A stretch of 64,000 bases of DNA from Tubiluchus corallicola (lineage: Eukaryota; Priapulida; Priapulimorpha; Priapulimorphida; Tubiluchidae): NCBI GenBank assembly GCA_030141605.1, contig JAQGDQ010000022.1, forward strand, positions 764,501 to 828,500, in the 5' to 3' direction. Shown here piece after piece: positions 1 through 64,000 of the stretch; position 1 is the first letter of the stretch, and every line of letters starts with the position of its first letter. The position numbers and the translations under genes were made by a program. The notes beneath the pieces are model-generated. The model made no database searches, had not been told where the DNA came from, and saw only the letters and a list, made by a program, of their open reading frames with translations.

Positions 1-1053
1 AGTTCATCGTTTTTAGGAGGAAATAATACCAAAATTGCGCGTAACTCCATTTAGATGGGGAAAATCATTAGGCCTATTGCCAAACAAGTACTGTGTTATT
101 TCACAGGCCGACTATTTCCCCTTTTTTTAGAAATCTCTTCTCATAGCAATCTTAGTTCAGCACAATGCTTTTCAGTGAAGCCAGTAGCTGCATGAAACTA
201 AGCTAAGTTTTTTTCTATTCCCCAGCATCAGTTGAACCAGGAGTTTTTGCGGTTTTTGTTAGTTCCTCACTTCTTGTCATCTTATCGAATTTTGTTTTGT
301 GCTTTTCTTGCAGTTCTTTCTTGCATTAACACCGCCCATGTGTCGTCACACATCCAAAGCCAACAATGCCTTTTTAACATAATATATTTGTTTTAAATGA
401 TTAGTCACCTGACTATCAAAAATTTGCACAAAAGCGTATGCATAAATCATATCAATCATACGTTTTACATCAATTACATTTCTGTAACATGCTCTCATGC
501 AAATTATTGTCTCGTAAAAAATTACATTCGCTTTAAAGCCAAAAATGTTATTGGCTTTGTAATTGTCATTACAATGTATAAAGACACACAAAAGAATTGA
601 TGTTTTAAAAGAAATTATTTAGACAGTTTTTACAACTTATGATCCAAAAATGTAAAAATATTGCGATCGTGACTTCTACAAATTCCCCAAACTATCGCTC
701 TGACCTCGTGATTGTCACCACGGCCCCAAGAATACAGCTGGCTGGAGGATAATCCCTCGATATTGTCCTCAATGTAGGCATTATTTATATAAATAATAGT
801 ATACATTTGGAACATACTGTGCTATTTCTGTGAAACAAATGCCAGCATCTACAAAACTCTTAAGAAACTTGTTGACATCCAGTGACATGCGAAATGGTTA
901 TTAGTAATTACACGATAGAAGAATGCAGTCGATACACTGCCTACATGCAGTACGTCCTGCAATAGCTAATGCCTTATATAGTGTGTCATATCAAGTGACC
1001 TCAAAGTTCAAAATAACATATGAATAAGTAAACGCGGCCCAAGAAAATCTCAC
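1..1053. other. Left edge, intron between the array and constant exons off window
   Basis: No supported exon. 870-960 ('gcgaaatggttattagtaatt...') matches the intron left of cassette D (4805-4900) and 8880-8960, so it belongs to a D-class duplication unit. A degraded cassette may lie at 640-820 (see rejected items). Confidence 0.5.
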
Positions 1054-1290
1054 ACCGATGATGAATTAACCAACCCAGTTAAAAGTTTCAGAAAATTCTG
1101 TGTGGATTCTCGGGTATTGGAACCAATGAATTTGCTCTAGAAGATGTGCGTACAAGACCACTTAAGCTCAACCTAGCTATAAGCCTGTCGGCATGAGTTG
1201 TACAAGAGCACTTTGTCCAGGAAATATTGCTGTTGAAGGAGCTACATTAAAGCTCACTTTGCAAAAAAGCGAAATAGACGTACAAGCTTT
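1054..1290 (-). pseudogene. Decayed bait cassette A (D class)
   Basis: A ttttcag|AAAGCTTGTAC acceptor side and a gtgag donor side remain and the body aligns with cassette D, including the 'gatgtgc' Cys-cluster region and 'tttcagaaaattctgtg' at the FPE position. An in-frame stop follows about 14 codons after the acceptor and the WLW codons are lost. Confidence 0.65.
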
Positions 1291-2367
1291 CTGAAAACAA
1301 GATTTAGGCATTTATCGGAATTGCTACTTTGTTGGTGTCCGTCAACTGCTTAAAAATTAACATATACATTGAATGCCAACAATACGTCTTCGTCTTTCTT
1401 GATCCAATTGCTTACCGAATGTAACATCGAGCAGGAGGAATGGGGTAGGGAAAACCGGAATATGTGTAGCAGTGACAATTACTGGGCTGCGAACGGATGG
1501 TAAATAAACTAATGCTATCACAAGGCGTTTAACTACTGATGGCTTAGACAAATCCGTATGTGTATACAATAGTACATTTGTTGCCTAAACTTGAACATTG
1601 ATATAAAGATGCAAATTGTATAAAAATTTGATAAATAGCCTATAATATAATTGAATTTTATAAGATTTTTATTAAAAAGATCAAAGTTTCAACTGCACAC
1701 TAGTAATAAAGTGATAAAGAATGTAATAAAGAATGACTTAAAAAGTTAATATTAAAAATGATGTTTCAGGTTATTTATCAAACTGACGCCCGTTCATGTA
1801 TAAAAATGATAATTTTTTCTTGTCTTCTGTTCCTGTTGGTGCATTAGTTCAGATAATTTTGTGTGCCATTATTGCCATAGTTATCCTGCTACCAAGGGTT
1901 CAGTTAAGTGTGTAATACAGCTCAGGGTATTGTACCTGCCACAGTTAAATCATTTGAACGTTTAACCAATACTCGATTACACGGTCAAGAGCAAGTCATA
2001 ACCTCCATCTGCATATTTTTGTTTTTCTTGGTCTTAGTTGTAGGTGCTACAAAGTGTCAGCATTTTTGGAAAATCAATGCTACATTCTATATGAAATACG
2101 ACAATGTTTATTACTGGTTTAGTAATATACTCTTAATGACACTGATTTTATTTATTCTCAGTGAAAGCAGTGTTCCTCATCCCTGAGTAAATAAAATCAG
2201 TTCATTGCTGAATATTATGTCGCCATGATTATTAAGATGAGTAAATTGGAAAAAAAAGCATCAGTAGTAAGAAGAAAAGACTAACTACAAAGTTTAACAT
2301 ATTGTAATGTATTATAGTCTGCATACAATTTACTATCTATGAGCAACGATCTTGGCAAAAGCCTCAC

Positions 2368-2539
2368 CCCGAGGACGTGTTAATCCACAACCAAGACTCC
2401 GGAAACTCTGTGCGGATTTTCCTTACCGGAGCCAGTGAAGGTATACTGGGCCCACTTGCGCTTCCGCTGCTAAAGGATACGGCATCAATGGCTGGTGGAA
2501 GAGCGCTATAAAGAACAGTGCCATCACCGTATACAGTTT
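2368..2539 (-). CDS. Alternative bait exon cassette B (intact, leftmost intact copy)
   Basis: 172 nt, 56 codons, acceptor ttacag|AA, donor GG|gtgag. It begins [19 protein letters not shown] and ends [19 protein letters not shown]. It has no usable ATG and is short, so ORF scans do not show it. Its bait sequence and upstream intron are paralogous to the broken cassette C. Confidence 0.85.
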
Positions 2540-5500
2540 CTGTAAAATAACCACGTCATGCTGTGATGGTGAGCTTTAAGTTTTCAACCTTTACGTCATT
2601 GCTTTGCAAACTAAAACTGACGCTTGATAAACCAATAAATGGAAAAACGAGCAAATGAATGAATAAAGGAATGAGTGAGTGAGTGAATGAATGAATGAAT
2701 GAATGAATGAACAAAGAATAGAACGAACGAACAAATGTACAACTGAAAAAAATAAAAATCTTAAGCAAGCGAGCAAGTGAGCAAAAGTGAGAACAAACGA
2801 ACAAGCCTTGTTTTAATTAACCTGTTGCTCTGATGCACTGTTCTATTCTTTGTTACCTTAATTCGGCAATTCTAAACCACAAACTCATGCCGAAACCCAA
2901 AACCATGTTTAGACTTTTTTTAATACACGTATAATAGCACTTTTGATAAATCGTCAGTTGCTGGGTCTCGGATAAACTGTTATACAGTGTACATGTAGTT
3001 TGAACTTAAATTACTAAGTGCGCTTGTGATTACCATTTCGAAGATTGAAAAAGACAGATTGTCTTTGACACAATAAAACCCATACGAATTTTCCCCAAAA
3101 ATCACTTGGTTTAATAATGCCCGTCCTGTACATTCACTTTTTTTAAATACATGTAATCCATCAATAAGCAATTGCTGACATTAATCAATAAACATCAGAG
3201 TTTCTGCAACGTGCTAATGAAATATAGATCAACGATCAACATTACTGACCAAAGAGCAATCACTGAATTTGTCCACTATTACTCTTCAATTTTTGTTATT
3301 ATGCAAACTGTATACATTGACCTAAATTTGTATACTCACATAAAGATACAACTACATAAAACCATTTTCTCTTGTCTTCTGTTTCTGCTGGTGTAGTAGC
3401 AACAGTTCAAAAAATTTGTTCTATCTTAGTTATGCCTTTATGCTACTGCAGACTCAGGGCTTTTCATCTACCACAAAGATGATAGACGAGAGCTTGGCAA
3501 ATTGGTAAAATGTAACTTTGACAAGAAGGAAAAACTAACTAAAAGTCAAACATGTATTCCAGTAGTAGCAACAGTTCAAAAAATTTGTTCTATCTTAGTT
3601 ATGCCTTTATGCTACTGCAGACTCAGGGCTTTTCATCTACCACAAAGATGATAGACGAGAGCTTGGCAAATTGGTAAAATGTAACTTTGACAAGAAGGAA
3701 AAACTAACTAAAAGTCAAACATGTATTCCAGCTCCACCTGTGCTATCACTTCTAAACGACACTGCATGGGGAGGTGGTGGTGGTGCTACAGTAAAGAGAA
3801 CACTGTCGTTTAGAACAGCCTCATCGCGGTAAACAGAATTCTATAAAACACTATATGTTAGTCACTCTGCGACGTTTTGCGTTTCCATCCCTTACATCGC
3901 CATTTGAAAATTCAAAACTGATGGATAATGAATGAATAAGCGAACAAATGAAGTAAGGAACAAATAAACATACAGATGAATGTCACAGCCGAGCAAGTAA
4001 GAAAATTGGCGAACAAATGATCGAAAATTCAAATAAATATATATTTGTTGAGTCAACTCAACCATTGTAGTCAATTGTGTCTTTATGATGTGGTAAGCAA
4101 GTTTTTACCAGATATCCAGTTATGGTGTTACTGGTTATGATAATTTAGCAGTATCTGTAAAGCACAAATTCGTGCAATTAATTCCGAATCCACAAACGGT
4201 GTTTAGGCATCTTTTGTTGTAGATATAATTACGCTTCTGATAAATAATTGGTTGCTTGTTTCAAATAAGTTATTATATGCACTGAAATAAAAAAACGAAA
4301 AACTAAAAGTGCCTCGGTATATGTTACACTCACATTTTTGGTAAAAGATCCGCAAAGCCCATCAAAACGTTAAAACTTCACCTGCGCCTTCAGCGATTGA
4401 AAAATCTCTTTTTTCCGTCCTCTCCTTTCTTCCCATTCTCATCCTTCCCCCCTGTCTTTCTGTTTCAATTTATATAATATCTTTGTAAAAATTTAATGAG
4501 AGTGATCTGTGATGCTGATAATATTGAAAATCATTACTTATTAAAATGTAAAAGAGAACGTAACGATAACGTGTACACGTTTTACTTAAGCAGGGTTAAT
4601 AATTGAAACACTACGAGGACGAATGCACATCTTTGATGCTTCGCGCTGCCTACAAACTCAGCAATCATCAACTGAAGGCCCACAGCCTTGGCGCACACTA
4701 GCTCGAAACCTTGACGCTTTGTCTAAAATGTGCATTCATTCACTTAATGTTTGTATTGCCAACAACCACAGAACATAAGGTGATAAACTTATAATGACAC
4801 TAAGCGACATATGAAATGGTTATTATTAAACACAAGATTGAAAAATACACCATCCACATGAACTAGACCATACATTAGTTAATGTACCGAAGTTATTAAC
4901 GCTCCACAGACAGGACAAAGACAGAGATGTAATATCTATACAGACCGTATGAGAGCCTCACCCAGATATTGTATTGACCCAAATCCAAGTTTCAGGAAAT
5001 TCTGTGCGCACTTTCTGTACTGTAGCTAATGAATGTGGTCTAGCAGATGTGCATTCAGGACCACTGCATCTGCAAGGTATGCCACCTGGCGCACATGGTG
5101 CAGGAGCACCATTTAAGGCAAAACCTGCTGCCAATGGAGCCGCATCAAAAGACAGTTCATAATAAGCAAAATCATCGTACAAGCTTTCTGCAAACAAATC
5201 AAATCACAGACTGAAATATCTGCTATAAATAGATGGTACACGGCAACCGGAAGAGAAAGTAGTTGTATAATAATCTCTGTCAAAGCTGTCCCAAATTTCC
5301 TGGCAAGAGAAATTTTGACTTAACCACACTTGCAGAAGGAATAAAAGAAATGGTCAACATCATAGAAATACCATATACGAAAGCGGTGGGACAAGCAGTG
5401 TCTTGAACACTGAACCAACACATGAATACAGTCAGCAGCCATAACAGAAATAAACACACAAACACTGATGTGCTTACTAACACATTGGACTTAGTTTCAA

Positions 5501-8500
5501 GTTTCAACAAGCTCATTTTCCTCATTTTTAATGTGCATTTACTAAAAAATTTTTTTAGAGTAATTATTCTACAAAGACACTTTGCGACCTGAACGGAGAT
5601 TATTTTGTACAGATAGAAATAAAGTAAATTTACGTTATCGTAATTTCTGAGGCTGTTGTGAACATTGCAACTATGAGAATACCATAATAGGCCTACTATG
5701 GGAATACTTGGTATCAGAATACTTTTATAATTAAAGAGAGAAAATTTGTCTGCATAGAAGTAGTATTCACTTGCAAAAACGTTGGTTCTACGAGTATATT
5801 CTTCAGGTAAACAAACCAGCGTGCTAATATGGGTGCTTCCTGGATGCTGAATTGTTGATTTTTTTCAATTGTCAGCAGCACTGCCATCCACATGTGGCCT
5901 GTTACTGTCAGAGTATTTGTAAATAGTTCTTCAATAAACGGTAGTGCGTGGTCCCTTTTTGACATTATTCTTCTGCTGGGCGCTCTCTTTTAGGTTTAAG
6001 TGTAAGCGACGTGGATTTGTGAACTGCCTAATAACCCAGTACTTAAGGACTTGAGCAGCTTCTGGCTAAAAAGATGACTGATACTATCATGATGCAGACA
6101 GAGGTCTTTTCTCATTAATAAATGTTGGCAAAATTTTTGATCAGAGTTTAAAACTTTTATTTCAATTGTTTTTATTATTCTTTACTTAACAGTAAAAAGC
6201 AATCAGATTAACTCTACAATCTTCATGCAGCTAGTTATGCAGCAAAAAAGTAATTTGATGTTTTAATTTTCAATATTTAATGTTTTCATGTTTATATATT
6301 TATTTTAATTTAATGTTTCAATTAAGATTAGAGCTTCTAAATTTATGTGATCTAGCATTTTTATTTTATTAACTTTTTTGAAAACTATTTCACAATGTTG
6401 ATTACTTATCAACAAATAATAAACAATCAAATGAATTTTTGAAATTATTAACTATGAGACACGACCCGAGAAAAGTTTGCTTAACTTCGAAAAAAGTGTT
6501 AAGCAAGCTGCCACAAAGGATTAATCATCATGTTTTGTTAGTCATAAAGGGGTTAGTCATCGCGTTTTGTTAGTCAAAGAAATCATTAAATAAAAACATT
6601 AGCTGTTGTGTTAGTCTCACCCTGATGTTGTATTAACCCACAACCATGATTCTGGGAATTCTGTGCGAATTTGCTTCACTGAAGCCAATGAACCCCGAGG
6701 CAGAGATACTGCTCCAGGCCCAGTTTTACGCGCACCGGCTAGTTCAATTCCACTTCGAAATGCACTCCGACTAATACCCTGTGGTGAAGGACCATCATAA
6801 ATTTCTTCTGCAAAACACAATTTTAGTCTAAACAACAGAAAATATCTCATGCATCCCAGGAATGATAGTATAGAAAATTCAGCAAATAATTTTATTTCAC
6901 TAGGTGGAACGTAAATGTAGCAGAACATTTAACTTAATTGACTGTATCAAAAAATTTCATTTTTCTGTCTAATTTCCACCTAACGAAATAAATAATTTTC
7001 AATTGACTTTACTGCAGAATGTTGTTAAGAAGTCGGATAAAGTTCCCAGATTTGTGATTGTTACGTTTTCATATGAAAAAGAATAGAAAGAGAATTAGTT
7101 GTATGCATGGTGCCTTTCATCAGTGGATAAAAAAGCGACAAACCGTAAGATAAATTATCAGTTTATAATGTCAGTAATGGAATGGTTTACCCGCAAATCT
7201 AATCCTCAAAACAAGCAGTGAAAGCAGTGAAACGTGGTGTAGAACGTTATCACAAAATCTTGTTTAATTTATTCCCAGTAATTATTTACACTGTTTCTGC
7301 AATGCACACTTACCTTTATCAAGTACATAAAGAGATTTAAAAGCTATCAACAGCCACATTATTGTTAATTATGAATGGATAAACCAAATAGTTATATCGT
7401 GTCGATTTTGCTGTTTATTTTGGGCATTAAAATCTTTGCTATGCTGCATAGCCTACACACTCAAGAATATACCAAATATCTTCCATGAAGTACCAGAGGA
7501 AAGTGCCAGAGCTTATTCACGGATTTGGCTATGAATGACGGTTGTGGGATTTCAATGTTAATGTATTGCCATGACATGTAACTGATTAACAGAAAGTCCC
7601 ACAAGAAATCAAGAAAAAATTTCTATGAATAGGCTCACCTAACCAGGGCAGATGTTTTGAAAACTACGTACACTCAGGTAGGACAGATCCAACACATTTT
7701 CGAAAGTAAAACTTAATGACCTTAAAACTATAATGCATGGATGGTAATGATATCTGAAAATGCCAAACTTGTCAGTTTATTGGTTTCAAAACTCTAAAAC
7801 TAGTTTGACTTTCAATTTTACTCGGTACGAAATGAGAGGTGGCAATGGGTGGGGAATGGTGATCCAGCTCACATTACCTCTAGGCTGTCATTAAATTGTT
7901 TTTCATGAGTGCATGAAATTAGTAGCAAAAGAAGTGCACAGAGTACTGCACAAACAAGCTGTTAAAGGCATATCAGAACGGCATATCTAACAAACTATCA
8001 TCCAAGACATAATGGCCATAAGAAGAAAGGTTACTTTGTGTGATGCCGCAATCCACATTCTCATAAAACCAATGATATTCTACAAGTTTTATTCTGTTGA
8101 TAATGACCACATACAACATGCAGTAGGGTAAGTCACTTGCAATTTGCAATATCAGTACGTCTTCAGTTATTGTCTGCTCCAGCAGAAACTGGTCACAGTT
8201 AGTGTATAGAGAAAATTCGACAAGCATTAACTATCAGGAGTGCTACTACACAATATGATAAAGTTTAGTAGGTGTAATTATTTAGGAGTGTGGTTTAAAG
8301 TATATTCCGTAAATTTCACATGTTTCTTGCGCAGTTTTTGCACCATTACAAAGAACACAAATGACAGGTTAGAATAAAGTTACGAATCAAAACTTGGCAG
8401 AATAAACGCGCACGTTGTGTTGGCCCAAAGCCACGACTCTAATTTGGCTTGTTCTAATTTTGTTAAGTCTCGTGTACAAATTTGTTGTGGAAGGATGAGA

Positions 8501-11500
8501 GAAAGTGGCAGATAGTCCATACATCAACTTTGAATCAATATGTACTGATCAGTAAAATTGTAAGGAAACAATCACTAATATTAATAACATTGAAAATTAT
8601 TATTCATAGAAATTCAAAAAACATGATGATAATGTGGATGTCTTTCCTATGCTGGGGTAAACATGGAAAGACTACAAGAGCGAGTAGTGTTCGAAAACCT
8701 TTAGTGCCTGTGAACTGGGTTGACATGAACTCAGAACTTGTAGCCTTGATGTTCACTAGCTTGTAAACCTCACCGAGTACTTGCAAGGCCTAAGATGGAC
8801 ATTCACCCACACAGTGTTTGTATCGTCAATAAACATTGTATATGGCATTGCATATGTATTGGTATGTGGTATCAACTGACCCATGAAATGGTGTAAACAA
8901 ACACATCATAGAAAAATACACTACACACAGACCACAAGCTTTTGCAACAAACTAAAAAAGCCTTGTATGCATTCATGTGTTTAAACTCAGATAAGAAAAC
9001 GTTAGAACTCTTGTTCATCAAACATGACCGTGCTGTTGATTTCTGCCAAAACGCCAGCAGTGCTTTGAATGCAGAGTCGCTTTGGACATGATCTATCTAC
9101 TGTGAATTCATGCACTTTGTGGACTTACTTATGTGTATGAACAACATAGTAATCCAATGTTTAAGGAAATGTACATGCCACGAACATCTTCTGACTATCG
9201 ACTTAGCATACGGATGCCAATTTTTCGCTAATCTTTGCTTAGGAATATGCCTAAACACTGAAAAATTGGCTGGAATTTTAATTTTCAATGTTTCAAGTTT
9301 TGAGTCTTTAATTAATAATAGGTGGTTCCAAAATTATGTGGTCTGCAGATATTGTTAATATTTTATCAAAAGTATAAGCATATCTAGTACATGCTAGTTA
9401 ATAATAATTAAATAAATACATTTAAATAAATACATAATCCTGGTTATCAGATAATTTTGTGATAAAAAAGTAATGAGCAACGTGCCATAAAGGATTAAAG
9501 TTTTGTTAGGCAGAGTGACCATTCATAAAATTCAGTTCTTGGGCGAGCCTCACTTTAATGTTGTATTAATCCATAACCATGATTCTGGGAATTCTGTGCG
9601 GGTTTGTGAACCCCCAGGTAGAGATGTGGCTGCAGCATCACGTGCATCAACTCCACTAAAAAGTTCTTTTACTCTAAAACGTGGTACAAGGGGTCCACCA
9701 CCGAAACCAATTGAAATAAGTTCTTGAGAAAGAGCTTCTGCAAAACACAATATTAGTCCAAATAAACACTTCCTGGAACCTGGGATAAAAGTTATAGAAA
9801 ATTCAATTTAAAAAACTTTAGATGGAAAATAGATAAAATATGTTGTATGACGGTTCGCCTAACTGGCTTTAGCAAATGTAAAATTCCATAAGGAGTTAAT
9901 AATAATTTGTAAGTGTTCATTAATTTTATCAATGAAAAGGAAGTTATTAGCTTCAAGGAAACTTTCTACACAACGACCTATGAGGTCATCAGGTCAAATG
10001 TAGCACTTTCGTTGTTAGCTAAATTATCAGCTGGGGTTTCAGATTTGATTAAAGTTGCCATTTTGTCAGCGGAAAAAACGCACAGAAAAATAATCAGTCA
10101 GCATAGCCTGTTTTCAGCGAGTTATACAAGAACTGTTCCCATTATTTGATTAACATAATTATAAACGAAAGACGAGTGTTGATTTGCAGTGGCATCTCAA
10201 AATTTGTGTAACTTCGTAATATATAATTAATAAAAACCCCACAATGAAGAAGTTAGGAAGAAGTTATATAAATAGTCTCTCTTAACAAATGCAGTTTTTT
10301 GCATACACTAGAGCAATAAAAAGGCTCAACATAAGTTTTTAGACAAAATTTATCAGAATGCTTCTAATTACAATTATTGCACATAGCCTGGTAATGACTT
10401 TAAGGAGATTATCTAACCTGCCAGCAGTTTGCTGTCTTCAAATTTCAAAACAGCTGCATCTTCTGCGGCCACTCTAAAAATGAGTTGGCTAACTTGGACC
10501 TAACTCTTTCAACTGTCTCACGAAAAATCAGAACATGAGAAGGGATTACTTACTAAGTGGCCTAGCGCGACTCAGCAGTCGTCATTAGTTGCCCAACGTT
10601 AACGTACTGTAACAGCACATTGTCAGTAAAAAAATATACCAAGTCTTGTACCCACCGGCTGTTAAAGTCATAAACAAAAAAATGCATTATTTAAGACAGT
10701 CATTCATCTACTACATAATGGCGAGAATAAAAGGTTAGCCCTGGCGACGTGACAAACTACAACTGAGATGCTTAAAAGCTTTTCTGTGCCTATTAAAACT
10801 GTTAGTACTAATAAGCGAGCCAAATCCCTTGATTAGAAAAGGCTAAAAAATATACACAAATTATGCAATAATGTTTGTTGTGTTCTCAGACAATTACTTC
10901 TTGTTTTCTGAAAAGACACGGGAGGGTAAGCGTGTTTTAAATCATTGTCGAAAAAAATAGTGATATTCTATAGATTACTATCATTAAAATGCCGCTGTAA
11001 TATCTTCGGGAAGTTTACTACTTATAAATGAATAGACTCTGTAAATCAACAATATATGTGCAGGAGTAAAGAAACAAAATCGTTGTACGTGAAAAATACG
11101 TCAAATAGTTCTTTACCGGACAATTTGGGTAAGCTAAATGCCTATATATATATATATATATACATATATATACACGACTTTTGATAATATATGGCAAAGT
11201 TATATTTAAACTACATGTAATAAGATGTTTACAAGAATAAGAAGTATTGCAGCAACATCAAAAATATGCACGTGCACAATGCTTTTCATCTTTCCATATT
11301 AAAGTTTCAAGCCTACATTTCTAATGTCAATAAATCTGTAGATATTATCAACTAAATTCAAAATCTGCCAAACAATGTACTGGATGGTACATATCCTTTT
11401 GCTAGGGGTATAGAAAAGCACCGACTGTTAGTACAGTATAATTTATTATATAAAAGTATTGCTGAAACAGTAGAGAATTTATCAAGCCCCCAAGTTTAGT

Positions 11501-14500
11501 ATGAAATTATCGTAGATATCGCACAGCCCGCAATCTTAAGGGATATGACTGGGCAATCAGTTAATCAAAGAACTCAAGATTCTCCAACACATCTTCCAGA
11601 CATCTCACAAGCGTATCTATTATGTACTGATTGGGCTGTTTTTTATTACCTTAGCGCCCATGCTGTTCCTTCAGGACAGCTCTAATGTATTTTGCTTGTT
11701 TCTGTATCTCCCGTAAAAAATTTGTACGACCTACAGAGGAGGCGAACATGTACTAGCTTAACAGACAGCTGCTACAAAAAGTTTAGCACATAGAATCACT
11801 TGACAGTGTTATTTGTAGTTAGCCTACACATCTATTATTGACGGTTTTTGGTCTGCCAGAAAGAACAAATAATGGAAGACAAAAAACAATAGAATAAAGT
11901 TTGACATGAAGAGGAGGTACTCCTATGTTGTATAACTGACCAAAAATTTCGACTCTGAAAATTTCATTCTGATTTTTCTAGGTCTGTCATAAATGTTTGT
12001 TAAGAAAGGAAAAGTTGGGACTAAGGACTGGACACTAGATGTGGTAGTGGTAGCAAATGTGCAGATGTGCATTCAGGACCACTGCAGGTACAAGGCATGC
12101 CACCTGGCATACATGGTGCAAGAACACCACTTGTGGCAAATCCTTCTGCCAAGGGAGCTGCATCAAAAGACAGTTCATAATAAGCGTATTCATCATACAA
12201 GCTTTCTACAAACAAAGGTTTAGCCACATCAGATTTAACAACTTTCTGTACAGTTTAAAAGAAATTTATAATGTTTTTGTGAAACTTTGTTTCCTTCTCT
12301 CATAGCCTTTTTTATAATAAACAAATGGTGGAATAGCTAAACATGAATCAAAATCCAGTCTAAGATAATAGGAACTCGTATTAGGCTGCTTTTGATGAAA
12401 GAAGATTAGTCACGTAAATGTTGTGGTTTCTTTATACAGCCGAGCAGCACAGAAAATGTAAATGACGAAAACTCACTATAGAAAATTATTGCTGGATAAC
12501 GCTACACTCTCTATTAAGCCACACAGTCACATCTGTGCCACAAATACATGACACACAGAATCCAGAAAGGTAAGGTCCACTTAATAGATGGTCCCTATCA
12601 AAGATCACACGTCAAAATTTTCTGGCAAGACATCTTAAACTAATAACAGTTGCAGAAGTGTTCAATTTCATTGAAATACTGAATACTTCTTGAACGGTAA
12701 ACCAATGTTCTTAGTGACCATAACAGGAATAACAATTATCCACATTAACACTGACTAGTTACTGTGAAGTAGTTTCAAGTTTTCAGCATGTAACTTTCCT
12801 CATTTTCAAGACACATTTAGGAACAAAATCTTCTAAAGTAATAACTCTACAAAAACTGATTGCGCAGTGAATAAAGATCATTTAAAAAAGCAATTCTATG
12901 TTATCCTCACTTTAGTGAATCGTTGCAAAAACTTTTCATCAACTATGCAAAGAGCTAACGAGTACAATCTTCCCACTATTACAACAAATTAGATAGAAGC
13001 GCATCTTGGAAATGCCCATATTCTGTTGTAAAAAGTCAGAAAGATTCTACAGTAAAACTGGCAGCTTGTTGGTACGTATGTGTTAATTTCCTTCAATTAT
13101 CATCAGCACATCAGAACAATCAAGTGTTGTTTTCGTTGCAGATTGTTCATCAATGCTGTAACGCAGGGTCACTTGTTATTATAGTTGTTTATTTTTCACT
13201 TTATCTTTTACACAATTAGTCCTAAAATGCCAGGAAAAATGCCAGTCACTTTGAGTTTTCCAATGCACAAATAATGTATGTTATCTGGCATTTCCATTTT
13301 ATCAGTTTCTCAGAAGTGCAGAACAAAAAGTGCTCAAATAAAAACTGACTTGACGCATTATTTGAAATTATATGTATAGTTACTGTTGGTGTCAAGCAAT
13401 TCAATCAAAAATTCTATCATTATTTGTTTTCTTTTTACAAATTTACAAATATGCATATGCAAAACTGTTTAAAAAGGAAGCCAGCCTTAGTCATGTGACT
13501 TACGCTTTTAGTAGTGCACGCCACCTATCAATCAAACTTGTTTCTATACGTAGTCACACTTTCTGTTGCCGCTATACTGTTCATTCCGTTTTGTGATACT
13601 TTCGTTGTTTTTGTCTATTAACTAGTTGCATTTTCAAGCCAAGTCACCAGTAAATGTAAGTCACATCTACCTTTATAATTAGTTAAACGTTTAAATCGGT
13701 TAAAATTGCTTCATAGAGTCATAAAGTAATAATTTGTTTCAATCTTCTTAAAACTTCTTAAAACTTTTTAAAACTTTTTGTCTAAATGGTAATAAGCTTT
13801 TGCACATTCCAAAGCACCTTTTGTAATCCTGTATTTTAATAAATTGCAGGTCTATCGCACAGTTCAATACAGATTTTTGCCGTTTTATTGCCTGGACTGG
13901 GCGCATCCACATCATAGACATTTACTGCTAGGGGTGTAGAGATGGCTCAATTAGCACTCACGGAGAGCAACTTACGTAAGATGCACAAAGCCGATTTGAA
14001 AAACTTATGTATAGACTATGGACTACCAGAGGAGGGCACTAAGGACCAACTCATCGCCAGGATGCTGAAGGACGCGAGAGACGCCCGCCATGAAGCCGAG
14101 AGAACAAGCGACGCCATGATAGAAGATTTGCCTGAGCCGATAAGCGAATCCCAGACACCTGATGGTCAAGGTCAACAACTACCTGTTGCAGACTTACAGC
14201 AGCGCACGTTAGTAGACATCTCACGACAGCAATCGCAAAGAATGCCGGACTACAGTAGCCATCGACCACGAGTTATTAAGCCGTTCAATGCATATTCGTT
14301 TGCCGGGGATAGTAGGCCGATTAGTCAAGAAGATATTAGCCTTGCACCTGTAACTAAAACTCAGCCAAGGTCACAAGCCCATTCAGTTAAATCTGGAGTT
14401 AGTAACGTTAGCCGTCGCGCACAAGCATACATTGAGAAAGCCTTAGAATTAAATGACGAGGAAGCCAAAATCAAAAGGCGCATGGCTGAAGCTAAAATTC

Positions 14501-17500
14501 AGCAAGAATTAAACGAAATTGAAAATAAGCGAGCATTAAATGAGGTCAAGTTACGAAAAAGCCTCTTGTCTGCAGAAATGGAAGACGACATTGATGAAGA
14601 TGATAAGTCAGACGGTCAGTCAGTCGGTTCAAACCGGTCGTTCCAGTCGAATAGGTCATTTGGCAATCGTCCATATTCACCGCAACGTCAATCTGCTGTT
14701 GTCCAGGATCCAAGACCACAGCAGAGCAACGAGTTAATTGCTAAAGCTTTTCTAGATCAAGCGAAATGTCTTAATCAGATAGTCAGTTTGCAAAAATTAC
14801 CGCCGCCTGAATTGGTGAAATTTAATGGACATGACGTAACAAAATATAACGCCTTTATCACAGTTTTTAAACAGACATTTGAAACTTGCATAACTGATCA
14901 GTTACAGTTGTACAGATATTTGGTTCAGTACACTGAAGGAAAGGCACAGACATTAGTTGAAGCATCAGAGAATAATAGGAAGCCGTACGATCATGCCGTT
15001 GCCGCATTGCACGCTAAATACGGTAATTCGTCAGTCGCTGCTGCACCATTTAAAACTAAATTGAGATCTTAGAAGCCTATCACAAAAATGGATGACGTCG
15101 ATTCAGTTGAAGAGTTTTCTGCTTTTCTGAACAATTGCGGAGCATCTATGCATGATAATGCATATTTGTTATCGCTAGATGACCCGTGTACTATACAATT
15201 AGTTTGCTCTAAGCTACCCTATCGTATGCAAGATCAAGTTCTTGAGCATGCGCAGAAAATAGAAAAGCGTTATGGTAGACCGCCGAAATTCACCGAGGTA
15301 GTTAAACATATCAGTGATAGGACGAAAAGTTTATCTCATCCTATTCTTAGCCGACAAGCTATGGCAAAATCTACAGATAAAGGGGAAGAGCATACATTTA
15401 AGACTTCCAAAGGTGGTAGTCGCAAATCGTCATCATTCGCTATTGACTCTAATAATATGTCAAAGGGTCAAACTCTAAAACAAAGGCCTTGTTTTTATTG
15501 CTCAGCTACTAATCATCGTTTAGATAAATGCAAAGAGTTCAGTCAGCTTTCCTACGATGCCAAAAGAAAGTTTGTCAAAGACAATAAAATTTGTCTTGGA
15601 TGCTTGAATGGGACTTTTCATGCGTATAAGGATTGTAGATCTAAGAAACATTGTGATATATGCAAACGCACTCATCCCACAGTGCTTCATATCGACACGC
15701 AATCACAGTCAGGTGTAAGCGGTGATAGTTCACAGTTACGAACTGATGCAATACGTGAAGCTAAGCCTACAAATCAGCATCAATCAACCTCGACTGCGTC
15801 AATTTCTCGCGTAAACACAAGTGACGTAACTTCAGCCGACAGCGTAGTTTCAATGGCAATAGTCCCAGTTAAAATCTTTCACAAAGATAACATTCATAAT
15901 AGCCGCGTAGCCTACTGCTTCTTAGACCCAGGTAGTAATGACGGCTTCATTTCGGAAGAACTAGCTGAAGAATTAGGGGCTACCGGGCAGTATAATGACA
16001 TCCGCCTACGCACACTTAGTGGGACTCATTTAATTAAATCACAAGGAATTGATGGTTTATGCGTTTCGCGCTTGAATGGTAGCAACGTCGTTGAGTTGCC
16101 ACGTTTGTTTACGAAAGAGTTAATTCCAGCTGATAGAAACGAGATACCAGATCCTAACAAAGTGGAAGAATTGAGGCATTTGAGTGACATAGCGAAATCA
16201 CTCCATCCTATAATGCACAATGTTGAAGTTGGTTTACTATTAGGCATGAACACACCAAAGGCAATGGAGCCTCTGCAAGTCATTAGCCACCCAGATTTTA
16301 ATTGTTATGCTGTTCTTACGCGTTTAGGCTGGACGGTACAGGGCGTAATTGGTAAAGCGTCACGCGAAGGTCTTAGATCCAGCTATAGCCGGGTGATATG
16401 CACAGATGCCGCCACCGAAGAAATTTCGTCTTGTCAGTTTAGCATCCCTACTGCCGTTCAGAATGCAACTGACGCTAATGGTTATGGTGATTCTCAAGAG
16501 GAAAAGCTTTTCATGAACAAAGTTACTGCGCAGACTTGTTACAAGAATGGAAAATATGTTGTGCCGTTGCCATTCAAGAAGGATAATCCAGTTATGCCAA
16601 ATAACAGGGTACAAGCCGAACAGCGCATGCGCAGTTTAGCCAAAAGGTTTCAGGCTGAAGAGCTGAGAAACGAATATACTGCGTTCATGAATAAGATGCT
16701 AGAAAACGGATATGCCGAAAAGGTGCCACCCTCAGAGCCGTACCCAGATGCAGGAAAAGTGTGGTACATACCCACCACCCAGTTTACCATAAGCGCAACA
16801 AGAAAATCAGAGTGGTGTTTAACTGCAGTGCCGTGTTCATGGGAACTTCTTTGAACAACGAACCTTTGCAAGCGCCAAATTTAACCAACTCATTATTAGG
16901 AGTCTTGTGCCGTTTTAGACAAGGACCAGCGGCTTTCATGGCCGACATACAATCGATGTACTACAGGGTTGCAATTCCACGCCACCAAGCAGACTACGTA
17001 AGATTTTTATGGTGGGACCAGGGTGACCCAAAAAATCCGCCGCGTGACTACCGAATGCTAGTTCACTTGTTTGGGGCAGTATCATCAGGAGGATGTGCCA
17101 ATTTCGCATTACAGCAGACAGCTAAAGACAATGTTACTGCCTTCCCACGCGATGTGACTCAAACAATTTTGTTTAATTTCTATGTGGACGACTGTTGTAA
17201 ATCTGCTTCTACAACTCATGATGCCACTGCTATAGCGACACAGTTAAAGGATATCTGTCAGAAAGGAAATTTTAGATTAACACAGTTTGTTGCTAACAAA
17301 TCAGAGATCATAGCCGCCATTCCGATTGAAGATCGTGCGAACCGGGAAAGCAAAACGATCAACGCTTACAAGGAACAGATAGAGTATGCCCTAGGCGTGT
17401 CATGGTATATAGAAAACGACGCCTTTGGTTTCCGCATACGGCTGAATGACACACCCTTGACTCGACGAGGCATACTTTCAACGATCCACAGCATTTATGA

Positions 17501-20500
17501 CGTAATGGGTCTTATTTCACCTGCCTTGTTGATAGGAAAGATTATACTGCAAGAACTCACGCGTGATCGTCTTGGTTGGGATGAGTCAGTGCCAGAAAAT
17601 GTTAGACAACGCTGGGAAATCTGGAGACGAAGCTTGCCTTTAATAGAGCAGTTACGAATTCCTCGCTGTTTTCACCCAGATGATTTTGGTGAAATACAGG
17701 ACATCCAGATACATCACTTTTCTGATGCAAGTGAGGTCGGATATGGTACATGTTCATACCTAAGGCTTGTTGATAGCACCAACCAGATACACTGTACCTT
17801 AATTCAAGGTAAAGCTCGTGTCACACCTGTCAAGCATGTGACCATGCCTAGACTCGAACTCACAGCTGCAGTATTATCAGTGAACACTGCCAGTATGTTG
17901 GACCACGAGCTGGACTATGAAAACGCGCAGCATTATTACTGGAGCGATTCCAAAGTAGTGTTGAGCTATATAGCAAACCAAACAAGGAGGTTTAAGATTT
18001 TTGTCGCCAACAGAGTGCAGCAGATTCTAGACAAATCGAACCCGACGCATTGGCAGTATATTGATACTAAATCAAACCCGAGTGACGTGGCTTCTCGAGG
18101 TCAGCAAGTAGAACAGTTTATCAACAACAACATTTGGTTTCGTGGACCGAAAATGCTTTATGCTGAAGATGAATTTTGGAAGAAAACTGGCATGCAGTCA
18201 TTTAGCATTGCAGAGACCGATCCCGAATTGAAATCAGTCAGGACAATTGGCGCTGCATCACATGACTCTACCAGTCTTATTGACACTTTAGAATCACGCT
18301 GTTCTTCGTGGTACAAGATGAAGAGAACACTTGCAACAGTTATGCGAGCTTGCAATGTATTCAGATCGAATCTTTCCACTGCAAAGCCGGCTGCCAGCTC
18401 CTTAATGAATGACGTAGAAATGAATGGACAATTTTCTGTTGAGTCATTACTTGCCGCAGAGAATATGTTATACCTTCTTCTTCAGTCGAGAAGTGGTGAA
18501 ACCTTTAAAAGAAACTGTAAACCGTTGAGCCCATTCGTGGACAAATTAGGAGTAATGCGAGTTGGTGGAAGAATACAGCAATCCGATTTGACATTTTGCG
18601 AGAAGCATCCGGTCATAATTCCACCTAAAACAGCAACTTCGAAGCTAATTATCAGATGGTTTCACGAAAAGATTGTACATCACTCTGGACGTGGTCTAAC
18701 CATGAACGCGATTCGAACTGCAGGATTATGGATAATCAATCTCAATTCAAATGTACGCAACGTCATCAGAAACTGCATTACTTGCCGTAAGTTACGCCGC
18801 CCACATGAAGAGCAAAAGATGTCGGTCCTGCCAGTCGATCGTCTCACGCCATCACCGCCATTTACATATTGTGCCACGGATGCGTTTGGACCGTTTTTGT
18901 TCGAGAAGGCCGTAAGACTCTAAAACGCTACGGCATCATTTTTACCTGCTTGGTAAGCAGAGCTGTCCATTTAGAGTTAGCTGCATCACTAAACACAGAT
19001 GCCTTCATTATGGCACTACGTCGCTTCCTTGCCAGAAGGGGTCCAATTAGGCAAATGCGAAGTGATTGCGGTACCAACTTTGTGGGAACCATAACTGAGA
19101 CAAAGGAATGCTTCAAAGAGATGGACAACGAAAAAATTCGCAATTATCTGTTGCAGCATGGAGCGGATTGGAAATTCAATGTGCCATCAGCCAGCCACCA
19201 TGGAGGCGCATGGGAACGTTTGATTGGGGCCTCGAGACGCATTCTTGAAGCCTTGCTACAAGAGAATTCTGCACTTCTCACAGATGAATCTCTTAGGACG
19301 CTGTTGATAGAAGTAGAGGCAGTCATGAATAGTCGACCAATTACAGTTGAAGCACTGAGCGACCAGGAACTTTTGCCTTTATCCCCCAATTCTATTTTGA
19401 CTGGGAAAACAAGAGTGGTTCTTCCTCCACCAGGAAACTTCCAGCGACCGGACCTGTACTGTCGCAAGCAATGGAGAAGAGTCCAGTATCTGATGGAACA
19501 ATTCTGGACTCGGTGGAAGAGAGAATATTTGCAAAGCCTGCAGTCGAGATCCAAATGGCTTCATCACAAGCGCTCACTGAAGATCGGTGACATTTGCCTC
19601 ATCATGGATGACAATCAACCTAGAAACGTTTGGAAATTATGTCGCGTTATTAGGACCTATCCAGACTGTCAGGATCAAGTCCGGAGCGTGAGAGTCAAAA
19701 CACAGGATACAGAACTTGACAGACCGATCTCCAAACTAGTTCTACTTGTGGAGAATGATGAAGGTTCAATTCCCGTCGAGGGAGCCACTCGTCAAAATTC
19801 TTAAGAAGACATTTTGGGGGAGCCAGATGTTGGTGTCAAGCAATTCAATCAAAAATTCTATCATTATTTGTTTTCTTTTTACAAATTTACAAATATGCAT
19901 ATGCAAAACTGTTTAAAAAGGAAGCCAGCCTTAGTCATGTGACTTACGCTTTTAGTAGTGCACGCCACCTATCAATCAAACTTGTTTCTATACGTAGTCA
20001 CACTTTCTGTTGCCGCTATACTGTTCATTCCGTTTTGTGATACTTTCGTTGTTTTTGTCTATCAACTAGTTGCATTTTCAAGCCAAGTCACCAGTAAATG
20101 TAAGTCACATTTACCTTTATAATTAGTTAAACGTTTAAATCGGTTAAAATTGCTTCATAGAGTCATAAAGTAATAATTTGTTTCAATCTTCTTAAAAGTT
20201 CTTGAAACTTTTTAAAACTTTTTGTCTAAATGGTAATAAGCTTTTGCACATTCCAAAGCACCTTTTGTAATCCTGTATTTTAATAAATTGCAGGTCTATC
20301 GCACAGTTCAATACAGATTTTTGCCGTTTTATTGCCTGGACTGGGCGCATCCACAGTTACTATATGAGACAGGACCTGCAGACTTAAAAAAGCCTTAAGC
20401 AAGCTACTATAATGGATTAATGGCAGTTGTTAGTCACAGCAATCATTTACTAAAAATTCAAGTCTCACTCTGATGTTGTATTAACCCACAACCATGATTC

Positions 20501-23500
20501 TGTAAACTCTGTGCGGGTTCGTTTCACTGAAGCTAGTTTCAGTGAGCGTCGAGGTGCATATGCGGAGGTATCATCAAAATCCACTTCATCTGTTCCACTT
20601 ACAAAACGAACACCACCATAACCAACATGTTCATCATAACCAGGACCATAATTATAATAATAACCTGGTGCTATGGTTACGGCTTCTGTAAAACACAATA
20701 CTGGCCCCAAAATGACAGAAAGCATTGCCACGGACATGGGAATTATACTGTAGTATGGACAGCTCTCTCTGCAGGTTGGTCTAATTTCTGTCCGGCCCAT
20801 CTAGAACTAGCCTCCAAGCAGCCTTGCTATGTATTTTCAGGAGAAATGGCCCATTTTTTTGTTTTCTGTTTAGTTAAATGTGTGTCAAAACCTATTTCAA
20901 TTTACAGTTGGAGAGCACCAATTTAGTAGGTTTTTTATCGTTAGACATTCAAAATCCACTCTTTACAAAGCAGCATAAGATTACACTAAGGTGAGGTTAA
21001 GCTTAATTAATGTAGCAGAGTATATGGTGCTTCACGACTTTGCGTGTGTTGAAATAAAGCATTTTAAAGGACTTTTTATAATGTTAGTCAAACTGTCAGA
21101 TTTATTTGTTATTGTAATTGATGAAACCTCATCTGATTCAATACCAGAAAAATAACTATAGGACCTAGTTGTATATGAACTGCTTCCGTAATACTAAAAG
21201 GAGCAACCAACTGCTTCCATCATTATAAAAAGGGAAGAACTAACTGCTTCCATAATTATAACAGAGCAACAAACCACTAAAGTATATATTAATATGTTTG
21301 CTGTTTTACCTTGCAAACAATAGAAAAATGCCAGCGTTTATTGGTATCATGGTATACAAAACGGTAGGATCTGGGGATCCAAAAATTAATGTTAATCTAG
21401 GTAATAGAAAATTTCACGATCGGAGAAAAAACTATAAATACGCTCATATAACCCGAGAAATCATTTTGGGATAAGCCAAACACAAGCTGTCAACAAAAAT
21501 TAATACCCTTTCGAAATCAAAATGAAAAGCATTTCTGTTACTGTTTTGCTCATCATTTAGCAACAATTATAAAAAGCTATATAACTTGTCAAAAGGTTAT
21601 TGTGTTCAAAAGGATGGCATTACCTGCACCCACTTTAAAAACCAGATTGGCTTTAACTCTTTCAGTTTCTTTGTGAATTTTGAATTTTTATCCTTTATTT
21701 TACCTATAGCGTGTACCTTTATTTTACTTTATTTTTAGTTTTTTCGCAATTACACGTGCGTGTTTACCTTTTTAGGAACTGTACGGCATTTTGGCTGAAG
21801 TCCGTGAGGGAAGAAAGCTTCTGGAAAAACTTAAGGATATTTTTGAAACTCAAACGCCATTTTGATTTTTGTTCATTGAAGTTCATTGTTCATGTATTAA
21901 CTAGGCAGACAGCGGCCACATAAAGCTTAGCACAGCTAATTGCTTGAAAGTGCCAGGTTCATTGTTCATGTATTGACTATGCAGACAGCGGCCACATAAA
22001 GTTGAGCACAGCTAATTGCTTGAAAGTGCCAGTAACTTGAAGAAAAGACTACACAGTTATTTCTGTTAATTTTTCACCATTAGGAAGAACACAAACTACA
22101 GACAGAGAAGCAGATAAAAAATAAAGTAGGAATCCAAACATGAAAGGACATACTCTGATGTTACGTTAACCCAAAGCCACGACTCTGGAAATTTCGTTCT
22201 AATTTTGTTAGGTCTCCCGTACAAATTTGTTACTGAAGGAGAAGTTGGGGCTAAGGACTGGACAAGATAAGTTGTTGTCGTGGCAAATGTTCTCCTTGGC
22301 AAAGCTGTCCTTAGAAACAAATTAGTTGCAGTTACATAACCGTAACCATCATACACCCACGATCTGGGTTCTGCAAATATTTAAAAAATAACTTATTTAG
22401 TCGCAGTTGCACGCTGCTTCTATTCTTATCCCTATAGTAAACCATAGTAAACTAGAGGTGTAATTATGTCTACCAGCCTCTAACAAATCAATATTACAAT
22501 AACTGACACATTTGCAATTGAAAAACGAAAAATGAAAAAGAAAAGCATTTGCAATTGGTCACATCTCACACAAAAAAAGGAATTCATCATATGCAATAAA
22601 GGGGATGGATTAAAGGGTATACAATGGTAGTATTTCTGCAAAACAATGCTGTTCATTAAATTCCTTTCACAGTAACAGAGAGATGTCTGCCAATATTTGC
22701 ATACTGGAACTTTCGGAAACTGCTGCCGCACTTTATTTTTTCTCGTAAAACGTTGCAAACACAGTTTTTCCAATTTTCCTTTTTTCTCTTTTTTCACTGT
22801 AAGAGGAGATGCTCCCAAATCGACTACTATCCTTGCAAATTTTCAAATATACAAGTTAATATTGATAAAATTGCTCATGTCAATAACTGTACAGACATCG
22901 TTATTCTTCATAAATTATTAAACCAGGAATATGTCACTAGCAAGCAGCATGTATATCAAACCAGAAAATGAATATTTGGATCCTATTTTGAATCACAGCA
23001 GTGTAATTAGTTGGCATATATCTTACTACTCGTACGCTAATTAAAATTTTTATCAACGAATTATTTTAAGTTATTATAACAGAGATGAGGCTCGAGTGAT
23101 CAAGCAAAACAAAGACGGAATCGCGTGTGTAAGACATAACTTTGGGGTATGTCATCACTAAATAAATAAATTATGGAACCAACATCTGATGCAAAATGTG
23201 TCTGCTGTCTTAGCTTTTACGTGATGCTGCATATCTGCTTGAAAACTTTCCTTGTGTAAAATAACTGTGCACTATATAAGATGAAGAGACCCAGTGTGTT
23301 AAAAAGTTATTGCACAGTGTGCTGCAAAACTGAATCCAAGATGTGTCTTTAACACTCTCTGCTTTAAAAAATTGCAGATGTAGTGAGTTAAATGGTTTTA
23401 GTCTGCTTCGAAAGTGTTATTATAGGCATAGAGGTTCAAAAGCAAAATCTTGATTGGAATATACTAACTCTAAAAGAGGTGTTGTTAAGTTGAGCACTTA

Positions 23501-26500
23501 ATACTTAGATAACTAACTTTGACGTTATATTAATCCAAAGCCACGACTCCGGAAATTGCATCCTAATTTGAATTTGTTTTCTGAGTGTAGTTCTTGAAAC
23601 AGAATCTGTATCCGTTTCTGTATCATCATTTGCGAGAAGATCTTCTGTTGTGACTGCAGACGTTGGGGCAATGGATGTTTCAAAAACTGTTGAGGTTGGC
23701 GGTTCAGTTGATGTAGGCTCAGTATAGTAATCAGTATAGTAGTAATCGCTTGATGACTTGCTTTCTGCAAGGCAACAGACTTGGATGAGTCAGAAATTGC
23801 AGAACTGACCACAAATTAGACAGATAATCTTTACAATACGACTATGCAGTCCGTCATGTGAGTTCGGGTAACACACAGAGGCATCAGTCTAGATACGACT
23901 GCAGTACACACGCAAGGACAGCTGAGCGATTAGAAAAGACAGAACATCAAGAGTTAGCTATTTTGGCAATTCTTTTAAGTATTTGTACCATCTGAAGTCG
24001 GAACAGAAATCAAACCCTAACCCTAGCAGAATGATGAATATAAAACTAATTGCATGGGGCAGCCCAAAGTCCTAACCTCAATGTCAATATTGGAAGAAAC
24101 CTTTATATTATAAAAAACTGTAATAGCTTTAGCTATGCTTTATAGGCATAGATTTGAAACGTAAATGTTACGATGAAATCATTGGCGTTTAATTATTTGT
24201 TAGTACATTAGTGATTTTGCTGTAGCTGAAACCAGAAAACCATGCAGATTGTGAGCATTACGTGCGACTAGGTCAAAACCAAAATGCGCAAGCATATGCA
24301 ATCACTTAGTCTGTTTTACAGAAGCCTCACCCTGAGGAGGTATTAACCCATAACCACGATTCAGGAAATTCTTGGCGCACTTTTTTAACTGGAGCTAGGA
24401 CACCTTGACCAGGTGCAAATTGTTGATCCACGCCACCTCTATTAAGTGCTACTGCATTAATGGGCGGGGGAGGAGCATCAAACAATACTGGTCCTCCTCC
24501 GTAACCCCCACCGCCTAGTCTATAAAAATCATCATCTACTCCTGAAAAATATTGCACGTTTTTAGAAGAATAGAAAATAAATTTAGCACGTGACAGGTCG
24601 GGGGGGGGGGAGTGAAGAAGGGGAGGATACTACTAAACCGCTAGAGTTTATTTTTAAACTAGAAAGATAGATAAATAGATAGAATCGATCTATCTATCTA
24701 TCTAGAACTGTCACGTTTTTCTTCAATTTATCAAGAGGACAAATTTACTCTAGCGTTTTAACATTTATCTGCAAGGTGAACTGACAACTTCACTTAAATA
24801 AAGTATAATCACTAGCAATTTGCTGTCAGTCTTAACATTTGGCTTGTACAGTTTCTTAGTAAAGATCTTGTGTTTGATCTACGAAATTCTTTGCATGTAA
24901 TAGCAAATAAAACATTGCTGAATGCTGATTAAAGATACAGCACCATGTTACACTTGGAGTATCGGGAATAAAGCTCAACTGAATGAATGTTCAGTGACCA
25001 CTTTTAGGTGTTTCGTGGCACGGCTTCTAGAAATTTGACTGTGACTTTATCAGGGACGTAATAAAAAATTATGACCCTTGAATTTTCCTCTTGGTCATAT
25101 TAGGCGAAGCACGCTTTGGGGAAATTAAATGCTTTTACTCACTTGAATGCTTTCCTTTGTGAAGGTTTTAAATTTAAAATGCCCAGTTTTAATAGCAAGC
25201 ATTTTTGCTAATCGTGGTTTCAGATTAAGGTCCTATACCTTTCAATACATGTAGTGATCCAGATGGAGCTAATCTCAAGGAAGAAGAGCCCACTGACCAC
25301 AAAAAAACAAAACTGGGAAGAGATCAAATTTCTGGACGAAAACAGTAAAGCAGCTACTGTTTTTTTAGTGAACGTTAAATGATGCGTTAGCAGACTGGTG
25401 CCTGCTTGGTTAACTGTGCTGAACAGTTGAGCATGTCAAGTTCATAAGAGTTGAACAGAGTAACTTTTTAATTAACATGTCAACAAATTTGATTGATTTT
25501 TTAAGCACGGAAGTGTTATGGTGTTATAATGAATTCTCAAGAATAGATGTTACACGAATTAATTCAAAGTACAGATGCATCTACAGGACACGGAGGAGAG
25601 TAGAGTGGTACAGAATGTATTTTTCAAGTTCCATTTCCTTTTTATATTAGCAGAAAGAATACGCTTATATCGAATTCTCACCCCACTGTAGTATTAATCC
25701 ATAGCCAAGATTCTGGAAAATCTTTGCGGACTTTTGGTATGGGGGCCAGAGAGCTTTGCGTGGAATGTTTTGTTTGAATCTCATGCCTGTTGAAACCACC
25801 GCTAAGTCCTAAGGTACCCCCACCAGTGCGATATTGTATTTTAGATTGTATAAAATCTTCTGAAAGAAATCAAGTCACTTATCAGTTCGGAAAATTCCAC
25901 TTCATGGAGCTAAAGCGTGGAACAGCTAGAGTTGTATTTATAGTTGCATATCATTTATCCAGCATGGCAATATAGAAAAGAAACAACAAGATGCTGACAC
26001 ACAGGCAGCAATATTGAAGATATTGCTACTAAAGATCTGAAGATAATGCCAGCATAAGCTCTCAGGATCTCTTTAATTAAGAAGTAAAAATTATTAATAC
26101 CCAACTATAACGACACAAAAATTGGCTGCCGTCCATTGAAACTGCGAAGCGTGGCTACGCACGCTTTAATTTGGTAGAGCAATGTGCCCAAATAAGCGAA
26201 TCAGTAAATTTGAGCAAAAATTCTATATTTAGAGCTGCAAGCTTTTAACACAGCAAAGTAAGGCAACTTTAGCGCTGGTTCTTTCTAGACCATTTCACTC
26301 CTTTAATGAATTGAGTCATTGGTCTACCCATTTTTACTACCTGCTAGCTATATCAACTTTCTTTGCACTGTGTCACGAAAAACGCTCTCTCTGGTCGCCC
26401 CATGAAAAATGCTTGATCAGATACACAAGACACTACTACAAACTACTGTTGGCCATAACACATAACTATGCTCTTGCTGGTTATTTCTTTTCGGTCCGTA

Positions 26501-29500
26501 CAAAATAAGTACAGACCGAGGACGGTTTCTAAAAGTGCTGATCTTTTGATACAACATCTGCCAAGCACTTACAGAAAAGCCAAGACAGGCCCTGTACACG
26601 TTGTGAGAACATTTACAGTTTGTCCGATTCAAAAAAGCCAGAATATCTTCTAGACATTTAATTAATTGTAAATTCCTTGATTTGATGATGTCGATGAACA
26701 ATCAAATGAGAAAACGTATGAAGTCATCAAGATTCATTTACTTGTTGGAACTTTTTTCCATCAAAAAGCATGTAAACAGAGTGCACAATAGAAGAGGCAA
26801 ATCTCACAGTCGTTTCCCTTTGATAATTCACCATTTTAGATTAAACAAAAGCTATTCATACCTCCATACACGTAGGTATCAGATAAGACAACTAGTTTAG
26901 CTTCCTCGAAGGTTTCCCATGCATTACCGCTGCTGTACCACAGCCATGGCCACCAGAAAGACGAACGCTTCTTTCTGTCTAAGATGATAGGCCCACCACT
27001 AGCATAATAGCCATTCCTTCCAGAACCATAAGCATCATCAAAGCCATAACCCTTCATGTCATCAAGAACCTGCAAATCACCGTCACACTTAGACAGTTAG
27101 TACTGTTATCTTACTATCTAAGATAGTTAGTACTTGGTATGTTATCTAACTATCTAAATGAAAAAGTAAAGCAGAAGCAATGGACCTGTAATTTGTGCTT
27201 TGTGTGTTCTTAAATTTAGAAATTTGGTTTTGCAATTTCATTTCTAATAGTCATTGTGTAACCTAATTTGATTGAATGACTGATTGATTAATTCTACTTT
27301 TATTTCAGACTAGAAAGTCTATATGAAATACAACACATAACATTAGTGAAATTTAAATTGGCTTAATGAAAATCTAATTACGAAAATGAAAATCTAATTA
27401 CGAATTGCGCACAGAGGTGTATATATATATGCCAGCACACGATTATAGGACTATAATTACATTTGCCCGATTATCAGTTAATATCGTATATACGTATATA
27501 TACATATATATATAATACATATATATAATGGGTGCATATATAACTGACGAGGCTACTGTCCGACGGCTTATGAATGGGAACATGCCGGGAGCAGTGCCAG
27601 TAACTGTTAGATAGCCCGTTAAACACTGGGTGTTATAGTCTTATTTAGACTACGCAGGACGGCCATTAATACCCGCCAAGTGCGCTTTCCCGGACCTATA
27701 CACCCAAATTTTGTAGAAAACTGCACAAGCAACCTCGAGGAAGACTCGATTTGCACAACTGTTTGGGCACGTTGGGAAAAGCTAAGCACACTCCCAGAAA
27801 GAGGACGAAATGGTCTACAAGGCACTGGAGTTTCACTAGGAGAGGTGTATACTGGATAAAACGGGAGGGGTGCATTTTGAAGTTCTTTCTCAACCTTCTA
27901 TTTGGCACACTATTTGGTAGAGTGGCGTTTGAGAAATTTCGCGGCTGTTCCAGGAATTGTCATCACTCGCCATCATGTGTTATAATATATTGTACACTGT
28001 ACATGTAAATTATATCTGTGAACCTATTACAAACTGGAAAGCAGGAAGCAAAACTATGTAGAATGTCCATGCATTATTGATCATTGGTGGTTGGATCTAA
28101 GAGCATTTGTTATAGCATACAGTTTCAATATTGTTGCAAAATTGTTTTGCATGGTTTTGCTATGATACTGTGCTGTCGGTGTCATCATCATTGTCTGCAT
28201 CATTATCATCAAAATTATTCCATCATCGTGATCATCATGTGATATGGTGGATTTGGTGTGGTGAGTGTGCTGTGGGTGTTGTGATGTGGGAATTGTGGTG
28301 GGGTGATAAGGTGAGGGTGATACTGGTGTAGAGTGGTGCGGCAGGTTGGTGAGGTGTGGTGTGGGTTGTTGTTGTGAGTTTATGCACAAAATTCGTTTTG
28401 TGGGGGTTTGGCTGGCTTACATTAATACACAATCAGTATAATCACATATGATTATTATATTGAATATTATCGACAATGATGAGTGAAAACAGGTGGTGCT
28501 GCAGTACCACAGTACCTATACACGAGTCGTCACTGGTCATGAAATTTGCATAATATCTATACCAGTGTTTTGGTGATGTCGTTGCCACTGCGAAGAAGCA
28601 GGACTTTCTGGTCCACTGCCAAGACACCGAGGAAAGAGTTGGGTCTAGTCATCACAGTAAGCTTGACTTTGTTGCCTGGCTCTGCCTCTTCTTTGTTAAA
28701 AGAAAGTGAAACCTAGAAAGCAAAATAGAAATTCCTGATCGAAGACAACAGCAGTTGTAAGAAAGAGTAACCATATATTTTTTCAAATAAGTGCAGCCAA
28801 CCTCATTGTCGAATCCTCCTTCCACTTCGAAGTTAGTAGCATCCACAATGACCTCGCCATTGGGATGGACATAATATACCACCACTCTGGATCTTGGCGC
28901 CATGTTGTTGTTGGTCATGATTTCAAACTGTTGTCTGGCATTTCTCATATTAATGTAGCCGCTGCTTTCTATATTGCCACGTGATACCACCTGTAAAAAA
29001 TCCAGGTGTTTTGTTGCATTTATTTGCCATGATATGATTTGATATGACGTGAAATGATAAATTAGGCATGTAAACGTGAAAAATTAGGAATAATAAGGAA
29101 ACAAAGCAAATTAATAAGCAAAAAACAGAAATCAAACCTGCAAAAGAATTTACTAATGCTATCAAATAGAATGAATATTTTTAACAAATAAATGCAAATT
29201 ATATAATGAATAAATAAACAGTGAAATAACTGAATGAACAGTGATTTAATATAAGAAATAAAAAATTAACAAACAGTTACATGAGGAAAATTAACAAAAT
29301 GAATGAAACAACAAGCAAGTTGACTAGAAATTACAATTACCTGGTAATACACGCCGTCTATCTCATTTGTAGACAAAATCTCAAACTCTGCCTTTTCGCC
29401 TGCCTAAAAAATCAAGTAAAAATCAGAAATTAATTTAATTCATGGTAAATTTTTATTTAACCAGATTTTTTGCCAAATTGATATTATTAAGCTGATGATA

Positions 29501-32500
29501 TCATATCATATTTGTTATCATTACTATCTTCATCATTATTATCGTTGTCATCACCCTTGTCATCTTTTACTAATGCGTATGAGCACAATCGATTTTTTGT
29601 GAACAATAACTCACAATGAAGCAAATCGTCATAAAGAACTGAATTTTAGACACACCTTTACATCTTCGTTCTGTTGTGTAATTTGTAAAAATGCTTCAAC
29701 ACCAGCTTTGTACTCATTTGCATTGTGATACTCATACTGGTCTCCCGTCTTTTGCCTGTACATTGCCTAAGAAACAATCATAGAGAAAGCGTAGTTAAAT
29801 TCCTTTTCTGAAAGCGATTCAAAACTACAATCACTTTTTAAAGGCACTAAAAAGAAATCAGCAAAATTAGTAAATGTTATAATAAAACTATAATTATATT
29901 AAATTTTGTAGGCATGCAGCCATGTTAACACCGAATCGCTTCAATAATTTTGTACTTTTTACAAAGCTTACACGTGTAAGATGAAAACTGTTTTTAGAAT
30001 GAACTCTAAAAATTGTTAAATTACTTTTAATAAAAAAATAGTACGATGATCAAATTTAACTGTCGTCGATAATAATTTCTCATCTTTCATCGATTCCATT
30101 TTACATGCAAGTGTTTCCACTTACTCTGAAGTTCAGGTTTAAGGTCTTTGGTGGCAGGTCTACTTCAAGAACAACAACGCCATTTTGAATTGTGAAATTC
30201 TTGGTTGTAGTATCTTTAATTCTTCGCCTAGAGTCCCAGCTGTAAATGCACAAGGCTTATAACAATCCTTACTGAACAGAACTCATAACAAATCCTGCTG
30301 CAAATGCACAAAGCGCATAACAACCTCTGTTGAAAATGCAGAAAACTCATAACAATTTCAGAAGTGCACAAATCTTGAAACAATCCTAGCTGTGTTTCCA
30401 AAGCAATCCCTGCTACAAATGCACAAAATTCTTAATAAGCCCACGAACTAGCAGGCCTAAAGGTACGCGGACTTATAACAAAACCTGTTGCAAACGCAAA
30501 CAACTCATAACTATCTCAGCAGTGAATATGCAAAGTTCATAGCAATCTATGTTGTAAAAACATGCACAAAACTCATAATAATCAAGTAGTACGTGCACAA
30601 AGCACATAATAATCCCGACTGTAAAAGTGAACGAAAGTTACAAAATGCATAGTAACCCAGCAGTAAATTTCCAAAGATCATAATAATCCCAGCTTTAAAT
30701 GAACAAAACGCATAATAAGCTCAGGAGTAGTAAATTAACAATGAACAAAACTCATAATAAGCCCAGCAGTAAATGCACAAAATACATAATAATCCCAAAA
30801 ACGAATGCTCAAAACACGTAATAACCCCCCCCCCCGGTTGTAATTGTACAAAAGTGGTAATAAGTCCAACATCAAATTGCCCCACAAAGGAATGAGAAGA
30901 CGCTTTCTTATAATCAGATTATCAAAAAACGTTGTACAGTGTACATACCTTGGCCACTCTGGATCAGAATCGGGATTTGGGGTCTGCCACGATTGTTCTA
31001 TTTCGACTGTTTTTGGGTCTGATTCAATCAAAGGTGTACCATCTTGCCGGCTAAATGTCAGCTATAAGTAGGTAAAGATTAATTGGACTTGACTTCTCAA
31101 ATTTTATACTTTCAGAAATTTGTAAGAATTTTTTGGGCTGCTAATTGCATACGCTTGTAAAAAAAAAATGTTCGCCCAGAAAATGATAATCGAAAGTAGA
31201 TTGCACTTTTAAATTAATATTTATGAATTCTAGAATATTAATTTTGGCCACTGACAGTTTATAAGCTTACAATTGCAACGTATGGAAGACCTGGTTTGTA
31301 AAATCTTGGACCCTGAAATTCCATTTTTACTGGATGGCTGTATTTCACTACTGAAGCAGAGCCACTCTGCATAACTCCTGTTAATCCTTCTGTCACAACA
31401 GCCTCTACTGTAATTTTCCTGCGGTCGCCATAGATGAAGTGGAACTTGAATTCGAAGTCAGCCTCACCATCAATCTAAAACGAGGAAAATCAGTAATAAT
31501 TCTCAGAAGTATCAGGGTAATAAGCACTGAAAAGAACAAGAGAAAATGATAAGCTTTAAACTGTTATTAGTGTGGCAGTTAGAACGTGATGATAAGAATG
31601 AAAAAATACAAGGGGTGGAGAAAAAGGAATGTTAAAGTATAACCCAAAAAGTTTCCGTACAAAATTATATTACTTAGCGTTATGTTTACCTGTCTGAAGG
31701 AGTTGTGTAACTGGAAAAGAAAATTCTTAATATTTTAAAGTGTTTGCGCCAGCTGACTAAATGTCACTGTATCACCATGCACCCCAGTGTGCACCAATGG
31801 CTCTCCAAAAAACCACATTATCGATCTTATTGACAATATAAAGTAATTTACACTTTTGTTTAGTTAGCAAAGAGTGCTACGAGTGTTCTGATTATTTTTT
31901 CAAACTTTCCCCAATGTTATCGAAACTTGTTTCAAATGACTTGCTGTTAAAATGACTGCGATTACGAACGGTCATCAAGGAAGTTATAAATGTACAAGTT
32001 TTACGCAGCATTACTAACGGAAGCTCTATATGCAATTCCATGACAAATTTTTCAAGTTTTATTAATAAAAAGGGTTTCCTTGTATTTTAATGTGATCCTG
32101 TGTTAATGGTATCACACTAAACAGACATTATGTTATAAAAGAAAGGTACGCGGTTACATGATATAGCTTACGATATGATAATAATGAAAATGAACAGCTA
32201 ATCGTGGATTAAGACTATATTATTAACATTATTTAATATTTTTACATGTAGGCAAGTTACTGTTATCACATTGTGAAAAACAGTTTTTTAAGCTTCTTTT
32301 GCCTATGTTGTGTCTTACATTTAGTGCAGCACAACATTCCGAATACATTATAGAATTCAAGATGGCTATAATTTCGAGCAGAGTCCCTTAGAACAGAATA
32401 ATTTTTGACAGATAATTTTTACACATGGATGAAAACGGATAGTTACTTGGGTCATTAATTAGTAACAGGTCACGTGGGTCTAGGTCCTGTGCAGGGCCCA

Positions 32501-35500
32501 AGTGGCCCGAAGTTGTTCATGTGTACTTGGCCGGCAAGTTGTTTAGAACATCTAAATAGAAGTTTATTATTGTTTATTATCTAAATTAAGTTACTTCGTT
32601 TTAAGCTTAAATTCAAGTTTCATAATAATAGTTTTTATGTAATTTGTTTGTATGTAATTCCTATGTAATATGTTTTTATGCAGTATCAAAGATAAGTTGT
32701 TACAGAATGTGCAGGTATTGCAGATACTTTGTGATGAATATAACGTGATTATTAACCAAATTAAAACTAAATTCATAATCACAACTCATGAATGGCACAG
32801 TTCATAACATAAGTCCATTCACAGTGACTAGTGGCTCACTCAGCATATCTTATTGTACAAGCTACGTTTATATTTCGTTCGCAAATGTGGACGCTAATTT
32901 AGATACGGTGTTAGCCAAACACATTAAATTTCGTGAAACGCACTGGAGATTTGGTACTTTAGCAATTAGTAGTCATTATATAACAAACACAATCTGGTGC
33001 ACTTTGTTCATGAGTGTTTTAACATTTTTAAGTGATCACATTTCTGTATAACTAACCTGAAGTTTTTTGTTTAATTGTAAGTGCGTTGTGACTGGACTGT
33101 CACCAGTCAGTCAATTTACTACTGCTACTACTAATTCTGTAAAATAAATATAATGTTTCCCCATCATTTTTCTTGTACGAGATTTTGCAATTGCCTACTG
33201 TAAATAAACCTACCTTTCGTAAGTTCACCCTATCGAGGCAAGGGTCACTATAACTGATCACAGATGCGGGTCAGGAGTCACGTTTTGCGACACTTCGTTA
33301 GCATAATCGCATTATTATCTGAATTAATAACTTTTACCTCAATTGTTTTTGTCGCGAGTGGCTCCTCATCATCATTGCCATAATAGCCCAGCTGTTTGAT
33401 ATGGACTTCAGCCTTCCCCTGTACATCTCCTCCGTGCGTGTACCTAGTGTAATTTCATACAAATTTTGAAAAAGCGCCCACAGTCAAAATATGAAATATT
33501 CCAGAGAATAAACAAAATATAATAAGTAAACGGGCATTCTTAGGACATAGTGAAAACTTGTTTTTATTTAATACAGTTGTAAATGAAAGGCCATTAGATA
33601 ATGTAAAATCACATCTATCTTGTTACCTTGCAGACACTTTTCCTTCCAGAGTAAATTTATCACCAACCAGAAAAGAGGGGAGATCTACTTTTACTTCAAA
33701 ACGAGGAAGTACTGAAAAATATTTGAAAAAGCAAACAATAAAAGTTACAGTGCATCATTAATGGAAATGTACAGATTTTTTACGATCTAACCTTCCGCGT
33801 TATTGTACTCGTAAAATAGCCATAAAAACTTTCAATCTTTGTAATCATCACCGGCTCTAATTCAAGTGCGATGACTGCAATGGATGTCATAAACAAGCGT
33901 CTTGGTATTTTTACAATGTATTAAAGAGGAACAAAAATCTTTCTTGCCTACATTTTTTCTCATTTGCATCATAATCTTTCCATATCTATATATAGTCTTT
34001 TAGAAGACACTGGAAAGGCAAACTTATCTTGATCTTGCAAAAAATTCCAGTTCTTCGAACATAGGGCTTTGTAACTCATCATGTTCGTAACTTCTATAAA
34101 GGTTTATTAAGTTTCTTGCGTGTTTTTTTATTTGTGTATAATGCAGTTTTATTATAAACCCAACAATGACAACAATAATATTATCATACTTTGACACACA
34201 AACACACATCTGGTTTATTATTCATTTCACTAAAATCCCTTTTTAGAATTCCTAGTATGTAGTTCTTGTGATCTAATATTGTTGCTTTACGTAAACCTAA
34301 ATGATCAAAGCGCTTAATTTCAAATCTGCTTAACCCAGTGTGCTCTCGATTTCACTGTACTTACCGTATTCTTCTACTTCAAAACTTTTTGATGATATTT
34401 CTCCCTAAAAAACAAATAGTACATATAGATACATCTCAGTTTTTGCTAACTTTAAAGTATAGTTTTCGATAATAAGCTATTTCTAAAATAACATGATTCG
34501 TGAAGCTATATTTCCGATGTCATACAGCATGCACCATTTCGTATACCTTACAGATAAATCGAAAAAAGGACAGTTGAAAGGGGAGGAGGGTTTTCAAATA
34601 TGTCATTATTAGCACTTTGTAGTCTTCTCATGTAGCAAAAGTAACCCCGCAACAATTGGCTACACATTACAAATTGGTATATCAGATTGCAATTCATAGC
34701 ATGCTGATAGAATATATGACACATGACCCCTGTCGTGCAAACGACCAAACAGACAATAAGCGTATTCGAAAGTTAGTTCAATAAGGCTTTGTTAGCCAAC
34801 AGCGCAACTGCGATCATGAGGTATAATTGAGGTATTGTATTAATATTAGCAATCACGGGAGAAGCAAACTTATTATAATAATAACTTACTGCGGCATCAA
34901 CGCTGATAGACCACGTTCCAAAAACTGGTTGATCAGATAACATAAAATCTAAAGTTGCAACACCTGAAAAACAGGAAAACAGCTTAGAGATCTCAGAACG
35001 TATGGCACTTGCCAATTCATCAGAGGTAAATAGAAGCAAAAGTGTCGTACAAGATTACTTTACAGTTGGTGAATTTATTAATCGGAATTTATATCAAAAA
35101 CACAAATTAATTACAATTCCATTGATTTAAATTTGTTATATCATTTTATTTACATTTAATTTCTCTTACCAATTTCTGTGTCCACGTCATTCCATGCTCG
35201 CATTTTGTTTCCATTTGGATCCATCATTCCAATATCCATTTTTCCAATGTAGGGTTTCATATAGGGGTCAACTGCTATTACTCTAAATTGCACTGAAAAC
35301 ACACGAATAACAAACATTTAATGTTCCATCTTACAGCCTGTCTTAATAAATGCACAGTATTGCTGAAATTTAAAATGACAACTTTGTGAATTAATAACAA
35401 AAATTAATGCTTAATGACAAGAATAATGACGATGAATTAAAAACGCCACAATTAAAAACAAGAAAAAAGACGAGATTAGACGTTAAAATGTCTCTTTTCT

Positions 35501-38500
35501 TTCTTATTTTTTGGTGGGTTTTAATTCATCCACCAATTTTATTAATTAATGGGTGTCAAGTAAAAATACATAAGCAATGATTTTAAATATCAGTACCTTT
35601 GTCAGATGGTTTATACGTAGCTTTATCGGTCTGTACGAAGATGGACATTCTTTTGGGCTGGTACTCTAAGTCTGTGTAGTTGGTGAACTCCACGTTATTT
35701 CCAACTCCTTGTACGTGGAGCCGGTAATCCCCCGCTGTCAGTGACAGAGGAATCTGGAACAACATGGTGAAATCTTATTTGGTTGTAAATAATGCCTTAC
35801 AGCAAACACTGCTGTCCCTTCTTTCTTATTGTAAGCAAGTAATACTCGTCCCTATTTTTCGAGTTTAATAGGTTTGCACAGATTTTAAATGTCGTCAGAA
35901 TTAATAAACCCTTCTGTTTATACGATACACCACAATTAACTTAACACCTAACAAGTTTGAGAAAAAAGGAAGGCGCTGAAAAATTGTGAGCCTGTTGGGA
36001 CTTAAACGCAAAACCCTGTAATTAGAACTCGCATATTTTAACTACCTGAGTTACCGTGCCAACTAATTGGTTAATTATACGCATAATTATGATAAACAGA
36101 TTTTTCATTAAAAATGAGTTATGTTATGTTGAGTTATGTTATGTTATGACTAATTTCAGTTATGTTTGCTTCGTTTGCGTAATATGGCTTTCACAATCAC
36201 TTAAGTCATTTCAACTTGTTACAATTAAAAAAGAACGTTTTCTTTAAATATATCCGAGGCTTAAAAATTGTAGTATCAATTACCTAAAAAAACTAACGTA
36301 TCACTTTCATATGCTGTTAGGCAGTTAAATTTATCGTCTTCACAACTATATCAAACTTGAGGCACCCAAACAACCACCGAGGTCGACGCGTAACATAATT
36401 AAATTCTAATCTGAGAGCCTTGAAAAAATGCCGGCTCAGTTCAATTTATGCTGTGAGAGAATTTTTCTGCCAGTCTCGACCATTCGTCGGACCGTTTATC
36501 GCTGCGACCTTTAACGTTCAAAATTTGCAAATGTAGCAGAGTTTGACAAAGACAAGTCTCGTGATAAACTAGTAAGATTTTGGGCAAACAAAGACTATAC
36601 GTGTTGGAATATGTAAAACTCATAGTGGGTCTCCGTACAGATCGGCATTTTTTTCCTGGCACGGATTACTACACTAATTGCAATTAACTTGTTCTTGTCT
36701 AGCAATGCAACTAACTAAATCTAGCAAATTTTGCACTATTTCAATCATTAGTTTTTTGATAGACAAACTGACTTAAGATGCCCTGATTTTGAAGCTTTAG
36801 AATTTTGACCTTCGACATAATGTGATGTGATCACATGATATGATATGATGTGATGTGATGTGATATGATATGATATGACATGATATAACATGGTGATAAA
36901 ACATATGCAGATTCAGTATGCTGCAGCACGATTCTGACAGTACCGTACGTTATGGTAAAATATGACATGATAATAACATCGTATGATATTATATCATGTT
37001 ATGGTATATAATTGTGCGGTATGTAATCCACTATACAATATTTAGTAATTGAATATAATATCGATCTGAATTTCCGATAAAACCGTTTACAGATTAGTAT
37101 AAACGACACCAGTAATTTTTTAATTTGGAAAAAATTAACAAGTTTCCATAATTACATTTAATTGTACAAAAAAGTAGAGACGAAGTAGTTTGTTTGTTTA
37201 AAAAGAAGAATGAAACAAACTTTACCAGTTCGGATCACTTACCGGTATTGACAAGTTTCCAGGTCGACCTGGAAGAAATATGCCATTGTTTTTTGCAACA
37301 ATTTCCCCAGACGGTTGTACTGTAGTTGTGAATTCATTTGTTGGATCTGGAGTTTCGCCGTCAGGACCTGAAGATCAATGTGAGCATTGTGATTGTTTGC
37401 AAAAAAAAACAAATGAAAATCGTGAAAATTTTTGGTACACCTTTCACATCTTTCACATATGTGCAGAAAAATATTCTAAAGACCTGTACTTTAAAATATC
37501 AATTCTTCATTTTTCATTATATATTTTCATGCGTGTTGCATATTTCAGAATAATTGCTTGTGCACTACACTAACTAATATGTATTATCAAATTAGATATG
37601 TAAACTTTACGCGTATATGTTAATGCACAACTGTTTAAACATTATTTTAATAAAAAGATATTGTATACTTACCAAGTGTCACTGGCAAAGGCCTAAACCT
37701 TGGACCAGAATAGCGATCCCTGCCATGAAAAGTTCCTTCTGGATATTTCCTTACTTCAGCTATTAGCTGTACATCAGATCTTGCGGTGTCTAAGATTGAG
37801 ACAGCCACATTGTAGACCATGCCCGGCCGTATGACTTTAGGTGCAACCACTACATACGAGCTACAAAATAAATAAATCTAATTATATGAAATAGATAGTA
37901 AACCTAGTTTAAAACAATCAGTTGTCAACCAAACCTTAGTGATGTTTAAGTTTTATTTTAGTGCTCACGGGGACTTTTTTGTCGCTGACGAATTTCAAAA
38001 AACTGCCTCAGCAATAGTTACTACTTTCGTTATCCATTTTGGGTTAGCTACTACGATTGTTGAGGCGCACGTTGAATTTATAATTTTTCATCTATCTACC
38101 TAAATCTGCTTTAGTAACTGCAACAACTGCAGTAACAGAACTGCAATTATGCTTGTAGCAATAATAGCAGCAACCACATCAAGAGATAAAAAATCGCTTA
38201 TTTCTCTTTACACTTTACCTTTATGTAAAGGATAATGTAGAAAACGGGACCACGACAAGCGGGAACTATTTTGGAATCACACGGAGAAATAAGCACATTC
38301 CAAGGACGAGTAAAAAGTCGTGTAAAAAACTTACAAGTTACATTTTCTAAACGTGTTTACAAGTAGCATATTTAAACCAGCAATCAAGCAAGCGGGAGTG
38401 CAATTCGGCATTTCAATATGATGAACAGCTACCACTAAGATAAATTAGCCTATTCCATTGAAGCTCCAGACCATTGCTTTTGTGGGACTGGCAGCATTCC

Positions 38501-41500
38501 TTATGATTTCTTGACTAAATAAGCTGCTACGCAATTATTACGCTCGCCCATAATATCATTGTTGAGCATCGCTTATGTAAACTTTATATGTTATAGTGAC
38601 AAGTTTTAAAATAATTCAAATTAGCGAAACTGCATTCAGGAGACCTTGTTGAAAATTTTTATAATACATTATACACATTTAATCGCATTATATACATTTA
38701 TGGCTGTATTAGTACTTATAATATACTTTGCTTTAAAGTGTCTGCTCTAAAATAAGATTGGTTTGAAAAGAAATAAAACCAAAGTATCAAAATTACGCCG
38801 TTTAATACATAAATCGCCTTTTAATAACGACAAACTTAAGTAATAAAATGTCGTTTATGGCAGTCTATGATTGGCAAAGTTTCATGTCTTTGCCTCAAGC
38901 AATCGAATCATTTAATTTGACGGCATCAAAATTTTTTGTTCAAGTGTCGAATCTTACCTGGATCAACCATTAACGCATAGCGACAAATTATCAATATTGA
39001 ATATATGACTCTTATTTGTGAGATTTGTGAAATGAAATTATTCGTAAATTAAATCCTGGAATAAATTTTCTTTGGTTGAGTTAGCTGCTGTTTCCGACGT
39101 CAGACATACCGGTTGGTACGAGGTGGTACGGTAGAGAGTAAAAACAGGATCTGAATATCTCAAACAGCCTGTCCCTTTGTTACGTTATCTCACGAGTTGT
39201 TTGCTCACAATTATACAGCTAAAGCTTTTACATTTCATACGTTCATATTCAATGTGAATAAAATGACATTGACAAGTAAGAAGAATTTGCTACTTTTAGA
39301 CTACTAATTGCCAAGATCCATCAATTTTCAGGGTTAAAATCGTTGAGATGAAACGAACGGGGAAAGCATTTCAGTTGCGAGGTTCCATTTTTAAACCACG
39401 CCTCTCATGACCTAGTAATTTGAGCTTGGAACCTAGAAATCTTCGTTTTCTATAGACTGGCATTGCAGGTTGAAATGGATAAAAAGTAGTGGCAGATCTG
39501 AGCCTGGCTTCTGATCTGAAAGATTGATTGTCAGATGGGAATTTTTCATAATAGAAGTAGGCTAATGAACGTATACGAGTACGAAACTTACCGATTATAA
39601 TAATGTAACACCCAGCCATCCAGCTGTAGATGAGTGTGGGTGGTAGTAGATTTGTATGCTGTAACCGCCCCCTAGAAGAACCCAAGCCGCCCAGCATTTC
39701 AGCGATTATTTAGTCTCAAGTCTTAAGTGAACTGTTAAATTAGTGAGAGGCATGAGTTGCGGCTGCGTGTGCAGGTTTGCTAACTTCTACCTATTCAAAG
39801 CTCCATTTATTAATGCTATGTGCATTTCCTTATGCGAAGAAGATTCCGGTTCTTATGACTGATATTGAAGGAAAACAGTGAAAAAATCTTGTAAAATCCT
39901 GCTTCAGCCATGACTTGAACCTAGTGCCTTCTGCCTATACAGCAGGCCATTTTGCCACTTGGACAAATGTCTATCGAGGACTCGTCCAACTTTAATTCTA
40001 AATTCTTAATGACAAAGGCCGTTCACAAGTAACACTTCTAATCATTTCTCAGCCTTACAACCTTACAGAGACAGCAAAGCGCATTTAGTATAATTTATAT
40101 GAATGAAATGCTAGGTTCTGTTAATTAACTGACCGATGTTGGTTGTTACCAAATTATTATGTCTTGTTTTCTCATCTGCTTACATTAAACTGTTAACTCA
40201 TGATATGAAGTTATATTTCAGTGTTCTCTTGCATCTCCCCGCCAATCCCCTCTAAAGAGAGTGCCACTTGTTTTTTCTAATTAGAATGTAATTTTTAGTA
40301 AATTTTGGTTATTTGTACCCGTTGACTAGCGCCAGTTAGAAAGCTTTTCATTGAGTTTTTTCGAGTAATTAATGTAAATGCTCAACTTGCCATATGGTTT
40401 AGGACTTTTGATTCTTTTGAATTTCACAATAAATAATTAAACCAAGTTCGTTATCAAAATTTTTTCTGAATTTGAAAAAAGCACCTTCAGTTTTCGTATC
40501 CGCTTGCTAAACTACTATGTTTGTGTATTTTCGCTATCCATAGTAAGTATTTATTTTTACGAACAATACTGAGCGACTTAGCTAGATTGAGCAAATCGAG
40601 AACTGATATTATACTTATGTTCAAGGCACTTGTGACTTTCAATAACTTGTACCTTCAATAAGCATTTAAATTTAAAGCGTGAACCGCAATGAATGTTGAC
40701 TGACTTATCTTGAGTTGCATTTGCAAACAGATGTTCACATAAAATTCGGGAACCGGGTTTATGAGATGTGAACAAGCATTGGATCAGGTGAGTTTTTATT
40801 TACTAAAGATTTCAAAGTGCTTGTGTATACTTACCTTGCTTTATTGTCCAGTTATCACAATCATTGCGGTACATATTATGTCTAAATACACACTGCAGTT
40901 CCTTTACTACCTGTTTTATTGCAAATCGGATTAATTGTTTTTCGTTAAAAAACAGTTACACAAGGCTGTCGTTGCAAAAAGAATTTACTCGCCTCACTGG
41001 CTGTCCGGCTGTGGTTAGTCAATTCTAACTGAAATTAACGTTTTTTTATAAATATATTATAAAATGCAAACCTTACAAAAACTGAAGGCAAACAATTATG
41101 TAGTATTTTGATGAATAATAAACGCTGGTATTTTGTAATAATTTTATCTAAATGTACTTTTGTGCCTTTTGAATTTTTTTACGTTTGGTATTGATTCATT
41201 GTAGAATTTCGAATTTAAAGAGTAAAAATTCTACTTGCAATATTATGTAGTTACACAAAATACTATTAGTGTTCAGCATTCTGGTCTGTTTGTCATTTTC
41301 TTTTTCACTTTAAGTAAAAAATTGAACTCGATTGAGTAAAGTGCTCAAGTACGTTTCAAAATTTTATTTATATAGTTCGGCACCTTCCTAAGCAAGATCC
41401 AGTCTACAGCTACAGAAAAGAAGTTTATCACTATCAAGGAAAGTCCTCTTAACCAAATCAGAAGTGCATCATGAAAGTAATAAACACCCTCAAGGAAGAA

Positions 41501-41734
41501 TTCAGCCATAGGTAGCATGGCGGACGAAACATTCCAGGAGCAGTTTTCCTGGCAATCCATTCAGTAACAAGCATCAGCGCTTCTTAACTTCGTAGGCCTA
41601 ACATACCCTGTGGCCACCCAGGTATCATCGCTTCGGATTGAAGCGAACACTAATAAACCTAAGGTAAAAAGCATCGACTAGACGACGCGATAGAGTTCTT
41701 CCCTCTGGGAGGTGGAGAAGAGATAGATATATTA

Positions 41735-41794
<60 letters not shown>

Positions 41795-41870
41795 GTAGGT
41801 AGGTAGGTAGGTAGGTAGTAGGTAGGTAGGTAGGTAGGTAGGTAGGTAGGTAGGTAGGTAGGTAGGTAGG

Positions 41871-41968
<98 letters not shown>

Positions 41969-41969
41969 T

Positions 41970-42010
<41 letters not shown>

Positions 42011-44950
42011 CACTTCACCATTAATAGGTGAAATCAGTTATGTAGACTAATATAAATATATGTAGACTAATATATAATATAAATTAATGAACAATTAACA
42101 AAAACCCAGTGGAAACAATCAAGCGGGACAGAAATTGGCGCTAACGTGCTGCATTTCCGAATTTTCAGGCGAACATTTCTACTTGCATATTGTCTATGAG
42201 CCAGACTAGATATTCGTATAGCCTGTTGGGACAACATATGTTTTTAAAGCCCTAATACCTCTAAATAAAGAAAGCACTTGATGAGCACTCGCTACACACA
42301 GCTTAATTATTAGCAAGTAACTGTAAACATTAATTTCTCCACAGTCTTTCCCAACATGTTTTTACTTTTTAAAATGTTGTAAGTCTGGTCATCGATACAA
42401 TCTGTTGTAATTACATCACTAGAAAGGTCACAGAATTTAACTCAAACCCAAAATCAAGCAAGCCTTAGTGCTTATATAAATGAGATTATTATGATTTTGA
42501 TGGTGTCACGCCATGTCGACACTATCTTGTTCTGTTTGCGGGAGGCAAATATCAGGAAGTTTCTTACACGGCCTACAAAACTACGGTGACAAAATTGGTG
42601 TTAATTAGTTTCTCAGAGACTCATTTATCTGAAACTTGGCAACATTAAGTTTCCATCAGATAATTTCCAGGTCAGAGATAGGTAGCATAAGCGATCAAAT
42701 GTAAACCATTCAATTAGTAAGGGAGAACAGGTAGTTTTTAGTTCGACCTGTTTCAGGGTCTTGTACTGATTATCGGCTGCAAACCTTGAAATTCAGGCTT
42801 TAAATTGCATCACCGTAGAATGCTCTAGATAATAACATACACACATTGCATAATTGCATTACGTCGTGTAGTCGTGCAATAATCTGCTGTAATGCTATTA
42901 ATGCTTCTATGATATAGCGTATAAGCATTTTTATATACGCGCGAACACACACGGTGCAAAAACTTTTATAATTTCGCAAATTTATACATATTGACAAAAT
43001 GACAAAATTTAAAGCACGTATAAAACATACTATTTATTTTTTCGAAAACAACTATTTCAGTCTTTTTGCACAAACAGGGTATTTTGCCGGGATTACTACT
43101 TGGCTTATAGTTTGTAAAGGGTTGGTTGTCATTCTGAATGTTCATGGTTCAAAGCCCGATTTGAACATAAATTTTCACTGCCTTATTTTCTCACCTCACC
43201 TCACGTCACCTGAAAAGTACATGTATGCTACAAGTGTAGTAAATTAAAACGTCTGAAATAGCTATTATTTTGAGGTCAGCTAAGCAGGAAATACTTAATT
43301 GAGCTAAATGTTTTAACGCGAATAATTTTATTCATGTTATAATTTTAAGGTTATAATAGTGAATCACGGAATAATATCACAATTAGTAAACTTTTTGAAA
43401 CCAACCTGACCCGAAAGAAAGGGAGTTATACGAGCGCATCTAATATTTGTTATATTTTTATAAAGTTGGCGATAAATCTGTGGTGATGAACATACAATTG
43501 CTATTATAACAAACAAATTATTTAGCTAACGCAAGAGTTAACATTAACGTTTAGAACGCGAGCCTTATATTTAAACAATGACTGTCGTAAATGAGAATGA
43601 CATGGCTTCAATGACTATTAACCACCCCGTCACCAATAGCAAGGGGCATCGGGCGTTAATGCCATTAAAAGCTGTCGTCATTAACTTCATCATGCCGGTG
43701 CTGAAATTACATTCTCTCAGAAAACGAAGCATAGAAGCTTGTACCAGACCTTCTACTTTGTGCAGGTCAAGGTTCCCTCGTGGTCGGAAACAGCCATCGA
43801 AGTTCGAACAGTTTGTGTTAATCTTACAATGTAACTTTGTTTTGGCGTGCAATTTAATTTGTTTACGTTCAGAAATCTTCGTTAACAATTACAAAATTCT
43901 TTTTGCTTTGAAAGCTGTTTTTAGGCACTTACTTAGACAAAACCTAAAACAAATTTTTTTCGTCTTAATGGTTCATACACAATTGATCAAAAAGTGCTGC
44001 TAACTTAACAGATGATATCATATTTTAACAAAATTGTTTTCCCGTGGAATGCTGATGTTGCACAATAATTTCCACTTTGATTTTAACTGCTACCTAATTC
44101 AGCTATCACAGTCAACGAATAGGGTTACTGCAGATATATTAAGAAGTAACTGTAGCCAAGGGCACTAAACTACGTTGAGCAAAGTTTCCAAAAACAAGTT
44201 CTGTGGTCGAGGATGCGAATCGCACCATGCATTCACAATGCCACTCCCGCATATTTGTGAATAATTTTGTAAACATTTCGTATAAGTTTCTAAAACGCTA
44301 AATAAAGATGCAGCTTTCATGGAAAATTATGTGTGATGAAAAAAATCAGCGTAATAGAACTTGGAAGTAAATCTGAAGCCCAAAAGCAGATCAATACGTA
44401 AACGATCAATAGTTGTTTTACAATAATAATTAATACTGACATGCAAACCACCAAATAATTCATATTACGAGGTCCACAGTAACTCATGTAAATGTACGTC
44501 ATACTTAGATTTAATGATACTGCAAAAAGATATTATACATAAGTTATTATTGTTATTGTTACATACTAAATGCTTAATTACAGCACACCTAAATACTAAA
44601 GTAAAGGTTAGAAAGCCTCATTGGCATTGTGATAATCGACAAGAGGCTCAGTAGCGGAAAAAGTGGACTAAATGAAATGCTAATATACTATTTCCTGCAC
44701 TCTGCAGCTAAATCATATGTCGCTGTGCCCTGCCCACAAGATATGAGAACATAGCAAAGCACAAATGTAGGTCTAAATAGGCTATAGGCTCAAATTGCAG
44801 GATATCGCTATAAAAACGTTTCGTGATAACAGTTAAACCAAATACCATCAGAAAAGAGTGTTATCATACTTACTTTTCTGCTGTTGCTGTTTTCATTTGC
44901 AAAGATGCTAGCGCAAGCAGGAAAATTAATAAGCAATGAGGTATATCCAT
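2368..44950 (-). CDS. TEP/CD109-type alpha-2-macroglobulin family gene with alternative bait exons (3' part off window)
   Basis: Secreted or membrane-anchored protease-binding/opsonin-type protein of the A2M superfamily. The constant exons on the minus strand are 44874-44950, 37673-37860, 37243-37367, 35597-35753, 35170-35292, 34890-34963, 34365-34404, 33627-33711, 33338-33443, 31271-31474, 30949-31061, 30125-30239, 29656-29766, 29341-29403, 28802-28990, 28563-28712 and 26862-27069. All have AG/GT borders and matching phases and total 2128 nt (709 codons + 1 nt). Hallmarks are [15 protein letters not shown] (MG2), [16 protein letters not shown] (MG3), [10 protein letters not shown] (MG4) and [13 protein letters not shown] plus [19 protein letters not shown] (MG6). 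Order and wording are closest to CD109 and insect TEPs; there is no anaphylatoxin segment in what is seen. One of at least nine bait cassettes follows. The thioester, CUB/TED and C-terminal exons must lie left of base 1, so the exact subfamily (TEP, CD109 or A2M) cannot be settled here. Confidence 0.88.
2640..2735. repeat. (GAAT)n/(GAGT)n simple repeat in the intron before cassette B
   Basis: A run of gaatg/gagtg units. The surrounding intron (2560-2720) matches that before cassette C (3860-4020), which keeps a short version, so the repeat expanded after the B/C duplication. Confidence 0.8.
3393..3730. repeat. Perfect 169-bp tandem duplication
   Basis: 3393-3561 is repeated without visible change at 3562-3730 (starts gtagtagcaacagttc, ends catgtattcca). 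Lack of divergence makes it recent, or an assembly duplication. It abuts and replaces the 3' half of bait cassette C. Confidence 0.9.
3731..3840 (-). pseudogene. Truncated bait cassette C (B class)
   Basis: A recognisable cassette start, reading [18 protein letters not shown] and then a Pro run in one frame, follows a ttatag acceptor. An extra base near the acceptor puts this frame out of phase with exon 17. The conserved FPESWLW half and donor are missing; in their place stands a perfect 169-bp tandem duplication (3393-3730). Confidence 0.75.
4962..5187 (-). CDS. Alternative bait exon cassette D (intact, four cysteines)
   Basis: 226 nt, 74 codons, acceptor ttgcag|AA, donor GG|gtgag. It begins [18 protein letters not shown], carries a compact Cys cluster ([15 protein letters not shown]) and ends [18 protein letters not shown]. 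It is the only intact cassette with cysteines, so an isoform using it could form an extra disulphide-bonded knot in the bait loop. It is the reference for the D class; relics are A (1.05 kb) and the right half of H (12.2 kb). Confidence 0.88.
6621..6807 (-). CDS. Alternative bait exon cassette E (intact)
   Basis: 187 nt, 61 codons, acceptor ttgcag|AA, donor GG|gtgag. It begins [17 protein letters not shown], has a basic, Gly/Ala-rich centre ([12 protein letters not shown]) and ends [19 protein letters not shown]. It is the reference for the E class. Confidence 0.88.
8415..8520 (-). pseudogene. Decayed bait cassette F (J class, donor half only)
   Basis: The plus-strand text 'cccaaagccacgactct' followed by 'tgttctaattttgtta' and 'gtacaaatttgtt' matches the conserved end of cassette J at 22170-22230. 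Similarity stops within about 100 nt. No donor-compatible junction or acceptor is left. Confidence 0.6.
9554..9737 (-). CDS. Alternative bait exon cassette G (intact, E class)
   Basis: 184 nt, 60 codons, acceptor ttgcag|AA, donor AA|gtgag. It begins [16 protein letters not shown], and has a charged centre ([16 protein letters not shown]). It ends [19 protein letters not shown]. Flanking intron sequence matches that of cassettes E and I. Confidence 0.87.
11140..11175. repeat. (TA)n tract
   Basis: 'ctatatatatatatatatatacatatatataca' in the intron between cassettes G and H. Confidence 0.9.
11925..12205 (-). pseudogene. Chimeric dead bait cassette H (D-class 5' half, J-class 3' half)
   Basis: From the acceptor (tttgtag|AA, exon from 12205) it reads [21 protein letters not shown] with the four-Cys cluster, nearly identical to cassette D. 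At about 12,050-12,062 it switches to sequence matching the 3' part of cassette J (plus strand ggactggaca... region). The switch is out of frame and a TAG follows at once. The WLW codons are also eroded. Confidence 0.75.
13384..13911 (+). repeat. 5' LTR of the BEL element
   Basis: Begins TGTTGGTGTC and ends GCGCATCCACA. An aataaa-type signal (near 13840, 'ttttaataaattgcag') lies in the distal part. It is 99% identical to the 3' LTR. I see no convincing primer-binding site in the bases just after it. Confidence 0.93.
13942..15072 (+). CDS. BEL gag, N-terminal part, with SAP-like domain
   Basis: 376 codons from the ATG at 13942 to a TAG at 15070-15072. Residues about 10-45 ([20 protein letters not shown]... 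then KDQLIARML) look like a SAP-type helix-extended-helix nucleic-acid-binding motif. A charged coiled-coil region follows (residues 165-215) and then the start of the DUF1759-like capsid region ([20 protein letters not shown]). The reading frame continues unbroken after the TAG, so the stop is one substitution or a readthrough stop, not a domain end. Confidence 0.85.
   Translation: MAQLALTESNLRKMHKADLKNLCIDYGLPEEGTKDQLIARMLKDARDARHEAERTSDAMIEDLPEPISESQTPDGQGQQLPVADLQQRTLVDISRQQSQRMPDYSSHRPRVIKPFNAYSFAGDSRPISQEDISLAPVTKTQPRSQAHSVKSGVSNVSRRAQAYIEKALELNDEEAKIKRRMAEAKIQQELNEIENKRALNEVKLRKSLLSAEMEDDIDEDDKSDGQSVGSNRSFQSNRSFGNRPYSPQRQSAVVQDPRPQQSNELIAKAFLDQAKCLNQIVSLQKLPPPELVKFNGHDVTKYNAFITVFKQTFETCITDQLQLYRYLVQYTEGKAQTLVEASENNRKPYDHAVAALHAKYGNSSVAAAPFKTKLRS
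15088..16854 (+). CDS. BEL gag C-terminus, zinc knuckles, aspartic protease and start of RT
   Basis: Same frame as the preceding gag ORF. Contains the rest of the capsid region, two Cys/His knuckles ([14 protein letters not shown], then CLGC...H...C and CDIC), and an aspartic protease core with FLDPGS at 15919-15936 (Pro after the catalytic Asp, where T or S is usual in other families). It enters the reverse transcriptase ([18 protein letters not shown]), where one base is missing in the run at 16771-16780; the last about 25 codons are out of frame. Confidence 0.88.
   Translation: MDDVDSVEEFSAFLNNCGASMHDNAYLLSLDDPCTIQLVCSKLPYRMQDQVLEHAQKIEKRYGRPPKFTEVVKHISDRTKSLSHPILSRQAMAKSTDKGEEHTFKTSKGGSRKSSSFAIDSNNMSKGQTLKQRPCFYCSATNHRLDKCKEFSQLSYDAKRKFVKDNKICLGCLNGTFHAYKDCRSKKHCDICKRTHPTVLHIDTQSQSGVSGDSSQLRTDAIREAKPTNQHQSTSTASISRVNTSDVTSADSVVSMAIVPVKIFHKDNIHNSRVAYCFLDPGSNDGFISEELAEELGATGQYNDIRLRTLSGTHLIKSQGIDGLCVSRLNGSNVVELPRLFTKELIPADRNEIPDPNKVEELRHLSDIAKSLHPIMHNVEVGLLLGMNTPKAMEPLQVISHPDFNCYAVLTRLGWTVQGVIGKASREGLRSSYSRVICTDAATEEISSCQFSIPTAVQNATDANGYGDSQEEKLFMNKVTAQTCYKNGKYVVPLPFKKDNPVMPNNRVQAEQRMRSLAKRFQAEELRNEYTAFMNKMLENGYAEKVPPSEPYPDAGKVWYIPTTQFTISATRKSEWCLTAVPCSWELL
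16761..18923 (+). CDS. BEL pol: reverse transcriptase, RNase H, integrase N-terminus
   Basis: Frame after the first base loss. RT core: [29 protein letters not shown] and the catalytic FYVDDC (YVDD at 17181-17192). RNase [26 protein letters not shown] and [13 protein letters not shown], ending near [10 protein letters not shown]. Integrase zinc finger: H..H ([12 protein letters not shown]) with CITCRK. The first integrase Asp is in CATDAFGPF (codon 18879-18881). A missing base in the T-run 18894-18898 throws the frame off and it stops at 18923. Confidence 0.9.
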   Translation: MVHTHHPVYHKRNKKIRVVFNCSAVFMGTSLNNEPLQAPNLTNSLLGVLCRFRQGPAAFMADIQSMYYRVAIPRHQADYVRFLWWDQGDPKNPPRDYRMLVHLFGAVSSGGCANFALQQTAKDNVTAFPRDVTQTILFNFYVDDCCKSASTTHDATAIATQLKDICQKGNFRLTQFVANKSEIIAAIPIEDRANRESKTINAYKEQIEYALGVSWYIENDAFGFRIRLNDTPLTRRGILSTIHSIYDVMGLISPALLIGKIILQELTRDRLGWDESVPENVRQRWEIWRRSLPLIEQLRIPRCFHPDDFGEIQDIQIHHFSDASEVGYGTCSYLRLVDSTNQIHCTLIQGKARVTPVKHVTMPRLELTAAVLSVNTASMLDHELDYENAQHYYWSDSKVVLSYIANQTRRFKIFVANRVQQILDKSNPTHWQYIDTKSNPSDVASRGQQVEQFINNNIWFRGPKMLYAEDEFWKKTGMQSFSIAETDPELKSVRTIGAASHDSTSLIDTLESRCSSWYKMKRTLATVMRACNVFRSNLSTAKPAASSLMNDVEMNGQFSVESLLAAENMLYLLLQSRSGETFKRNCKPLSPFVDKLGVMRVGGRIQQSDLTFCEKHPVIIPPKTATSKLIIRWFHEKIVHHSGRGLTMNAIRTAGLWIINLNSNVRNVIRNCITCRKLRRPHEEQKMSVLPVDRLTPSPPFTYCATDAFGPFLFEKAVRL
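18869..19804 (+). CDS. BEL pol: integrase catalytic core and C-terminal domain
   Basis: Frame after the second base loss. It begins meaningfully at [17 protein letters not shown]. The second catalytic Asp is in [10 protein letters not shown] (19064-19066) and the Glu in GGAWERLIG (19214-19216), a spacing usual for BEL integrases. The C-terminal part ([18 protein letters not shown], then [12 protein letters not shown], then [12 protein letters not shown]) is the DUF5641-like module. The true stop at 19804 is 24 nt before the 3' LTR. Confidence 0.9.
   Translation: MCHGCVWTVFVREGRKTLKRYGIIFTCLVSRAVHLELAASLNTDAFIMALRRFLARRGPIRQMRSDCGTNFVGTITETKECFKEMDNEKIRNYLLQHGADWKFNVPSASHHGGAWERLIGASRRILEALLQENSALLTDESLRTLLIEVEAVMNSRPITVEALSDQELLPLSPNSILTGKTRVVLPPPGNFQRPDLYCRKQWRRVQYLMEQFWTRWKREYLQSLQSRSKWLHHKRSLKIGDICLIMDDNQPRNVWKLCRVIRTYPDCQDQVRSVRVKTQDTELDRPISKLVLLVENDEGSIPVEGATRQNS
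19828..20355 (+). repeat. 3' LTR of the BEL element
   Basis: 528 bp, same ends as the 5' LTR, directly preceded by a purine-rich tract (ttttgggggagccaga, 19812-19827) that fits the polypurine tract for plus-strand priming. Confidence 0.93.
20469..20685 (-). CDS. Alternative bait exon cassette I (intact, Pro of FPE replaced)
   Basis: 217 nt, 71 codons, acceptor ttacag|AA, donor GA|gtgag. It begins [21 protein letters not shown] and ends [19 protein letters not shown]. Thr replaces the almost invariant Pro of the FPE motif. It is E class by exon and intron similarity. The BEL retrotransposon is inserted 113 nt downstream of its donor. Confidence 0.85.
21881..22032. repeat. 76-bp tandem duplication in the array
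   Basis: The unit 'gttcattgttcatgtatt...gcttgaaagtgccag' occurs at 21881-21956 and again at 21957-22032 with a few substitutions. A diverged relative ('gacagctgctacaaaaagtttagcaca') lies near 11770, the equivalent place beside the J-class half of cassette H. Confidence 0.8.
22154..22370 (-). CDS. Alternative bait exon cassette J (intact)
   Basis: 217 nt, 71 codons, acceptor ttgcag|AA, donor GA|gtatgt. It begins [19 protein letters not shown], has a Thr-rich centre and ends [19 protein letters not shown]. It is the reference for the J class, whose relics are at 8.4 kb (F) and 11.93-12.05 kb (left half of H). Confidence 0.87.
23518..23764 (-). CDS. Alternative bait exon cassette K (intact, Ser/Thr/Asp/Glu-rich)
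   Basis: 247 nt, 81 codons, the longest cassette. Acceptor ttgcag|AA, donor AA|gttagt. It begins [21 protein letters not shown], continues as an acidic mucin-like Ser/Thr/Pro stretch and ends [19 protein letters not shown]. The correct frame has no stop; the longest ATG-initiated frame in this interval is a different, meaningless one. The Ser/Thr density suggests O-glycosylation (inference). Confidence 0.85.
24331..24541 (-). CDS. Alternative bait exon cassette L (intact, Gly-rich)
   Basis: 211 nt, 69 codons, acceptor tttcag|GA (joins exon 17 as Gly instead of Glu), donor GG|gtgag. It begins [20 protein letters not shown], followed by a Pro run, and ends [18 protein letters not shown]. The Gly/Pro-rich bait differs strongly from its neighbours, while the last 15 residues are nearly identical. 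Confidence 0.88.
25682..25859 (-). CDS. Alternative bait exon cassette M (intact, first after exon 17)
   Basis: 178 nt, 58 full codons, acceptor tttcag|AA, donor GG|gtgag. It reads [21 protein letters not shown] and ends [18 protein letters not shown] with no stop. It has no internal Met before the conserved end, so start-codon ORF searches miss it. It lies 1.0 kb downstream of constant exon 17. The bait part is short, Gly-rich and polar. Confidence 0.85.
26862..28990 (-). CDS. TEP-like gene exons 15-17: MG6, furin-like site and splice partner of the bait cassettes
   Basis: Exons 28802-28990, 28563-28712 and 26862-27069, residues 528-709. Exon 15 begins [17 protein letters not shown] and ends FDNE at a non-consensus gttggc donor. 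Exon 16 is classic MG6 ([32 protein letters not shown]). Exon 17 encodes a Gly/Tyr-rich stretch, then D-RKKR-SS (residues 672-675), a tetrabasic furin-type motif, then a Trp-rich segment and [15 protein letters not shown], matching the CD109 'LWVLTDANL' strand just before the bait region. Exon 17 ends in phase 1 with G, which is exactly what all intact cassettes (beginning AA or GA) need. Confidence 0.86.
29341..31061 (-). CDS. TEP-like gene exons 11-14: macroglobulin domain MG5 region
   Basis: Exons 30949-31061, 30125-30239, 29656-29766 and 29341-29403, residues about 394-527. Exon 11 begins [16 protein letters not shown]. Exon 12 contains the glycosylation site NFT and ends [11 protein letters not shown]. 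Exons 13 and 14 are phase-0 modules ([20 protein letters not shown] and [20 protein letters not shown]). The exon 12 acceptor lies at the edge of an intronic minisatellite (see repeat at 30225-30835). These exons are less conserved than MG2/MG3, but phase and splice signals fit. Confidence 0.82.
30225..30835. repeat. Degenerate intronic minisatellite sharing its unit with the exon 12 acceptor
   Basis: About 15 imperfect units of roughly 35-40 bp of the type 'cagcagtaaatgcacaaaactcataataatcc'. The rightmost exonic neighbour is the exon 12 start at 30239; the text just after it ('ctgtaaatgcacaaggcttataacaatcc') is itself a unit, so the real 3' splice site forms part of the repeat. The tract ends at a C-run (30826-30836). 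Confidence 0.7.
31271..34404 (-). CDS. TEP-like gene exons 7-10: macroglobulin domains MG3-MG4
   Basis: Exons 34365-34404 (only 40 nt), 33627-33711, 33338-33443 and 31271-31474, residues about 249-393. The join of exons 7 and 8 creates SFEVEEYVLPRFEV, the diagnostic MG3 entry. Exon 9 gives [16 protein letters not shown], matching the family 'YTYGKPVKG' strand. Exon 10 is a 68-codon phase-0 exon ending [16 protein letters not shown], the MG4 entry. The intron between exons 9 and 10 is 1.9 kb and I see no further exon in it. Confidence 0.87.
34890..37860 (-). CDS. TEP-like gene exons 2-6: macroglobulin domains MG1-MG2
   Basis: Five exons (37673-37860, 37243-37367, 35597-35753, 35170-35292, 34890-34963), residues about 26-248. 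Exon 2 carries the MG1 opening [20 protein letters not shown]. Exon 3 encodes a Pro/Thr-rich stretch ending GRPGNLSIP. Exon 4 contains the MG1-MG2 border and the family signature [14 protein letters not shown], with an N-glycosylation site (NYT). Exon 5 continues [15 protein letters not shown]. Exon 6 ends [11 protein letters not shown], equivalent to the 'LGDWSI' strand of CD109. Donors are gtaagt, gtactg, gtaaga and gtaagt. Phases 2, 1, 0, 1, 1, 0 chain without a break. Confidence 0.88.
35958..36063 (-). repeat. tRNA-derived SINE-like copy
   Basis: On the minus strand an A-box-like 'tggcacggtaactcaggtag' and a weak B box ('ttaagtccc') are followed by 'caatttttcagcgccttcc', shared with the copy at 54383-54480. 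It lies in intron 3 of the TEP-like gene, in the gene's orientation. Confidence 0.5.
36833..36896. repeat. TGATA/TGATG degenerate pentanucleotide repeat
   Basis: Run of gatatgatatgatgtgatg in intron 3 of the TEP-like gene; a weaker stretch continues to about 37,010. Confidence 0.75.
39866..39962 (-). repeat. tRNA-derived SINE-like copy, divergent
   Basis: The minus strand reads 'ccaagtggcaaaatggcctg' (A-box-like), then 'ctaggttcaagtcatgg' (B box) and a 3' 'ttttttcactgttttccttc' resembling the tail of the other copies. Located in intron 1 of the TEP-like gene. Confidence 0.42.
41721..42010. repeat. Compound microsatellite (TAGA)n-(TAGG)n-(TAGA)n
   Basis: 290 bp of uninterrupted tetranucleotide repeats with a central TAGG block (about 41793-41872) between two TAGA blocks. 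In intron 1 of the TEP-like gene. Open frames across it (SIYL repeats) are repeat artefacts. Confidence 0.97.
43083..43205 (+). repeat. tRNA-derived SINE-like copy, divergent
   Basis: Weak A box near 43101 ('tggcttatagtttgtaaagg'), B box 'atggttcaaagcccg' near 43144, then a tail 'aaattttcactgccttattt' like the other copies. Located in intron 1 of the TEP-like gene, antisense to it. Confidence 0.4.
44874..44950 (-). CDS. TEP-like gene exon 1: start codon and signal peptide
   Basis: The ATG at 44950 begins [18 protein letters not shown], a hydrophobic signal peptide, with likely cleavage after the Ala-Thr-Ala at residues 22-24. The exon ends in phase 2 at a consensus gtaagt donor. Its 2 nt join the first nt of exon 2 to make an Asn codon, so the mature protein would start near E-N-S-Y-V-V-V, the usual MG1 opening. 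The following intron is 7.0 kb and is the longest in the constant part. Confidence 0.8.
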
Positions 44951-45044
44951 TGTTTTTTTTTGCAGAAAACAGAGTATGTCACAAGTTCATAACACTGCAA
45001 TACACGAAAAATATTTAATGATCACCCATTCCGCAAGAACACTG

Positions 45045-45118
45045 TTTTATATACACAAATACAGGTATAACGAGTAGCCGGAATGGTGGGTAAAGCATGA
45101 CATCTACAACCCCGCCCC
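45045..45118 (-). promoter_or_regulatory. Core promoter of the TEP-like gene: TATA box and GC box
   Basis: On the minus strand TATATAAAA (45045-45053) lies about 95 nt upstream of the ATG at 44950, with a GGGGCGGGG box (45111-45118) about 60 nt further upstream. The 5' UTR would be about 70 nt. An AG at the end of 'tgtattgcag' near 44995 could instead be an acceptor of a 5' UTR intron; no way to tell here. Confidence 0.55.
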
Positions 45119-46826
45119 TTGCGCCGGGACGCCGTTTTACGGTGAAAATCATTGAATCGTATATTGTTGTTCTCAGAAACTGGTTTTTAATAACGAGGCA
45201 TGCAGTCATCACGACGTTTGTCCGGGTCCAGCATGATGTTAACCTGGTACGGACATATCCTCAAAGAAATTCATAAAATTTTACATCCTGGAAACGTCTT
45301 TTAGTGTTACTGAAATCTGAAAAAACTTGATAGACTCGAAGACTCTAAATTTTCAAACCTCGCGAGAATTATTTGCTACGGACTAATGGACTTGTGAAAA
45401 GTAAGATCATGCCACAGAGGCGTTAGAAGATTCCAGTCTACTTTTGATATATCAAACACATCAACTTTCAGTGCCAACTTCATCAACTTCTTACATTACA
45501 GAGTCCAGATTTGGTCAATACTGAGTCCATACCGAGTCTATATTGCAGACACGCTAAAAACAACACGCGTGCGATATTCATGCTAAAAAAGCCAAAATTC
45601 GTTTTGAGGTTTTTCATAATCGCCCATTGTCTCTGTCATTGTTTTTGTGGCCATAATAGTAGTCGAGACGTAATGATGTGCATGCGTTGTTTGGTGTACA
45701 TGTATTTACCGTAGTGTCTTTGTTCGTGTTAGTTAGTGTTGTGCAGTAATGTTGTTAGCTATTATAGAACTAGAAGCAAGAACGTAGTTAACACTGTCCA
45801 CAAGCACAAACTTGAAATTGAATCCAGATCTGTAACGGTAATCAGTGTAAGTGCCTGGACTGGACTGACTGTCCAGTTTTGGTGAAAACTAATTTTGTCA
45901 ACTTAATCTGATATCGTGCATTTTTGCAGTGTTCTGGTACAGTGGTTCACACTGGAAAATACTAATACAGTCTAATGCAGTGTTAACACCGAACATAGCA
46001 CTACGGATTTCCTATAATTATGTGCATCAAAAAAGAAACAAGTAAATAAAACGCAATGATATGTAACATGCAACGTTATTTGTAATTAAGCCATTGTTGT
46101 TAAAACTTTGATTAGTCTATTTTGCCGTATGAACATAGTTTCCATCCGTGTTGTGTGGCATATACACAAAGAAACTTTGCAGTTTCGTCCCTGCCCTCTG
46201 CATTGTAAACCAAATAACCACGTAAAAACAATGGAAACCCAAATTCGGTATCTATTGCTATATTTCACCAATAAAAAGTTTTAATTTTCCATGACAATAA
46301 ATTAATCTTAAGATATACCAACCATGCAGATATGAAAATATCAATAATTGTTGTTATTAGTAGCCTACATAGACGACTAAAAGTCAAGCATACGTCTGAT
46401 GTTTTTTTTATAAACACAGTGCATGTGATAGGCTTTAACTTATCCTTTTTTATATAGTTCGGCACACTGGAAGCCATAATCCAGCATTAGAATAGTAGCG
46501 CCTACGTAATGTTGACTTTTGTAACGCGGTCGGAATCTGGATTACTATTAAGGTTAACTCTGTATGATGACCCATTGTACAGCCTCCTTCTGCGAGATTA
46601 AATAGCCAAAACCAGCCAATGAAACCAACAGAGCGAATAGTTGAATCCAGGCGGTCACGAACCACACATTGAACAGCCCCAACATTACTTTGGTGATAAA
46701 GCACATGTACGTGACCACTCGGTTATTTACTTCACTTCGGTTTTTAAATAAAATAAAACTTGTCGATGAGTGTGTAAGGGTAACGACACCTTGAAACATC
46801 TGATCTAGACTGAAAGCAGGTCTTTT
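45119..46826. other. Intergenic: TEP-like promoter to GPCR 3' end
   Basis: No gene supported. 41345-41400 and 46450-46490 share 'tttatatagttcggcac', a small dispersed repeat. Confidence 0.5.
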
Positions 46827-47810
46827 TCACATTTCACTCTGCATGACTTTAACACTACGACCAGCGTTTTCTGAAGTGCTCTTTACATTAGTTTTCACAG
46901 TGTGTTGCTCTACTGAGGGATGTATTTTCAATCCTCGCAAACTTCGCAGCAGTTTCTCAAAAGCATTTTGGTTTTCCGGAATGTTAACTCCATACATGAC
47001 TGGAGCGAAGATGAAATTAATGAAAGTAAGATCATCTGCTAACCTAACCGTCCACTGAGGCAAGCACAGGCATATCTCTACAATGCAGTTGAAAATCAAG
47101 TATGTTATCCACGTGATGAAGAATAATATCAAAATCTTTGCAACTGCCCTTGTGGTTTTGTTTTCCCGTTTCTCGTTTTTGTTAGTTGCTATTTTGCTGA
47201 CCGTTCTGACTCTCACTTTTCTTCCAATTTGTACATAAGCCACTACCACAGTAACTGCGGGAGTACCAGATGATAGCACGTACAAAATTAACAAGACAAT
47301 GTTTCCCATTTCGAAAATGCATCGCCCTGTTTTGTAAAGGTCCCATGTATATGCAGCAACAGGAAAAACTAACGGAATGGCCCAAAGAAACGTAAGAGAA
47401 AGCACGAGTTTTCCAGCAGTAAGAGACGTTTTGTGCCATACAGGGTGTACCACACTAAGGTACCTTTCCACAGCTATAGCGCAAACATGGTAGTACCCGA
47501 CACCTCCAAAACCAGCTAGCAGCCCTGTAACAGCACAGGTTAACCATGGAACCGTAAGATACGTGGTGATAACCCGCATTACAACCATTGATGAACATAG
47601 TAGATCCGATGTAGTCAGTGACAGCAGCAAGATGTTTTTAACTGTTGTTGATTTCCCTGAATTCACTGCTGCAACAATCATAATGACGTTCGTAGCTGTA
47701 GCTGCAAGCACTAGTGATAGTTCAACAGCTGTTAGGAGGTGCACAGAGAACTCTGGTGAGAAAGTCTGCGAAACGTCAAAGAACGTTGAAGACTCATTGG
47801 ATGAATTCAT
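46827..47810 (-). CDS. Intronless class A (rhodopsin-like) GPCR
   Basis: 327 residues with seven hydrophobic segments. The N-terminus has two N-glycosylation motifs (NSS, NES). N41 in TM1, D69 in TM2 (SLTTSDLL), Cys92 and Cys164 for the TM3-ECL2 disulphide, E-R-Y at 115-117 in place of DRY, FFITWITY in TM6 (no Pro of CWxP) and NFIFAPVMY in TM7 (APxxY in place of NPxxY). Single exon. A basic third intracellular loop (RVRTVSKIATNKNEKRENK) and a short C-tail suggest G-protein coupling. No ligand can be assigned; these sequence deviations are common in lineage-specific orphan receptor expansions. Confidence 0.88.
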   Translation of the reverse strand: MNSSNESSTFFDVSQTFSPEFSVHLLTAVELSLVLAATATNVIMIVAAVNSGKSTTVKNILLLSLTTSDLLCSSMVVMRVITTYLTVPWLTCAVTGLLAGFGGVGYYHVCAIAVERYLSVVHPVWHKTSLTAGKLVLSLTFLWAIPLVFPVAAYTWDLYKTGRCIFEMGNIVLLILYVLSSGTPAVTVVVAYVQIGRKVRVRTVSKIATNKNEKRENKTTRAVAKILILFFITWITYLIFNCIVEICLCLPQWTVRLADDLTFINFIFAPVMYGVNIPENQNAFEKLLRSLRGLKIHPSVEQHTVKTNVKSTSENAGRSVKVMQSEM

Positions 47811-48349
47811 TTTCTACTTGTGAAAACTTTCAACTGTTCGTTGATGCTGCATTTATTCTTCAGCCTCTTTTGATATATTTTTGCAATAATGTTTTATCCA
47901 AGGAAGTTATTGCATCACGCACGCAAGACAGAAACAGGCACAAAATATAATTCACTCATTAGTTTACATCGTGTTCGGGTGTGCTTCCAAATGTTTGCAT
48001 AATATTTAGTGATATTCTAATCGCTAATGTATAACTTTATATTAGCATCAGCATGCGCTAAAACCCGATGACGCAAATGCACCATTCACGCTAGTTTTTC
48101 TAAATTGCTTTTGATTTAAAAAAATGCTTTAAGCTGCTGTGTGTCATACAAACACGCTATGTAAAAAGCCAATTAATAATTCTTTTGTTTCTGTAGAGAA
48201 TATGGTTGCGTTCGTGTGCGGAATGCAAAATAACAGTATACGTAAAATCAATAAACACTTGCTGAGATTTCCACTGATTACAAAACAAACTTATAAAAGG
48301 TTTCGATTTATAACTGTGATAAAATTTTCTTTACATGGTCTGTAAGCAC

Positions 48350-49470
48350 TAGGGGTGTTCGAGGTTTGGAACGGGATCGAGATTCGGGTCGGAATCAGTG
48401 ATTCGGGTCGGGACAAAAGGTTCCGGATCGAAGTTCCTGACCTCGAACATTTATACATAATTGTCAGTAAACGGAAATCAGTTCACTCAGTCTTTAAATA
48501 TAGGTGCTTAGAATCCGGGACGAAGTCGAGAAGATGAGCAGTTTCTACCCCCCCCCCCCACACACACACACACACACTGTCTGGCAGAGTGCACAGGTAT
48601 AGATGCATTAAGTAATTCTGTGAATGATAAGACAATTGTTTGCTGTTGAGTATTAGTAATTTGTTTATTTTATATTCGCTACTGATATATTTCCATATAT
48701 ATATATATATACAACATAGTTAAGAAACATGACATATTTACAACACATATTTAGGGTGGAGATATATAAGATGGGGCAATAACTATATTATCAAATCTCA
48801 CCTTGATGTCTGCGTAATCCAAACTTGCACTGAGTCTGTATACCTCACTAAGCTATGTAAACGTAAATTAAACGTAACGGTAATTTCTTTGCTACGTATT
48901 AAAATATTTTGTGAAAAGAATAATAATACGTACTGATAAGCAGCATTAGGTGATTGGGCGAATATTAGATAGGAAAGATATTAGCAGCAGTGAGACAAGA
49001 ATCACACAAAATATTTTTCGTAAGACGGTGTCTTTCTTTTATATATTTTTTGTAATTATTCCAACATTAATGGCAAATAACACACCGCCAGAATAACTTA
49101 TCACTGTTACAAATGGCTGAATGCAATCTCTCTGTATGTGCCGCGAAATAATCATGTTAAGACCTTAAACTACTTACGAGACGTTTTATATTGAATAGCA
49201 GTGACAAACACGTATGTAGTTATGGTTAATAAAATCTCAGTATAATATACGTCATCACGAAATTTAAGTGATGAATAACTTGACAAACCGTTCATTTTCT
49301 CTACATGCCTCAAAAACTTGAAGTAAACGTTGTTTTTTTAAATATGAAAAAATTTTAAATTTCGGAATCGCGAGCTTCGGAAACTGGGTTCGGGACTTGA
49401 GAAATGTTCGGAATCGAGGTTAATCATGATCACCTCAATCCCGAACACACCTTTTAAGGTACGGGCTTCG
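48350..49470. mobile_element. Possible non-autonomous DNA transposon with imperfect terminal inverted repeats
   Basis: The left end 'aggggtgttcgaggtttgg' and the right end, read in reverse complement ('aaggtgtgttcgggattgag'), are related. Both ends carry G/C-rich 'ttcgggtcggaatc'-like motifs in otherwise AT-rich sequence. The left end resembles hAT-type termini. No clear 8-bp target duplication and no transposase frame. A C-run/(CA)n tract is inside. Confidence 0.35.
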
Positions 49471-49930
49471 ATTTTTCAACAGTGTTGATGCTAAATATGT
49501 TAATCTTTACGTACAACTCCGTAACAACTCTCCCCTCGTCTGTGTTTTCTGCAAGTTAAACAGATAATTGCTTCAGCACTATTCTGCGCAATTCAAAATT
49601 AACTTATTTTTGACTCAGACTTGCCGACAGGAAGAGTAGCAAAAGAATTTGCAGTAACTAATAAAACTTGCGAATAATTGATTTTTTGCTGTAACTGTCA
49701 CGACACCGCCTCGCCAGTTAAACTGAGTTCTAATTGGGACACCTATTAGGGAAAAACGTTTCTGCAGACACTCCTCACTCAAATTCGCATACTTCTCAAA
49801 AGGAGCCGGGTGACATAGACAGCTGACAGTAAAGAGCATAATATCTGTGTTTAAGTTCGTTTTTATAATCCAATAACTGCATTTCATGAGAATGGCCATT
49901 TAAAATTGCCTTTAAAATTGTATTGTCCTC

Positions 49931-56028
<6,098 letters not shown>

Positions 56029-56332
56029 TAGTTCTGTTCTTCAATTTTTCGCTTACTTTGGTACACGCGAAAAACATTTAGCTTTCTAGCTCAATTACCT
56101 ATATATTGTCACAATTACGGGTGCTTTTGCAAATCTCACTAATTCATTTATTATAATGCACATGTTTTTGTACTTTTGTATGTTACAGCGAAACTTAATG
56201 CCTAACACCAGTGAAGGTACTTTATTTACTGTTTCTAAAACTTAGAGGCAAAGTGCAAACTACTATCCCGTTTATGTACACGAATACGCTCGTGCTACAA
56301 ATATAACCCTATACCAGCCAATAGACCTACTG

Positions 56333-56665
56333 CAAATGGCACAGGTAGAAATGGTTCGGAAAAATGGCACAGGAAAAAGGGCACGAAAGGAAAAGTAGAT
56401 AAAAATCCGAAAGTGAACCTATTAAGCGTCGTCTACTGCATCTTACACGCTGCATGATTTCTTATTATTCACATTATCTGTATCAAAGCAGTACATGTGC
56501 CATTTAACAAACTTCGCCTTTTGTGCCTTTTTCTCCCCATGCCATTTTTCCTGTGCTATTTTTATTTGTGCCATTTTAACATACTTTTCCATGTGTGCCA
56601 CTTTTTTGTGCCATTTTGGCCGTGCCATTTTTTTCTGTGCACTTCTGACCTATGCCATTTTACCT
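56333..56665. repeat. Fold-back of TGTGCCATTTT units
   Basis: Left arm with aaatggcacagg units (56333-56390) faces a right arm of eight or more tgtgccattttt units (56495-56660). The arms can pair imperfectly. Upstream of the UNC93-like gene. Confidence 0.6.
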
Positions 56666-56989
56666 ACGTTCGATCTACTGGCATACATGGTCTACGTTAC
56701 TATGTAATTCTTAACTGTTCAGAATCAAATCATTTGAACATAAATTCTTCAATTTATTTATAAACACTTTATGACGCAAAATATGGCGTAGATTAAAATT
56801 AGATTAATTATGTTAGATGAAAACTAGAAAGTTTTCGAAACGTCATCGTTTACAATAATTTTTTGTGTCATTGTGGGGTTTTATGTATATTTTACATTTG
56901 ATAGACAAGATACACACGCGCGCGCGCACGTACGCACGCACACACACGCATATATTATATGAGAGAGAGACAGCCTATATACACATATA

Positions 56990-58215
56990 GGCTGCACGCG
57001 TATATTATCTCCTTCCTTCAAGGATTTAAGATTCTTTCTCATTCTGTCTTGGTATTCAGCAACAGCACCATGTCGATCTTCCATTGCAAATTTGTCTTGC
57101 ATGTGCAATCGGTGACACAGTTTTACCGTTTCTACCAAGTTTAATGGCTGGTGTGGCTTTTAACCCTTCAATTAGATTATTAGAGTATTGCGTAAATTGA
57201 GCAGTCCAATATAAGGATCCTGTTTATCTGCGATGCATTTTCTCATCGTATTTTTGGCAATCTTGGCAGGACTTGTGATTTCCTGGTAGACTGTTTAGCT
57301 CGCTGTAGACATGAGTCAATATACATGCGACCTACGTGGAGTTTAAGTTTGATTTTTTGGCGTAGGCTAAATGGAATGACAGCTGTAAACCCTCTTGGGA
57401 TAACACCATCTTGTGTGCCCTAAAATTAAAATAAGGCACAAGACAAAGGTCGAAGTTAGCTTCATGTTCTGGCCAGCGATGCATTATAGTGTTTTTCAGT
57501 GAGCAAAGAGTTGGGTCTAACTCAGTAGCTGCTTTAACTCTCTCAAGATAACTGCCTTTCAATGGCATGAAAGTAAGATTGTTCACAGCTACGAGTTCCT
57601 TTTTAGGCTTAACTAGCGAAGGAGCTCTGGACAGAGCATCAGGAACTGGAATTGCTTTTCCAGTTTTATGAACAAGCTCATAATCATACTTTTGGGTGCA
57701 AAGTAGTAATGCTTGGGGCCTTTTAGGAGATAATGGTTTCTTAGAGATAGCCACCAGGGGCAAATGCTGTAATGTGGCGACCATCGGTATAGAAATGAAA
57801 CTTTTCTAACCCAAAAGCAACAGCCAGGAGCTCTTTCTCAATTTCGGCATAACGGACTCTTGTATCAGTGAGTGACATGCTTGCGTAAGCAATATGTTTG
57901 CCATCTTGTAATAAGACACTTCCCAGTTCACAATCACTGACATCATTTTCTAGAACAAGTTCCTTACTTGGGTCATACAGGGCAATTACAGGGTTACAGG
58001 GTAACTAGGGAGTTAATGTCATGCATAATTGCTTCTTGGGTATCATACCAATGGTCTACCAGCTTTCAGCAAGTTTCGAAGAGGTACAGTAACATCTGCT
58101 TTATTAGGCAAAAAATCAGCAAGGTAATTAGCCAAGGGATTTTCTAAGTTCTTTCACATTTTTAGGAGACTTTCGAAACAACTTTGACTTTTGCTTTGTC
58201 AGGTCTCAGTCAATC
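56990..58215 (-). mobile_element. Degenerate gypsy-type LTR retrotransposon pol fragment
   Basis: Reading right to left: RT thumb (LANYLADFLPNKADVTVPL near 58,130), RNase H (DCELGSVLLQDGKHIAYAS, RYAEIEKELLAVAFGLEKF), then the connection region in the frame 57784-57332 (YDYELVHKTGKAIPVPDALS), then shards of integrase (FTQYSNNLIEGLKATPA near 57,180) and its C-terminal module (YQDRMRKNLKSLKEGDNIRV near 57,000). The catalytic DDE core is missing, so an internal deletion occurred. No LTRs are seen. Confidence 0.75.
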
Positions 58216-58245
58216 TTTGGACACAGACAGACAGAGAAATAGAGA

Positions 58246-58263
58246 GGGACAGGGATAGGGACA

Positions 58264-58355
<92 letters not shown>
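58246..58355. repeat. (GGGACA)n and (AG)n tract
   Basis: A hexanucleotide GGGACA run (to about 58292) passes directly into about 63 bp of (AG)n. Confidence 0.95.
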
Positions 58356-58358
<3 letters not shown>

Positions 58359-59514
58359 TGTGTACACGCTTGATGATTATGAAAAAAATAAAAAAATATG
58401 CTAAGGAGAAAAAACCAGAATGGGTTAATAACGTAAGTGCAACAGACGTATCATGTAAGCTAACGTTACAAGTTAATAAAATTATTGTTATAAAGCTGAC
58501 AATATTTATTAGCAAAGTACTAACAATGGTGCCTGTGTTAAAGAAATTAAACTGATGTTAAGTGCATTTAAGAATACGTTACCCTTCTTTGAGATGTGTA
58601 CAGTGTAACCCACGAAACGTCATATCCTGGATATGTGAAGTTACTAGAGAAGAGATCCGATTGGAGAATTCTGACAGATGGAGACGATATCAAAAGAAGG
58701 AGGCGACCCTTGTGAAACAAATAAACTACCAGCGGTTTTGTTAGTACAGCTGTGTAGAAAATCAGATGGAATACTATAGCCCTTTCATCCTGCAAGCAAG
58801 TGTAAAGGAGAGGAAGAGACAACTTTAAAGTATGTCACAAAAATTTCCCATAAAAAGTCATATTACTTTGAATTATACTCATCTGCTTGAAAGGCATGTC
58901 ACTAGAGCTTCCTGACTGTCACCCAGCTTCCAAATATCTTGTATGAGGTGTGTCATAAATCTTATTGACAAGATGCAGTAATTATCTAACTGAAAAGCAC
59001 TTAATGATCATCGCGCGAGTTTTAATCCACAACTTTTATAGAATGTTAATGCTAAAGCCTTCGCCTTGAAAATTTGTCACTTACATGCTGACTTGTTGCA
59101 CTAACGCTGTATAATACTTGTAAATTTGAAATCCCACGATAACAGTTAGGTGCAAGAATTTTAACGGTAAGTCGTTTAAAACAAGTTTAGATAACATTGC
59201 GTAAAGTTCGAAAGAATCATCAGAGCATTCGTCGCATAACTCTTTGCTAACTAAGCAAAAGTATGAATTACATTACATTGTCAGTAAAATCAATAATGTG
59301 TTTTAGTGAGTCAGTGATGCACACTGGGATGGCAATACAGACTTTTTATGGGAACTTTTCTCCCCTTTAATCTATCATTTTTTCAATTAAACTGGAGTAA
59401 CGATGCAATTATTGGGCAAAATTTTTCAACGGCAAGCATACCCCATGAGCATTTTGCACACGTTTGTAAAAGCAAAATTAAAATACAGCACTGCTGTTAG
59501 GCTAATACATTTAA

Positions 59515-59767
59515 CAAAAATGAGTGAAAGAGCAAGTGATTGAGTAAAAAGTATTGAGTGAACGAGCAAAATAATGATGAGTGAATGAGCGAGTGAGTGA
59601 AATAATAATAACGAATGAATGAGCGAGTGAGTGAAATAATAATGACGAATGAATGAGCGAGTGAGTGAAATGATAATGACGAATGAATGAGCGAGTGAGT
59701 GAAATAATAATGACGAATGAATGTGAGTAAAAAGTAATGAGTGCGTGAGCGAATGAGTGAAATAATA
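59515..59767. repeat. Minisatellite, left part
   Basis: Units of about 34 bp of the type 'gacgaatgaatgagcgagtgagtgaaataataat'. It was once continuous with the tract at 60379-60617. Confidence 0.88.
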
Positions 59768-60378
59768 TAGCGCAGGCGCTTGTGCGGCCCACCCGGCACA
59801 ACCTTTACCTTTATTCCAAAGTATGGCATGGTTACCAAACTAGTGTTGCATGTCACCCCTAAAAGTAGTTCAAACCTAAGACTACTAAATTATTCTTCTA
59901 CAAATATTTCGGTTCTTATTACTTATTAGTTAAATCTTCACACATTTTTGCTTTCAAGCAATCAGGTTTAATTTTGGCTCTATTTTTGACATGTACGCTG
60001 GTTTGGGGAAGGTTATAAAGGGAGGGTAAAAACCTGCTGTACTTTGGAGCTACAGTAGTAATCGGGTTGTGCGGAGTTGGTGTTACGCGTGCTTGTGTTT
60101 CTTCCATCAGACTTAGAGTTCTCTTACTACCTGCTATATGGCAAATTAGGTATCAGTCTATCCACTTTATTTCTTTGTTCTGTTTTTCTTTAATTTGTTT
60201 AAAATCTTGTCCTAGTTAGTTTAGGCCTTGTAATATTTAAATCACTTTCCAGTTAAATCTTCAGCGTTATTTAATTCAGTTTTGCAATTGTGGTTATGTG
60301 GAAATCCCTATTAGGTTGCTCCGCCTCCGTACCTGCAGGCCCGAACCACCCCCGGGTGGCGAGGTGCCACCAGCAGTT
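59768..60378 (-). mobile_element. Retroposon-like insertion splitting a minisatellite
   Basis: About 610 bp with GC-rich ends ('gcgcaggcgcttgtgcggcc' at left, 'ccacccccgggtggcgaggt' at right) divides two halves of the same minisatellite. Both flanks read 'aataat', which may be the target duplication. On the minus strand it has a GC-rich 5' end with hairpin potential, a 62-codon frame from 60107 (METQAR-type start) and an AATAAA near its 3' end. This fits an internally deleted LINE or a SINE; the family is not recognised. Confidence 0.4.
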
Positions 60379-60617
60379 CAATAATAATGACGAATGAATG
60401 AGCAAGTGAGTGAAATAATAATGACGAATGTGAGTGGAAAAATAATCAGTGAGTGAGTAAAATGATGAGTGAATTAGCGAGTGAAATAATAATAGTGAAT
60501 GAATGAGCAAGTGGGTGAAATAATAATGACGAATGAATGTGAGTAAAAAAGTAATGAGTGTGTGAGCGAGTGAGTGAAATAATAATGATGAGTGAATGAG
60601 CGAGTGAAAAAATAATG
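60379..60617. repeat. Minisatellite, right part
   Basis: The same unit as at 59515-59767, resuming immediately after the 610-bp insertion. Confidence 0.88.
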
Positions 60618-61130
60618 TTGAGCTGTATGAAATCATATTTTAACTATCAGATACTGCATCAAAATACCTAGAGATCTGCGGTATGAACCATTTAGTGTAC
60701 CAAGTAATTTCATCGCTTCATTCACATTATCAAGGCACTTATACATAAACTTATTTTCCACGTCGGTCCAACGGGAGGCACTGCGCTATGGCGGGTAGAT
60801 AAGCTTCTGTGGAAACACTAGATTCTCTTCCTTCCCCCAAGACTACCACCAACTTCCATTGCATCTGGTGCGGTGGACATACTGTCCTCACAAAAATGAA
60901 AAACATTCAAATACTATGCAAGACGTTTTGGCCTATCTTACAGAATAGCTACGTATTAATTTTCGTATTTTAACTACTGGTTTTCGATTACAGGTATACA
61001 AAAACTAAAGAAACAACTAGAAGAACGTATAAATTTATCCTTTCATTGTATCAATATCATCCTTTCGATCAGCCTGCTCCCTATTAAAAAGAACTTAAAC
61101 GTTTATATATAAAGTTTTAATCCACGCTGG

Positions 61131-61231
61131 TCAATAGGTGACACGCACGCTCATTCCACTGCCACTATGACCACCACCGTCTCCCGTTTCATCTTGTATG
61201 GCTACAGTGGCTGTACCATAAACTTTTCTTA
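61131..61231 (-). CDS. Possible terminal exon of an unknown minus-strand gene
   Basis: A tttcag acceptor at 61232-61233 opens a frame reading RKVYGTATVAIQDETGDGGG, then HSGSGMSVRVTY and TGA at 61131-61133. Codon use and alternating hydrophobic residues look coding, but no upstream exon was found and the product is not recognised. Confidence 0.3.
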
Positions 61232-62905
61232 CTGAAATGAAAAAAATGCACAGTTATAAAACAAAGAATGTTTTCATTCACGACAACAACACGACGTTTA
61301 CAGGGTGGTTTAAAAAATATTAAACAGTTTTTATATTACTTCACTACTAGAAATATTTAATCATGTAAAAACACCCATTTTCAAGTTTTGAAATTAGAAA
61401 ATAGAGAATTTAATATTCACAGTTAATTAGGCCTTACTGATGTTAATTGTTTGATAAATAAACATATTTCACATGCATTAGCTGCATTATGATAGTCGCA
61501 AATGCGGAGAATACTCTAGCCAATAACGAGTCTAGAAAAAAAGACTGCAAATGTTCATTGCAGTTTTTAAACCTTATAAAAATCCAAAGAAAACGCAAAA
61601 GTGCATTTTTAACCATTTTTGTACTACCAAAATTGCTGCCTTAATGTCGTCCAAGTGCAGTACCTGTAAAACGGACAGGACAGTTCAAACGAAACTGAAT
61701 GAAAAAAACAGTTTCACGGACCAGTAAACTTTAGCTGGAGTAAATTTTTTGCTAGTTAAATAACTAACATGCGGGTTCTCAGGTTATCAATTGTGAAAAG
61801 GTACGTACAATCGTACATGTATTACTAAATCGACCAAAGCCATATTAATACTTCAGTGAGCGGGCAGTAGTAGTTGTAATAGTTGTAACTTTTTCTACAA
61901 ATTTAGTCTTTTCGTAATGAAATGTATAATTTATGTATAAATGCTTAATTTAATTATTACAGAAAATAACCTACTGTTTGCTGTATTCGTTATTGGATTA
62001 TGCCAGATACTGTTCAAACTGTAACGTCAATGATAAGATGAATAAGTGATTCAAGTGATTCCGATCAAATTAAGCTAAATCACTCTGATAGAACTTTTTA
62101 ATTTTTTGTTGTTATGGTAGTGTCCGGTAAAGATTAAACTTTGTCTCCACTGTGGTAGTAGCTTTTGTAGCAGTCATACGGTTTAGATTTATTAATATAA
62201 TATTGCTTGAAAATGATTAAGTAAACAACATTGTTTTAGTAAATAACAGTGTTAAAGTAAAAACGGTGAAAAATTATTGTTAGATGGAAATTAAAAATTG
62301 TGGCATGAGGAACTGGAGAAACTAGGGAGTCGCAGGGACAAGTAAGTGACCGGGGTTTGAGATTTTTTGATACAGACCTTGCTTGCGCAGTTTTTTAAAC
62401 AGTTGGGCCAATGGACTTTCGTTAAAATATACATGCGGTCTAATGAACAAACAGATTGTCTGTGCACATTGAAATGTTTTTTCCGTTTGTGTGCTTAAGT
62501 CCAACCAAGCATTAAAAACTCCAGCATACAGCTGCGAGGAGTATTGCCAATATCATTAACGAATTTGTCAGTGTTTATTTTATCTCACTGCGCAATAACG
62601 TGGATTGCTGAGTTGACTTTAAGCAAACAGTGCACCAATATTAAATACCATTTTGAAATTAAAATGTAGCGTTTCGTATACGCACTCGAAACCTCTTCGG
62701 AGAGTAAATGTGCAACATTCCCAGTGTCACTGTGAGCTTTTAATACATGAATTAATATAGCTTAAAGATACTTATTTGATATTCAGCAGCGATCATTGTT
62801 AACTTCACCATTGCTTTTATCATTTGACTGAAACTAGTAAACACATTTATTTAGCCAAATGATAAACAATTAACGACGTAGCTATTTATCAATGATAAGA
62901 ACGTG

Positions 62906-62980
62906 TATAAAAGACAATGGTCCAGCAGAAGAGTAACAGTTTCAGTCACTTCAGATGCCTATACACCTTCTCTGAACAAG
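62906..62980 (+). promoter_or_regulatory. Possible plus-strand promoter with TATA box and 5' exon
   Basis: A strong TATAAAAG (62906-62913) lies about 35 nt before an initiator-like TTCAGTCA (62941), followed after about 35 nt by a splice-donor-like ACAAG|gtaaat at 62980/62981. This would be a short leader exon of a plus-strand gene leaving the window. The ATG at 62918 would lie before the start site. Confidence 0.4.
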
Positions 62981-63855
62981 GTAAATTAACAGGCGCAGAA
63001 TGATAGATAAAATAATGAAGATACAATAAGGCAGTTCTCTGACAGTCAATAACCGTTTACTAACAAGACTCGACATTACTTAACTTCGGTCTCTAAGCGC
63101 ACACCGTGAAAACTCAGCTAACCGTTTGCATAACTCTAAAATTCATGACTTTATCAGGCACTTTTTCAATATTACTTTTATTACCTTGCTAATTACAGTG
63201 AACGGATTCCTTCAAAAAAGCAGTTCGTTGAAGCTGCCGTAATAAGAACTGGCACCTTATTATGAAGGCAAAAGACCCAATGCCCTACCGCCGACCACAC
63301 ATTCGACTTTGACGTTATCCAGTTAATTGAAAAACAGGAAAACAAGGCATAATTATATTATGATAGAGTCATAATACATGCTCTATCAGACAGCTTCCGT
63401 GATATCATGCAAATCATTAGTGCGAAATACCCATAACATGGTTTCCAAAAGCGACAATTGAGCGCTCCTTATTCAGCTACAATCATGATTGTTACTACTA
63501 GCTGGTGAAGCCACTCATACAATGACGTCATCGTTGCAGACGGATGCTTGCGAAAACGTAAAATATTTTTCATTTGTGTGGGAACTGCTGATTATATATA
63601 AGAAGAACCCAGCTAACTAATCACTAACTTGAAATCGCACTGTAGATGAGTAATAAATTGAATTAAATTGAATTCGCGACTATGAAGCGTTGTAACGAAA
63701 TCGTGTGCAGAAGTTTACCAAAGTTTCTTTGATGAAATCCAGTACATTTAAAATATATCACGCAAAAACTTTCAGTCGTGTCAAGAACGGGCGTGTGAAC
63801 AGCTGGGAAGCGGTTTATTTTATATTAGATTACCTTTATTTTTACGTTTAAAACA

Positions 63856-63883
63856 ATGGAAACTACAACGGTAAAATTCGCCG
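63856..63883 (+). CDS. Possible first coding exon of a plus-strand gene
   Basis: Good start context (aaacaATGG), reading METTTVKFA and then a gcc-g|gtgagt donor at 63883/63884, phase 1. A TATATATAAG (63593-63602) lies about 260 nt upstream. The gene would continue beyond the right edge; the product is unknown. Confidence 0.35.
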
Positions 63884-64000
63884 GTGAGTACAAACTATGA
63901 AGAAATAATGTTAGAATTATTATCATTATTTGTGTGCATGAATTAATTCATTTTAGTGCGTATTAATAGTTAAAAATTCAAGTGACAAAAGAAAATTTTT

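Follow-up and report, generated by a model that had tools for sequence, protein, structure and literature searches.

Ten frame-compatible bait exons in a predicted CD109-like gene of the priapulid Tubiluchus corallicola

On the minus strand of a 64,000-nucleotide stretch of the Tubiluchus corallicola (Priapulida) genome (contig JAQGDQ010000022.1, positions 764,501 to 828,500; hereafter the window), exons with dissimilar bodies and one common end follow each other in tandem. The locus raises the question of whether these exons are interchangeable bait regions of one protein, chosen one at a time. The explanation that we hold with considerable confidence is that ten frame-compatible bait exons, likely used one per mRNA, would serve a bait-plus-plug protease sensor.

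The joined model of the gene comprises exons 1 to 18, all on the minus strand, and the A2M and thioester exons downstream were read separately. Exon 1 (44874..44950; ATG, hydrophobic leader, GT donor in phase 2), picked from three candidates, encodes a predicted signal peptide. Exons 2 (37673..37860) and 3 (37243..37367) have AG/GT borders and keep the frame, the former also matching P0002, a predicted CD109-like protein of Priapulus caudatus. Exon 4 (35597..35753) leads into MG2, which continues in exons 5 (35170..35292) and 6 (34890..34963), whereupon the short exon 7 (34365..34404), picked from two phase-compatible candidates, fits the relatives. MG3 starts in exon 8 (33627..33711; VLPRFEV) and runs through exon 9 (33338..33443); exon 10 (31271..31474) shows 74 per cent identity to P0001 across its length, and MG4 lies in exons 11 (30949..31061) and 12 (30125..30239). 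Past exon 13 (29656..29766), the A2M_BRD domain occupies exons 14 (29341..29403), 15 (28802..28990; weak donor GTTGGC) and 16 (28563..28712), where it ends. Exon 17 (26862..27069) carries RKKR at 26976-26965, which we take to be a furin-like site. Exon 18 lies left of the window (C2265:763231-763114).

The macroglobulin and bait-region domains of this constant part (MG2 1.7e-18, MG3 2.6e-15, MG4 6.9e-6, A2M_BRD 2.2e-32) appear in the order expected for the A2M/TEP superfamily. In a phmmer search of the PDB, CD109 ranked best (3.5e-71), followed by TEP1 (1.3e-49), A2ML1 (8.4e-44), human A2M (~1e-34) and C5 (~1e-24). By this ranking, the gene is a CD109-like member of the superfamily, nearer to CD109/TEP than to complement or tetrameric A2M. 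Outside the window, on the same strand and past the bait, PF00207 (A2M) exons occur at C2265:763093-763230 and 762563-762694, and a frame with the thioester motif GCGEQN occurs at C2265:759858.

Nine intact bait cassettes are located in the window, on the same strand as the constant exons: B (25682..25859, 178 nt, open frame), the Gly-rich D (24331..24541, 211 nt), the acidic Ser/Thr-rich E (23518..23764, 247 nt, net charge -9), the basic G (22154..22370, 217 nt), the Tyr/Gly-rich I (20469..20685, 217 nt), J (9554..9737, 184 nt), K (6621..6807, 187 nt), L (4962..5187, 226 nt, four Cys) and M (2368..2539, 172 nt). The nine acceptors (25859, 24541, 23764, 22370, 20685, 9737, 6807, 5187 and 2539) are all AG/exon junctions, and each cassette has a phase-1 acceptor, a GT donor in phase 2 and a length of 1 mod 3. 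Cassettes E and M also have a second in-phase GT, 6 and 9 bases upstream, respectively. The bodies are variable and the C-terminal part is conserved: R-x-x-F-[PT]-E-[ST]-W-[LI]-W recurs as the end motif in 9/9, and R, F, E, W, W and N are invariant columns of the alignment. By the sequon rule for N-glycosylation, the end of cassette L lacks the sequon. Some 0.25 kb beyond the left edge of the window sits a tenth intact cassette (C2265:764252-764069), followed by exon 18 in the phase that the cassettes require. The array, ten intact cassettes in tandem plus four relics over 28 kb, is thus bounded by exons 17 and 18. An earlier note on this DNA had described nine intact exons with the same phases, variable baits and a common end, in the bait position of one CD109/TEP-type gene, joined to a phase-matched exon 17 and possibly continuing to the left. 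All of this stands: the exons were recovered at every acceptor, exon 17 ends at 26862 with the one-base overhang of a split codon, the domains and the top PDB match argue for such a gene, and the matched end of human CD109 (699-720) follows its bait (aa 651-683).

Any of the ten cassettes read singly leaves the frame open through exon 18 (10/10), skipping them all leads to a stop, and none of the 1,013 multi-cassette combinations is open (748 + 265 tested). The same note had held that phase alone enforces the choice of one. Frames do fit one at a time, but phase is insufficient to force a single cassette because four, seven or ten in series restore it; stops within the cassettes are needed to close these sets (0/210, 0/120 and 0/1 open, respectively). 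Across the nine window cassettes, the two wrong frames contain 55 and 24 stops, where about 40 would be expected in each, so this frame lock need not be selected. From these frames, splicing is predicted as likely to yield ten versions of one protein, with exactly one cassette per mRNA.

Translation of several cassettes in series into a poly-bait protein is brought to mind by P0003, P0005, P0014, P0030 and P0031, 5 of the 84 proteins retrieved from other animals, whose predicted sequences hold two to four ends in series; every serial combination of the ten meets a stop, however, and we give this account almost no credence. It is ruled out here for complete cassettes with the called splice sites. 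The multi-end proteins themselves resemble what automatic gene modelling makes of an array, with real serial use a possibility in those animals. Equally hard to credit is that the cassettes are parts of separate tandem gene copies. Tandem duplication of cassette units together with their flanks is visible, but within the window the constant part matches nothing beyond its own exons except at 57643, where the match is at chance level (E 0.16), with no match between cassettes, and a single exon 18 closes the set. The constant exons occur once, which rules out separate copies for the window and agrees with the one gene proposed earlier.

How one cassette would be selected is a further matter. In Dscam-like docking/selector systems, one intronic element is complementary to sites preceding each variant. 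Intron 17 was scanned against 8 regions upstream and 8 stretches serving as controls, and no site stood out as such an exclusive-choice pairing element (mean differences from controls ranged from -3.6 kcal/mol at best to +3.0 at worst). Early stops expose mRNAs to destruction by nonsense-mediated decay. Joining may be loose, with only single-cassette mRNAs surviving and all others being destroyed for their early stops, as the closed multi-cassette combinations and the failure to find a docking element in intron 17 would both allow. Nevertheless, such a scheme seems to us wasteful with ten cassettes, the scan for control elements was confined to intron 17, and the variants of the snail gene BgTEP2 are reported, in the part of PMC7016707 available, as products of mutually exclusive exons. 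We regard loose joining as a possible but clearly less probable route than a true choice of one cassette per mRNA.

Cassettes do die, as indicated by four relics among the units: a chimaera of an L-type 5' half (136/156 bases) and an out-of-frame G-type 3' half (11930..12216), a G-type 3' end (8370..8510), an M-type 5' part (3732..3850) cut by a duplicated 170-base repeat (3393-3731), and an L-type cassette with stops (1045..1300), all on the minus strand. The last of these forms the low end of the interval first reported for the array. A BEL/Pao LTR retrotransposon with a Pao peptidase domain (13384..20355, plus strand) is inserted within the array, antisense to the gene; its LTRs of 528 bases bear 4 differences, and its target duplication is GTTAC.

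Relatives were charted in three protein searches. The first, with a 71-aa exon query, could reach only short proteins for that reason and returned one match, P0001. The second gave 26 matches among 7,994 scored candidates, those sharing most words, and the third gave 57 matches to E = 10, seven of them with E < 1e-3 (P0028 to P0034); 15 of the 57 were inspected singly and the remainder by motif scripts. P0002, the closest among the matches listed (59.6 per cent identity across a 718-aa stretch of the constant part), has a GCGEQ thioester and, flanked by the same two constant parts, a single bait-plus-plug segment. It is an automated prediction with one cassette in the record, and its segment scores best with cassette G, with clear orthology to none of the ten. 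Of the cassettes, G alone had a counterpart from another assembly in the protein search, namely, P0028, a 131-aa frame that matches G at 54/72 positions versus 28 for the next best cassette. In the T. corallicola genome itself, one paralogue shows five cassettes in the same exon phases as the ten-cassette array, and three others show one cassette each.

The relics and the single cassette of P0002 would suit a gene that uses only one or few cassettes, e.g., the last one beside exon 18, the rest being ageing duplicates not yet decayed. Against this, all ten keep an open frame and in-phase splice sites, G has its counterpart in another assembly, and the 17-codon ends of all nine window cassettes combine low pN (0.13-0.21) with high pS (0.54-0.81); we consider the proposal improbable. 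Pooled, the ends give pS 0.65, near saturation, versus pN 0.18, and this excess of synonymous over amino-acid-changing differences means that the ends are kept as protein; by this measure, they are under purifying selection. The chance of all nine frames being stop-free is ~10^-18 in an independent-base model. Between cassette L and the L-type half of the chimaera, dN is 0.126 and dS 0.23 over 47 codons, values that were not used as evidence because sites are few and one partner is a relic. In a lenient global alignment comparing bait, end and intron identity, only 9/36 cassette pairs passed the filter, themselves near shuffled-sequence level, and the comparison was discarded.

The common end suggests how a cassette may work. 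Each would be a bait-plus-plug module, i.e., a variable stretch, the predicted protease target, followed by a constant plug segment in which R-x-x-F would correspond to R732 and F735 of alpha-2-macroglobulin. According to the part of PMC9352918 available, that segment passes through the MG2-MG3 channel and helps to maintain the untriggered shape, with only a slight effect of R732A and a marked one of F735A. None of the nine aligned cassettes departs from the plug R and F, and both residues are present in 86/88 motif-found bait ends from the 84 retrieved proteins. Cutting of the bait would free the plug, whereupon the protein would collapse and expose its thioester, and the cassette in place would set which proteases trigger it. 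That each cassette must bring its own channel plug would be a simple reason why every one repeats the same end. The array gene is predicted to be transcribed and to have a protease-sensing, immune role.

A broader reading, offered tentatively and rather doubtful when its parts are taken jointly, is that splice-swapped bait-plus-plug cassettes are ancient in protostomes, perhaps bilaterians, and predate the divergence of priapulids, nematodes, bryozoans and molluscs; that two loci with ten and five cassettes run here beside single-cassette paralogues; and that cassette L, disulfide-locked by four bait cysteines, fires only if protease cutting and reduction coincide. The locus offers a fully bounded example, with ten intact cassettes and four relics in decay, one chimaeric, and the single-cassette paralogues are natural comparators in the same genome. 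The origin of a new protease bait, and whether invertebrates fit baits to the attacker, thereby become testable at one locus.

Variation at the bait position has precedents, here taken from the available parts of the sources. Alternative splicing in exon 5 of Drosophila Tep2 also varies a hypervariable bait-like region and yields five isoforms (PMC5489563), half as many variants as the ten-cassette array. CfTEP of the scallop Chlamys farreri likewise has mutually exclusive exons, but fewer (six, with seven challenge-induced isoforms, summarised in PMC7016707), and its expression is known. The array gene resembles BgA2M (three variants) and BgCD109 (eight predicted, four recovered) of Biomphalaria glabrata, and A2M-2 of the shrimp Fenneropenaeus chinensis (six), in alternative splicing at this position (PMC7016707). 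A close parallel is B. glabrata BgTEP2, whose 12 mutually exclusive exons span 30 kb (PMC7016707). That number contradicts the earlier claim of an array larger than known ones. A record size is ruled out by the same count. Exclusivity was shown in BgTEP2 transcripts, whereas here it is predicted from genome sequence. No bait-exon array in priapulids was found among the titles in the literature searched, which covered few subscription papers. BgTEP2 and the array gene are both of the iTEP/CD109 type and carry tandem bait/cleavage-region exons whose bodies vary and whose C-terminal part is strongly conserved, 12 exons in the mollusc versus ten intact and four relics over 28 kb in the priapulid. 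A snail-type bait-exon array would be placed in an ecdysozoan branch.

The gene that houses this array reads on the minus strand from 44950 to 26862 as exons 1 to 17 of a single gene (709 codons), with AG acceptors and GT donors throughout and an unbroken reading frame. Its protein starts with a predicted signal peptide and carries the MG2, MG3, MG4 and A2M bait-region domains of Pfam, and CD109 and TEP1 are the top matches of this constant part among solved structures. Exon 17 is followed by nine exons, the bait cassettes B, D, E, G, I, J, K, L and M (acceptors at 25859, 24541, 23764, 22370, 20685, 9737, 6807, 5187 and 2539), which have the common phases that an earlier note ascribed to them: each starts after one codon base and ends after two, and their lengths of 172 to 247 bases are all 1 mod 3. 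No copies of constant exons were found between cassettes when the constant part was searched against the window, which argues against each cassette belonging to a separate full gene copy. Near the gene on the same strand are a rhodopsin-type GPCR in one open frame (47813-46830) and an UNC-93-like exon (56040-54991). Long short-unit repeat tracts, whose translations repeat a single residue or a small set of residues, occupy 53841-54176 and 41662-42037.

The window was placed at contig C2265:764501-828500 of the 343.5-Mb assembly, and the guess that the array runs on to the left was borne out by one intact cassette. This tenth cassette (C2265:764252-764069, 184 bases) lies about 0.25 kb beyond the window edge and is the sole match with E below 0.1 in a profile scan of the adjoining 19.6 kb. 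Next comes exon 18 (C2265:763231-763114), whose first base is the one base that completes the split codon of every cassette. The thioester motif GCGEQN is encoded in a frame beyond exon 18 (C2265:759858), and A2M-domain matches fall at C2265:763093-763230 and 762563-762694. The array therefore has both ends defined and spans about 28 kb; of its ten intact cassettes, nine lie inside the window. The downstream part of the Priapulus caudatus relative gave a single chance-level match within the window itself (40378, E 0.57).

Spliced singly between exons 17 and 18, each of the ten cassettes gives an open frame (10/10). When their genomic order is kept, there are 1,013 ways to join from two up to all ten of them (748 of sizes 2, 3, 4, 5, 7 and 10, plus 265 of sizes 6, 8 and 9), and every one runs into a stop, as does the direct join of exon 17 to exon 18 with no cassette. 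The proposal that phase alone enforces the choice of one cassette is thus right in its effect but incomplete in its cause, since phase is restored by four, seven or ten cassettes, and these joins are closed by stops. For the nine window cassettes, base composition predicts about 40 stops in either wrong frame; 55 occur in the one that would apply to a second cassette and 24 in the other, so the lock may be a by-product.

Assuming independent bases, the chance that all nine window frames are stop-free is near 10^-18. Over their last 17 codons, the nine cassettes differ at 0.65 of synonymous sites, a value near saturation, vs 0.18 of amino-acid-changing sites, and the same imbalance holds for each cassette taken singly. 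Judged from sequence, the window cassettes are not products of chance, and their ends are conserved at the protein level. A 131-aa frame from another assembly (P0028) is identical to cassette G at 54 of 72 positions, vs 28 for the next best cassette, and is its counterpart; counterparts of the other eight were not seen in the same protein search, whose reach is limited to proteins close in length that share exact words.

Four further units in the window, all broken, emerged from the profile scan. An M-type relic is weak in that scan (E 0.01), and its flank aligns with that of M at E 1e-10. Alignments such as that of K with J (417 columns, 61 per cent) show that units were duplicated together with their flanks. 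A chimaeric relic (12216-11930, minus strand), out of frame, joins an L-type 5' half (136/156 bases) to a G-type 3' half at a short shared stretch, which shows that recombination between cassettes occurs and can misfire. The I-J intron holds a BEL/Pao LTR retrotransposon (13384-20355, plus strand, antisense to the gene) with a Pao peptidase domain, a 5-base target duplication (GTTAC) and LTRs differing at 4/528 bases (99.2 per cent identical), features of a young insertion.

Other exon-17-like matches lie on contigs C1986, C1395, C1567, C1689 and C2311. The interval between the exon-17-like and exon-18-like parts was inspected on these five contigs, with borders set by motif and splice-site inspection only. 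A second CD109/TEP-like gene (L029, L030; C1986:700001-720000) has five cassette ends, one with L in place of the first W. All five could use a phase-1 acceptor and a phase-2 donor, as in the window array, and one further unit there is probably a relic. C2311 (L031), C1395 (L033) and C1689 (L034) have a single bait cassette each, resembling the first of the C1986 array, and no cassette end was found by motif in the C1567 interval. Uninterrupted frames of 1,453 to 1,872 aa with A2M-domain matches occur at L001 (C1874, 3.19 Mb) and L004 (C1915, 3.02 Mb), and others on C1658, C1700, C1721, C1830 and C782; these contigs possibly stem from a bacterial cobiont or contaminant.

Over 718 aa, the constant part shares 59.6 per cent identity with the P. 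caudatus predicted protein (P0002), and the next relative among the matches listed is from Lingula (35.8 per cent). Among 34 loci, six related genes included, nothing exceeds 58 per cent identity to the P. caudatus exon-17 piece or 70 per cent to its exon-18 piece, and both pieces find their best match in the window's gene. These identities by themselves point to a priapulid distinct from P. caudatus as the likely source. Upstream of the bait, exon 17 encodes RKKR (26976-26965, minus strand), which we take to be a furin-like site. RKKR recurs in the C1986, C1395 and C1689 paralogues, and in 12 of 24 long relatives among the matches listed R[KR][KR]R lies no more than 220 residues upstream of the bait end; the protein may consist of two chains, like C3.

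In all nine window cassettes a variable body is followed by a common end, R-x-x-F-[PT]-E-[ST]-W-[LI]-W, whose R-x-x-F part marks the proposed plug. The nine window bodies range in net charge from -9 (E) to +4 (G) and include Gly-rich, Tyr-rich and Cys-bearing forms. Cassette L (5187-4962) alone among the nine has bait cysteines (four), and it alone lacks an N-x-S/T N-glycosylation sequon after the W-x-W end. The invariant R and F have the spacing of R732 and F735 in A2M. According to PMC9352918, bait cleavage in the A2M family frees a segment threading the MG2-MG3 channel; in A2M, the collapsed share of the protein is raised markedly by changing F735 in that segment and slightly by changing R732, and the bait can be replaced by Gly/Ser with function kept. 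The stretch of human CD109 that matches the cassette end (699-720) is likewise located after the bait, given as aa 651-683 in PMC7960916. Each cassette would then supply bait and plug together, and this would account for the pairing of a freely varying body with a constant end; different bodies might meet different proteases.

Of 84 retrieved database proteins, five (P0003, P0005, P0014, P0030 and P0031) contain between two and four bait ends one after another; they come from nematodes, a bivalve and a bryozoan, under the record names Trichostrongylus, Tegillarca, Watersipora, Steinernema and Ancylostoma. These read like automatic gene models that string together similar arrays; if so, the arrangement would be widespread. 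No report of such an array in priapulids was found in the literature searched. The expectation that this array exceeds known ones was mistaken: snail BgTEP2 is described with 12 mutually exclusive exons spread along 30 kb and a conserved C-terminal part (PMC7016707), vs ten intact cassettes here. Scallop CfTEP has six mutually exclusive exons, as summarised in PMC7016707, and Drosophila Tep2 has five isoforms according to PMC5489563. The array in T. corallicola, whose cassettes are predicted to be used one at a time, is of the same kind as these and others and, though not the largest, is complete and bounded.
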